64,000 nt of DNA from the NCBI GenBank assembly GCA_942159475.1, contig OW804096.1, forward strand, positions 89,817,784 through 89,881,783. The letters run 5' to 3'. A model generated the notes under the pieces. It saw nothing but the letters and a program-made list of their open reading frames with translations. It ran no database searches and had not been told where the DNA came from. Below are positions 1 to 64,000 of the stretch, in pieces (position 1 is the first letter of the stretch; every line of letters begins with the position of its first letter). A program made the translations under genes and the position numbers. The stretch comes from Sthenelais limicola (lineage: Eukaryota > Annelida > Polychaeta > Phyllodocida > Sigalionidae).

Positions 1-154
1 GCGTACAGTCAAACAATTTACACAGTATAGGTGTAAAGTCAGAAGATTCTCTGAGAAGATTCTCTAGGCGTTGACTTGCGCAGTAATAAGGCAGGCACCG
101 TCTCTGCATCAGTCAGACTGTCTGGTGGAGGGATGTGTTAGGGTTAGGCGGGTA
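1..154. other. Flank of the transposon stack, no gene
   Basis: No coding potential or RNA gene is seen. A short AAGATTCTCT motif is repeated near position 50. This segment lies outside the first inverted repeat that begins at about 155. Confidence 0.5.
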
Positions 155-299
155 GCACTATAAGCCGCATTTTACCGAAAAACCCGCATTTTACACCGCA
201 TTTTATACTTTTTTGTGTATTCTATCTTATATTATATCGGATTGTGTATTTGGATTGTGTATTCTATTGTTACACCCATTAATCTACCTAATAGGGGTA

Positions 300-638
300 G
301 CCGGATATGTGTATTCATGCTGGCTCAGTCAATACACACTAGTGAATATATATATATGTGTGTGTATTCATGCTGTGTCAGTCAATACACACTTAGTGAA
401 TATACATGTGTATTCATGCTGGCTCAGTCAATACACACTAGTGAATATATATGTGTATTCATGCTGGCTCAGTCAATACACACTTAGTGAATGTACATGT
501 GTATTCATGCTGGGTTAGTCAATACACACTATTGAATATATATGTGTATTCATGCTGGGTCAGTCAATACACACTTAGTGAATATACATGTGTATTCATG
601 CTGGCTCAGCCAATACACAATTGCAAACAGTATATAGT
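300..638. repeat. Minisatellite array, left block
   Basis: Imperfect tandem units of about 45-50 bases contain TGTGTATTCATGCTGG, then TCAGTCAATACACAC, then TAGTGAATATA. Units differ mostly in GGCTCAG versus GGGTCAG and in ACTAGTG versus ACTTAGTG. The same unit recurs at 815-872, 21,461-21,597 and 22,661-22,736, so the array was once continuous and has been split by insertions. Confidence 0.85.
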
Positions 639-872
639 GGGGGGGGGGGGGGGGGGAGGGGGCAGTTCATGTTTTCATTTTACATACACTTGGCTTGTTT
701 ACTATGTTTGTGTATTCTATCAAGTTTGGGGTTGGGGTGTGTGTGTGTGTATTGTGTATTTGGGTTGTGTATTCTATTGTTACACTCATTAATCTACCTA
801 ATAGAGGTAGCCGGACATGTGTATTCATGCTGGGTCAGTCAATACACACTAGTGAATATACATATGTGTATT
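639..872. repeat. Poly-G run followed by a second copy of the array-leading segment
   Basis: A run of G starts at 639. From about 749 to 840 the sequence repeats, with few changes, the segment at 241-330 (TTGTGTATTCTATTGTTACAC, then CATTAATCTACCTAATAG, then the first satellite unit). This is an internal duplication with an offset of about 510 bases. The last satellite unit is cut at 872 by the LTR. Confidence 0.7.
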
Positions 873-1575
873 TGTTGCGATTCTTGCCTATGTTCTTTCC
901 TATGTCTTTGTGGCCATCGTTGTACATCTGTGTTTCAGCTCCGGCTTAATATTAATCGATATTAAAAAATGATATTTCGTGATCGTATAGGTTTACTTCT
1001 GCGAGAATACATATATTATGAATATCGATAGCAGGAGATGGGGGAAAAGGAACTATAGTGGCCGGATTATATTAAAGTTCCAAAGGACCAAGGGTTGAAA
1101 TATTCTATGTTCCAAGCGTGGATCCGAGATAAAACATCAAGAGTGAAATACTTCGTTCATATGTTCCCTTTATTCCTCCTTGTGTGTTGGGTTGAAGACC
1201 TTGCTCCTCAACCCGATAAATGAACAGGTACATCGAGATATGAATAATTTTCAAACCAAGGAAGCATTATGTTTGCAACATAATTCAGGAATAATGGAAT
1301 AAATATAATAATCACATAAATGCAAAGTTGAACATAAATATAGAAATATGTAATGAACATCATGGTCAAAGTCCGGATGAAATCAAATGAATAATTAATT
1401 AATGATAAATTAAACAAATAATATAAACTGCAAATATCATCAATGGTTGCAATGAATATCCTAGTGGGATCCGGAGGAACTACCCGGAGGAACTACCCGG
1501 AGGCGGAGGTCCGGGTCCGGGTCAATCCGGAGCTAACCGGAGCTCAATGGAAATCTTCATAATGGAATCGTTACA
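873..1575 (-). repeat. 3' LTR of the outer gypsy element
   Basis: It is 703 bases, TG...CA bounded, and matches 20,774-21,464. It contains the GGAGGAACTACCC block twice where the other LTR has it once. The sequence just inside (1,576-1,592) is, on the minus strand, the purine-rich TTGGGGAGGAG directly before the TG, a suitable polypurine tract for plus-strand priming. Confidence 0.9.
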
Positions 1576-1841
1576 CTCCTCCCCAACCAAGGGAAATAAA
1601 ATTGCAAAAGGAGATGAACATATTCAATGACTGGAGAAATTTTATGAACATGTAAACTCAACAAATAACGATTCAAATATACAAATATACAGTAGTTCTC
1701 CATAAAAAAAAAAATCCTTGGGGTAAGCACCAACGTTTAACTGTTCTTGAACATAAAAAAGTTACGAACCAGATATGAATAAAGATTCATAATATGTACA
1801 TCACAGACGAGGCAATAATATCACTCAAAAGTTAATAATGT

Positions 1842-3254
1842 CTATGCATTAATGATTGCTCGTATGGCCATCGACTGTTCAAGCGAAAGGCCTGGAATCA
1901 GAGCCGGGGGATCCTCTTTCCTCTTGTCAGCAGAATCCACTATTTCAGGAGAGGCGTTGGTCTTTACCTCCGATAATCTCTCTTCATAATGAGCACAGAG
2001 AGTCTTGTAACCTTCTATCTCCTCTTTCATCTTTTCCTCCGATTCAATACTAGAAACCAATTGCTTATCCAGCTGCTTCAACGAGTCACGGGTGGATCGC
2101 AACTCATCTTCGAGAATATCTTGCGAATGGCTTGAAATCTCCGACTTGATCTTAAGATCACAAATCTCGTTCAGCAATCTCTCACGCTCCTCTCCCCACT
2201 TGGCTTTTTCGCTCGCAAAGTGTCCCATAGCATCGTAGTCTTTATGCAAACTTTTTAATGCCATTGCGAAGGAGCTGTGGGCCTCCACTAAAGATTTTTG
2301 GGCAGCAGATAACAGATTTACTGCCTCAGAGCCTTGCTCATCCACTTTGGCTAGATCTTTGTCAATCTGATGAAAATTAACAAGCGACACAACAGAGTCC
2401 ATAGCATTAACAGATACCTTTTGGTCACTACCACTTGCTGCACACGAGCTGGCCTGTTCCTGCTTCTTCACGTCAGATGATGTAAGCAAGCAAGGAGCTG
2501 TCCGTTTCCTCGGCCCCACGTGTAGAGGGTCGGTAGAGGAATACATACGATTGTCGACAAGGTTGCACTGTCGGTCGGCATTATTGATGCACCTCATTGC
2601 TCCCTGATTTTGGCTGGCATTGTGCATCCACATGTAGTGCCTGATGAGACTGACACTACGTAACTGCTTGTTTTTGCCAATTTGTCCAGTTTGCGGATTC
2701 TTAATCCCACACGTGTACTGCCACCTCTTTGGCAAATGGTTCTCTTCTAGATGGCGAAGCCAAGTCAACTTGGAAAACAACCGCCGACCACCACATCTGT
2801 CGTAAGGACATACAACACCGTCCTTTACATCAGTCTTAAAAGCAATTGATTCCAGCTCTCTGCTTTTTGTCTTATCCGTCATTCTCTCCAATATGCCCCT
2901 GATCCATTGCTCATATTTGTCAGTCAAGTCTCGGCGGGACACATCAAAGAAAATCACATCTTCAGTTTCCGAATCCTCGTCTGTACTCACTACAGGTACA
3001 CACCGATTAGTAGCAAAATCGGCTGGTTTCTTAATCCTCAGGAGAGCCGGCCTGACTCTATCAGCATATTCGCCCGGAGCCGTCTGCCGTTCCTCCCTCC
3101 GAGTCTGCTCCGACTTTGTATGTTCCGGAGATTTCTTTCGTCGATCAGATGTCTTTTTCTCCTTTTCTCCATGATTCTTCAATATTTTAGAATTTTCTGT
3201 CCGAAACTTATCTTCGCGAGAGTAAACTTGCTCGTCTTCGCTTGAAGATGGCAT
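1842..3254 (-). CDS. Accessory ORF of the outer element: zinc-finger and coiled-coil protein
   Basis: An uninterrupted 470-codon ORF lies between integrase and the 3' LTR, where retrotransposons may carry env or extra genes. It has no signal peptide or membrane segment, so it is not an envelope. Residues 1-70 are very charged (Ser/Glu/Lys/Arg). A C2H2-type finger is visible at C149, C154, H168, H173, followed by a second partial finger C182...H206, H211. Residues about 320-450 are heptad-like and Glu/Lys/Leu-rich, predicted coiled coil. The C-terminus is short and hydrophobic. I do not recognise the family; a nucleic-acid-binding or structural role is inference. It is intact although gag and pol of the same copy are broken. 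It could also be a captured host gene fragment. Confidence 0.7.
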   Translation of the reverse strand: MPSSSEDEQVYSREDKFRTENSKILKNHGEKEKKTSDRRKKSPEHTKSEQTRREERQTAPGEYADRVRPALLRIKKPADFATNRCVPVVSTDEDSETEDVIFFDVSRRDLTDKYEQWIRGILERMTDKTKSRELESIAFKTDVKDGVVCPYDRCGGRRLFSKLTWLRHLEENHLPKRWQYTCGIKNPQTGQIGKNKQLRSVSLIRHYMWMHNASQNQGAMRCINNADRQCNLVDNRMYSSTDPLHVGPRKRTAPCLLTSSDVKKQEQASSCAASGSDQKVSVNAMDSVVSLVNFHQIDKDLAKVDEQGSEAVNLLSAAQKSLVEAHSSFAMALKSLHKDYDAMGHFASEKAKWGEERERLLNEICDLKIKSEISSHSQDILEDELRSTRDSLKQLDKQLVSSIESEEKMKEEIEGYKTLCAHYEERLSEVKTNASPEIVDSADKRKEDPPALIPGLSLEQSMAIRAIINA

Positions 3255-4285
3255 ATTTCAAGCTTCAGATTCTTCTCTTACAAGCAACAGAGATCCGGAC
3301 CGTCTCAAATGGATTCTTCCAACAGCTCCGGGTCAGCTCCGAGGTAGTAGTAAGGCAGCGTGTCAGTCCAGATCAGATCACACATCCCAAAAGCCAGCTT
3401 AGCCAAGACGCTATCTCCTTATATACTGGCGGGTGCCAAGCACGTGCCACGCCCTGATTCCATGCCCAAATATGGACATACACGAGGTGAGCAGCGAGAG
3501 AATCCAGCCCGCACGCTTACATAACCATATTAGGTAATAGATACGGAGACAAGTTCCTAATTACCTCGAAAACAAAACATTATGTTAAATAAATACATAT
3601 CCAAGGTCAAATTCCTGAGAAAAATCCTAGATTCCATATACTACTCTCTTGGTATAAATAGAACGCCAGATTGCAGCGATCCAAGGGCACCAGCGTCTTG
3701 CCGGCAATGGTAGACGCTCTGTATGACGAGGTGTCCGCCATGGCGCTCGCCAACGCAACGTCCCGCGTTGTTTATTTCCTAGCGCGGTGTTTGTTTCCAT
3801 CGGTGATAGGTTGGAATATGTAGAAAATATCATCGAGAATCGACTTTGGCAAGGAATTTGAACAGAAAATGTTAAATAATAGCCATATAGTTCATATCCT
3901 ATCGTTATATATGAAATAAACACAACTCAGGCTCTTTTCCCCGGGCCCCGATGAAAGAGACCGTCTCATGATTGGTAGCTCTACCGGCTACGCTCGAGGA
4001 AGAGCCGTAGAAACTGTTTTGTACCGAAATGCTTCAAAGAAGCCTATCTAACACCTTAGGTTAGCTTGAAATTGTCATTAAAAATAAAAGGAATATTTCC
4101 ATGTAGAAATAGACCCAATCATGGTTTCAAAATGGCCGTAAATCCACCATGTAATCATATCTTCTCTCTCCTGTGTTCACCAGAGGCTTCTTTACGTGTA
4201 TATGGCTTTCCTGAAGGCAGGGAATAAAATCTAATGTTAAGTCAACATTCCTCCTCCAGATATTGAATAAAATTATCATTTAAAA
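3255..4285. other. Non-coding interval of the outer element between integrase and the accessory ORF
   Basis: About 1 kb without a convincing ORF. It presumably contains the splice acceptor or promoter needed to express the downstream accessory ORF, but no such site can be proven from sequence alone. Confidence 0.4.
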
Positions 4286-4780
4286 TCAGGGAAAGCCATA
4301 TCTTGTGGGAGCCTTAATCACCCTCGTTCTGGTTCTCCTTGCACTTTCTGGCGATAAATCATTATCTCTGCTTTCATTATCAGGTTTTAGGCAGGGGTTC
4401 AGATAATCCACATGTATTTTCGCCATTTTCTTCGTGCCTTTATCAATGACATAGGTCCATTCATTTAGTTTCTCAACTATTTGAAAGGGACCCTCCCATC
4501 TTCCACACAGTGGCCGTCCAGTTTTCACTGTGATAAATTTGTAGACCCAATCTCCAGGAGCATATTCTCTGACCAACGTATTCTTGTCATAGACCTTTTT
4601 CTGTGCTTTCACCGATCGTTTTAAATTCTTCAGGAGTTGTTCTCTGATGTATAACACCTGGTTATTTGGACATCTTGCTTCAAAATTTTCGTCATAATTC
4701 CGATAAATGACTGCAGGCACCATTGAAATTTCCTCACCAAAGGTAAGTAGATTTGGAGAACAGCCGGTTGATTCATGCAA
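4286..4780 (-). pseudogene. Integrase C-terminal part, outer gypsy element
   Basis: The first part continues the catalytic core (ESTGCSPNLLTFG is typical of the gypsy integrase region after the DDE glutamate). It is followed by the GPY/F-like module (DWVYKF ... GRWEGPFQI ... HVDYLNPC). No chromodomain follows. It is out of frame with the upstream integrase segment; the frame change lies between about 4,780 and 4,810, so this copy's integrase is broken. Confidence 0.85.
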
Positions 4781-4787
4781 ACTACAC

Positions 4788-5492
4788 CTATAAGCATAGG
4801 TGATATGGAATCAGCTGGTCCCAGTCATTTCTATGGAGATTTGCCAAGCCCGACAAAGCTGTCTTCAGAGTCCTAATCGATCTTTCGGCTAATCCATCGG
4901 ATTGAGGCCTATAAGAATTGGTAAATGTTTTCTTTATAGACATCAATATGCACAACTCCTTCCATAAAGAAGAAGTAAAGTTGGCACCCCTATCCGAATG
5001 AATATTCAATGGAGCTCCAAATTTCAAGATCCAGCCTTCCATAAGGTGGGTGGCACAAGTGTCAGCTTGGTAATTTGGTATAGGAAATGCCTCCATGTAT
5101 TTTGAATAATAGTCCTGGACCACCATAAAGCATATGTTACCTCTGAGAGTCAAAGGTAAATTTACAGCAATATCCAGAGCTATCCTATCAAATCTTGCGC
5201 CAGAAATTTCATTATGAAGCGGTCTCTTCCCTTTCCTAGGGAAATCTTTCACACGTTGGCAAATATCACAAGAAGCACACCATCGCTCTATATCTTCAGA
5301 CATAAGTGGCCAGAAAAATGTTTGCTTCACCTTTCCTAGGGTCTTCTTTCTTCCAAAATGGCCACCTTGAGGAGAACCATGTAACATGCGGAAAATAGCC
5401 ATCCTTATCTTCAACGGGCCAACGATAGCCATGTCAGAAACTGAGGCTTCTTCATGATATATCACATATAGAATCCCATTGCGTATTATCAT
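4788..5492 (-). pseudogene. Integrase N-terminal zinc domain and DDE core, outer gypsy element
   Basis: The HHCC zinc-binding domain is seen at H38, H45, C75, C78. The catalytic DDE residues are D107 (ALDIAV), D167 (HSDRG) and E203 (LAERS). It is in the same frame as the RNase H segment at 5,508-6,338 but separated from it by one in-frame TAG near 5,500, and it ends in a frameshift. In the family this enzyme joins the cDNA ends to the target, leaving short duplications such as the TATT seen here. Confidence 0.88.
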
Positions 5493-5507
5493 CTTGCTGA
5501 GGAAGCC

Positions 5508-6338
5508 CTATAATACTCTAAACTCCCGTGTTTCTGCACGAATCTCCTGAGTGGAAAGTTCTTCTTTACTTCGAACTAGTGACTTGATTTTGGCAATATC
5601 TCTGTCTTCATCCTGATATTTAGCCATCTCACCCTCTGAGCAAGGGAAAACTTCCTGCAAAAATCCTTTCTTCTCCTCCCATTTGCTTGTCATATCATCG
5701 ACAGAAGATACCATACCAATAGGTTTGCAAGGGTCCTTCCTGCACGTGACACAGCCAGGATTTTTACATCTCCTGATCTTCCTCATTCTTGAAAGAGCAT
5801 CGGCATTGCTATGAAATTTTCCTGGCCGGTGGAAAATCTTAGATTGATCCACATCAAAATAAGCTAGAATAGACAGCCACCGAACCAAAATTCCATCAGC
5901 ATCCTTGAAATTCAGGACCCATCTCAATGAAGAATGATCCGTACGAATGATAAATCTTGTGCCCCAGATGAAATGCTTGAACTTTTTCAAGGATTTAATC
6001 ACCGCAAGCAGCTCCCTGTGCGTTGTACAATAATTCCTCTGAGTAGAATCCAATGATTTGGAGAAATAACAAAGAACTTTTTCTTCTCCGTCTTGTACCT
6101 GAGACAAAATCGAGCCAATTGAAAAATTACTGGCATCAGAATCGAGAATAAATAAATCATTCTCGGTTGGATATCCTAGGATAGGCTCAGAAATCAATGC
6201 ACTTTTCAGTAGGCAAAACGATTTCTCCCGATCTTCATTCCATACAAATTTCGTATGATCCCTGAGCAGTTGGAACATAGGCTCAGCCTTCTCCGCAAAT
6301 TCTGGAATAAAATCCCTGTAATATCCTACAAGTCCCAA
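5508..6338 (-). pseudogene. RNase H and linker, outer gypsy element
   Basis: The segment begins with the end of the RT connection (LVGYYRDFIPEF is a standard gypsy landmark). RNase H follows, with catalytic acidic positions in LDSDAS (D68), the THREL glutamate and the RTDHSSL aspartate. A CRKDPC-like cysteine cluster lies in the linker before integrase. The reading frame upstream is cut by the inner element at 6,388; its true start is in RT at 17,039-18,831. Confidence 0.88.
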
Positions 6339-6388
6339 GAAGGATCGAATATCTTTGATATTTTGTGGCTGTGGCCAGTGTGTAATAG

Positions 6389-6914
6389 TGATATGCTTAC
6401 TTGTACGGTGGTAGAGCTAGCGCATATCTATATGCTAATAAGTAATCAATCCAGGAGGCAGAAGTATATTCAAAGAATATCAGAGAACTAACTTTTATTG
6501 TCTACGACATGGGTTATATATCAGCAGGGGTCCAGGTGTGCCTTATGGTTAGCCAGTGACCGTTGGGGTTACATTAGGTCACGTGGTCTGTCGCCAATAG
6601 CAGGTGGTATTACATGTGGTCACGTGGACCAATGGTGGGTGAGGACCGGGCCACCATGTGGCCGGTCTGAGTATTAATTAGTGTATACTGATTACGTAAT
6701 GTGGCACACCTGGACAGGTGTAGAGGTAGCCATGCTTGACTAGACATAGCAAGATGACCTAGATTATAACTGATACATTAATATTCATATTCATGTACTG
6801 AGGTACATATTCATAATCATAATCATGTTAATAAGGTTACACCTTATTATGCAATGTTATACAATATTACGTCATTGAATATTTAGATTAACATGCGGAA
6901 ATATTGGTATGACA
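6389..6914 (-). repeat. Left inverted terminal repeat (LTR-like) of the inner element
   Basis: It is 526 bases, TG...CA bounded. Read on the minus strand (with the genes) it has a TATATA box and then AATAAA near 6,494, so it could act as a 3' LTR and poly(A) site for the internal genes. It contains several CACGTG E-box palindromes and a CCGGCCACATGGTGGCC-type palindrome. It differs from the right arm by a single extra G in a G run. Confidence 0.88.
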
Positions 6915-7712
6915 TAATACCCCGGAGTTAAACAATGTCTCTCCGTAGACATGAAATCTTAAAGCTAGAATTTCTACGTATACCCTAGTGTTTATACCTT
7001 GTAACCTTAATAGAATTCTTCATAATTCATTCGTGCTTTTTAGATGTGAGAAGGACGTGTCGGTGATAGTGTGCATAATATGACTTTCTTTGGGCCGGGC
7101 TTGTCATATTCATTATGTCACTCTATAAGCGTGGATGTACCTTTTCTAGTCCGATCATTGGTTCTTACCATATTATGGTTTCTTTTAACCTTTATACCTT
7201 TTCCTGTACGTGGAAATGAAATAACATATGTGTTTTATCTTAGGTAATCTGATTCTATTTGGATGAAGAATGGGGTGACATATAGCATTCTGGTAATATA
7301 TATACGTATATACTTGTTCACGGTGTTCTCCTTTCACTCTTTGGTTAGCACTTCCTAGGTAGGGTAAACATAAGGTGAAATGATTCTTACATGTTTATAC
7401 ATCACAAAGTAGAACAGTGTAATTTGTAATCTGAAAACAGTTTCACATATATGCAAGGCGTTTGTACATTTTTATACTGTTGTTATGTTGTGAGACAAAA
7501 CCTGTACTGCTGCTAGGCTGATGGTTGTTTCTACCTTGTATATTATGAAATGTTCTAAACCAGATTATGTGACTTATGGTCTCATAGTTTGTTGTTTTTA
7601 GAGTTTGGCAATCTCGAGTTCGTTGGACGGTTGACATGTCAATGAGTGTTGGAACGTGTTGGAAATCATTTTTACGCTGTGGTGCCTTTTTACATTGTTA
7701 TTTTATTTTCCT
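6915..7712. other. Untranslated 3' region of the inner element
   Basis: About 800 bases between the env stop and the left arm, with no convincing ORF. No polypurine tract is visible directly next to the arm (minus strand ...CCGGGGTATTA then TGTCATACC), unlike a normal LTR element. Confidence 0.6.
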
Positions 7713-10451
7713 CTAAGATTCTAATAATACTTTTGCTGGGGGATTTGTTAATGCTCTTGCTATAGCTGTTAGTTTATCTTCTTGGTTTCCTAGCATGGGG
7801 GTCTGAGTTTCTACGTTTTCTGAATCTAATAGGCATTGTATGTCTTGCGGTTTATATTGCTTGAGAGTCATTGGTTTGTAACCCTCATTGTACAGTATTA
7901 TTGCGGTGCTGGTCGTTGTGTCTCCTAGCGCTGGGATGCTTGTGAAGTAGCTTCGGAATGGTAGTTTTACCAATTCTGGTAGGTGGAAGTCGATTACTCC
8001 TGATCTTGTTTTTATTTTCATTGGTCCATTCCATTTGATCCTTAGGGCTGGGTTTGGGCACACTGAGTAGCTTAAGTCCTCGGCTTTTGGGGCGGCTCCT
8101 TCAATGATGTGGTCCCATTCGTGAGGAATGGACAATAGTGGGATAGAATAGTTTTCTGGTCCCAAATATATTTTAAGGCATGCATCAGGGTTGGTTTTCT
8201 TAGCGCTGGATATTTTTCCTATTTTCCTGAGGCAAAATCTCCATAGTACTTTGAAGACTTTTACGGCGATGTAACTTATTATTAATACTATCATGATGAC
8301 CAGAATGTTATGCGTGTCGTGATTCTCTAGGAATTGAAAGATTACTGGTGCTGCCGTCGTTGTCTGCTCTCTAGGTGACAACTTTGTTATGTTTTCTATT
8401 AGGATGGGAGGTCGATTTTCAATATTATGGTGTACCTCATCATACAATTTATATGCACTTGCCGCTCTTGTGAATCCTAAGAATGGACCTGTGCAATGTA
8501 TTTTATATAAGGTAAACAGTGAAATGGTTATCGCACACAAGGATAGTATTGGAGATAGGTAAGACCAAACCGGATTTGACGCGAAGCTTCGTAGGAAGTT
8601 GTTTGTGTCTTGTTTTAATTCTTGTGTTGGTATTTCCAGTAATGAAGCGTTTTCTAATAGCGCCTTTGCAAATGGCAATAAGTCTATCGCTGTATTGGCG
8701 TCTACTGTAGTTTTGTATTGGAATCTTTCCATGAATTTTGATACACTGGGAGATTTGAAGGTGACTGGATTCAAGTGGACCGAACTTGGCATCAGGTGGT
8801 CTAATTTAATGTTTATAGCTGACATGAATAGGAGGTTTGATGTGTGCAGTTCGTAGTGAAATGATGTGGAAGAGTTACATGGGAGTTTTGAATTCGGTAG
8901 TGATAGTGGTCCTATGTTGATGGAGCATAGGCACGGTACTCCCACTATAAATAGCGCCTTTGCTTTGTGTGTGCTTCCTGGTTTTCCATGGCACAATATT
9001 GTGTAACTATCTTCGTTCGTGGCAATCAGATATTCGTCGTGCGATATGGAGATTGCGTGGGTTGTGGGTTTCGCTAGAGGATATATCACAAAATTACAAA
9101 TGTTTCTGAGAATAGTTGTTTTGTTTTGAAATATTGCTATTATGCATGATGGTGAGGTGGCGTGTATTCTAGGAAGCGTGCGGGTGCACACTCTAATGGA
9201 TTCTCCTGTACACGAGTGTAGGTCTCCCTCGCTCACCTCTAGAAACAGAGTTTTATCCCTAGAGACTGCTATAAACTCTACTTTGGTTTTGATGCTTGTG
9301 ATTCCAATTGTTGGAGTTGTTGTCGTGTTGATAGGTATGGGAATTGATATTACTTGGTATAAGTCAAATACTGCAGCTGTGGAAGATATTATCACTCTAG
9401 TGTTTATGTACAGATGGCTTTCTGAATATACGAACATTGAAATTTTTTGGCTGTAGTAATATTCTGTGTTCATTATCGCTACTTGCGCTCCTGGGGATGT
9501 GATTTTTAGTTTAATATCTATCTGTGTAAGATAATGCGCAAAGTCTGTAGGTGTTATGATTTCAGGTGATAGTATGCCTGTAGCTAGTAATCGTAGAGAG
9601 TCAATCATGATGTTGAGAGATTGGAGAAATTGTAACTTATGTGATACGATAGTCAATGCTTCCAGAACTAGGGTCGTTTGCGCCCTTTCGTTCTCTTCGT
9701 TTGCTCTCACGTTATCTAGTTTTACTGTAAGATTATTGGTCCATTTATCTATACCTCTCGCCATCGTTCTCATCATAGTTTCTGAATATGTTCTATCTTT
9801 TAGGTACATATTGTAAAATTTATCTTGTTTGGCTGTTACTTTCGTTAATAGTTCTGCGGTATCTTTATCTTGTTGTGCGAACGACTGGAGGACTGTATCT
9901 ATGTTTGAAACTGTACCTACTAGGTTTGCGATATCCTGAGTTGTGGCTAATCCGAACAGTCCCTTAAATGCTTCTCCTAGGAATCCCAAAATTGCTGATC
10001 TTTTACTGCGTTCCTGATGCTTGTTAATTGGGTCCGATAGGAATAGTACTAGGGTTGCTACGGATGCGTTTATCTGATGTTCAGTGTTATTTATAAGGGC
10101 ATCCAAGGCTTGTGCCTCCTGAATTAGTACGTCACTTATGTCCTCCGTGTTTTCCATATCCAATCTACTGGAGAATCTCCTGATCTCCTGGGTATAATTT
10201 ATAGCTGTAGGGGGAATTTGTGGGATATTGTAGGGGACTGCGAATATTATTTCCGAGTAGTCGTGGCCGTTTACCAGTGGGGCTGGTAGGGGTTCGAATA
10301 GAATGCCCACATTCTGTCGAAGTATAGGGTTTCCTGCGCCTACTAACGTGTAGATGGCTAAGAAGACTGTTACGAATAACATCTGTAATAAAGATAATAT
10401 ACCCATGCCTAAGTAATTGTAGCGTTTGTGGCTGCCTATCTGGCAGAACAT
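7713..10451 (-). CDS. Envelope-like class I fusion glycoprotein of the inner element
   Basis: An intact 912-codon ORF at the env position. Residues about 17-40 form a hydrophobic signal or anchor segment. A furin-type site RSKR ends at residue 151 and is followed at once by a Gly/Phe/Ala-rich fusion-peptide-like stretch (GFLGEAFKGLFG). A helical heptad region comes next. This layout matches the baculovirus F / errantivirus Env family. N-glycosylation sequons are frequent. There are two hydrophobic segments near the C-terminus (about 625-655 and 707-735), then an unusually long tail of about 175 residues. By family knowledge it would sit in membranes and mediate fusion; whether it does here is unknown. 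Expression probably needs a spliced message. Confidence 0.82.
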   Translation of the reverse strand: MFCQIGSHKRYNYLGMGILSLLQMLFVTVFLAIYTLVGAGNPILRQNVGILFEPLPAPLVNGHDYSEIIFAVPYNIPQIPPTAINYTQEIRRFSSRLDMENTEDISDVLIQEAQALDALINNTEHQINASVATLVLFLSDPINKHQERSKRSAILGFLGEAFKGLFGLATTQDIANLVGTVSNIDTVLQSFAQQDKDTAELLTKVTAKQDKFYNMYLKDRTYSETMMRTMARGIDKWTNNLTVKLDNVRANEENERAQTTLVLEALTIVSHKLQFLQSLNIMIDSLRLLATGILSPEIITPTDFAHYLTQIDIKLKITSPGAQVAIMNTEYYYSQKISMFVYSESHLYINTRVIISSTAAVFDLYQVISIPIPINTTTTPTIGITSIKTKVEFIAVSRDKTLFLEVSEGDLHSCTGESIRVCTRTLPRIHATSPSCIIAIFQNKTTILRNICNFVIYPLAKPTTHAISISHDEYLIATNEDSYTILCHGKPGSTHKAKALFIVGVPCLCSINIGPLSLPNSKLPCNSSTSFHYELHTSNLLFMSAINIKLDHLMPSSVHLNPVTFKSPSVSKFMERFQYKTTVDANTAIDLLPFAKALLENASLLEIPTQELKQDTNNFLRSFASNPVWSYLSPILSLCAITISLFTLYKIHCTGPFLGFTRAASAYKLYDEVHHNIENRPPILIENITKLSPREQTTTAAPVIFQFLENHDTHNILVIMIVLIISYIAVKVFKVLWRFCLRKIGKISSAKKTNPDACLKIYLGPENYSIPLLSIPHEWDHIIEGAAPKAEDLSYSVCPNPALRIKWNGPMKIKTRSGVIDFHLPELVKLPFRSYFTSIPALGDTTTSTAIILYNEGYKPMTLKQYKPQDIQCLLDSENVETQTPMLGNQEDKLTAIARALTNPPAKVLLES

Positions 10452-11134
10452 AATTTCATGATTTGTATAGTTGCTCTTACGCTAATTAGCGGTTATGTCG
10501 CTTTCTATCTTCACAATATAGGCACAATTTCAAGATGTATTAATCTGTAAACGGGTAAGAATGGTAGAAGTAAGTAAATGATGCATATACCTTGTCAATC
10601 GTATCTATGGCCGGTAATAGACCGTAATTTGGCGAATTGCTCTGTGTCACTGTCCTGTGCTCCTTGAGGTAATATTTTCGAATGATGGGTGGTGTGGGTT
10701 TTTAAGCTTGCTTAAATGTTTGCCCCTAACGACGGGACCGTAGGTTGGCTATGTCTACGTGTCTATGACAGTTGCAAGCAAGCAAGCTTTCTTGTGATAA
10801 GCTTCAGGTCTATGGGGGTGGGTTCTGCTTTGAGGTGTTGACGCCTCGCCAGCGAGTGTGTCTCCTCCTGACGCTTATCGCGATTAGTGTCAGTAGCTTC
10901 TCTCACCCTTTATTGTTTGTGGGTTGGCCTGTCTGGTGACAGCTTGGGTTCTTAGGATTATGACAATGGGAATTGAGCTTTACTTCGGATAATGACCCTT
11001 ATTGGCAATTGCGTGTCTATACCGGTTAGATTGATGTCAGTCTGCATTAAAATGAACGATAATTGTTAATTGGAATGTTTATCTGGGGCTTGGCCGTTTG
11101 GATTCGCAGTCCTTTGTTGAATGTACCATATGTT
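10452..11134. other. Spacer between integrase and env of the inner element
   Basis: About 680 bases with no supported ORF. It holds a short inverted repeat around AAGCTTGCTT (10,705) and CAAGCAAGCTTT (10,770). An env splice acceptor would be expected here, but none can be assigned with confidence. Confidence 0.4.
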
Positions 11135-11464
11135 TCATGCGCTAGGCTTAAGCTTAGAGTGGCTTTGTTTAGGGATTATATGTGGTACTGGGGAAATGAT
11201 CTTTTGTTTTGGCGTAATTGTACCTGCTTTGATGTTCCAATCTTTCCTTAGTTTGTCTGGGGTGTGTTGTAGTAGTCTGTAAGCGAATTGATTGTTTTTC
11301 AAGTTTTGCACCTTTTTCAGGCGGTCAACATGTATTGATTTAGTTAGGATTTTCCCAGATTTAATGTCCCTGAGAATGACACTAAAGTTTGATTTGTATT
11401 TACATACTAAATATGGTCCCATAAAAACTTGTTGGAGTTTCTTAGATGTATGCTTCTGTAGCAA
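11135..11464 (-). CDS. Integrase C-terminal segment, inner element
   Basis: In the same frame as the integrase core upstream and separated from it by one in-frame TAA near 11,480. It contains the GPY/F-type module (FMGPYLVCKY ... HVDRLKKVQ). The C-terminal tail is basic. If the TAA is real, the integrase of this copy ends before this module. Confidence 0.8.
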   Translation of the reverse strand: MLQKHTSKKLQQVFMGPYLVCKYKSNFSVILRDIKSGKILTKSIHVDRLKKVQNLKNNQFAYRLLQHTPDKLRKDWNIKAGTITPKQKIISPVPHIIPKQSHSKLKPSA

Positions 11465-11479
11465 GTTTGGTACGTGTAT

Positions 11480-12364
11480 TTACACTATGTCTGAGACGCA
11501 TATTTGTGAGTATGTTGCGTTCGCATCGTGTCTAGCTTTGGTCTTAATTTGCGTGGTTTTGGTCCTTTTGGCTGCCTGATCAAAGGAATGATCTTGAGCC
11601 GTGACCATGTCTATGACTGATTTTATAAGAGTTGTCGGCTCTGTATTTGCGCTTAATGTTGCGTCCATTAAGTTCCTGGGTTGTCTTCCGTGTAAGAGAA
11701 AGTACGGGCTGTACCCAGTGGTTTGATTTTGCGTTGTGTTTAGGGCGAATGTTATTTGTGGAAGATATAGGTCCCATGATTCCTGCTTTTTCATTGCGAA
11801 TGCCCGGAGGGCAGTATTTAGGGATGAATTATATCTTTCCACCTGGCCATTGGATTTGGGTCTCCAGGGAGAGGAGAATATCTGCTTCATGTTGAGCTTT
11901 TTGCATATGTTTCCAAAATTTTTCCCTGAGTAGCTAGTGCCGTTGTCCGACTGGATACTAGTTGGCACGCCATGTTTACATATTAGGTGTTCTATGACAC
12001 CGTCTATTGCACTAGCTGCGTCAATTGATTCAGTTGGGAAGGTAATGCAGAACTTGCTATGGAAATCTAAAATAACATGGATGTATTTGTATCCCTTCTT
12101 TGTTGTGGGGAGTGGTCCTATAGCATCTATGCATACCCTCTCGAATGGTTTTGTGGTGGGCTCCCTGATAGTCATTGGTGATTTCTGTGTCCTGCGTAGC
12201 TTTTTAGCCTTCAAGCATAGGTCGCATGTAGACACATATCTTTTAACATCTCTGTTCATGTATCGCCAGTGTACTTTGGGCAACATGGCGGCTAACATTT
12301 TTATTTCACCTACGTGTGCTGATATTGGACTATCATGAAATAGTTCCAGTGTGTTTTCAATCAT
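11480..12364 (-). CDS. Integrase zinc domain and DDE catalytic core, inner element
   Basis: Zinc-binding H10, H17, C47, C50 and catalytic D80, D140, E176 are all present (ERVCIDAIGP, IQSDNGTSYSG, GQVERYNS). The open frame extends upstream of the first ATG to about 12,390, where it overlaps the end of the RT ORF in the -1 frame. The ATG at 12,364 is thus probably not the true start. It should be part of a pol polyprotein reached by frameshift, unless the frame change is a mutation. Confidence 0.88.
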   Translation of the reverse strand: MIENTLELFHDSPISAHVGEIKMLAAMLPKVHWRYMNRDVKRYVSTCDLCLKAKKLRRTQKSPMTIREPTTKPFERVCIDAIGPLPTTKKGYKYIHVILDFHSKFCITFPTESIDAASAIDGVIEHLICKHGVPTSIQSDNGTSYSGKNFGNICKKLNMKQIFSSPWRPKSNGQVERYNSSLNTALRAFAMKKQESWDLYLPQITFALNTTQNQTTGYSPYFLLHGRQPRNLMDATLSANTEPTTLIKSVIDMVTAQDHSFDQAAKRTKTTQIKTKARHDANATYSQICVSDIV

Positions 12365-12378
12365 ATCATCTGGGATAA

Positions 12379-15246
12379 CTATTTGTAGTAATCGATGAGG
12401 CCTTTGATATATGGAGTTGACCTCTGAGATCTCTTCAAATTGCTTAGAGAGAAATGGAAGTCTGGTATATGTTTTAAGGTATCTGCAATTGACTCGAATT
12501 GGGAGTGGGCTTGATCAAATAAGCCTTTCTCCTCGGGGGAGGTTTGTCTTGACGATCTAGTTGTCATCTGGGAGACTTCCTCGGTACTCTCTTCAGTACT
12601 CATTGATAGGGAACTTATCTTTTCTCCTATTTTTGAGTCTGAGATGGGATTAAAGTCGTTGTTGGGGAATTGTTGACAGAAATCTACCTCACAGTTACAA
12701 TAAAAGTGATGTGTAGACTCCTGTTTCAAGATACCTTTCTTTAGACTTTTATGTTTCATAATTGAGTTTGGGGGCTCTGATAGAGTGAAATGAGCCTGAT
12801 TAGTTTCTGATTCGAATGCGACTCTTGTCGCGACCCTTATCCTCTTAGGTGGGGGTGGGGGGTCAGTCATGGGTGGTTCTATCTTATATTCTCTTCGAGA
12901 AAGAACATCAGCTACTGTGTTTTCTTTCCCCTTGACGTGTTGAATTGTAAACGAATATTGCTGGATTTCTAGGGCCCACCTAGCCATTCTATTTGTATTT
13001 TGCTTGTTCGTCAAGAGTGGGATGAGGGCTGCATGGTCAGTGTATAGCTGGAAGTGTCTGTTCTCCAAATAGTGCCTGAAATGTTGCACGGAGTACACAA
13101 TCGCTAGTAGTTCCCTTTCCGTTGTATTATAGTTGACCTCGTGTTTACGAAGGCACCGACCTGCAAAGGCTACTGGTCTCAGCACACCCTCATTATCTAG
13201 CTGAGATAGGACAGAACCGACAGATGTGGAACTTGCATCTGTACTTAAAATGAATTCTTTGTTGAAGTTGGGGAAGTGTAGGAGGGCGTCTTGGCATATC
13301 GAATTTTTCATGGAATTAAATGAATTCTCACAATGTTTATCCCATTTGAATTTGTTACCAGCTTTTGTTAATTCATACAGTGGTTTGATAATCTGGCTGA
13401 AATCTTTTATGAACCTCTTGAAGAACTGGCATAACCCATTAAACGACCTGACCTGAGTTACAGTTTTGGGTCTGGGGAAAGATTTTAATGCCTCGATCTT
13501 GCTGGGGCATGGTTGGACTCCTTTAGGAGTTATCACCATCCCAAGGAAATTGATGCGGTCGAGAAAGTACTCGCATTTAGATTTCTTCAGTTTTAGATCA
13601 CCCTCTCTCAGCGCCTGAAACACGTTTCTGAGGTCTCTGAAATGATCTTCCTCACTGCGGGACAAAATTAGGAGGTCGTCCAGATATGGGATCGCACATT
13701 TATACCTAAGTTTCTTAAGAATCATGGTCACTAGAGCACAGAAAGCTTGTGGGGATGTTTTAAGTCCCAATGGTAGTACCTTATACCTGTATTTCTTGCT
13801 GTAGGAGCAAAAACTAGTTTTATCTCTGTCCTCTTCCCTGAGTGGAATTTGAAAAAACCCTTGTTGACAGTCTAGTTTTAAAAATATGGTTGGTTGTAAG
13901 TCGCCAACGTACTCTATGGACTCATCTGCTCTAGGTGATATTAGTGCTTGATTTATTAGGTGGGCGTTAAGATATCTGAAATCTGTGACGACTCCCATGC
14001 CTCCTCCTGACTTTTGAACCATGAAGGACCTGCTTGACCATGGTCCTGTATTTGTTTCTTCGATTATTCCCTGACTTTCCATCTGCTCACACACTTTGTC
14101 AAACTTTTTTGCTTTATCTAATGTGGTGCGGAAAGGAAGCATGTGGCAAGGGACTGTGCCCTCTTTTAAGTGCAGGGAATGCTCGTATAATTTAGATAGA
14201 CCCAATTTGTTATCTTGGCCAACAAAAACGTCGTTGTATTCTGTTAGTAATGCCTTCAGTTTACCTTTCCCTACTTCACTCAATATCTGGTTAGGTTTAA
14301 CATTTTCCTCTGAATAAATGTGAACTTCATTGTAATTGCTAATGTACCTTTCCTCCTCGGATGAGGTATCGCTGCAAGAAAAATCACTGTTAGTATCGAA
14401 GGATGTGTCCATGTGGGACAGTTCTGTTATTCTACCTGTAACCTGAGTATCTGTTTTATCGGGTAAAGGAACAAAATCTGTTGGGTCTGATCTAGAAAAT
14501 ACTGCTACAATTTGACCTTTGTCGATTTTGTATGGGGATGCCCCTGTATTTAATAGTACTACTGGATGTCTATTGCGCCCATTCGGTATTACCACGCTTC
14601 TTTGTACTAAGAAGGGGACATCCACGCGTCTTGCCATATTATCTACTATTCCCTCATGATCGATATCATTTAAAGTTGTTATTTCACCTGTTAACGCAAA
14701 TTCACAGTGTGGGGGAATAGTTATTGACCTTGTGGCCCTAACTGGTTTGTACATTTCGGAAGGATCTTCCTCAAAGATGATGTGGGCTTTATGTTTTCGG
14801 AAGAAATCTACACCTAATATCATGGGACGGTTTAAGGTTGGCATAACTGCAAAATTATGGCTAAATGTTTGACCTTGTAGCATGAAGGTTATTTTTGCGA
14901 CCTTTTTAACATGTACCACGGCACTGTCTGCCATATATATTTTCCAACGAACCTTTGTAATGTCAACCTGTCCTCGCTCTTTGAACTTTTCTAGTAATTT
15001 ACCTCTAATGGCGGAGATTGATGCGCCAGTGTCAATAAGAGCTTGGATACCATAATTGTAAGCGAATACTTCTAAACAACCATTTTTTATAGCAGCAGTA
15101 ATAGGAATTGTCTCACCTAATTCAGATTTTGGTTGTAGAACGATCCGAGCTTCCTCATCTATGGTTTTCCCAGTGTTGGTAGTAAATATGTGTTCGTGTA
15201 GATGTGATTCTTCCGCATTCACATCGAATAACAGTTTCTTTCTCAA
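12379..15246 (-). CDS. Protease, reverse transcriptase and RNase H, inner element
   Basis: The 955-codon ORF holds a retropepsin with DTG at residues 72-74 (ALIDTGASISA). RT spans about 345-570 with the first aspartate in KLDCQQG (459) and YLDD at 521-524. RNase H follows with D670, E711 and D737. The tail (about 770-955) is Ser/Glu-rich and unlike known domains. The frame opens upstream to the gag stop at 15,333-15,335 and is -1 relative to gag, so a -1 frameshift or readthrough is needed; the ATG at 15,246 is probably not used. Protein sequence places it in Ty3/gypsy. Confidence 0.92.
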   Translation of the reverse strand: MRKKLLFDVNAEESHLHEHIFTTNTGKTIDEEARIVLQPKSELGETIPITAAIKNGCLEVFAYNYGIQALIDTGASISAIRGKLLEKFKERGQVDITKVRWKIYMADSAVVHVKKVAKITFMLQGQTFSHNFAVMPTLNRPMILGVDFFRKHKAHIIFEEDPSEMYKPVRATRSITIPPHCEFALTGEITTLNDIDHEGIVDNMARRVDVPFLVQRSVVIPNGRNRHPVVLLNTGASPYKIDKGQIVAVFSRSDPTDFVPLPDKTDTQVTGRITELSHMDTSFDTNSDFSCSDTSSEEERYISNYNEVHIYSEENVKPNQILSEVGKGKLKALLTEYNDVFVGQDNKLGLSKLYEHSLHLKEGTVPCHMLPFRTTLDKAKKFDKVCEQMESQGIIEETNTGPWSSRSFMVQKSGGGMGVVTDFRYLNAHLINQALISPRADESIEYVGDLQPTIFLKLDCQQGFFQIPLREEDRDKTSFCSYSKKYRYKVLPLGLKTSPQAFCALVTMILKKLRYKCAIPYLDDLLILSRSEEDHFRDLRNVFQALREGDLKLKKSKCEYFLDRINFLGMVITPKGVQPCPSKIEALKSFPRPKTVTQVRSFNGLCQFFKRFIKDFSQIIKPLYELTKAGNKFKWDKHCENSFNSMKNSICQDALLHFPNFNKEFILSTDASSTSVGSVLSQLDNEGVLRPVAFAGRCLRKHEVNYNTTERELLAIVYSVQHFRHYLENRHFQLYTDHAALIPLLTNKQNTNRMARWALEIQQYSFTIQHVKGKENTVADVLSRREYKIEPPMTDPPPPPKRIRVATRVAFESETNQAHFTLSEPPNSIMKHKSLKKGILKQESTHHFYCNCEVDFCQQFPNNDFNPISDSKIGEKISSLSMSTEESTEEVSQMTTRSSRQTSPEEKGLFDQAHSQFESIADTLKHIPDFHFSLSNLKRSQRSTPYIKGLIDYYK

Positions 15247-15332
15247 TATCGTTGGACTTTCCAGGTTGTCGTTGAAATGTTCATTTATGGTTTGTCCCTG
15301 CCCGAGGGGACCTTGGACACGCCGAATTGGCC

Positions 15333-16535
15333 CTAGTGCGACGTGTGGTTGCCGTTTCCCTGCCTCCTGCTATTCTGGAAGGCTTGGAAAGCTTGGAAAT
15401 CTGCCATCATTTGATGGTCAAACTGTGGAGCTTGGTAGTATTGCTGGGGGAATTGGTTATATCCTGAGTTTTGTTGCCAATTTCCTTGGTTCTGGTTGTA
15501 CTGACCATTACCGTTATTCCACCCATTGTTGTCCCAGTTGTTATTGTTGCCGTTTCCTTTGTTCTTCCAGCCGCCGCGTCCTCTGCCGTTGCCGTTCCAT
15601 TTTCCTCGGCCCCGGCCGCGACCGCGTCCTCTGCCGCGTCCACCTCCTCGGTGGCCGCCGATCTCTTGGACTGTCTCTGTGGCTTCTGGCTTTGGTTTTT
15701 CCTCCTGTGCGGTCCTTACCGCTTTAATTTGTTCGCTTAATACTTTAAATTGCTCGTCTGCTAGTTTTGTTAACGCACTGCATGAGCTTGCTACTATGCT
15801 TGAAATATCTGCTGAGTCTATTAAGGCAGGTTTCTGTATGCTGGCCTCGGCTGTCTTTGCCATTATTACTGCTGCGTCGAAGGTAATTGGGGTTTGGGCT
15901 AACACTACTTTCCCGATCTCGCCCCTTAGTCCTTCTACTAATTTTTCAATGGAGGATTCCTCGTTTAATCCTCTGGCGTGGACGATATCTCTTAGTTCTG
16001 CTGAGTATGACTCCACAGATTCATCCTTTCTCTGTTTTCTCACGCCAGTTATCCTTAGTTTACGTTCATCCGCGGCAAAATGTGCAATCATGGCTCTACA
16101 TGTAGCCAGGTAATCGTTTCTGTTCACATGTGCCGTTCTCACATATCTATCTAGCCATTGCTTTGCTCTCCCGTCCACGTATGTCGACAAATATCTGGGT
16201 AGCATGGCGGGATTGTTATCATATGCGAGGTTAATATAGTGTTCATACGCATCAAGAAAAGATCTGGTCGTCACTGTACATGTTGGATGTCTAAATACCT
16301 CTGGTTTTCTCAGGTTCGGGTCCTGAGCTCTGAGTGCCACAAGTGCTTCGGCGAAATGTTCATGTCTTTGAGCCTCTGCTTGTTGTGCCTCTTCATTAGC
16401 TGGAGGCATGACGACTTGGATCCTGTGGTTCTGCGGGGGTTGAGGTGCGCCTCCATCGCCACCTTGTCCCGCTCGTGCAGCGTCTACTGCGGCTTGGACT
16501 CGTACTCCTAAGATGTCATACCAATATTTCCGCAT
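15333..16535 (-). CDS. Gag of the inner element, with Gly/Arg-rich tail
   Basis: 400 codons. The middle (about 110-260) resembles a retrotransposon capsid region (FLDAYEHYINLAYDN, then DESVESYSAELRDIV). The C-terminus has no CCHC zinc knuckle; instead it has Arg-Gly repeats (about 293-325), then Asn/Gly/Gln-rich sequence, reminiscent of spumavirus-type GR boxes. The first ATG (16,535) lies inside the right terminal repeat, 21 bases from its inner edge, so the repeat supplies the first codons. Confidence 0.82.
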   Translation of the reverse strand: MRKYWYDILGVRVQAAVDAARAGQGGDGGAPQPPQNHRIQVVMPPANEEAQQAEAQRHEHFAEALVALRAQDPNLRKPEVFRHPTCTVTTRSFLDAYEHYINLAYDNNPAMLPRYLSTYVDGRAKQWLDRYVRTAHVNRNDYLATCRAMIAHFAADERKLRITGVRKQRKDESVESYSAELRDIVHARGLNEESSIEKLVEGLRGEIGKVVLAQTPITFDAAVIMAKTAEASIQKPALIDSADISSIVASSCSALTKLADEQFKVLSEQIKAVRTAQEEKPKPEATETVQEIGGHRGGGRGRGRGRGRGRGKWNGNGRGRGGWKNKGNGNNNNWDNNGWNNGNGQYNQNQGNWQQNSGYNQFPQQYYQAPQFDHQMMADFQAFQAFQNSRRQGNGNHTSH

Positions 16536-17038
16536 GTTAATCTAAATATTCAATGACGTAATATTGTATAACATTGCATAATAAGGTGTAACCTTATTAA
16601 CATGATTATGATTATGAATATGTACCTCAGTACATGAATATGAATATTAATGTATCAGTTATAATCTAGGTCATCTTGCTATGTCTAGTCAAGCATGGCT
16701 ACCTCTACACCTGTCCAGGTGTGCCACATTACGTAATCAGTATACACTAATTAATACTCAGACCGGCCACATGGTGGCCGGTCCTCACCCACCATTGGTC
16801 CACGTGACCACATGTAATACCACCTGCTATTGGCGACAGACCACGTGACCTAATGTAACCCCAACGGTCACTGGCTAACCATAAGGCACACCTGGACCCC
16901 TGCTGATATATAACCCATGTCGTAGACAATAAAAGTTAGTTCTCTGATATTCTTTGAATATACTTCTGCCTCCTGGATTGATTACTTATTAGCATATAGA
17001 TATGCGCTAGCTCTACCACCGTACAAGTAAGCATATCA
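16514..17038 (+). repeat. Right inverted terminal repeat (LTR-like) of the inner element
   Basis: 525 bases, the reverse complement of 6,389-6,914. Its TATATAA box and AATAAA (about 16,928) point in the plus direction, that is outward and against the internal genes. On the minus strand it also has TATATA and could still drive gag. There is no TGG-type primer binding site just inside its inner edge. Confidence 0.88.
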
Positions 17039-18833
17039 ATAGCCTCAATCTTCTCCGGATCTGGTCTGCTCCCTTCGCTGTTAACTATTCTGCCTAGAAA
17101 TCTAACAGAGCGCTTGAAAAGTACACATTTCTTTGGTTTCAAAATCAAACCAAATTTCTGTATCCTCTCAAAGACACATTTCAGATTTTTCCTGGCTTCT
17201 TCCAATGATTTTCCGTAGGAAATTATATCATCTAAGTAAACCATACATTTTGTCCAGCGCAATCCTTGTAACATACTCTCTACCATGCGTTCAAATGTGG
17301 CTGGGGCATTGCATAGCCCAAATGCCATCACATTGAAACGAAACAAGCCTATATGGGTGACGAATGCAGATTTTTCCTTCGATTCTTCATCCAATTCCAC
17401 TTGCCAATAGCCTGATTCGAGATCCAGGGTAGAATAATACATGTTTTTCCCAAGAGCATCTAGACTTTCATCGATTCTAGGTAGGGGGAACGCATCTTTC
17501 TTTGTGATGTCATTTACTTTGCGATAATCCACACAGAAACGAATGGAATTATCCTTCTTTTTGACCAGAACAATCGGTGATGACCATGGCGAATCACTAG
17601 GCGAAATAACTCCTTTATTTAACATCTTTACTAGCTCTTCTTCCACTGTTTTTCTCCTGCCTATGGGTAAGCGGCGATAGCTCTGCTTGATAGGTTCCGA
17701 ATCTCCAGTGTTTATGTGATGTTTCACGTTATCCGTTCTACCTAGGTCTCCTCCAGGTTTTTGGAATATATTGAAAAATTCCAATAGGTCAGATCTAACC
17801 AAATCTTTCTCCTTCTCAGTGGTTATATCACTCTGAGAAACCAGTTGTTCCAGGTATTGAGGCAAATTATATTCAGTCATTGCCGGATCATGAGCAATTG
17901 TTTCCAATAATACAGCAATTCGCTCATCCTCCAAGGTAGAATTTTCAGGTTCAGCGATGTCTATCGACTCATCATTCCCAGTGTTCTCTATTTGAGAAAC
18001 CACTTCAGCAACGCCTAATATCTCACCCTCTTCAATGAATTGTGCCTGGTTGGTGATATTCATCACAGGCAACCCATACAACTCCTCCTCTTCTCTGTAT
18101 CCTATCATGGTAGGAAAATTTACTAATCCTCTGTCATCGTCTATGTACATAGGAGGCTCCACAAGGAAATCACCTTTGCTCATGCCATTCCTAGGGCCAG
18201 TCCAGATTGCTTCTACCATCGTCACTGAATTCTTCTTAATTTTAGTTCTTTCCTTAACTCTCAGGGCTCCATTATTCGATACAAATTCACAAAAAGTTTT
18301 CCTTCCATTTATATCAATCTCCCCAGTTTTGCTTCTAAACGCCATGTCCACTGCCATCTGGAAATCTAAGCCTAATATTCCGGATTCTCTATGGATACGT
18401 CCAACGAAAAATCTCCAGACATGCAACTTTCCTCCAAGATCAAAGTGGAAATTAGCAACACCTAACAAGGTTATATCACTGCCATTAGCAGCAATGACCT
18501 TATCCGAAGTGGGTAACAATGAAGGTGGGTTGATCATAGAGGAATATATACCCTCATCGATCAAGCTGATGGAGGCTCCAGTGTCCACTAATAGGTGATA
18601 CAAATCTCTTCCAAAAGTAGCAGGTACATACCATCTTGCTCCTTTTAAGTTAGGCAGACAATAAATATTTTCCTCAGGCCTGGTCACCAGTAATAAATCA
18701 GGAGCTTCAGGGGCCGTACCCTCCCCTAAGAAAGAAGGTCCTGAAGAATTATTCATTGCTGTAATTGTCTGGTCGGAAAAGCCACTTTGAGATAGGGTGG
18801 TTGAGTTGATGGCCTTGTCCAACACAACCACTA
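17039..18833 (-). pseudogene. Protease and reverse transcriptase of the outer gypsy element, cut by the inner element
   Basis: Protease has DTG about 83 codons in (HLLVDTGASISL). RT follows with VDYRKVND, STLDLESGYWQ, AFGLCNAPATF and YLDDII. The RT connection is interrupted after ...PDPEKIEAI at the ATAG duplication and resumes at 6,388. The frame begins in a 1-base overlap with the gag stop and is -1 relative to gag. The open frame runs on to 16,936 only because it enters the repeat of the inner element. Confidence 0.9.
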
Positions 18834-19421
18834 GTCGTTTCCCTCAAGACCAGCCATGCTTTTACCAGATTTCTGATCTAAGATTCCGGATTTGTTCTTA
18901 GCATCAAGGAAACCTTTACATGAAAAGGTAGAGTGTCCGGCTGTATCACACCACTTGCAATAAGGAGTCTGAGATGATTTATTCCTCCAGGGTCCACTTT
19001 TCCTGTATCCCGACCACTTTGTTCTCTCTCCCAAAGCATTTATCCCATATTCCTCCTCATCTGATTCTTCAAACTCAGTCTCAGTTGTGTAAGAAACAGC
19101 AGCAACTGTAGTCAACACATCAGAGCTGGCATTAACTCCAAAAAGTGTTTTTATTCCACTTTTATAACGATTTGCTAAGTCCAGGGCATCGAATAATGAC
19201 TTAGGCTGACGAGCATGAACTTCCAATGCAATCTTCTTGTCCAACATGCCTTTAATGAACTGCTGAATGAGCAGCCGAGTATGAAAATTATGTCTTTCAC
19301 CCGGAAAGGCCCAGGCCATCAAAGATCTAAGATGAACTGCAAAGGCATTTAGATCCTCGCCAGGAATTTGCTTTCTTGAATAGAAGGTATTTTCTCGGTC
19401 TTCAGGAGAAACCTCCTCCAT
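18831..19421 (-). pseudogene. Gag C-terminal half with CCHC zinc knuckle, outer element
   Basis: The capsid-like part reads on from the previous ORF in another frame. A nucleocapsid knuckle CKWCDTAGHSTFSC (CX2CX4HX4C) is present. A frameshift near 19,405-19,425 separates it from the N-terminal half. The ORF ends in the overlap with pol. Confidence 0.85.
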
Positions 19422-19722
19422 ATATCCTACATAACACGGTGACTAAGTCCTGATATGATCCTTCAGAGATGTCAAAATCATTAACAACACTTGCAGCCTC
19501 GCCTTTACATTTGGAGAAAAGCACCTTCATCCTTGTTTCCTGAGACCAATTGTTAGCTAAGCTAATATTCTCAAATTGAACAAGATATTGGTACCAATCC
19601 TTTCCCTCGAAAGCAGGAGGCATAGAGCATTTGGGCTTCTCTGACCATTGAGTCACAGCTAGATTTGTGGAAGAATCCTTGATCTTGATCGGACAAATAT
19701 TTTCTTCCTCCTCAAATTCCAC
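19402..19722 (-). pseudogene. Gag middle segment, outer element
   Basis: Contains the retrotransposon gag start of the capsid fold (MPPAFEGKDWYQYLVQFE, then NWSQETRMKVLFSKCKGEA). It is in the same frame as the coiled-coil ORF at 19,732-20,310, with one TAG between them. Confidence 0.82.
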
Positions 19723-19731
19723 AGCATCAAA

Positions 19732-20310
19732 CTACGACAGAGATCCTCGTGATTTCCTCTGAAAAGAAACCTTTTTCCCTCCTTGGCGTGTTCCAATATG
19801 GCCATACAAGGGATTGGAATCCAATGATTTCCAAAATTCAGTATCTCTCACATCAGACCCATCTTTCATTTTAAACAAACTTTTGGTTTCATTTAACTCA
19901 GCTTTATTAACTCGAGCTTCACTCTTCCAATAGTCTACGTTTTTCACTGCATCATCGACATTAGCTTTAGCTAATTGCAGTTCCGTATTAATCTTCTTCA
20001 AGGCATTTTCCTTCGAAGTAACCTCCTTATGCAGCAAATCTGTATCACTAGTAGCTCGATCTAAAGCATCTTTGTGACGAATAAGGTCCTCCTGGAGCTG
20101 ATCCGTTGTATTTATGGCAGCATCACGTTCACCAGCTACATCCTTAAACTCACTTTTCGTCAAAGCCAATACTCTATCAACATCTTCCTTGTCTTTAGCT
20201 GCCTGTAAGATGTAATCCTTGATCTTAGGATCTACGTCCTTGAGTTCTATGCCAGCTACTATCCCCTTTGCTAAATCAGTAGCCATGTTTAATCCTTCCT
20301 GTGACTCCAA
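19732..20310 (-). CDS. Coiled-coil N-terminal segment of gag, outer element
   Basis: 192 codons, mostly charged heptad-like helix (about 50-155). It is separated from the capsid part by a single in-frame TAG, so it was either the N-terminal domain of Gag or is joined by readthrough. The ATG at 20,310 is about 460 bases downstream of the 5' LTR. Confidence 0.7.
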   Translation of the reverse strand: MESQEGLNMATDLAKGIVAGIELKDVDPKIKDYILQAAKDKEDVDRVLALTKSEFKDVAGERDAAINTTDQLQEDLIRHKDALDRATSDTDLLHKEVTSKENALKKINTELQLAKANVDDAVKNVDYWKSEARVNKAELNETKSLFKMKDGSDVRDTEFWKSLDSNPLYGHIGTRQGGKKVSFQRKSRGSLS

Positions 20311-20773
20311 GTCCGTTTATTTTGAGAAGAAATACAAAAATATACTAAGTAAAAAAAACAAAAAGCAGTCCAATCGTGTTTGAACCCTTCAGGAGAAGAA
20401 AATCAAAAATCTCTCCACAGCAACAGCAAGGCGAAGCAGTGTCCACACCATCCAGGAGTCTAACCAGTGAACATAAGTTGTCTTATATCACTCTGCCCAA
20501 AAATAAAAATAAACCCAAGTTTAAATATTCCGTGTTAATTTGAGATGTATCCAGACGATATCCAATGACTATCTCCAGCTCCGGACAATTCCAAAGAAAA
20601 ATGGAGACAAAGATCCAATGAGATCCGGAGGATCCTGGAGGTCCGGATGGGTCCGGATAGTGAGAAAAATAAGCAGACTGTTTATATTCCCTTGAAACTT
20701 CAATGTCCAGCAGACAATCCAGTGTTCTAGGAAGAAATACAAATGTATTTTTCCCTCACACTCACGGCACCAG
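20311..20773. promoter_or_regulatory. Leader of the outer element with primer binding site
   Basis: Right next to the 5' LTR, the minus strand reads CTGGTGCCGTGAGTGTGAG. A TGG-initiated match to a tRNA 3' end (…CCA) is the expected primer binding site. The tRNA identity is not assigned. The rest is untranslated leader. Confidence 0.65.
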
Positions 20774-21464
20774 TGTTGCGATTCTTGCCTATGTTCTTTC
20801 CTATGTCTTTGTGGCCATCGTTGTACATCTGTGTTTCAGCTCCGGCTTAATATTAATCGATATTAAATAATGATATTTCGTGATCGTATAGGTTTACTTC
20901 TGCGAGAATACATATATTATGAATATCGATAGCAGGAGATAGGGGGAAAAGGAACTATAGTGGCCGGATTATATTAAAGTTCCAAAGGACCAAGGGTTGA
21001 AATATTCTATGTTCCAAGCGCGGATCCAAGATAAAACATCAAGAGTGAAATACTTCTTTCATATGTTCCCTTTATTCCTCCTTGTGTGTTGGGTTGAAGA
21101 CCTTGCTCCTCAACCCGATAAATGAACAGGTACATCGAGATATGAATAATTTTCAAACCAAGGAAGCATTATGTTTGCAACATAATTCAGGAATAATGGA
21201 ATAAATATAATAATCACATAAATGCAAAGTTGAACATAAATATAGAAATATGTAATGAACATCATGGTCAAAGTCCGGATGAAATCAAATGAATAATTAA
21301 TTAATGATAAATTAAACAAATAATATAAACTGCAAATATCATCAATGGTTGCAATGAATATCCTAGTGGGATCCGGAGGAACTACCCGGAGGCGGAGGTC
21401 CGGGTCCGGGTCAAACCGGAGCTATACGGAGCTCAATGGAAATCTTCATAATGGAGTCGTTACA
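20774..21464 (-). repeat. 5' LTR of the outer gypsy element
   Basis: 691 bases, TGTTGCG...GTTACA, matching the copy at 873-1,575. A GGAGGTCCGGGTCCGGGTC segment lies near the U3 end in element orientation. Confidence 0.9.
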
Positions 21465-21597
21465 TATTCATGCTGGGTCAGTCAATACACACTAGTGAAT
21501 ATATATGTGTATTCATGCTGGGTCAGTCAATATACACTTAGTGAATATACATGTGTATTCATGCTGGGTCAATCAATACACACTAGTGAATATATAG
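21461..21597. repeat. Minisatellite array, right of the gypsy insertion
   Basis: About three units of the same satellite as 300-638. The first is cut at TATT by the gypsy element and completes the unit truncated at 872. Confidence 0.85.
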
Positions 21598-21708
21598 GCA
21601 AAAGCGCATGAGGGACGATCTGTTGGCCCATATTTCCCGAGGGCGTAGTGAAAATCACGTAGCCCAAGGGAAATATGGGACGACAGATCGTCCCGAATGC
21701 ACTTTTGC
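21598..21708. repeat. Long hairpin palindrome
   Basis: Left arm 21,598-21,639 and right arm 21,668-21,708 are imperfect inverted copies (GCAAAAGCGCATGAGGGACG against CGTCCCGAATGCACTTTTGC). The loop is about 28 bases. RNA from either strand could fold into a strong stem. Confidence 0.75.
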
Positions 21709-21711
21709 ATT

Positions 21712-22659
21712 TATTATCACCTTAATAGAGGTTGGAAAGATACATTTTTCGACATTTTAGCTGGAAAATGGTTGGAATTCGATGAAAATCGATGGCAAAA
21801 CATGCAGTTTACGCTGCCCCTCCCACCTGGATCTTGTTTATAGTTCCGGGTCTTTGCAATCAGTACATATCAATGCGCGTTGGCCTGCCGGGTTGTGACA
21901 AGTCCAGCTGAATGTAGTTCTATTTTGAATCGTTATTTCGGTTAATTTTCGGTGTATTACTATTATTAAGACATGGATATGATTTAAATTACTTAATAAG
22001 ATAAATGTCGTTCAGTTTAATATTCAAATTCCTGTACTTTTTGCGTTTGAACTCGGCGTTTTTCGCCGACTAGGCCTAGAGCCTAAGGCTAAGCTTTGCA
22101 AAATCAAAACATGTGCTGTGCAGGAAAATCGCTCACGTTTTTTAATCAATTTGTTGCCTTTTCGCAGCTTTACATCTTTTAAAAACTCAACTAATGCTTT
22201 GGTAACAGGTACACTTCGATAATTATGAAAGGATTTTAGTTTATTTCCTTTATTTGATCAGATTTTTTCGTGACCGCTCCCAGTGATAGCTTCAATACCG
22301 TAACTAAGCACGCCGATCTATACGATAGTTGCCTGTGCTCTTACAAGCGCCTTCGGCGGTGGTTAGTTTCTACCTACACCTATGATCGATTATAACATAA
22401 ACTAAATAGAGAAAATAAGTTAATCGTTTATTTCCCATTAATCATGCTCGATTAGATTATGTGTATTTTTTGTGCAGAAGGAATTATTTAAATAAAAATA
22501 TAGAAAAAACGATCGGGACTATTTTGTTCATTAGGTGCGGGTAATACGGTGGGGAGCGGGTAATACGGCGGCCGTATTACCGGCTCTCTTTGATATGACG
22601 CTCAGTGCTTAAGCTTAAGTCTTGGCGTATCATACCAACCTCTAGAAAGGTATAATAAA
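21712..22659. mobile_element. Candidate non-autonomous DNA element with terminal inverted repeats
   Basis: TTTATTAT, ACCTT and AGAGGTTGG occur in order at the left end and inverted at the right end, with small gaps, over about 27 bases. The interior (about 0.95 kb) has no ORF. It lies between two blocks of the minisatellite. Confidence 0.45.
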
Positions 22660-22660
22660 C

Positions 22661-22992
22661 ATGTGTATTCATGCTGGGTCAGTCAATACACACTAGTGAA
22701 TATATATGTGTATTCATGGGTCAGTCAATACACACAATACACATTTTGTCTCAATACATAAATATAAGTAAAATGAAAACAGAATACATAGCCCAGGTGT
22801 AGAATGAAAAAAAAAAATTCCCCCGCCCCCCCCCCCCCCCTACACACTCTCCCCCCCCCCCCCCCAACACTCCCTCTGCCACCCCCACCCCCCCCAAACA
22901 CACACAAACCCGCCTCCCCCCCCCCCCCAAATTGGTAGAAAGCACAAAAAAAGTGTAAAATGCGGGTTTTTCGTGTAAAATGCGGCATTTGT
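22661..22992. repeat. Satellite remnant and poly-C tracts
   Basis: One and a half satellite units are followed by several C runs (about 22,815-22,930) that mirror, in inverted orientation, the poly-G at 639. Copies of GTGTAAAATGCGG then lead to the right inverted terminus. Confidence 0.7.
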
Positions 22993-23013
22993 GTAAAATG
23001 CGGCTTATAGTGC

Positions 23014-25858
23014 AACCGGGTTAGGCTTAGCCTTTGGGCCTACATTAGGCCAACTATAATATATAACTATTGATACCTAATATATTAGCTTATTACTTTT
23101 TAAAGTCATTGTAAAATCGTAGTTTGATTTTCTGAAACGCTTATTGATATTTAAAACAACTCAAGGATATCTCTTGTTTTTAAACAAGTCTACTGATTAT
23201 ACATTTTTCATATTTTAAATCTTTGCTTCATCATGTTTTTATTTCTCTTCAAAACCGTAACGTTTTGGTAAAAGTACGGCCGCTTTGATTGACTTACTTT
23301 ACAACTAAAATGAGTTATCATTAACTTTGTCTTTGACAACTACCATAATTGATATTTCAATCTATGCTATGCATTATTTTTACAAGTTACTATATTCCTC
23401 GCTAGTTCAGGTAATTTTCCTTGTAATTGAAGCCTAAAATGTTAAATGCTTGTTAATTCATGTCATAAATCCTATTCTAAACACGCTATTTTTGCACACT
23501 GTTATATGGCCCCGAGGTCGACAACCATTTCAGCCGATATGAACCACTTAGTTTTTATGGAAACCTGTAAATAGTGTAATAGGCTGTACAGTTTCGGTGT
23601 CACTCGACTACTATTAATTTATTTAAACGATCATGTAACAAAGAATGGAAGAAAATAAAAAAGCCTAGGGCTAGGGTAAAAAATAGATTAAATCTCTTGA
23701 GGAACAACGTGAGGAGATAGAGTGAATGAATTCTTTATTCGAGACTATGCTCAAAATGGCTGTGATTTTTTTAAGACTCGTTATTGAGTAATGATAGGCA
23801 TATGTTGTTTTGTCTCACTGTGTGGTTATAATCATAATTAATAGGGTATATTTATATCTGTAATTGTTTTCAGAGCATCAGACTACACTAACGAAGAAAT
23901 GTATGTATGCTAGTTGTAATTATAGCCGTTTATTAATATTAATTTGTGTTTACTCCCAGCAGCCCTTCTCAAAATTATACATGTATTGTCCTGAATGGAA
24001 TTCAAGGAGGAGACGTGAAATTTTATGTGGTTCGAAATATCCTGTCGATGATATATTCCTTTGGCTTGTTCTATTATTTAGGTTCGTTGTGCAATCGAAC
24101 TGTTTGTACAAAAATGAAAGCTAAATTCTAGACCCTTGTACCTCTACACGGCTAGCCTCTTTAGGACCCTAGTGCCCCTAATTAGACTATGTTATTAACC
24201 TTCTTTTCATCCTTCTTTTCATCTTGGTGGAAGTACATCGCGCTGTCGGCACTCGGCTGATTCGCTCGCATCTGTTAAAGAAGTATCCCTAGTATCACTA
24301 ATTTGTGTTAGTAACGTATTTACATGGAACCCAAAGTGTCGTTATTCTATCTTTCTGAAAGGCGCTGGAGACAGGGTGCTAATTGTAGGGGTGCAAGCGT
24401 CCATATCCCAGACATGTATTATATATACGCAATCCAGTAACCGTGTATGTCAATTTATATCATGGAATTAACCAAAATAATATAATATTCCTAAGAAATT
24501 TTGTGGCAACTAAAAACAATGCTATTTATAGTGCTATTCTATCCAATATTCAAATAATACCAAATAATCTTTTCATAGCATTTTTAGATTTTACACTTCT
24601 TTTGCACACCATTAATGTGTATTAGCCAACCGATGTAGAATAATTATATAGATGTTGCATGTTTATTGTGGGTACATTTAAGTTCAGCTGTAAGTCGGTA
24701 GACTGCAGCACTATTTGCTGTCATGTTGATCGCAAAAGATAATGAAGAAATACCGTGGTCTACAAGTCGGTAGACTGCAGCACTATTTGCTGTCATGTTG
24801 ATCGCAAAAGATAATGAAGAAATACCGTGGTCTACATGGCGTAGATCTTTCACGAATTTTTTCATTTCTCGCCTCAACCTTGCCGTACATCATAATTAGT
24901 ATATGTGGCCTTTAATTGCTGCTGGTATGTATGCCCTGCTGTACAAAACGTCCCTCCTGTCAATTTATGTCTATGGCTCTGCTCCTTTGCTTGGTGTTCG
25001 CTCGATATAACATCCTTAAAGTTTATATTATATGTTCTTTATCCCAACTTTACCCGAGTTTTTCATTTCAATATTGTCATTGATGAAATAAATATTCATT
25101 CAAAGTTCTCTGCGTCTCCGCACGTTATATATAGGAATATATATATAACGTTGACTTATGCTTAATCGTTACACAGTAATTAATTGACAACATGAGCATA
25201 CCCATTCCATTTAGCCTTAGATACTTACTTTGTTCTATAGTAATCAAAAACTATGATCACTCTGTATGGGCATTTGTATCGACTTGTCCAGTAACATATT
25301 TGGTTGTCCCAATTCCTTTGAGGCAATTAAAGTATACCGTCAACCTTATTGGGAACACATTGAATGCTCTGCTAAGCTACTGCACGTATTACTAGCGTTC
25401 TGATGTTCTGCTGAGTTTCAGTTCATACTTGCCTTTGGTCATGAGCGATAAAACTAACTGTGATAAGCAAAAAATCCTTGTCTTGTCTTTCGACACCCCA
25501 ATCTTATAAGTACAAATCGCCAAAACTACAACTACCTTTACTCATAATGATAATTTATCCTATGACAATATATATAGTCACAAGTGGTGGCTATAACTTT
25601 GAATATTTGTATCATTAGACTAATTTATTGAAGAAGTAGTGATATACTGCTTTTCAGTATCAATGTTTCCTACCCCATGAACGTTTAGGCAAGAACACAC
25701 AAAACCCAAACAGTATTCATTGTACTAGTACCACTAAAGTAACTCTGGTTCATGTGGGCATTGTTACACAACTGAGAGGCGTCGGACGGACCAAATCCAG
25801 TATGATATGGTCGTTTTCAAACTTTCACATGTTCATTGAAGCTCCCTCTTCTTTCCAG
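23014..25858. other. Unannotated interval upstream of the first visible MBD2/3 exon
   Basis: No exon could be recognised; in particular no segment coding the N-terminal half of an MBD was seen. Probably intron or 5' flank of the MBD2/3 gene. It contains one tandem duplication, listed separately. Confidence 0.5.
24692..24835. repeat. 72-bp tandem duplication
   Basis: A 72-base unit starting AAGTCGGTAGACTGCAGC and ending GTGGTCTAC is present twice, with almost no differences, which indicates a recent duplication. Confidence 0.85.
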
Positions 25859-26016
25859 CGCTGACCACAAGAAGATCCGCAGCAAGCCCGAGCTCGTGCG
25901 TGCAGTAGGACCCAACTATGATCTCAGTATGTTCGACTTCAGAACAGGAAAAATGCTCCAGAGCTCGATTCGTAAAAGTAAGCGGTTGAAAGGAACTACA
26001 TATGACTACGCCAGAG
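25859..26016 (+). CDS. MBD2/3: MBD2/3 exon: end of MBD and start of the linker
   Basis: It is flanked by a CTTTCCAG acceptor and a GTTTGT donor. It enters with the third base of a codon (phase 2 intron). The product HKKIRSKPELVR is the C-terminal strand/helix of the methyl-CpG-binding domain, followed by LSMFDFRTGKM, a signature of MBD2/MBD3. The N-terminal part of the MBD, with most DNA-contact residues, must be on an earlier exon. Ends in phase 1. Confidence 0.9.
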
Positions 26017-26809
26017 GTTTGTGTGCTTTTGTGTTGATGGGATGCTAATTGGTGGATGGAAGTCGACGAAAAAGAATCCAGGCTTTTAAACGGGCCTATC
26101 TACAGCAGAATACTTAGGTTATAATGTGCTTCACATAGTGAATAACTGATCGATCAAGGTTCCCGTTTTGGTAACATTCTATTACAGTACAAATGTTACA
26201 TTTGAACACCGTTACCATCTTACCAATAGCTTGTATGGTATTTGCGGAGAGAATTCATCCTTTTTGTGTTGGTGTGCTTTAGGTGCGTCCCCTCCCCCCA
26301 ACTTTGTCCTTGTAAGGATCTCGAAATGTTTTTCGATGAGAATCTTCCTGTATTTATCTGCTAAGCATGTCCACAAAATGTATTTTTGCATTCTTATTTC
26401 CAGTCATTTCGATTACACGCAACACTTTTCCTCCATTTACAGACTTCTGGTGTAGTGATTTTTTCGTAACGTCGCTTGAGATATTTTTTGACTTCTTGGT
26501 GTTGATTTTCCATTTTCAACTAGCCGTTTATTTGTGAACGTAATATTTTTACCAATGATTGATATGTCCATACCCTTATTTTACAACCTAGTAATGTCAG
26601 TTCCTTTCGCTTTCATCAAGATCATCTTTTTTGCTAATGTATTCATTGATTTCAATTATAAAGATACACTGAATAATTATAGTCTCCTCCAAAATCTAAC
26701 ACGATTCCTTTCTGCACCTGTTGGCAAAAGTAGTGGCTAAAATGAATGAATTGGCGCTAACCAAGTATAACCCTAAACTTATCAGCCGTCCTTCCCTCAT
26801 TTTGACTAG

Positions 26810-26952
26810 GGGTTCGACATGATGCCGCATTGGTACTACCTATCCGACAGACTGCCTCCATTTTCAAGCAACCAGTCACAGTCATTCGCACTAGACCAGA
26901 AAGTAAAACAAGAACTGATCTGAAACATGGTCCTCAAGAACAGCCTAGACAG
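26810..26952 (+). CDS. MBD2/3: MBD2/3 exon: TASIFKQPVT linker region
   Basis: It follows a TTTTGACTAG acceptor and joins the previous exon in frame across a split Gly codon. It encodes LPIRQTASIFKQPVTVI and, at the end, PQEQPRQ, both characteristic of the MBD2/3 region between the MBD and the C-terminal domain. This region contacts NuRD histone deacetylase subunits in vertebrate MBD2. The donor is GTATTG. Confidence 0.93.
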
Positions 26953-27156
26953 GTATTGTAGCATACATGATAAAACAATGTCTAATCAGATAAAGCGTAA
27001 AAATCGGCTATATTTTTCTAACAGAAGACATATATACTTGTACATATTTATTTGTAAATATCATTGACTTTGTAATCCAAAAATGTATTTCCAATATGTG
27101 CGTTTACGCTATTGTTACCGTAATGATAAAAGAATAATATTTTTTATATTTTACAG

Positions 27157-27247
27157 CTATTCTGGGAAAAAAGACTCCAGGGACTTAACGCCTGCGATAT
27201 CACAGAACAAGTTTTTAAAACGCTTGACCTTCCCAAGAACATTACAT
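27157..27247 (+). CDS. MBD2/3: MBD2/3 exon: LFWEKRLQGL segment
   Basis: It starts in phase 0 after TTTTACAG and reads LFWEKRLQGLNACDITEQV, then FKTLDLPKNI. This is the most conserved block of the MBD2/3 family C-terminal domain. It ends in phase 1 at GTAAGT. Confidence 0.95.
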
Positions 27248-27885
27248 GTAAGTCATGATTTCAAACTATGTCACTGCAGTGAATATATTCAACGTCATTT
27301 GAGTCTCTTCTTTTTTTTTTTACAAAAAGTTCTGCCTTAAAGACGTACATTTATCTAAAAATGCTGCTACTACGAGAAAATGCCATGTCGGTATCAGAGT
27401 GTAGAAAATTGGCAAAGAGATACGTCTATTTGTGCAATATTTAGGGGGAAATACACAGAATTCTAAATCTTTACTTTTGCAAAAAAATCTTTACTCAGTT
27501 TTGTTATGCTGAATAAAATAAATGGGTGTAAAATGTGATCAAACTTTTAAATGGTTGCCTGTTAAGAGCGTTTCCATGGTAAAAGAATTTAGGTTCATAT
27601 ATACAATTTATTCCATACAAATTAATAGGATTTCTAACTGAAAAGGTAGGCAAAAAATAGGCACTATTTCCGTGATGTTTGGCACTGCATGGACCTACCC
27701 TCATTTGAGATCTTTTAATCGTGGAGCTTTAATGAGGTGAAGCAGTTTGTCACATAAATTAATGGGCTGCAACTTTGAGAGACCGTAACCTCCCTAGCTT
27801 TTGGAGTATCAAAATGAGTTTTTCATTACAGGGCCTGTGTTAAAAATAGAAGTGTTACCCAGAAATATTTCTTTTCTTTTCGCAG

Positions 27886-28040
27886 CTGCTGGTCCAGAGC
27901 TTAGCACAGAGAACCTTCTTCAGAGTATTGCCGCCGTTCTTCACCTCAACAACCAACCCTTAACGGGACAAAATCACTCAAAATCTACCATTTCAAAGAA
28001 CCCCGTGGTAGTCATAAACACAGACCAACCTCTGGTCCAG
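27886..28040 (+). CDS. MBD2/3: MBD2/3 exon: C-terminal domain
   Basis: It reads on in frame (split Ser codon) with ENLLQSIAAVLHLNNQPLTG, then NPVVVINTDQPL, equivalent to the family's helix and NTxQPL motif. Donor GTAAGC, phase 0. Confidence 0.95.
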
Positions 28041-28210
28041 GTAAGCATTTTCCGCATTTCTTTCTAAACTTGTATTTAAAGAAAATGGAAGTTAAGTCAG
28101 TATTGCTTACATAATAATTAGAAATGATTTCGCACTTTATGCGGTTAGTCAAATGTGTTTCAATCAATACAGTAAACTTCTATTAATAAAGATCGTCGTA
28201 GTGTCTTAAC

Positions 28211-28358
28211 ATAGAATGTAATGAGAGCCGTGTCTAGGAGGCTGTATACAATGCCCACCAGTCTAGAGGCCGCTAGGCCTCGAGAGAGATACTCAGGTCG
28301 GTAAAAACGAGTGGGCATCGTATACAGTCTCCTAGACACTGCTCGAGTTACATTCTAT
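28211..28358. repeat. Foldback element in the last MBD2/3 intron
   Basis: A left arm (28,211-28,258) and a right arm (28,311-28,358) are inverted copies of about 48 bases with few mismatches (ATAGAATGTAA...ATGCCCAC). The centre of about 52 bases carries its own short palindrome (CTAGAGGCCGCTAGGCCTC). Likely a tiny MITE or foldback unit. Confidence 0.75.
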
Positions 28359-29108
28359 TTTTATATCATAGTCTCATGTTTAGAAAAAAAGTCAGAAACG
28401 AATTCTTTATTTACCTAGTTCGTACAACGATCCACCATATTGAGTGACAACTCCCGAAGTGTATGACGTACGAACGGGCGTGACGTCACACGCAGCACAA
28501 CGTCGCGGTTCATTTTTTACTAGGGGGAGTCATGGAAAAACATTGCCCGCGTTTTGAAGCGTAAATTACGCAATCCACCTTGTGTGAAGGTGGTATTTAG
28601 AGATGAGATGTGTTTAATGAATAAATATAGACCATTTAAGTATTATGTCACCATAGATAGACTATTAAAAAAAATACTGTTGTATCAGATTAAATTTCAC
28701 CTTGTTTTCCCCTAGCTAGTATAGTCCATCGGGCATTGACCAATAGGAAGCCTCTAAATGAATACGCCTAAATTCACGCGTGGTTTCTCTGTGACGTTAT
28801 ACAATGGTCGGATTTCACTCTGTTCCAGGGTGTACAACCCCCGATCATGATATAACAGAGAACATTTAACAATATCATTAAGCATCCTAACAAATATGGT
28901 TTATGTCATGACAGCCACCTGCTTGATAATATGCCGCATCATATATTCCCGACTCCTCTATGACGAAACACAATTAGTGCTGGAGTGAGTTGGAAAGGAG
29001 CAGTTAATTTTGTCTTAACTTATACAATATAGTAATAACCATAATAAGTTACTTTCGATCTGGTATCCGGTTATTACTCAATATGACCCATCTTTCTGTT
29101 TCTTTCAG

Positions 29109-29210
29109 ACTCTAATCATAACAGATGACGACATAAAGAGACAAGAAGTTCGTGTTCAAGAAGCACGTCACCAACTGGAACTTGCCATGAATAATGCAGA
29201 GGATCTTTGA
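29109..29210 (+). CDS. MBD2/3: MBD2/3 last exon: coiled coil and stop
   Basis: It encodes IITDDDIKRQEVRVQEAR and a short amphipathic helix, the coiled coil that pairs with p66/GATAD2 in NuRD. The stop TGA is at 29,208-29,210. The acidic tail found on many MBD2/3 proteins is absent. No canonical AATAAA is close by; one is at about 30,225. Confidence 0.93.
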   Translation, partial: TLIITDDDIKRQEVRVQEARHQLELAMNNAEDL

Positions 29211-31284
29211 ACGAAGCAACAATCATTTCTTTCTTTAAAAGATGTGAAGACTTTTTTTGTGTTCATAAATAAGTTAAACATGATGGAAAACAATCGTACA
29301 AACGATCATGGTTCATGACAGAATTCCGAAATTCGTGCATATAAATTTACTTGGATGTCAGTGTCGTTTATTCTTCTACCATATATTATGTATTTCGGAG
29401 GTCTGCTTTTACCTAACCTAACGTACGTGGCACGCAATATTGTAGATGCATTTTATTCTGTAAATACCCATAAGCTAAAGAAATATTGGATATAGTGACG
29501 TTAAAAAAGGTGTCAATTTGGAAGGATGAATGATATTATCTGGAAGGATGAATGATATTATCAATGAATTGGTATGCTATGTTTTCTTCTGGTAGTGCGA
29601 GATGTTTTGTTTGTAACATTGATGTCGTTTCATAATTAAAAAATGTCATTTAAACTTAATTCTTTTCGAGTCCGATTTGTATTTACCCCAAACGAATTTG
29701 TATTTGGTTGTCTGGTAATTTGTTTTATTATTTGTTACAAGGGTTAATGATGTAACCATAGACTGTCAAGCGCCAGTTTCTTATCGGAAATATCTTCTTT
29801 ACGTCATATTTCAGTGAATCCTTGGAAATATAAACGGGTTAATTCATGCACCATTGCTACTATTTCACACGAAATCCCGGCCCCTAGCATTCGTATTTTT
29901 CGTAAATGATCATCGATTCCTACAACTGGTAGACATTTGGGGTTTTGCCCAATAACCGGTTAAAATTCTGACGGACTTAATTTTTAACGAGCTGGGGCAG
30001 GGTAGTTAGCGCTAGTCTAACTCTAGTATGGTGACGGCTGACTAGGGCAGGGCGGGTAGAAAACCAGTGTTTCCTTACTTCAAATGCCAAAATGAGAATG
30101 TCAATTTTATTTCAGGCTGTCGTAATGAAAAGTGATAATTTGTTCAACTTTTTTCCCAGTCATTTTTTCTATAATTCCAACATTTCTCTCATAGCTCTGG
30201 GGAAATGTCTGTGTTTCGACCGACAATAAATATAAAGCCACTTTTTATTTCTAATTCGTTAACGAGTAATGTTTTTAACATAGTTTAATAATCCTTTGTT
30301 ACATTCTCAGTAAGATCAATATAATAAGAGGGTAACTCACGAGATTGTTGAAGGACCGTGAATATTCTAAGTGACAAACTAGTCCGCTAGTTAACTGTTA
30401 TTATTTATATCATAATGTATCGAATTACTTAAAAAAAAGGTCTGAATATGTATGCCTACCTTAAGTGGGTTTTTTTAAAAAATGGATATAAAAAGAAATG
30501 TATATGATACATCGGAATATATTTTCGAACGCGGTAGCCATACCCTCGCTTATTTTCCTTTATAATTACCAGGGGCGGCGGAACATAAAATATTGTGGGG
30601 GGGGGGGGCAAACTTTTTTGGAGTGTGGGGGGAGGGGGGGGTAGGTTTAGGGGTGGTATAATAGAATCGAAATATTTCGCCCACATCCAATACCTTATCA
30701 GGAAATCGGGCACACTTAATATGCTTATACTACCTTAAATAAATCTTTAAATTTTAATGTGGTATACTTTATCTTAAAGGTTTGTAAGGCAAGGATATAT
30801 CTAATAATACACTGTCTTGAAATTTGCGCTCAGCTCTACGAAAATCAGAACATTTCACCAAAAGAGATCTTGTAAATAAATAACAGTTCATTTTCCTGAA
30901 ACACATCATAATGTATTTATCCAGAGTATTCACTACAGCAAACCAAAATATAATTTCATAATAATCTGGATCATGCATATGAATATCCAGATTAGTTTTA
31001 CCTCAATAAACATGGCCTAACCTTTGGCAGGGAGACATCAGTATAGAAGGAGAGTAGGATGGAGAGAAGGGCCCTTTGGGGTGGGATCAAGGGGTGGAAG
31101 GTGGTGGTGGTGGTGGTGGTGGGAACCAATGAGAAGAAGAGTAGGATGGGGAGAGGGGAACAACAGGGGCGGGGAGAGGGGTACAGAGGGTGAGGGGAGA
31201 GTATGGTGGCAGAGTAGGATGTATCACCATTGTGAAATATCTAGAAATGAAAACCTGTTTTTTAAAAAATAAAAAAAATATCAG
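29211..31284. other. MBD2/3 3' UTR and intergenic DNA
   Basis: It contains a 22-bp unit (GGAAGGATGAATGATATTATC) tandemly repeated twice at 29,519-29,562, G-rich runs at about 30,597-30,645 and 31,100-31,200, and one AATAAA at about 30,225. No supported gene. Confidence 0.5.
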
Positions 31285-32190
31285 GCCCTTGTTCCTCATC
31301 TCTCGCCTCTATCCCTAATCTTTCACCTCTCTTCCCTCATCTCTCAATCTCCTTCCTCATCTCTCCTCCTTCACCTCTCATCGCTCACCCCTCATCTCTC
31401 CTCCGTCATCTCTTGCCTCTCATCTCTCACCTCTTATCCCCCATGTTTCACCTCTTGTCCCACATCTCTTGTACCTCATTCCTCACCTCTTGTCCCACAC
31501 GTATCATTCCTCATCCCTCATCTTTTGTCCCTCATCTCTTGTCCATCTCTCACCTCTTGTCCCTCATATCTCACCTTTCATCCTACACCTCTCATCTCTC
31601 GTCTCTCATCTCTCCCCTCTCGTCCCTCATCTATCACATTGTTACATCTTGTGTTACATCTATGATGTACTCATTATCAACGCATAAACCTGCAGGCGAT
31701 CAACCAAACCAAACAACCATCGTGGGCGCCATTACCGGAAGTGTTCTTTTATTCATTCCGTTCCCAACATGCAATGCTCCGTTCGTGAGTGGACATGACA
31801 CACATCTTGTCCCTCATCTCTTGCCTCTGTCCTCTCATCTCTCATCCCTCATATCTCACCTCTCATTCTCATCTCTCATCCCTCTTCCCTCACCTCTTGT
31901 CCCTCATTTCTTACCTCTTGTCCCTCATATCTCACCTCTACTCCCTCATCTCTTACTTCTCATCCCTCACCTCTCGTCTCTTGTCCCTCATCTCTCACAT
32001 ATATTGTCCCTTATCTCTTGCCTCTAGTCCCTCATCTCTCACCTCTTGTCCCTCATTTCTCACCTCTCATCCCTCATCTCTCGCCTCCCGTCCCTCATCT
32101 CTCATTCCTCATCTCTCTACTCTCGTCCCTCATCTCTCACTTCTTGTCCCTCATTTCTCGTCCCTCAACCCTCCCCTCTCGCCTTTTCCC
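31285..32190. repeat. CT-rich minisatellite
   Basis: Degenerate tandem units of about 20-30 bases are built from CCCTCATCTCTCACCTCT and TTGTCCCTCAT. The array is broken by about 160 bases of unique sequence (31,640-31,800). The strand is almost pure pyrimidine. The long ORFs across it are composition artefacts. Confidence 0.85.
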
Positions 32191-33150
32191 TTTTGAGAGG
32201 AAAGTTTTGTCGCACTAAGATATGTCTAGTTCAATTCCTTGCATACCTTTGATATTATATATACGTGTGATGTGTTACAGAGAAATGAGTCACAAAGTTA
32301 TACTTTTTATTTCCCATATCTTTATTCAATGACTTGTGTACATATTTGAAAAGATGATACCAAGGCGATTCCAATGATTGAAAACAGTAAAACATCTTAT
32401 GAATATTTCTGTATTTTAGGTTTGATAATTTTATTCTTGAAAAAAAGTTTGCAACATCTCTGGGTGGACAATTACCAGTAAAGCAACTGAATATACTCCA
32501 TATAAAGACCTTTAAAACGTAAGAATATATTTAATACAATGTCCTGAAATTTGGTACATAGATTTATAGACTAAGAGTGCTAAACCCTGCAAAAATCAGA
32601 ACATTTAAATACAGAGATATTGTTGCAAAATAACTTTTGCAACTTGTGACTCATTTCCCTCCTCCTTCTCCTCCCCCTTCCTTCTCTGCCCTGTCCCCCT
32701 TTCATTCCTCTTCCTCCACTTCTTACCTCCTCTCCTCGTCCTCCTCTTCTCTCTCCACTAGAGGAGGAGGTTCTGTATCAGTCAGAACAATGATTCTTTA
32801 GGCCTACTTACTGATTCTCTTAGTTTTTACATGAAGGATGTCTGAACTTTCTGAACTTATTATTTATGATTTTATTAGACTTACCACTGTATACGTTGCA
32901 TAAGGGTTTGTGAGTGACATTCTTTGGCAAATAAATTTTTCGCATTTCAACCAAATTATTGGGGCAGCCCCCCCCCCCATTTATTGGGGGGCAAGTGCCC
33001 CCCCCCCCCCCCCCCCCCCCCTCGGTTCCGTCGCGCCTGAATTACACTTATAGCTCCTCATCATTCCTATATATGGTCATGATATTGGAACAGTCAAATG
33101 TAATATTCTACATTCATTTCTCTCTAGTCATCCATGTATAGGCCTACAAC
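32191..33150. other. Intergenic DNA with CT- and C-rich runs
   Basis: Contains a CT-rich stretch at 32,655-32,760 and a C-run block at 32,969-33,021. No gene is seen. Confidence 0.5.
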
Positions 33151-33189
33151 ATAAGATAACATAAAATTTGGCGAGAGCAGAACTAAATT

Positions 33190-33392
33190 CTATTTCTCCC
33201 CGTAGTCTACGCGCCCGGGTTTCCGTTGCTATGAATCGCGATACGGTTGCCATAGCCGCCATTTCTGTTGCTACGTCGCTAAGGGCGGGCATGACGCGTT
33301 ACCTGGAGGCAAATCTACAGTAACATCGGCGACGGCGAAGGTGACAGAAGTGCGGGCTGCTGCTCTAGGCCTAGGATAGCCTAGATTTTAAG
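33190..33392 (+). promoter_or_regulatory. CpG-rich promoter and probable untranslated first exon
   Basis: The only CpG-dense segment of the region (CGCGCCCGGG, GCCGCCATTT, GGCGACGGCGAAGG). It ends in a good splice donor (TTTTAAG/GTAAGA at 33,392). This fits the start of the plus-strand gene that follows, but transcription is not shown. Confidence 0.45.
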
Positions 33393-34609
33393 GTAAGATT
33401 CGCTTAATTTTTAAAGATAATAAAATGTAATAATAAAATGTTCTTCCAACTTATCTCGATCTTAATCCTGTACTATACTATTGTACACCGTCCAACAGCA
33501 GGCAGCTCTCGCGTTTCGTCTTGGAGTCGTGGGACTTGATCCCTGTAGGCTAGTCCTAAAATAATGTGTAACGTACGGTACCGGAATCATTAACTAGGCC
33601 TAATTATTTATTCGTTAAATTTCGGGTACTGGACAAGAAACTGCAATGGAATTGTAAATGACCAAATAGCATTTTATCAATTCATACGATAATAACATGC
33701 GCTACGGTACACAGTGCGCCCTGTAAAATGGTTAGGCCTAGTCAAGCAATCCAAATGCAAAGAAACTCCAAGGGCAAGCTAGACCAATGCAGTTGGCTTT
33801 ATTTAACTAGACTGAGTACGGTATCCATCTCCACTGTCCCAGGTAGATGGACGGAAGGGCTAGGATTCCCGGTTATTATTTAACATGCATGCAGTCCACA
33901 CACAGGCAGCAAGTATAAATGCTGCCGCACATGCCCTCCGACACACACAGCCCCCACCTCACGTCCATCCCTACCAACAGAGCCTCAGAGCCTCTGAGAG
34001 CCTCAGAGCCTTCTGACAGAGGAAATCTAGCTCCTCCCCGGGGCCGATCGAGCGACTGACTTTCATGGATGAGTTGCTCTGAGTCCCAGCGTTACTAAAC
34101 ATAGCTTGGAGGCTCTCTCTATAACCTGTATAGATGAGGAAGCTACAGAAATCGATTGGCGAGGGTCCCATACAGAATAATGGAACACTCCTTCCTCCAG
34201 TAGGCCTGCAGCATGTCGGTCATCCGCAAATTAGCTTCCTCTTTGAGTTCTCTTTCATAAATGTATGGTAATAAGTGGGCTGCTTGCAGCAGCTATACTA
34301 AACGAATGGGGAAAATGTTACTATCACTAAAACATATCGGATCCTAGCCAGCTTTGGTGGCCTAGTGCCATAGCAGGGACAATTATTTCGTCTAATCGGA
34401 TCCCAGCTTTGATCTCAGTCCTGGCTGCATGTGCCAAATGTAAGGCAGACTCACCTTGGAAATGATGTAAAATTATATCGCGTATGGGACATCCAAGTAC
34501 GATATTTATCAAAATAGTGCGATAATATCATTGCGCCCCAAAGTGATCTCCGAATACACTCTTTTTCATGACTTGCATGGATTGATAAGAATACATCTCC
34601 TACATAGAG

Positions 34610-34651
34610 ATGGCGAGCGACGGAATTACAGTGATTGTCAGTGTTGAAAAG
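34610..34651 (+). CDS. Candidate first coding exon of the coiled-coil gene
   Basis: An ATG in fair context starts 14 codons (MASDGITVIVSVEK) and ends at a GTATTG donor in phase 0. The next recognised exon (42,519) needs a phase-1 entry, so at least one further exon would lie between them, or this exon belongs elsewhere. Confidence 0.35.
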
Positions 34652-34739
34652 GTATTGTGTCTATTATTTTCATGCACATATCGTGTAGGCCTACATACTG
34701 CATCGACCCTTTACTTGCAAGTTGTGTGGAATGCAAGCA

Positions 34740-35044
34740 GCGGAACCTTACTATTTAGCGCCGGCGACTGAATGTGGCTTCAGTGACGTGATTGGCTGTT
34801 GTAACTAGAGCCGGCTTGACTAAGTGCTGTCAAATGTTATTTAACAGAAATCAATACTAAAACTAACCCTAAACCTAACCTTAAATTGGTGGTCCTAAGT
34901 CAGTAAAGCGGGTAGTGGACTGTCCAGAGTAAAATAGACTAATAAAACTAATTACATGACTAGTAAAGACAAGTAAGCCCCGCCCACCGGATCTACCAAG
35001 CCCCGCCCACTTTGGCTAGCCGGCGCTAAATTGTAAGGTTCCGC
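34740..35044. mobile_element. 305-bp MITE, copy A
   Basis: It begins GCGGAACCTTACTATTTAGC and ends with the inverted counterpart GCTAAATTGTAAGGTTCCGC, giving terminal inverted repeats of about 26 bases. The interior has no ORF. It is followed after 19 bases by an identical copy. Confidence 0.85.
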
Positions 35045-35063
35045 CTAAAGCGTGTGGCAAGCA

Positions 35064-35368
35064 GCGGAACCTTACTATTTAGCGCCGGCGACTGAATGTG
35101 GCTTCAGTGACGTGATTGGCTGTTGTAACTAGAGCCGGCTTGACTAAGTGCTGTCAAATGTTATTTAACAGAAATCAATACTAAAACTAACCCTAAACCT
35201 AACCTTAAATTGGTGGTCCTAAGTCAGTAAAGCGGGTAGTGGACTGTCCAGAGTAAAATAGACTAATAAAACTAATTACATGACTAGTAAAGACAAGTAA
35301 GCCCCGCCCACCGGATCTACCAAGCCCCGCCCACTTTGGCTAGCCGGCGCTAAATTGTAAGGTTCCGC
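35064..35368. mobile_element. 305-bp MITE, copy B, in tandem with copy A
   Basis: Essentially identical to copy A, at an offset of 324 bases. GTGTGG occurs left of A, between A and B, and right of B. Confidence 0.85.
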
Positions 35369-36510
35369 CTAAAGCGTGTGGCCATACCTTATGAGACTTG
35401 TCTTGAACCTTAGCGTAAGCTTGGGCTAAAAAAGGATTACAAAAAATATTCATAAGCCCATTTTTATGGAATGATAGGAAAGTTATCTGGTTGGGGTTGG
35501 GATGGGGTCTCATTGTTAAAAAAGTGCACCTTCACTGGCTTTAGTTCATTTGTTTTCCAATGGGGTCTAACAAACCGTATTCTATTGTATCACTAACGCA
35601 ATATCCCTTGGGTTCAATTCGTATTAAATTCGATTACGAATTGTATTGTTCACATAGGAATCAGGGACACGCATAACGGAAGTTAGGAGATTTCCTCTCA
35701 AGGTAAGCTTCAATTGTCGAATTCTTAGATCACCTACGTAGCGAGGGCTACACGCGATCTAGGTTGAGTTGTGACGCAATGATATCAATGCCATCAAACA
35801 CTATTGAACCATTATATAAATATAGAGAATGGTATGGTACTGCGGAATTTCTCTACTTGAATTTCCAATAACAGGCACCAAGTACCATATAATTATGTAT
35901 TATATGAATATATGCCCTTCATTTCAATGACATTTTAGCTAAATGGGCCGAAAATATCGCTGATAATTGCATGCACTTCACTAACGGCCGGTACGCCTCA
36001 GATGGGCTACACGGTAGAAAGATGTTGATAGAGTGAACAAGAAAGTTGAAATTCCATAATTTATAGCGTATCAGAAATGTCACAAATGTATAAGAATAAT
36101 TCAATATTAATTAATCTATTGACATTCTCATACTATAAATTCAGCAGCCTATAAAAGCCGTGTCAATTATCTCCTTTTCCACACCAAGTCGTAAGTACAT
36201 GTAAATCAGAACCTTTTTTTTGCATGAATATCATTCTGGCATATATAGTTAATCTATATCGCTTATCCTTGATAATCTGAGTTTCATTACACGATTTCAT
36301 GCAGAATTTCGATATTTTATTTTCTTTGGAACCATATAATTATCATATATACATGTACCTAATTTGCCGTTCCATCAATGCCCCTTTACATCCCCGCATC
36401 CACCCAATAATTCCCGTGAACAAACACTTTGTGTTTAAGTACGTTTGCAATTTTTGTTAATGCTTTGTAAGTGTCTGTAAGCTGGGACATGTTATGAATT
36501 GTAATATGGC

Positions 36511-36513
36511 TTA

Positions 36514-36565
<52 letters not shown>
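36511..36565. repeat. (GA)n microsatellite
   Basis: An uninterrupted AG dinucleotide run of about 55 bases. Confidence 0.95.
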
Positions 36566-36567
<2 letters not shown>

Positions 36568-37176
36568 AGGGAAAGGTGCTTTGCTTTTGGTTTTTGGCTC
36601 TTAGCCCCTGCATGGCCCTTTAATTGTCTCTTGGACCGATTTTAGTATTGTATATGCTATAGGAGATTTTATATTATATAGATACCATATTAACCCGGGC
36701 TATAGGCCTATCTTGGATTAATTCATGTGTTTCTCTCCGGATTTACTGTGAAAAGGATAAATATTATTAATTGGTAGGCTACTTATATTGGGACATAGAA
36801 ATGATAAATGTGCATGTGTATATTATTGGAAATTACTATGGGATGTGGAGCATTTTTTTGCAAATTCCTTTAGGTTGTGCCAAATATTTATCACAGATTG
36901 CCTGGACTATCTTCCATTATTCCCACCATCATCATTATAATTAAAGTATTAAATTTGTTGGTGCACGTGCTAAGCTTAGATGGGAATTTCTCTCATATCA
37001 AACCATTTTCCTACCAAGTCCAAAGTACTTAGATACCGGTACTAATCAACAACACGTTCATAGTTTTTGAATACTAGAAACGTCCTCGTGCTTCCTCTCT
37101 GAATTGACAATCCAAAATATACAAGATATACAAATTGTAGGCTAAAATGCTTCGAGAACGCTCCTGAAGGCAAGGA

Positions 37177-37482
37177 GCGGAACCTTACAATTTAGCGCCG
37201 GCTGACAGAATGTGGCTTCAGTGACGTGATTGGCTGTTGTAACTAGAGCCGGCAGGGATATGTGCTGTCAAATGTTACTTAATAGATATAGATACTAAAA
37301 CTAACCCTAAACCTAACCTTAAATTGGTGGTCCTAAGTCAGTAAAGCGGGTAGTGGACTGTCCGGAGTAAAATAGACTAATTAAACTAATTACATGACTA
37401 GTAAAGACAAGTAAGCCCCGCCCACCGGATCTGCCAAGCCCCGCCCACTTCGGCTAGCCGGCGCTAAATTGTAAGGTTCCGC
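37177..37482. mobile_element. 305-bp MITE, copy C
   Basis: Same family as A and B with scattered substitutions. CTCCTGAAG flanks it on both sides, a target duplication of about 8-9 bases, which would suit a hAT-like transposase. Confidence 0.82.
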
Positions 37483-38648
37483 CTAAAGCCTCCTGAAGCA
37501 GACGACAATCTCAGCTTAGAGATTTCAAGCCTCTTTTACGGGAGAGTTCTTTGTTTTGGTCTGGTCTCGTGCAGCCGCTGCATGCTGCAGGAGTGGAACA
37601 ATTATGGCGTCCAGCGAGGTCAACACAAGTGTGGACTTGTTTCCAATTCTTGCTCGGGGTGGCAGAGGATACTGTGTTATAACCCTCGAATATACAGCTT
37701 AGTGTTTACCGCGACTTATCAGGAACTATTTATGGGATTGGGAACACATTCCTGAGTGTCGGGCGCAGGCATACCACAGTTTAGTTTAATGTCACTACCA
37801 GTTCCACCCTGCGAAATTTGGAGCCCTGCCTCCCCATCCCTCCGCAGGACAGCACAGGTGAGTGAGCAATCGATATGAGTCTTCGCTTGGGTTGGCCCTG
37901 CTATCTCTATATGTCATTATGCTGGTTGATGATTATTCTGTTTTGAACCATCAGGCAAATGTCAGGATCTGTTTATTTGTCTTGAGTGTTGGTACTAGGT
38001 CGCTTCTGTTGGGGGAGAGATAGGCACTGATGGATGTGTAGTAACACTAGTACTGTCTATCACAGTGTTACACCTTATCTCCACAACTAGCCATTCAGTG
38101 AGAAGTACAACAGATATTCGTTTGAAAACCGTATCAATTTGTTGACACTTAACCGGCACTCTACACATTTTGCTAGCTGAGGCCCCTGACTATAGGCCTA
38201 CTAGTTCAGGACCCCCACATATATAAAGCCTAGTAAAGCTGTATTCCGTATGTCCTAGCCCTGAGTTAGTGAGTATAGTTTGACATATTTAATTAGAGAC
38301 TAATTACACGCGTTGAGTGTTTCCACATGCATGGTTATTTATCAATTTCCTCTGAATCAATGGGGTAGTGAGCGACATAATGTTAAGCTTTTTGTTTTAT
38401 CTGGTATCCTAGGCTAAGCTAATCCTCACATTGGTCACATACCTTTGTTCCTATGGATTAGCTATCATAATACATTGATATAATTCCTGAAGTTAATTGT
38501 GATTCATGTGGCTCATGTTATATCATATATATCGCTTGTTGTCAGCCAGCATATTGCCCCGTAAAATTTTCAATTTGTAATTAAACCAACACCTAGGTAT
38601 AAAGTAAGTCTACCTAAATGTCAAAATGAAAATGTATTTCTCTTAATA

Positions 38649-38650
38649 CG

Positions 38651-38701
<51 letters not shown>
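38649..38701. repeat. (ATT)n microsatellite
   Basis: About 17 perfect ATT trinucleotide repeats. Confidence 0.95.
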
Positions 38702-41700
38702 TGCTTTAATCTCATTGATTATATTCGGTGGGAATATCATCATATATGGCGCCAATATTTTCTTTTTTTACACCATCATATAAGTGTCTACATTATTTAA
38801 GTTTTGAACATTGTATACCTAGATAGGTGTGCGTATTGATTACTGCTAGGTCAAAATGTTTATTAATTCCCTTGGTCCTAGTCCAAATTCTTTCACGTTC
38901 AGATTTAAGTAAATTCATTCTTTTCGTTTGTTCATTGATGCTTGCCTTTCTTTCCATCTATTTAAATTAGCACCTCTCTCCACTCCCTGTTTAAAATACC
39001 AGTTTCTAAAATGTAGGAAGATCTTTGATAAAATTTAGGCTGTGGTTTATTTTAAATGTAGTTGAACGCACCATTTGAAAAATAAGCTATATCTGGAAGA
39101 GGCCAGAGAGCGATTCGCGGTTGGTGTAGTAGACCATGAATCGATAATCAATACTTGATCATCAGGGTTCATGGATAATCTAGTTTAGTTCACGGAAGTG
39201 AAATATTCACTGCATAATTCATGTGGGAGGGAATCCAGGGAAGATTGTTTTTCCAGATTGAAAGATGATGACTGCTGCTATAAAATCTTGGTTACTTCAC
39301 TACAGACGTATAACAGTTCAATTGCCTTGTTCGTTTCCATTGTATATAATGTATTTGGGACACCAACCTCATGCAGCAAGTGCTAAACTTGGTCCAATCT
39401 GAATTTAACGATCCACTGATCCAACATTTAAAATGAAATAGAACAACATAAATATTCCAATTGTTCTTTTTTTCACATCCCATTTCAAGTGCTCATGCCT
39501 GGTCTGGATTTTGGTTTTGAAAGACAAATCAAGTCATCATGTAATGCATTGGATTGAATAGAATTATCATTTACTGTAGTTCAAAGTTCAATCTTGATCT
39601 GCATATAAACCCAACTAGCAGATAAATACGAGTGCGCTTAATTCTGATCCAGGGGCCTAACATTAATTCTATTCCTGTGGTAGCGCATTTCAGGTTTTAA
39701 CCTCTTAACCCGACAAACAATACTGTGACTGTGATATGCTTAATTCCAGATAACGTCTAATGTCCCTCTCCAAATTGATTTGCTATTGCTCTGGGCTGAA
39801 TCAGTTGTACATCTGTCCCTTTGCATTAAAACATGATATTCCTCTGGGACTCATTCAGTAACACAACCCCCCATGCAATCATTTTCTATTTCCCGATTCG
39901 CTTCAATCCCCAGCTGATACTTATGTGTTTAAGAGAGACGCAGACCCAGAGTTGCTGTTATTAACTGAGACAACAATGGCCAGTTTCATACACATGTGGT
40001 GGACATCCTTGAAAGTCCTCGAAACCAGGATAAAAGCATTGTTCCTTTGGGTGTGATTTCAGTGCAAGAATGTTGATTACTTGGATTGAATCTTTGCTAG
40101 ACGAAATTGAGTCAATTGCACCACTCATGTCACTTCAATATTTGGGCTGGCCACTGTGTCTGACCATTCTTGTCGTGTCACCACATTTTCTGGATAATCT
40201 TGTTTAATCTGACGGAAGAGTGTTAATTTTACTAGGCACTTAACATGCATTTACAACTAGGCGATGTGTTGTTACATTCCTGGTTGATCACTGCAGTGTA
40301 CGTCCTCCTTGTTCGTTTCATATCACCGAATTATATGAAACATAACAATAAGTTAATAAAAAACGAAAACAAAATTGAAAATGTAGTTATGTCATTCAAT
40401 ATCCAGTTTCCGTGTCGCAATAGATTATGCTTAATATAATATATAATTTCCACTGCTATTGCCGTTGTTCTTGTTTTCTTGTAGAATTTGGCAATTCTTT
40501 TATGCTATATATTCAATGTCTATGCGTTTAGGAATAAAGATTGTCTAAGATCTTATTTTAGTTTCAATTCATTCCATTTTCAATCATTGCTATGGATCGT
40601 TTTATCCTAGAATTGGATCTATCATTGGTCCTCCTTCCTGTTTCATATAATTATTCTGGATATCGTGACTTAGCCTAATAACTCACGAATTTCTATTCGA
40701 TCTTGGTGCCCTTCAACAAAAGGTACAAACATTTACAACCCTCGTCCATTCTAATGTGTGTGGGACAAATCCATGGCTTACAAGTTGTTTGGGAGTTGCC
40801 TGGCAACGTACTTGTAGGGCGGATGTTCTTCGACGCGTGTTTGCCCAAAGATCAGATATGCCACCCATATGCGCATGCTACATGCATACAAATCTATTCA
40901 GTTGCTCTGCGAAAACAAAGGCGTGCTCATATCCAGTTTTTGTTCCGCACAAGATCACTGAGACAGATAGGGATTGTTGCGTCGTTATGTTATTTGTTTG
41001 AACTTATAGTGACCACATTTGAAATGAACATCATTCGTTTGGAACGGATACTGGTCCCTCCACACATATATCAATGGATGCTTTATGTTTCCACTTTATA
41101 TGAAAAAAATAAAAATTATACACATCAGTGCAGTGAATCTGAATGTGATATCAGTGCTCAATATCCAATCCGTCTGTTCTGCCTGATACAATCCACTATG
41201 CATGATATATAAAATACTTTATTGATATAGTTATGTCATGCCTAATATCAGTTCCAGGTCTACGTAATTTATTGTTGAGTGGAAGAGTATTGAATAATTC
41301 ATGAAGAGGTTTCCCTTCAACTCAAGCCAATGCCTATAGTTGGACAGGAATGCCAATATATCATATTTGTCGGGTGGAACCGGTTCCACCGTCATTTTTT
41401 TGCTGTGATTATGTCTGTAATCACAGCCATCTAATTTCACTAATAGTGATCTCCGATCCTTAGATTAGATTTTTTTGCTGTGATTATGACTGTAGTCACA
41501 ACCATCTAATTTCACTAGTAATAGTGAGCCCCGGGCCTTAGATTTTGTCGGCATGGATGAAACGCTAAAATTATGTTGTTTGATCCTTAATAAATAGAAT
41601 GTCGGAAACTGGATACCCCTCAGATGTGGGCTTGTATATTGATTCTGTCGGGGTTAGATGTAGGTAACTGCAACATCTGTGGGTATACGATGACACCTGG

Positions 41701-42518
41701 GGCGAAGAGCGTGAACAACATTACATAATGTGTTTATTTGGGAAGTTGATAGATATTACGATTCCTACAATTAACAAGTTTCTCTGGGGATAGATCCTAA
41801 TCTATAACTTTATTATGATATATTTGAGATCATTAAAATCAAATAATTAATCAATATGAATTATTTAATTTTAGCCGGGAGATACATAAAGGGCAGAAAA
41901 TTTGTTTTATTTGCAACCACTTCAAAGTTTCTTCGCAATCACTTCAAGGTATTTTCCCATATAGAAATTTATAACTGCCATACCAACAGTCGGCACTCAC
42001 ACTTTAAGTGCCGTGACTTGTGATCCTTGGCCCTTCCACGTCGTTAAATCCTAATATCTATTGACGTAAAGGTTTTGTGATCTTACTCACACCTCTGGAT
42101 GAAGGAGTTTAGCTAAAGCACTGCATGCAATTCAAGTTCAACTCATAGGCTACAGTTCTGCGTTTTTCTTTTTTGGTGTGATATACGGTGCCATTCTAGA
42201 ATGTGAAAATCCTATATGAAATGAATGATACAATCTAGACCTTAGAGGACTATTGGGCCTACACCCATAGGCGATGAAACGTGTAAAACTACATGTACCT
42301 GAATTAACGGAACAAATACAGTCCGTCCCTCGAGTTCTCCATTGTCCATTGAATCCATTTGTATACATGTATTTTGATTGAATCATACATTTTTCAAAAC
42401 ATAAATTGTCATTGATTAATCTGTAACGTCCGTCACTCTGTATCTGAGGAATTTTCATCCGAAACGTAATTCTTTTTGTCGGCTGTTTTGTATTTAATAC
42501 ACATCCCTTTCCTTACAG

Positions 42519-42681
42519 AACTTGCAGAGTCCAAAGCACAGACAGGGTTGAAACCAGTGGGGCAGCATGTCATCTCAAAAAGCCCAAGTTTAACTAGCCG
42601 TCCAAATTACCATCAGACGTCATCTAATTTTCGGGAGCAAGGTGTCACTTTCAACGAAATGTCTTCCAAAAAGTTAAGCAC
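42519..42681 (+). CDS. Coiled-coil gene, exon with serine-rich sequence
   Basis: It lies between a TTCCTTACAG acceptor and a GTAAGT donor. It encodes a basic, Ser/Gln-rich stretch (ELAESKAQTGLKPVGQHV ... SSKKLST), entered in phase 1 and left in phase 2. It joins in frame to the exon at 48,969. No domain is recognised. Confidence 0.75.
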
Positions 42682-43141
42682 GTAAGTGATGTCTTTTGCT
42701 GGAATAGATCTGTTGCCCACTTTATTTCAGATAGACTGTCTTTGGTTGCACATGAGTTCCTTTTATACGCTACCTCTAGTAAACGCATACTTATTATGTC
42801 TTGAAAATATCTGTACAGTAGATGAATTTCTTGGTTCATATGGAAACCACGGTCCATTTGACGTAGGTGAGTACTTAGTGGGAACTTCTGATAGAATGAA
42901 TCAAATACATAAACCCGGAAATAAATGGTGATGGGATGTACTAATGAATTCGCTATACACATTAAAAGTGCTCGCGTCTGGTCTGATTGGAGGTAAATGT
43001 AGTTTAAAGTGTTACTCCGTATAGTGTCGTCCTTTATTCAAATGGCATGTATGGTTTTTGCTAAATGTGTGGAACGTAATGGAAACTCATTTAGACTTAT
43101 ATCGATTGAGGTCTTACGACCGAAATTGGTGTGGTATTACT

Positions 43142-43553
43142 GTAAATCCTGTATTAGAAGCCGCGGTTTATATTACAATTGCAGTTTTAAATAGTCTAAA
43201 GGGTACACAAACAATTGTCTAAAAGGTTCAAATACCGGTACATACACACATGTACGTATACATACATTACATACATAAATAATAACATTTGGTACATAGC
43301 ATCTTCGATTCCTACTGCATGAAACAATGCTGAACTGCAAGCTGATTGTGCAGTATAATATTTTAGTTTTGTCAGGAACCCATATAACACTCATTTGAAA
43401 ATATTCTAAAAATCGTTTCTCCGATACAATAAAAAAAGAATTATATTTCAATGTATACATGTATATCTTATAATACTATGTGCGTCTCCCCTTCACTCAC
43501 ATGATTACCTATCATATGATTATGCAGGCCACGGCTTCTAATACAGGTTTTAC
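43142..43553. repeat. Foldback repeat, about 410 bp
   Basis: GTAAATCCTGTATTAGAAGC at the left end is present inverted at 43,529-43,553 with two mismatches. The interior is AT-rich and has no ORF of note. Confidence 0.65.
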
Positions 43554-43668
43554 TTATGTTTGGATTATTACCAACGCTTTGTCCATGTTTATCAACAAAT
43601 GGCCTACCAACTATCGGCCCCAACATTTGGAATTTAATAGGGGCAGGTTATGATCCAACGGAATGTTT

Positions 43669-43988
43669 GGTGCAAGGGTTTGTGTGCAGTTAGATGTGTT
43701 GAGGTATCAGCCGAGAAAAATCCAACGCCCACCGACCCGATCTCCAAATATTCTGGAGGATCACTAACCGCCCTAGGACGAGATTTGGCTAATTTCACAT
43801 CTGTTCATGCTTTCCACTTACTTTATTTTATTGTCATTAAATCCTACCAAATTCTGGGGTTTTCCTATAGAATCCTTCCTCGGATTCTCCCTCCTCTTCC
43901 CGTCACAACACGGGGAATCTCCTTACTTAGTGAGATGTGTGTCAGCTTTGCCTTGAGACATCTAACTGCACTCAGACCCTTGCACCAT
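43669..43988. repeat. Foldback repeat, about 320 bp
   Basis: TGGTGCAAGGGTTTGTGTGC at the left is inverted at the right (43,957-43,988) over about 32 bases with a few mismatches. The ORF spanning it follows the repeat and is not taken as a gene. Confidence 0.65.
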
Positions 43989-44922
43989 CTTTCTGTCGGA
44001 CCCTAAATACCTATTAGATCTATTGTTTTTTTTGCTAAAGAGGCCTTGGGCAAGTCAGAAGTAAGAATGGAGAGAATTACTTGGCGATTACCAATAGACG
44101 GATTTTGGGGAAACACGCATTTGGGAACTTACTGCATTTGAATCAATAGGTTTATACCATTGGAAGAAATACTTCGTTACTGAACATTTGATAGATTGAA
44201 TAGCACACTGAAGATTCCATGGAGACTAATTTGACATCGAGATAGGGTCTATAATTAAACGATTCATAAAGACTAGTTAACAGATACTATAGGAAAATTA
44301 GTGGATTACATTCATTGCATCAAGATATCATTGCCTAGGTCTGAACCCAATGCAGGTAGACAAAGGGGAGTCTTAATTAATGTAAATAATTGGATTCACG
44401 ACTTAGAACTAATTCACAATGTATGATCTTATTGGAAAATGGTCCCGGTCCTTTCTTGGAAGGCTGGAAAAGAGTTTACGGTGTTTAGGCTGTGCTTTGA
44501 CCAGTGATAAAATGTAGGTAATTAAGGTAGATAGATTGGAGATAATTGCAAAATAGTGAATTACAAAATGGACCTCTAATAGTTACCTTCTTGGCTAAAG
44601 TTTGCGGATACAGTAACATTCACATATTTATCTGCTAATATCTGAATACATTTGTCTGAAAATGCACCTAACCTGTACGACCGCAGAGAAACTATAGTAG
44701 CCACCATATCAGTATCCATTATTATTAGGAGGCTAGCCTCTAAGTGTTTTTTTGTTTTAAGTTGTATTTCGATTGAATGGGCGCAGCCTCCTTTTAGTAT
44801 CACTATAGGAAAGGTATACTCTACTCAAGACTTTGTCACACCCCTGGGGCAGTCTAATTTGGAGGGGTGGCTTAACAGTGGCCACATGGGTTTGTTTTGA
44901 TTGTGTGGGCTGGTGCTGTTAA

Positions 44923-46009
44923 AGGCAAACGCTACTATCTAGTGGAAAATGAAAATAAATGTCATTTTTCTGAAACTTTGGTATTTGATTCTTGAAGTGT
45001 TTCTGGTCATAAAGATGGAAAAAAATCAATGGGTCGCCGTGCTCATTTTTGAATTGCAGTGCTTCAAAATTTGGTATCTCAAAAGAACCAATAAGGACCA
45101 AAAGGGGGCTCATTTTGCAGTACCTCGACTTGATAGTTCATATTTGCTATTTATATTCACTCAATTTAAGTATAGTTAACAGTTTTGGAGAGAGTATTAT
45201 TTGGCCAATAATTCTATGCCTCTTTTTTCTATTCTGAAAACAACAAATACCTGATGCGAATTTTAAATTAAAAACTCGAAAAAACGCACTATTTTTCACT
45301 ATTTTTATAAAAAACAATTTGTTTTTCTCCCCATCGAAATTAAATGTCATTTTTTGGATACTTTAGTATATGATTCTTGAAGTATGTGTGTTCATAAAAC
45401 TGGAAAAAAAATAATGGGTCGCCGTGCTAGTTTCTGAATTACGGAGCTTTGAAACATGGCTGACAACCCGAAAATCTGCTGCTTTCAAAGTGTTCTATAT
45501 TTCCTAAACGTGTCTATTTCAGACAGCTACAATTTTTTTTTAACGTGATGACATACATTTTTTTTCCTTTATATATTTAGAATATTACCTGCACTATATG
45601 TGTAGAAAATTTTGGGACAGTAGGAGTTTCCGTTTTTGTTTTATTCCCAAAACCGTGAAAGAAAAATGCAGCATTTCCCAATAGACTTGCATAGTAAATG
45701 GGTACAACTGAGAGTACCCACAGCTATCTGTGTTTCCCAAACATGTCTATTTCAAACAACTACAACTTTTTTTTTAACGCGATGACATATATTTTTTTCC
45801 CTTTTTATCTGTAGTATATAACCTGAACTATATGTGTAGAAAATTTTGGGACAGTAGGAGTAGCCATTAATTGTTTGTTTTATTCTATAAAATGTGAAAA
45901 AATGGGCTGTTTCCTCATAGACTGCAATGCTAAAGGAATAGTATGTAAAATGGCCGTATATTTGGTATATGGAAAAGGGGGGCGTGGTAGTGAATAGTAG
46001 CGTTTGCCT
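44923..46009. mobile_element. TTAA-flanked non-autonomous DNA transposon
   Basis: The termini AGGCAAACGCTACTAT and its inverse are bounded by TTAA on both sides (44,919-44,922 and 46,010-46,013), the target duplication of piggyBac- and Kolobok-type elements. Inside are two pairs of diverged direct repeats: about 44,948-45,076 with 45,337-45,467, and about 45,504-45,627 with 45,741-45,863. No transposase ORF. Confidence 0.8.
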
Positions 46010-46228
46010 TTAAGTGGAGGAGTGTATTGGCTTGGCCTGTTTGCTGTGAGTGACAGGGAGGGAGGTATACAGACTGAGTGAGTGAAGCCTGTTGGCTGTG
46101 ATTGACAGGGGGTTGGCTACTATTTTGCTATATTGCTATTATTTTAATTTGAAGATATTAATTTGATTGCCAAAAATGGCTAAAATCACAGGGGGCCTGT
46201 GTCGGTGTAGTAGGAGCTTAGTAGGCCT

Positions 46229-46320
46229 AAGGTGTAGGAGGGAGGGAGGGAGAGAGAGAGGGAGGGAGAGAGAGAGAGAGAGAGAGAGAGGGACAGAGAG
46301 AGAGGGAGAGGAGGAGGAGA
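46229..46320. repeat. Purine (GA/GGA) microsatellite
   Basis: About 90 bases of mixed GA and GGGA repeats, interrupted once by GGACAG. Confidence 0.9.
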
Positions 46321-46519
46321 ATGACTGATATAAGAGGGTTTCACGGAAAAAGAATTTGCACCCCCCCCCACCTATACATCTATCAATTTTCCTTCCCCTC
46401 CCCGACTACCTCCCTTGCTCTCCCTCCCCTATTATTCCCCCCCTCCTTAATAATAATGAGTAATGTCTGGACAGGTACATTCTTTCAAAAAAAGTGTCAA
46501 AAATAAAGTGTCAAAAAAA

Positions 46520-46712
46520 TTGTTGGCCGTAAAAAATGCTGGTTGAAAAAAATTGTTGAAAAAAAACTTGGTCGAAGTAGGTCGAAAAAAAGTTAGTCGA
46601 AAAAAAAGTTGGTCATAAAAAAAGTTAGTCGAAAAAAGTTGGTCGTTAAAAAAAAGTTAGTCGAAAAAAAGTTGGTCGTAAAAAAATTTGGTCGTAAAAA
46701 AGGTCTCCCTCC
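46520..46712. repeat. Minisatellite of TTGGTCGTAAAAAA-type units
   Basis: Tandem units of about 15-20 bases alternate AGTTAGTCGAAAAAA and AGTTGGTCGTAAAAAA. The minus-strand ORF across it (a repeat of TNFF) is an artefact of the repeat. Confidence 0.8.
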
Positions 46713-48161
46713 CCTTTTATCCCCCCCTCCTTCACCTCTCCTCTTCTTCCTCCACTGCTTCGATCCCTTCCTTCTTCCTCCTCCTATTCCTACCTTCCTG
46801 TCCTCATCCTCTTCCCCCCCCCGCCCACACACACACACACTTATACCTCTTCAATAATTCTCTCCCCCAAATTAAGGGGCCCCCGGTCCCCCTAGCTATA
46901 CAATATGAACTTTTCTGGTTTTGTCTCTTCATTTCAAAGCCTATGACACCAACTATTCTCAAATCGGACTATTATTTCAAAAGTTATAGCATTTGAGCTT
47001 GGCTAAATATTGGCTATGTTATTACAAAGCATATATATGCTCCCCGAATGCAACCACTAAGGTCTGTATATTGGCTATGTTGGTATAGGCCTATTCCCGA
47101 ATGCAACCAGAGTCACGCCTATTCCCGAATGCAACCAGAGCGACGGAAACACCCAAAGTAAACCGAAGAAAATAACCCTGGTGCCCTGCCTTTTTACTGG
47201 GTCCGGGCCTCGCTATAACTCCGGCAGTGTTGACACTCAAGCTCTTGCGACCTCTCGCTTGCTGCGATAATGTACGTGCAGAATCTCTGGCTGGGTATAG
47301 CGTTTTCTATATGTTCTAATAATAACCCATATGGGTCAGATTTTCAGAAAATGTACAATTGGCAGCTGTACACATTGAGTAAATTCTGTTAAATTAGGCT
47401 GCAATTTGGTCAATACTTAGTAAATTCGAGTATATTTGGCATTGCATTGAGTTTAGCAATCTGTTTGGTTGTGTTGAACTGTATTTTGAACTTTATTTTC
47501 GTCTGAAATTTGGGTTATTTGAGAAGATTGGTGAAGTTAAATTGTACATTTTCTGGAAATATGACCCATATACAAGAAGAAAAGGATGTAACAAGTGTGA
47601 TCTGACAAGCTACATCCTGTAAGATCTATATCTTTGGATCTGTAGACTGTCATCTGTACATCTGTGTAAACTGATTTCAGTGAGAGGAAATATCTGAGGA
47701 GATCATCAGATAAGTTATGTAACTGAAGTGTAACATCACTGTGAAATGCCTCCTGCTGATTGTGGCCCAGAGTGGAGGAGGCCAGGTTTGGAAGTGAGTG
47801 ATGGTTGCCATGACAACATCCATGTGGAGTCATATTCATGGCAATGAGGGTTAGTGAGATGAGATGAGCAAAGTGATTTAGTTTTGTGATTTAGTTTACA
47901 GTCTAGCTGTAAATGTTACATATTTCTTATACTTTCATAGTGTAGGGTATGATGAGATAGAGGTAGGAGCACAGGTGGTATTTAGGTCTAAATGAGGTTA
48001 AACAAGTTTGGAACTGAAAGAGGCCTGATCTTAAATACTTATGAGCTAGGGGGAGAGTAACCCTGGAGAGGGGGACCTATGGCCTGCATGTTTGCACAGG
48101 TCTGCATGTATACATGGCTGGTGCACCCTTAGACCACCCCTCCCGCTCTACTTTTTTCTCG
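46713..48161. other. Intronic DNA without a gene
   Basis: Contains a CT-rich stretch to about 46,815, a short (CA)n at 46,822-46,840 and a short repeat of TTCCCGAATGCAACCA at 47,044-47,140. No supported exon. Confidence 0.45.
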
Positions 48162-48355
48162 GGCTATCTCGACTTTACGATGGGCTATCTCGGCTTTACG
48201 ATGGGCTATCTCGGCTTTACGATGGGCTATCTCGACTTTACGATGGGCTATCTCGACTTTACGATGGGCTATCCTCCTAGTATTGAAAGATACTGTAGCA
48301 ATTGGCAGTAGTATGCCTAGTATCGAAAGATACTGTAGCAATTGGCAGTAGTATG
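48162..48355. repeat. Two adjacent minisatellites (21-bp x5, then about 40-bp x2)
   Basis: A 21-base unit GGGCTATCTCGGCTTTACGAT (with C/T and G/A variants) is repeated about five times. It is followed by two copies of a unit starting CCTAGTAT and containing GAAAGATACTGTAGCAATTG. The first unit is a multiple of three and leaves frames open, but there is no sign that it is exonic. Confidence 0.85.
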
Positions 48356-48968
48356 TTGTCTTGTTAAAGTAAGTAATGAATATGCAATCTTGTTCTAGTA
48401 CCACATATTTAGTTTATACGTGACGAAGTACATACAAGGTGCAATTTGTTTCTCTTCTCCATCAGTTCTAAACTCTCTCTGATTGTAATGTCTTAACGTT
48501 GTGTGAATTAACGTGTTCGTGTTTTTAAATGCACTTATCATCGTGACAAAGTTTAGTTTATTTTTTTTTCATTTAAGGCAAAGCAAGGGTAATCTCGGAA
48601 TGCATAAAAGTGGAAATCAATGTACTGAAACCGATGTTTTCATATTGTTTAAAAATCTGATAACACTGTGATTTAATAATAGGATTTTGATATCTGAAAT
48701 GAAATTATTTTATTTTACCAATACAATACATATTGAATCTATTCACAAAGTTTGATTTTTGTTGTTAATGCGTCTACAATGCTAATTACCTACACGAACA
48801 GTGTAAGTCCTTCATGCTTGTCATGGATGTCTTCTGTACTGGTGTGTATGTATATAATCTTATTCTTCAATTTATCCAAGTATTGGTTGTAATGACATTT
48901 GCACTATTTGTGTGAAGCAAAGTTTCTTTATAATGTCAATAGTGTGTTCTAATGTTTGCATTTTATAG

Positions 48969-49105
48969 GCCCTCAGATGCTTCAAAGAGACAACTGTCCC
49001 AAACGCATAGACCTTCGGAGGAGTTATTAGCAAGTGTATCGTTCGATGATGAGGAAAATGACCCTTCTAAGAAACCTAATCAGCCTAGTCAGACGTACAC
49101 TTCAG
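48969..49105 (+). CDS. Coiled-coil gene, exon
   Basis: It follows a TTTTATAG acceptor, entered in phase 2, and encodes PSDASKRQLSQTHRPSEELL, then SVSFDDEENDPSKKP. An acidic and Ser-rich stretch with no domain. Donor GTACAG, phase 1. Confidence 0.8.
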
Positions 49106-49540
49106 GTACAGTTAGTTTTCTTCTTTTAAACCTCCCCAAACCAAACCAAACCAAACCATTGTAAAGTATCCAGGCTTTTAGCGACATTGGCCAGTGCTTC
49201 TCAATTATGGGGTTGATTTCTTGGACCACCTCTTCCTGAATTTCTCATTTTAGTTAGCTGAGGTGGAATACTGAGTTTTTGCAATAGTTTGAGGGGCCCT
49301 CGTTTCGAATCTGTTAAGTTGATAAACGGTCACGCAGGGCTACTCTATATTTCATCCCGAATGTCCATGTAAAATTGGAAGCCCAGGGGATTCCACTTTT
49401 GCAGTTTGGAAGTAAACAATATCATTATTTTGAACCTGAGCATGGTTTTTTATTCATGAACATAATCAAACGATAGTGCTTGGTAATGTGTGTTTCGTTT
49501 ACGCTCCTAATTCCACATTGACATAAATGTCCTTTTATAG

Positions 49541-49645
49541 GTTTGAGGAGGACCGGTACACCTGGGAATAATAGTCTGACTGGTAGTGTGAACGGCCTCT
49601 CGGCTCAGTCCTACCTAAGTGGTGCTGGGTCGAAAACCAGAAACG
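49541..49645 (+). CDS. Coiled-coil gene, exon
   Basis: Phase-1 entry after CCTTTTATAG. It encodes GLRRTGTPGNNSLTGSVNG and ends KTRN before GTGAGC (phase 1). Low complexity. Confidence 0.8.
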
Positions 49646-50664
49646 GTGAGCATACAACTTCCAAATAATATTCATCAACAAACCTGTTATGTAATTTGGC
49701 AGTTCCTAAAGTACCAACAGAATTTAAAACTAATTTCTGTAATTTAAAAGCTAAATCTCGCCGTTGTTGTCTTAGTTAATGCCTACACGTTTTACAAATA
49801 CCCGCGATATCATAAAGGTAAATGGATTATTCTACCTTGTCTCAGACACATGCACATGATTGGTATGTTATAATAGAATGAATTTATTTGACAAAAATAA
49901 CATTATAAAGGAGCACTGTTCCCACATCAATGGCAACCCCTTTTATGTATTACTGACATGTCCTGTACAATCCTATCCATAAACATTTACATTATAATTT
50001 CTACAATCTTCTATATTGCCTACATTTTCCTTGCCTGACTTTATCATGGATAGTACCTGCTTAGCAATTTGGTCCGATTGACGAGTGGCAGCGAGTTTAC
50101 AACGTTGATTAATTGCAATTTGCACTCAAACTGACATCAACTAGTTATATTTAAAGTTATGACTGATTTCTTTAAATACATATTCATATGTATGTATTTA
50201 AAAGTAACTGTTGACGTTTGAGCAGTTAATGAGTGGAGCCTTTTTAAGTTAATTTAAATCATAATTCAAAATCCTGTTTACCTTAATACAATACGCGGGA
50301 GTCTCATGGTTGTGAGGTATGTTATTTCCAGTCTAAAATCTTGCGCACGGTCATTATGCTTGGCTTCACTCTTTCGCAGATAATTGTGTCTAATACTTTA
50401 AAATAACAAATCCATTATTGACTACCACAGTAGCAAGGAATGTATAAAAGTGTTCCATGACATTGCAGCTACTGTAAATTTTATACGTTGTTCTATCTTT
50501 ATAACCCATCTCCTTTGCTTCAACACTTCTCTCTTTTTCCAACTACACTAGGCACCCTAGGAGATTTTCCTAATTTGAATTCATCACCCATTTTAGCGAC
50601 AGTTGTTCTATAGGTTGGCGAATCCTGCTTTGGATATATTATATCATTAATTTATTTCTTACAG

Positions 50665-50910
50665 ATTGCAATGACAGTGATTGTCACGATGATCTTGGCA
50701 CTTCCTTGAATATGGATCTTGAAAGTATTGATTCTCAATCAGTTGTTTCTGGCAAAGATGTAGCGCCACAAGATGAGCTAGATCTTCTTGCTCCATGTAA
50801 TACCGGTTACTCTGTACCAGATCTTACGTCGGGGCTGGTGTCCACTCCATCAAGACATTCTGCTGCTTCCTCCACATCTGCTAAGTTTTACCAGCCACGA
50901 AGAGATTATA
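50665..50910 (+). CDS. Coiled-coil gene, exon with duplicated donor
   Basis: Encodes DCNDSDCHDDLGTSLNMD and a Ser-rich tail ending FYQPRRDY. The end at 50,910 (A/GTGTAAG) keeps the frame with the next exon at 51,125. The 17-base donor sequence TTATAGTGTAAGCTCTA is repeated 19 bases downstream, offering a second donor. Confidence 0.78.
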
Positions 50911-51124
50911 GTGTAAGCTCTATGTTATAGTGTAAGCTCTAATTGTGTACACGAATGTTTATGTTATTTTATCACAGCTTCACGACTTGACCTGACCTGA
51001 CCTGACCTGGCCTCCCTTCAATATCCCGACCCCAAATCATCCAGTATTTTTGTTCTATATTCCTGTTTAACTACTGGTAACAGTCGTAAAGAAATAATTC
51101 CCATTTCCATTTTCGCATTCCCAG

Positions 51125-54100
51125 ACAGTCCTCCCCCAACCAATGAACCCCCCTCGGAACCCCCCAGTCAGAACAAGCTTGACGATAACCTTCCTGCGAT
51201 GGAAGACAGCACTTTATCCTCTTCCTCCACCTCTGAAAATTCCAAGATCATTGAAACCCAAGTCTTTTCATCTGGACATCTTCCAAGTGAGAGTATGTGC
51301 AAGAGAGACCATGATATTGCTGAGATCGAGTTGCCTCGTGACGTTGTTACGATTTCTGAAGCAGTTGTCAATGCTAAACCTGGAACCAATTCTCTGAACG
51401 ATCCCCAACCTTCGCGATCTGAGTTACAAGGCGGTATATCCCAACCCGATAGAGAAAGAGAGAACAATGGCCTACCAACACTTCCATCCCACCAAGGTTC
51501 TGTCCACTCCGAGTATGAAAAGCAAAGTGTCTCCAGTGTTGGGGTAACTATCTCTGGTTCCCAATCCGATAGAGAAGAGGAAGGAGAGAACAATGTTTTA
51601 CCAACAGTTCCATCTCATCAAAGTTCTACCCACTCTGAGTACAAAAATGGAAAGGCCTCTGGTATTGGGTTAACAAACTCAAATGACAGCCAGCTTTCTG
51701 GGCTTAGGGCTAAGTCCATATCTGAGAGAGAAGGAGACAATACGTTTTTATCAACAGTTCCATCCCATCAAAGTTCAGTCCATTCCAAGTATCAAAAGCA
51801 AAGTGCCTCCAATGTCGGGGTAACTATCCCAAGTGACAGCCAGGTTTCTGAGCCTGAACTCAGGTCTCCACCTAGTTCCCATCTGAATGAACCAGCGTCA
51901 ATACATGGTGTGCAGCATGACCAAGTTGCAAAAGCTGTGCAGTCCAAACCAGAAGCCGACCATGTTGACTATGAAGAACCAAATGAGTCTGATGTCATAA
52001 TCGAGGGGTCTTATACAGAGGAGCTCGATCCGGATATCAAAGAAGGCTCCAGAGAAGATGTCCTCTTCACTGTGCTCACTGCCGTACAACCTGATGATCC
52101 AAGCGCGGATTCATTCACAGATCGTCAGTCTGTGTCCTCCTCCACTGCTGAATTACTTCAAGTCATCAACTCAAAGGAAATGGAGTTTGATGCAGACGAA
52201 TTCACCGCCACATCTACTCAAGACGGGCGAACCCTTGATATGAAGTATATGACCCACGGCAGAGCAGATTCTTTTTATTCACAGACGTCAGAGGAAGAGC
52301 TGAGGTCTTATATGTTTTCACCTCCACCTGGTGGTCGTAGAATGTCGAGTGACAAGAGTTCTCCCTCAAACTCCACGCGTCCGTCCATCCTGAAACAAAG
52401 AACAAGTTTCCCTGACATGACAAATGAGAATATGCAGAGGCGAGAAACTAATCAGAGCAGCTCCAAAGTCAAGTTCCAGGATGAGATCCAAACAAGCTAC
52501 ATAAGACAGTCAGAACCAACTGTAACGAACAGCCTCAGCTGGAAAACTCAGAATGGAGAACAACTCAGTCTTGAGCTTCCTCACTTCACAACTGACTGCC
52601 CGTCTCACCTGTCGGATGCCACCGAAAGTTCCAACGCAGGTTCTGTTCACGTGAATGAAGAGGACCCCAAATATGTGTCTTCATCTAAACTCAGACATGA
52701 AGCGCCTAAAAGGGGTAGATTCGACCTAGAGTCCTCATCTCTTCCAGCGTACCTCCAGAAGGACGGAACGGTCGACCTACCAAGTCATAAATCCACTTCG
52801 GGTATCGCAGAGAAAGATGTCAAAACTTTTGTTGAAGAGGTAATACGTATCACCCGTTTCAGCCCAGATGGACTGTCGAAACCCCCATTTGCCATGAAGA
52901 ACGGTAAACCTGTCACACCTTCAAAGCTCTATGCAAAGATTGAGGATCGGCGGAATGCTGAGGAACAGTGTATTGAATCTTCTAGTCCCTCGTATACCAC
53001 TCCTTCGGAGCTTCTGGTAAAGCATGAAGCTGAACTTTCTGGAGAAACCGGGAAAATAAGTGCTCAGGCTGAAGACACTCTTCTAAAGGCCGCCTCGGCT
53101 CTTCTTTCTAACTTTGAAAGCGGTTGTGAGAGCGATTGGGAATCGAAAAGCTCGCTTCAACGATTACTTCAAGATGTAAAGTTGTTGGCAGATGACCTCC
53201 CGGGTACCGCCTCAACTCCGATTTACACTTCAGCCTCAGTGTTGCTTGAGAAACTGGACAACAGAATGAAATATAAGGAGAGTCCCTCCCTCACTGCTAC
53301 CTACCTGGAGTATCTTAATTCCTTTGAGCCCCTTTCCTCGGCTGATAAAGATCTTACATCATCTGAGCAGCCTAAAGGTGGTGACTCCCTACGGCTGCTT
53401 ATTGCAAAGACCCCTCATTCTACGCCTGTCTTCAAGAGTAATGAGTCAACCACAGACAATGCTGAACTGCGCACGATGAGAAAATTCCTTACTGATGTTA
53501 ACATGAATAAAAGGTCTTGTGAAGACTCGTCCAATTCTGGCGATCTACCCCGTTCTCCTCATCATGGGAACTGGGATAGAATATGGTCATGGCGTTCCCT
53601 CAACGATGGTAAGGAGACGATGGAAACAAGTAAAGAGGCCTTGTTTGGTAGCTTCTCTTCTGCTTATCCTGATGACACAGACGTTTCTGCTTGGTCAAGT
53701 AAAGCTTCCAATATTTTGTCTTCAGTAGAAATGTCTAAAGTGAACGGAAAATTGGACGATACCAATATTGACGCCCAGCCATTAGATCAACCCGTGTCTA
53801 AGTCATTGGGTACTGCTGAAGGATATAAACCCACCTATTGTCCGAAAGAGCAGTCTACATTCTCCAAATTCCAACACCACATGTCTGGTGTAGAGAAACT
53901 CCCCAGACCAAAAGATAAGACTAGAAATCAAGTCCTTGTCAATCAGGCTATCGTCGATATGGTCAATGCTGTCTCCCTATACGAGCACCATATGTCTGGA
54001 AGGGGTTCTCAAAAGGATAATTCCGCCAAGAAAGACTCCCTTCCTGTGTCTGATATTAAGGTCCAAAATACTCCTCCTGATACCGAAAATGCCCACCCGA

Positions 54101-54630
54101 TTTTTTCTCCTGATAGCGACCCTCCGTCAGAATCCACTGATCTCCAATCCCACTCCTCAGAGCCCATGAAACCAGCCACTAGCACTGAGTTGATCATAAA
54201 TTGTATCAATGGTCGGTTGTCAAAAATGAAAGCTGCTGATGACAAACGTTCTTCTGATATTATCACTGAAGCTAAAGATAATTTGACTATCTATAATACT
54301 TATGGCAATACTACCCGCGATCCCCACCAAGGTTTTCAATCATCTTATGACAGCTCAATTTCAAGAATAATCAATCAGTATGTCCACCCATTGAATGACT
54401 CTTGTAAGAGAGACATAACTCATGGCCAGTCGAACAGCCCTGGTACCTCAGACGGAGGACCTAATGTAATTTATAAGGGGACTCCTGGAGAGGAGCCTTG
54501 TTCTGAGGTTCGTCATCACACACTTGATAGTTTGCCAATGCGCCTCTACTATGGACCTGTTCCTTGTATTCCACAGAAAACTGGTGCTAGCCTTTCTCCC
54601 TCCAGGATAAGCTCTCCTGACCCTGCTACG
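51125..54630 (+). CDS. Coiled-coil gene, giant 3.5-kb exon encoding a disordered Ser-rich region
   Basis: An open frame of about 1,168 codons between a CATTCCCAG acceptor and a GTGAGA donor (phase 0). The composition is Ser, Glu, Asp, Pro and Lys-rich with few hydrophobics, so mostly disordered. Residues coded by about 51,440-51,870 form three imperfect repeats of about 45-50 residues sharing LPTVPSHQSS, HSEY and GVTI. Many SP/TP sites suggest phosphorylation. There is no enzymatic domain. Scattered short helices (LLKAASALLSNFESG, LQRLLQDVKLLADDL) may be binding motifs. I do not recognise the family. The layout (long disordered region, then coiled coil) resembles centrosome or cytoskeleton proteins such as AKNA, but this is only a suggestion. 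Confidence 0.88.
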
Positions 54631-54928
54631 GTGAGAATCATTCATGTTTCATTTTATTATTAATTTGTTTGTATCGATAACGTAATAATGGTAACCTGGC
54701 CATATCTGACTAGGGAGGTATCGGGAGCATTGTTTATGTTGGGTTGGGTCTCTCGGAAGCTGGGAAACTTGCTCATAACTAAATTCACAAAGTTTCCAGT
54801 ACTCTCATAAAATGTTCTGTTCATGGAATATTTGTCGTTACCCGCTGTACCTTATGTATTGCCTTGTACGGTGGAGTTTAAATGTTGCTTAGAAAGTTGA
54901 GACTATATCTCCTTATGTTTCTCTTTAG

Positions 54929-54991
54929 GTCATAGCAGGTAAAACTCGGAAAATGGGAACTGGGGACGTAAGCAAATTTCTCATTGAAAAG
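54929..54991 (+). CDS. Coiled-coil gene, short exon
   Basis: 63 bases, phase 0 to phase 0, between CTCTTTAG and GTAAGTG. It encodes VIAGKTRKMGTGDVSKFLIE plus K, a basic lead-in to the coiled coil. Confidence 0.82.
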
Positions 54992-55871
54992 GTAAGTGTA
55001 TTTTTAATATCCCTCACTTGCATCATTGGCATTTACAATCGTACTCCAGTAATACAATCCAATAAAACCAATGAACACAATTTACAGTCTAAACGTGAAG
55101 AACTTAGTGAACTGGTATTAATGAAAACACAGCACATACTACACTATTATCAAGCATTCCCCAGCATATACTTTGATACCAATTTTGATAGTGTATATCT
55201 GACGCAAAGCTATCTTGTTTTGCTAGTCCTCTGTTTTGGATTTGGCCATAGGCCAACGTTGGTGGTATCGCTCTGCGATCTACCGATACTCACCACGGAG
55301 GATGCTTTTGAAGGTATCAGCTACCTACTAGTATTTCGTATACCTGGTGTTTATAGCAGAGTTTTATCTTCATTCGAGTACAAACTCTTTATACTGGATT
55401 CATCGCACTGACTATTTTTTAGAGTTCAAGTGGTTTTTTTTGCAATTGTTTGTAATCGGTGTAGGTGATATCAGCTATAGATATACAATAGAACATACAA
55501 ATTTATATGTATTAGAGCTTTAGTTTTATTTCAGTTTAAATTAGATATTTAATGCTATGTGTTGTACACAGACAGGTGTTGGACTATTTTACATCAGGTA
55601 CTGAAGCTCCCATTACCACTCATTTACTGCATTGCCAAGTCTCCATCACATTTCTATAATCAAAATATACTTTGAATCTCTCATCGCTTCTCTTCATGTC
55701 GGATTCACTTATCCGCCAGTATTTTATTCAATAACCTTTCAATCTCTGGTCCAATCGATGTTTTCAAGCCTATAGATTCTTCTTAATTTTCTTAATTCTG
55801 TAATATTAAATGTTCACTAAAGAGCAATGTTTTCCTTACATGAATGTAAACGTGGTTGTTGATATTTGTAG

Positions 55872-55968
55872 GAGGTGATAGAAAGCCAGTTGAGAAGGCT
55901 CCAAGTGGAGAATTCATCCCTGCAGACCGAGAATAAACTGCTGAAGGAAAAGTTCAATCGGGGACAAG
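55872..55968 (+). CDS. Coiled-coil gene, first coiled-coil exon
   Basis: It starts after TTTGTAG in phase 0 and encodes EVIESQLRRLQVENSSLQTE and NKLLKEKF, clear heptads with Leu at a/d positions. Ends in phase 1 at GTATAG. Confidence 0.85.
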
Positions 55969-56233
55969 GTATAGACGATATAGAATATTAACATAAAAGT
56001 GTTCTAATTCAATCTTCTTTTATTCAGAGTTTTTGTAAGAATATTTTGAAATTTCTTTTTATTCATTTGTCTCCATATCCATACATTTACGGCGATGGTG
56101 GATATGATTTACACTTTAATTCATTCGCTGTCAAAAGAAATCGTGAATATGTACTTGCTTTACTAGGAAATGAAAATCCTTCTCCGAAATCACATGAAGC
56201 AGTTTCCGATATGTTATGTTTATCTTACAAAAG

Positions 56234-56421
56234 CTCGGATAGCGCAGTTGGAAAGCCAGATACGCAGCACCCAGCAGGAGGCTATGAACATGAACGATGA
56301 GATAAGTGACAAAATGTCTCAGTACAAGCGATTCGCGCGTGACAGAACAGAGAAAGACCTGCTCTATTACCAGGAGAGGGTGACTGAACTTACCCAGGAA
56401 GTTGAACTTATAAAAAACAGG
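56234..56421 (+). CDS. Coiled-coil gene, second coiled-coil exon
   Basis: It enters by a split Ala codon after CTTACAAAAG, and encodes ARIAQLESQIRSTQQEAMNM, then about 43 more heptad residues ending VELIKNR. Donor GTATGT, phase 0. The gene must continue beyond the DIRS element; no later exon is seen to 64,000. Confidence 0.83.
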
Positions 56422-56786
56422 GTATGTCCAGATTTTTTTTAGCTGATTGCCCTCTACATAAGATTCAAAACAATAGGATTGCCAGCTTTTGAAGTTTATT
56501 TATGTCTCGTCCTATCACGTTAGTGGTACGAGACTCCATGAGATCACGCATGCGCAGCATCACGTCAGTCTACGCGCGCTCCAAAGTCGCTGCAAGTCAC
56601 GTAGTTCACAGGTTGTGTAAGTATTATTTACTTTTATTCAATTTGAGAGCTTTTTGGCTCTCTAGTTATGTTGAGGAGTTGGTCTGGATCGTTGATCGCC
56701 ATTTCTCCTCTTTTCCTATTTCAAACAGCCACCTTCGGGTCGAGATATGACTGTTTATGTTCTTTCGATATATTTTTCAGAACTCG

Positions 56787-58310
56787 ATGCCAGCCAGGCG
56801 AGCGAGAAAGTCAAAAAGTTCGAGTTTTAACTCGCAAGAGAAATTATATCGAAATATACTCGCTACTAGGGTTCAACCCCCTCGTGGAGCTATAGGGAAA
56901 GTGGTTTCTTCGGTTATGGGAGATAAACCAGAAACGAACGGCAAAGCAGCCGACAAAAATGGCCCGAAAGTTGACGTCGTTGAAAACGGGCAAGGTGGCG
57001 TTCCCGCCAAAGACGTACCACGTGACCTCACGTCTGCCGCAGCAAGTGCGGGCTCTCGCATGGATACTTCGGACTTGATTCAGACTATTAACAATCTTAG
57101 AGACGAAGTGGGCCACATTAGGAGCCAACAACAGAATTGGGATATGTATGGGCCTCCGCCCTGTCTTTCAGCAGCTTCTGGGCCCAGTTCGAGCCTTGGT
57201 TACGGTCCTAGTTACTATCAACAAACGGCGCCATCTTGGGGTTGGCAGCCTCGGGGCCAGCAGGAGCGGTACGAACAGTGGGATGAAGAGGAGTATTGGG
57301 AAGAAGAAGAAGCCCCTCCGATAAAAAGAAGGAATATTCATGACCTTTCTGAGAATTCAGATGATGAGGAGTTCTCTGCGAGAGTTAACAAGGAAACTTA
57401 GTTGAAATTAGGAGCGGAGCTCGGAGGTGAAAAGTCCGTCTCCAAGTCTGCGGAGCCGATGTCGGCGCTAGAGAAGGAATCTCTCAAGTTGCTGGAACAA
57501 AAGGAAGGGGAAAAGGTGGGTCCTCCGCTGAAGGAGACTGTTGTTAAAGTGATTGAAACCTATCTCCCCTCTCCTTGTCGTTCAATGGTTCAGGAAGTGT
57601 TAGCGGAATATCCCAGACCGGAAAACGCAGATATGTTGAAAGTACCCAAGATCGATGACGCAGTTTATGGCATCACTTCGCTCGCCACTAAGGAGAGAGA
57701 TAAGTCGTTTAAATATATGCAGAAGGCCTTGCATTCTCTGATAGCTTTGTCAGCGAACATTTACGATAACTTGTGTAAAAATGATGCTTTGATGGCGGTA
57801 GGGTTGGAAGCCCACAAGGCTATTAGGGTGCTATGTTTCCTCTCTCAGGAAGTGAATTCTAGAAGGAAAGAGGCTCTGAAGTCAGCAGTAGACCTGAAGT
57901 ATGCGCCTATTTTCTCGCATAAGACCTCTACGACCCCGGAATGGTTGCTCGGTGGGAATTTGAAGGATAAGCTGGATGACAGCGATGTGGCATACAAGGT
58001 AAAGAAAAGGCTTGAGAGAGGCCAGACGAAAAGTCGTTTCCCCAGGGGAAGAGGTGGCTACTAGGGTAATGCACCTAGGGGCCAGAACCCCAGATTTCAT
58101 CAACAACAGCAACAACAAGGGTTTGCTCCGCAGTATCAACAGAACTTTGCTTCGAACCAACAGTGGCAAACTCCTGTAATGCCATTTCAGTACCAACAGA
58201 ATCAACAGCCTGCCTTTAAGCCTCGAGCTCAGAATACCCAAGGTTACCAACCCCGCAACCAGAATTTTCAGCGGGGGGGGGGGGGGGGGGGGGGGGCTGC
58301 CAAGAAGTAG
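56787..58310 (+). pseudogene. Gag-like ORF of the DIRS element, with two in-frame TAG codons
   Basis: One frame runs from ATG 56,787 to TAG 58,308-58,310, broken by TAG at 57,399-57,401 and at 58,062-58,064. The N-terminus is basic and Ser-rich (MPARRARKSKSSS). A helical part lies around 57,440-57,960. The C-terminus is Gln/Asn/Pro-rich and then a run of about 24 G codes poly-Gly. Both stops sit where CAG would fit the local composition. Confidence 0.72.
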
Positions 58311-58384
58311 AACTGGTAAGTCCCCCTGATTTCTGCTTTTATCAATTTAGAGCAGGGAATATTGCTTGTCATTTTAGTGAGTGG

Positions 58385-60193
58385 TTGAACATTACTTCAG
58401 ACCCGTGGGTGCTAGACTTAGTACAGGGAGCTTCTATCCCTTTTGATTGGATCCCGTGGCAATTGTCCCCCCCTCCCCCCTTCAATGCGTCGGGGAAAAA
58501 TATTCAGATATTAGGTGAGGAAGTAGCTAAGCTATGGAACAAGGGAGTAGTAGAATTAACTAGTGAGTCTCCGGATCAGTTTCTCTCGAATATTTTTCTG
58601 AGGCCCAAGCCCAATGGGAAATTTAGAATGATTTTAGATTTGTCAGTTCTGAACAAGGCGGTTCATTATGAACACTTCAAGATGTTTAGTTTACAAGCAG
58701 CAATTGATCTTATGACCCCGGGGGCTTTCCTAGCCAGTATTGACCTTAGTGATGCGTACTTTACAGTAGCAGTGAGACAGGAGTTTAGGAAGTTTCTGAG
58801 GTTCAAGTGGGGTAATAATACTTATCAATTCACATGTTTACCAATGGGTTTAGCTTGCGCCCCTTTGTTTTTCACAAAGTTGTTATATCCAGTGTTTGCG
58901 ACACTCAGACAGAATGGGGCCAACTGTTTCCCTTATATCGACGATTCCATCACGATTGAACTCTCGTATGAGAAATGTAAGAGTAGTACGCTAAGGTTAG
59001 CAGAACTATTAGCCAGATTGGGTTTCTTTATACAGCCGGAGAAATCGGTGTTCACCCCTTCAACGAAGCTAGTTTTTCTAGGATTTTTACTTGACACTGA
59101 GTCAATGACAGTCTCCCTTACGGAGGGGAAAAGAGAAAAGATGTTACGAGCCTGTGAGGACATTCTAGTAAAGAAAGTGGTTTCGATCAAGGAGATCGCA
59201 GGGGCAATAGGCCTGATGATAGCTTTCTCGGTGGCGGCAGACTACGGTGGGAATCACGTAAAAGAGTTGGAATGTGATAAGATAGATGCTTTGAGAGTAG
59301 GAAATTTTGCAGCGTTCATGTCCCCTTCTCAAGATGGCTGGGATAACATTAGGTGGTGGAAAGAGAACATCGGTTCGACGTTTAGGATAGTGCGAGATAT
59401 CATTCCTGAGCTAACTATGTATTGTGACGCGTCCAACCTGGGTTGGGGAGCTGTGCTCGATGGCCAAGGGGCAAATGGCAGATGGAAGGAAGTGGAGTTA
59501 GAATGGCACATTAATGTAAAAGAACTAGCAGCTGTTTTACTAGGGCTTCTCAGCCTTTGCAAGGTGTCAGACACCTGTATCAAAGTTATGTCCGACAACA
59601 CAGTCACGGTTTCTTACATCAACAAGATGGGAGGAGTAAAATCTAGAGAGTGTCAAACTATTGCCAGAAGGATCTGGGACTGGGCTGAACTGCACAGAAA
59701 TTGGCTAGTGGCTGCTCATGTCCCGGGAAGATTGAATGACCAAGCGGATTTTGAGTCAAGGAACTTTTCCGATAACGTAGAGTGGGAATTAAATCAAGAA
59801 GTGTTTGAAGAAATCACAGCTAAATTAGGGGTCCCTTCATTTGACCTGTTTGCTTCCAGAGTGAACAATAAATGTGACCGTTATTGTAGTTGGCGTCCGG
59901 ACCCCGGGGCGGAATGGATAGACGCTTTTACTTTTCATTGGTGTAATGAATTCTTTTATATTTTTCCTCCTTTTAGTCTGGTAGCAAGGACCTGGCAAAA
60001 GGTTATGAGGGAAAGCACACACGCAATCATTGTAGCTCCCGATTGGCCAGGTCAGAGCTGGTTCGCTCTACTAACATCCTCTGCGAAAAGAGTACTACGG
60101 TTAAAGAAAAAGAAAGGGAATCTCCATCACAGGGAGGAGGAAAAGAACCGAGACCAAATCACCAACATATCCCTCATTGCTTGCCTCTTCTGA
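58385..60193 (+). CDS. Reverse transcriptase and RNase H of the DIRS element
   Basis: 602 codons, intact. RT motifs: LSVLNKAVHYEHFKM, ASIDLSDAYFTV, LPMGLACAP and the active site YIDD (about residue 185). RNase H follows with MYCDASNLGWG, VMSDNTVTV and the AHVPGRLNDQAD motif. The DIRS-specific extension VPSFDLFASRVNNK ... CSWRPDPGAEWIDAF comes next. The first ATG is taken as the start because the frame is short upstream. Confidence 0.92.
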   Translation: MNITSDPWVLDLVQGASIPFDWIPWQLSPPPPFNASGKNIQILGEEVAKLWNKGVVELTSESPDQFLSNIFLRPKPNGKFRMILDLSVLNKAVHYEHFKMFSLQAAIDLMTPGAFLASIDLSDAYFTVAVRQEFRKFLRFKWGNNTYQFTCLPMGLACAPLFFTKLLYPVFATLRQNGANCFPYIDDSITIELSYEKCKSSTLRLAELLARLGFFIQPEKSVFTPSTKLVFLGFLLDTESMTVSLTEGKREKMLRACEDILVKKVVSIKEIAGAIGLMIAFSVAADYGGNHVKELECDKIDALRVGNFAAFMSPSQDGWDNIRWWKENIGSTFRIVRDIIPELTMYCDASNLGWGAVLDGQGANGRWKEVELEWHINVKELAAVLLGLLSLCKVSDTCIKVMSDNTVTVSYINKMGGVKSRECQTIARRIWDWAELHRNWLVAAHVPGRLNDQADFESRNFSDNVEWELNQEVFEEITAKLGVPSFDLFASRVNNKCDRYCSWRPDPGAEWIDAFTFHWCNEFFYIFPPFSLVARTWQKVMRESTHAIIVAPDWPGQSWFALLTSSAKRVLRLKKKKGNLHHREEEKNRDQITNISLIACLF

Positions 60194-60472
60194 AACGAAA
60201 TTTAATGAAACTGGGCTATTCCAGTAAAACCGCGGACCTCATCCAACTGGGCCGCAGAGAGGGTACACGCAAGACCTATAATGTTTACATTAAAAGATGG
60301 ATGGAGTATTGTGAATTTCATGGATTTGACATGTACGATCCGTCTCCAAGGAATTATTCAGATTTCTTAAGACTCTTATCTGAAGAGGGTATATCGGCTA
60401 GCACGCTCAACATCGCTAGGTCAGCTATATCTGGAACTGCCCCTCAAGCTAGAGGAAAGGATTCTATAGGTC
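60043..60472 (+). pseudogene. Tyrosine recombinase N-terminal part, DIRS element
   Basis: Overlaps the end of RT in another frame. It encodes the SAM-like core-binding region (TRKTYNVYIKRWMEYC, then FLRLLSEEGISASTL). The frame is interrupted after about codon 143 by an inserted LINE fragment, so the recombinase of this copy is disrupted. Confidence 0.8.
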
Positions 60473-61112
60473 AAGTCCAGATCCTCTCTGTCTAAATCAT
60501 CAAATCTCTGGAATGATATGCCACTGGAGCTACGAGATAATTTAGACCTTTCGGATTTTAAGGTGAAACTAAAAGAAAAAGTATGGATAGAATTCAGAGA
60601 AGGAGGCGAACTGTAAAAAGGTTACTAGAATTTTTGTGGACCCAGACCCGAATAAATTCGTGTTTTTATCAGATCTTATTTTATTATACAAATCTAGAAA
60701 AAACCAAAAAGATTATTACTGATTTTATAGCATCGATTGTATATGTAACGTATGCCAATTGGACGGTGGTTAAACACCATTCTGATGAAACCGTCATTGT
60801 GTAAAGAATACACCAGGTGGCGACTATGTTCCAATACGACGCCGATCTATCTGTACAGTGGGATTAGCCGACGTTCGAGCATACCACCAGGTGGTGCCAT
60901 GGTTCCATTTCTTGTATGGAGTATGGCCAGGATTGAATATTACATTTAAATTTAAATTTAAAAACTGTAAAACATTAGGAATTGGAAGTAATAACTACTA
61001 TGAATACTATAATATTTTTCTGTTAATATTTAAGACACGCTGAGAATGATTATCTTGTAAAACGGATAAAATGCTGTCAATAAAGAAATACAAATACAAA
61101 ATACAACAATAT
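60473..61112 (+). mobile_element. 5'-truncated non-LTR retrotransposon (LINE) fragment inside the recombinase
   Basis: The first about 140 bases encode LWNDMPLELRDN, LDLSDFKVKLKE and a stop, which is the usual C-terminal signature of LINE ORF2 proteins. About 490 bases of 3' UTR follow. It ends in an (AATACAAAT)-like microsatellite tail rather than poly-A. Exact edges are uncertain by about 10 bases. Confidence 0.75.
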
Positions 61113-61824
61113 CTGTCTTATTGTGAAAGCAGTTCATAATCTCAGGCCCCCCATGCCTAAATACAACTCAATGTGGGACGTTAGTTTAGTTCTGGACTTG
61201 TTCCGACGTTGGGGGAAGAATTGTAATCTCTCCCTTAAACAAATTTCACTTAAAGTTACTGTACTGTTTCTACTGACCTCTGCCCAACGCGGGCAGACGG
61301 CGTGGAGGTTGCCTGTTTCAGGCCTTGAATTTACTTCAGAGTTCGTTAAAATTCATATGAAGCATTTACTCAAACACAACAGAGTGGGAGAGCCTCTTGA
61401 CATTATTAGCATTCCACGTTACCCGGAAGATGATTTAATTTGCCCTGTAGCTTGTCTAATAGAATATTTAGATAGAACGGATGGCATTCGTGAGGGTCAG
61501 GACCAGCTCCTGCTAAGTTATGTGTGGCCTCACAAAGAAATTTCTCGTGATACTGTATCGAATTGGACAAAAAGAACCTTAGCTCTAGCGGGTATCTGCA
61601 CCAACAAGTTTAAAGCTCACAGCACTCGTGGAGCGGTAACTTCCAAAGCCCTTCAGATGGGTGTTAACATGAACGTCTTAATAAGACAAGCTTCTTGGAA
61701 GAACACACGCACATTTGCAAGATTCTATAAGAAACGGATCGAGAATCCCAAAGAGACGGTGGGTCACACCATTCTAAGAGATAGACGAACGAAAAAGAAG
61801 GTGCTTCGCACAAAGAAGAATTAA
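61113..61824 (+). pseudogene. Tyrosine recombinase catalytic part, DIRS element
   Basis: Catalytic residues are visible: the first Arg in SAQRGQT, HSTR (H-x-x-R), Trp in QASWKN and the nucleophile Tyr in FARFYKKR. It ends with a basic tail and TAA at 61,822-61,824. It continues the frame of the upstream part across the LINE insertion. Confidence 0.88.
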
Positions 61825-62469
61825 GGTAATCACCTTGAGTTGATTAAATGTATTCACATTTATAGTAGTGATGTTTATTTAAAAAATTCAGATTATTATA
61901 TTTATTATATTTGATTGGTTCTGTAAAATTATTATTATTACAGTCCTTTCAGTCCTGTTTAGGACAACCAGTGAAGAATAACTTCCCTCTTTATTAACTT
62001 TATTCCAAGTTAAGAGGGTTTCCTTTACTCGGGCTTCCTATTGAAGCTACGAAATCTCATGGAGTCTCGTACCACTAACGTGATAGGACGAGACATAATT
62101 TTACAGTTAACTGAGACTTACTTGGAAGTTGAGGTTTAATCTGTAATTATGTCGAGGACATCACGGTGTGGTAAGACTACATGCCCTCCCGCCGGCCCCT
62201 CTGAAGCTAAGTGCTCAGAGCAGGTGCTAAGGGATTTGGGCAGTTAACTTAGTTGTTTCTGAGTTTGGTTGTCATTACCTTATTATGCCTCGTCCTCCTT
62301 CAGGATGAAGGTTTGTTGAAGTTATTTTTCACTAGGAAACCCTCGTATTGCTTTAAAACCTGACGTGATGCTGCGCATGCGTGATCTCATGTAGTCTTAC
62401 CACACCGTGATGTCCTCGACATAATTACAGATTAAACCTCAACTTCCAAGTAAGTCTCAGTTAACTGTC
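61825..62469. repeat. 3' region of the DIRS element: internal complementary region and right inverted terminal repeat
   Basis: The complementary region spans 62,050-62,181 and the right terminal repeat 62,363-62,469. A long hairpin (62,110-62,181 against 62,390-62,469) can form. It is used in the family as template to join the two ends into a circle. Confidence 0.85.
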
Positions 62470-64000
62470 AAATTTTATAATATGTTATATCGAGATCTGC
62501 ATACAAGGAGACTTTTCACTTCGCCCCTCGCCAGTGCCGTACTGCATTTTTACTCTAGGCTGTGAATAGAATGTTTCATATTCCCGTTGTAGAACACAAC
62601 GCTGCAGAAACAGCTGACCGACTCTCGGCGATCGGCTGATATGATGCGGTCGGGTAACCCTTCAGATAGGTCCCGCATCATCGAAAGCTTCAAGGTTGAC
62701 ATCTTTTCTTTGAAGGTAGGTTAGGTATTAACTTAATCAGGTAATAAAACTAATAAATTCTACTTTGTTCTCGAGGCGGGGTGTTTTAAAATATGAAGTA
62801 TTTAAACAGTTAAAAAGATCCCGTTGAGAGGTTTAGGTCGTATTAGTACGGGCACATGTATACACATATGAGAAGTCTACAAATGATGGTCCAAGGGGTT
62901 AGCTAGCCCTTTAAGGGCGAACGGGTCTGATAAGGGGGTTCTCTTTCAAATTGTCCCTTATTGTGGCCGTACCAAGCATTATAAAAACGAAAAAATCTAT
63001 AGTGAAAATATTAGTGAAGTTATAGTCTTTCAAAGTTGCCTGCCTGTTAAATTTTGAGCTAAACTACTTAGCCTAAGTGACTTTTTAAAAGGAGATAGAT
63101 GATGTAAAAGGCAATGATGTCCAGATAGTGAAAATTAATCAGGACAGTGCCACATAGTCTTTTTATCACCATTTTGCTGTAAGAAATGCGATTTGTACTG
63201 AGTGAATTGCACATGAACCTAAATTTTCTGCTCTACTTGTTATGAGTTGTAATTTAGAAATTTCATGTTTTATGTCACCATAGCAACCATTTAGACCTAC
63301 CAGATGTACACTTTTTTCAATTGAAAAAACGGGCTGTTTGGTTGCCATGGAAACCATTCTAAAGGAACCATTTTAAAAATCCATCAACTTTTACGACCAT
63401 TCATTTTATTTAGCATGAAAAACTGAATGAATGGCATTTTTGCAAAAAAATAAATTTATATTTAGATTTTTTTCCAATTTAAGAATGAATATTGCATAAA
63501 TAGAGTTATAAATCCAATTATCCAGTTATCCAATTGAGCCACAATCTATTATGGACACCAAATTTTCTGCATCTACCAGGCACAACAACATTTTTGATTA
63601 TTGGTCCTTCCAACATTTGGAACACATTGACATAGGAAGAAGAGGGTAAAATAGCAGGTTTTATTAAATGAATAGCATGTCTTATAGGCAATATTATGGG
63701 GAAAATGACCCAAACAATAGTGCATAAATGCACTACTCGCCCTGATAGGGCTAGACTTGAGTGCGGTAGAAGCAATCTGTAAACAGCGCTAAATTTGTTC
63801 ATTTCTTCTACTATATTATATAATATAATAAAAATCTACACTACACATGCCCAAGAATACAGCCATCAGAAATATCTTATAGTATAATACTGCCCCGCCT
63901 CGAGATTGTTTTTTTAAAAAAAAAAACCATTGCTGCGGACTACATACTTCAACTTGTTAAGTTTGTTTTAAAATGAATTATCTGGTACCTTTACTACTAC
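62470..64000. other. Intronic or intergenic DNA, no gene recognised
   Basis: AT-rich sequence with no exon-like segment matching the coiled-coil gene. The minus-strand 94-codon ORF at 63,518-63,802 is hydrophobic and has no recognised domain; not called. Confidence 0.5.

Follow-up and report, generated by a model that had tools for sequence, protein, structure and literature searches.

The stretch of DNA analysed here (the window) is 64,000 nt from Sthenelais limicola. Positions 6389–17038 of the window represent an env-bearing Ty3/gypsy element with one full LTR at each end, in opposite orientations (526 and 525 bp). Comparison with other copies in the genome makes it very probable that this insert is one aberrant reverse transcript, produced by an env-bearing Ty3/gypsy element of the ordinary kind with direct LTRs. 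The basis for this reading is the presence of two U5 tips, an exact 4-bp duplication, a unique junction and the loss of the PBS, leader and gag start. The minus strand is the sense strand of the insert, and the features are as follows.

873–21464, minus strand: interrupted host element, an older gypsy with direct LTRs at 873–1575 and 20774–21464 (96.9%)
6385–6388, plus strand: target site duplication, left copy, ATAG (flank comparison)
6389–6914, minus strand: 3' LTR, oriented as is normal for the family (TGTCATACC...GCATATCA on minus), with the U5 tip at 6389
7713–10451, minus strand: env, an ORF of 912 aa resembling baculovirus F proteins (Baculo_F match in Pfam with E 5.5e-8, above the cut-off)
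11135–12364, minus strand: integrase part of pol (H2C2 and rve core), in a different frame from RT-RNase H (Pfam)
12379–15246, minus strand: RT-RNase H part of pol, which includes a protease-like stretch (Pfam; protease match below the cut-off)
15333–16512, minus strand: gag, truncated at 16512 (Pfam and comparison with ordinary copies)
16513–17038, plus strand: inverted full LTR (525 bp) plus one extra base (an A before TG), with the U5 tip at 17038
17039–17042, plus strand: target site duplication, right copy, ATAG (flank comparison)

Structure of the insert and its target site

The inverted arms are at positions 6389–6915 (plus) and 17038–16513 (minus), with lengths of 527 and 526 bases. 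They align over 530 bases with 99.6% identity, which is far beyond chance. The sole difference between them is a 1-base gap, caused by an additional G within a run of Gs near position 6648. The initial annotation had described inverted repeats of 525 bp at 6389–17038 that differ by one base in a G run. The repeats, the coordinates and the single difference are as described there; the arm length is refined to a full LTR (526 or 525 bp) plus one inner base. The tips of the insert are TGATATGC and GCATATCA. When the 3' LTR is read on the minus strand, it displays TATATAA, followed by AATAAA.

The insert lies inside the RT of the older gypsy element, between exact copies of ATAG. When the empty site is rebuilt from 45 host bases on each side and one ATAG, a single open frame runs through the interrupted RT. 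Four of five aligned relatives reach the identical residue from either side of the insert; in the fifth, the two aligned stretches overlap by a few residues at this point. The exact duplication and the reading of the host RT across it, both proposed initially, are thus upheld.

The matching duplication and the uninterrupted host RT imply a single insertion. This argues against a later rearrangement, or a composite of two oppositely oriented elements, as the source of the inverted arms. Rearranged and chimaeric copies do occur in this genome, but for the 5' LTR to be flipped where it stood, both of its ends would have to be cut and about 196 nt lost on one side, and we consider an origin of this type highly improbable. 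An assembly or read artefact is also very unlikely. The locus was read from the genome assembly sequence, and palindromic chimaeric reads exist, which would favor an artefact. However, the insert meets the host at two exact joints marked by the 4-bp duplication, across which the host RT has an open frame. The contig is 150 Mb, and the 1-nt difference in the inverted arm, a deletion, is absent in all 38 of the other readable LTRs (L038 is not readable). This deletion may stem from an error in copying or from a mutation after insertion.

Genes of the insert

Pfam matches for gag, RT-RNase H, rve and Baculo_F bear out the gag-pol-env content that was first annotated. The order within pol is RT, RNase H and a DDE (rve) integrase, as in Ty3/gypsy elements, and among solved structures Ty3 is the top match for both RT and IN. 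Protein searches yielded four relatives for env (34–35%), two for gag, one of them marginal, and 43 for pol. One gag relative, P0006, is extended at the N-terminus. Of the pol relatives, the closest seven (P0008–P0014) are single proteins of 1,291–1,499 aa. Scans of viral contigs and genome contigs found no DNA relatives.

The pol of the insert is disrupted. Its integrase part contains an in-frame stop at 11480–11482. In addition, about 136 nt are absent at 12387–12389 relative to the direct copies, with a 3 nt microhomology at the gap. The missing stretch is present in six of the eight direct copies tested, and the other two do not align across the place. L065 likewise has extra bases here. 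As judged against these copies, the gap may be private to the window copy.

The missing 5' end and the junction with gag

In an ordinary copy, the LTR (TGTCATACC...GCATATCA) is followed by a PBS-like stretch, AATGGTCGAGAACCC or AATGGTGGAGAACCC, and then by the leader. A TGG is situated 2 nt past the LTR and represents a putative PBS. U5 followed by the PBS-like AATGGT[C/G]GAGAACC is found in 20 of the 40 loci (19 and L031). The PBS zone of L031, L032, L035 and L039 is AATGGTGGAGAACCC and not AATGGTCGAGAACCC, which indicates two PBS variants in the family.

The window copy differs in that the place of the 5' LTR, PBS and leader is taken by the inverted LTR at 16513–17038, which abuts gag directly. 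The PBS, leader and gag start are absent, a loss of about 196 bases. This number comes from the ordinary copies: the gag edge is at a constant distance inside the LTR in 14 of 14 ordinary 5' loci among L001–L030 (by BLAST), and the distance is 196 nt in the five loci measured by exact word. Translation of one ordinary copy shows an open gag frame whose nearest upstream ATG is about 27 codons before the junction point. With the inverted LTR against gag and the PBS, leader and gag start gone, both tips of the insert are U5 tips. Comparison with the layout of ordinary copies also shows which arm has been turned: the 3' arm is in the normal orientation and the 5' arm is the flipped one.

The extra base before the TG of the inverted arm is an A. 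An A precedes the TG at all 14 of the 3' LTR edges examined, including that of the window copy itself (GGGTATTA followed by TG). The gag of the one ordinary copy that was compared has a T at the position of the extra A. The A could also be an untemplated base (a chance of 1 in 4).

The inverted arm has its inner edge no more than one base from the precise end of U3. This suggests a variant of the aberrant-transcript reading, in which integrase would have strand-transferred a cDNA or an LTR fragment into gag by its U3 end, similar to autointegration, and the two U5 tips of the product would then have served for its integration. We regard this route as unlikely. A processed end should set TG directly on gag, but there is one extra A, the same base that precedes TG at the 3' LTR edges. 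If a complete 5' LTR had been attached by this route, an inverted PBS and leader would also lie outside it, and neither is present. The extra A thus makes it less likely that a processed U3 end was strand-transferred directly, although the base may be there by chance.

The lack of a purine tract at the inner edge of the arm could suggest that the LTR extends beyond the arm. Sister copies share the non-purine GGGTATTA before the 3' LTR, so a purine-tract test at the arm edge is uninformative, and the idea of a longer LTR was dropped.

Copies of the family in the genome

The genome (1.13 Gb) was searched with one arm. This gave 121 candidates, of which 40 were scored, with 42 matches at 40 LTR places; all orientation counts given here cover these 40 of 121, two of which are the inverted pair of the window. 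Twenty-two of the scored LTRs form 11 pairs, and every pair is direct. Eight pairs are 9.6–11 kb apart and three are wider (16–28 kb). Exact 4-bp duplications flank nine of the 11 pairs, the exceptions being L018/L019 and L027/L011. The 16 remaining scored LTRs consist of seven 5' and two 3' LTRs without a found partner, four solo LTRs that carry duplications, the tiny insert L032, and L001 and L040, which are unclassified. Relative to the adjoining element sequence, 32 of the 38 LTRs other than this pair have the normal orientation. The remaining six (four solo, two unclassified) have no element sequence alongside and cannot be judged.

No second pair of LTRs in opposite orientation within 30 kb is present among the 40 scored of 121 candidates. 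The inverted gag junction was searched for as a pattern of 27 bases with up to 3 mismatches, and the single match in 1.13 Gb is the window locus; an inverted copy broken at another point would be missed by this pattern. As 40 of 121 candidate LTRs were scored, further copies may exist, including inverted ones. To find partners of LTRs that lack one, nine stretches at the distance typical of the family (seven for 3' ends and two for 5' ends) and two stretches about 10 kb to either side of L001 were examined; none of the 11 has an LTR, env-edge, gag-edge or integrase match. Several of the copies concerned are truncated or chimaeric, and the far ends of L005, L009, L014, L029, L036 and L039 were not found.

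L001 (C7:88100797) is an LTR identical to the 3' LTR of the window copy. It is not adjoined by any element interior or by a matching duplication.

These counts bear on the proposal in the initial annotation that the insert belongs to an undescribed TIR-type retroelement family, i.e., one that normally has inverted terminal repeats together with a DDE integrase. Several features of the window copy are compatible with such a family: the duplication is intact, the arms are nearly identical and the gag frame continues into the arm. There is also a published parallel. An excerpt of a locust study states that the Gypsy-25 subfamily classically harbours an inverted LTR pair (PMC8786324). The wording of that excerpt may be loose, and if it is literal, inverted LTRs would be a family trait elsewhere (PMC8786324). 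The likeness is that of a gypsy element with inverted LTRs in print; the difference, by the description in this excerpt alone, is that the LTRs of the window family are direct and one copy is inverted (PMC8786324).

The copy count that was proposed as a check, inverted against direct, goes against the TIR-type proposal: all of the 11 other pairs are direct, 32 of the 38 other LTRs are in the normal orientation and the inverted junction is matched once in 1.13 Gb. Ordinary copies have the PBS zone, leader and gag start that the window copy lacks. Given that its sister copies are normal, the window insert does not represent a new family, and a TIR-type family is refuted for the LTRs scored; as a general explanation we give it almost no weight.

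Sister copies with faulty ends

Other members of the family display joints that depart from the ordinary layout. L013 (C7:78599831) together with L063 consists of a 5' LTR, gag and a truncated pol that is joined to 21 nt of a U5 tip, and is flanked by a CTAG duplication. In L016 (C9:32856194; positions 33–2026 of the locus), the first 74 nt of U3 are joined directly to env. This copy has a further inner deletion and is flanked by a CAAC duplication. The tiny insert L032 (positions 1002–1611 of the locus) has an LTR, a 15-nt PBS zone and the last 70 nt of U5, with a TCTA duplication. As these three are flanked by target site duplications and have faulty ends, such products do integrate in this genome. 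All three have exact duplications, and each pairs a U3 tip with a U5 tip. Two U5 tips are in this comparison found only in the window copy.

L031 is a rearranged copy, in which pol is joined to a U5 tip and PBS zone, followed by the 3' LTR. In L014 and L064, pol switches at the point corresponding to window position 14543 into the apparent RT of another gypsy element, as judged by eye; a chimaeric transcript is possible. The faulty joints of the sister copies may have arisen by template switching.

In L009 and L062, a stretch of gag (window about 16411–15768) and the sequence that follows it are present twice, in direct order.

Proposed origin of the inverted LTR

In its second reading, the initial annotation offered a reverse transcript whose two tips are the same LTR end and which integrase nevertheless accepted. 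The two U5 tips and the usual 4-bp duplication fit this reading, and so does the absence of the PBS, leader and gag start. The sequence of events may be reconstructed as follows. Minus-strand synthesis would have ended inside gag. The end of this unfinished cDNA would then have been extended by, or joined to, a copy of the LTR, either by a template switch or by end joining. The added copy would begin one base before the TG of U3, which is about where plus-strand synthesis should begin, and would end at U5. Integrase would then have processed the two U5 tips and inserted the product in the usual concerted way.

A broader proposal is that in this family the U5 tip is sufficient by itself as an integration signal, and that unfinished cDNAs are repeatedly rescued by an LTR tip acquired in the course of reverse transcription. 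This is put forward tentatively, as it is more doubtful than not. If true, the inverted-LTR copy would be an extreme case of something regular, namely the integration of a panhandle-type cDNA that has a U5 tip at each end.

The insert, flanked by its target site duplication, seems to record the concerted integration of a cDNA with like U5 tips at both ends. Together with the other faulty-ended inserts, it preserves accidents of reverse transcription in genomic form. A clean duplication around inverted LTRs is insufficient by itself to define a new class of element, and where LTRs are annotated as inverted, sister copies should be examined first.

Comparison with known systems

Experimental retroviral DNAs with two U5 ends, from work on RSV and ASV, show that integrase can use molecules with a like LTR end at both tips. 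Inverted LTRs are also known from defective retroviral DNAs in these systems. These examples are laboratory viruses or unintegrated molecules, whereas the window case is a gypsy insertion in a genome assembly. In searches of the open-licence literature we found no inverted-LTR insertion with a DDE integrase that was explained as an aberrant transcript.

The insert resembles env-bearing, errantivirus-like Ty3/gypsy elements in its gag, the order RT, RNase H and integrase, the Baculo_F env and the 4-bp duplication (ATAG), and the rest of its family has the direct LTRs typical of such elements. The window copy is unlike them in its inverted LTRs, and no PBS follows a 5' LTR and no leader or gag start is present. 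The errantivirus likeness refers to an Env related to baculovirus F proteins.

Inverted terminal repeats are the rule in DIRS retrotransposons, which use a tyrosine recombinase, according to excerpts of two sources (PMC3783388, PMC5633606). The window copy, alone in its family, is similar in having inverted terminal repeats around a retroelement. DIRS elements differ in that they have no DDE integrase and possess an internal complementary region. The insert has an rve domain and no such region: the longest match between arm and interior is 11 nt on either strand, and the median of 100 shuffles is also 11 (sense arm). Ten further ORFs of the 28 listed (one of the ten a repeat) gave no Pfam match, to a tyrosine recombinase or otherwise. 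Membership of the insert in DIRS is rejected, based on the presence of rve and the lack of an internal complementary region.

Other features of the window

The interrupted host element has a TGG PBS at position 20772, the purine tract TTGGGGAGGAG and its own duplication, AATA. In a comparison with 22 tRNA 3' ends, its PBS gave a match (His-like); the same list gave no match in the insert at 6389–17038.

A DIRS-like element is found at window positions 56500–62474. It has inverted ends at 56500–56568 and 62360–62474 and an internal complementary stretch at about 62054–62183. The RT, together with a weak match to a Dam-type methyltransferase below the Pfam cut-off, is at 58385–60193, and pieces of a tyrosine recombinase are at 60043–60495 and 61123–61824.

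A unit of about 324 bp is present as two identical tandem copies at window positions 34733–35382. A third copy, with 94% identity, is at 37166–37489, about 1.8 kb away.
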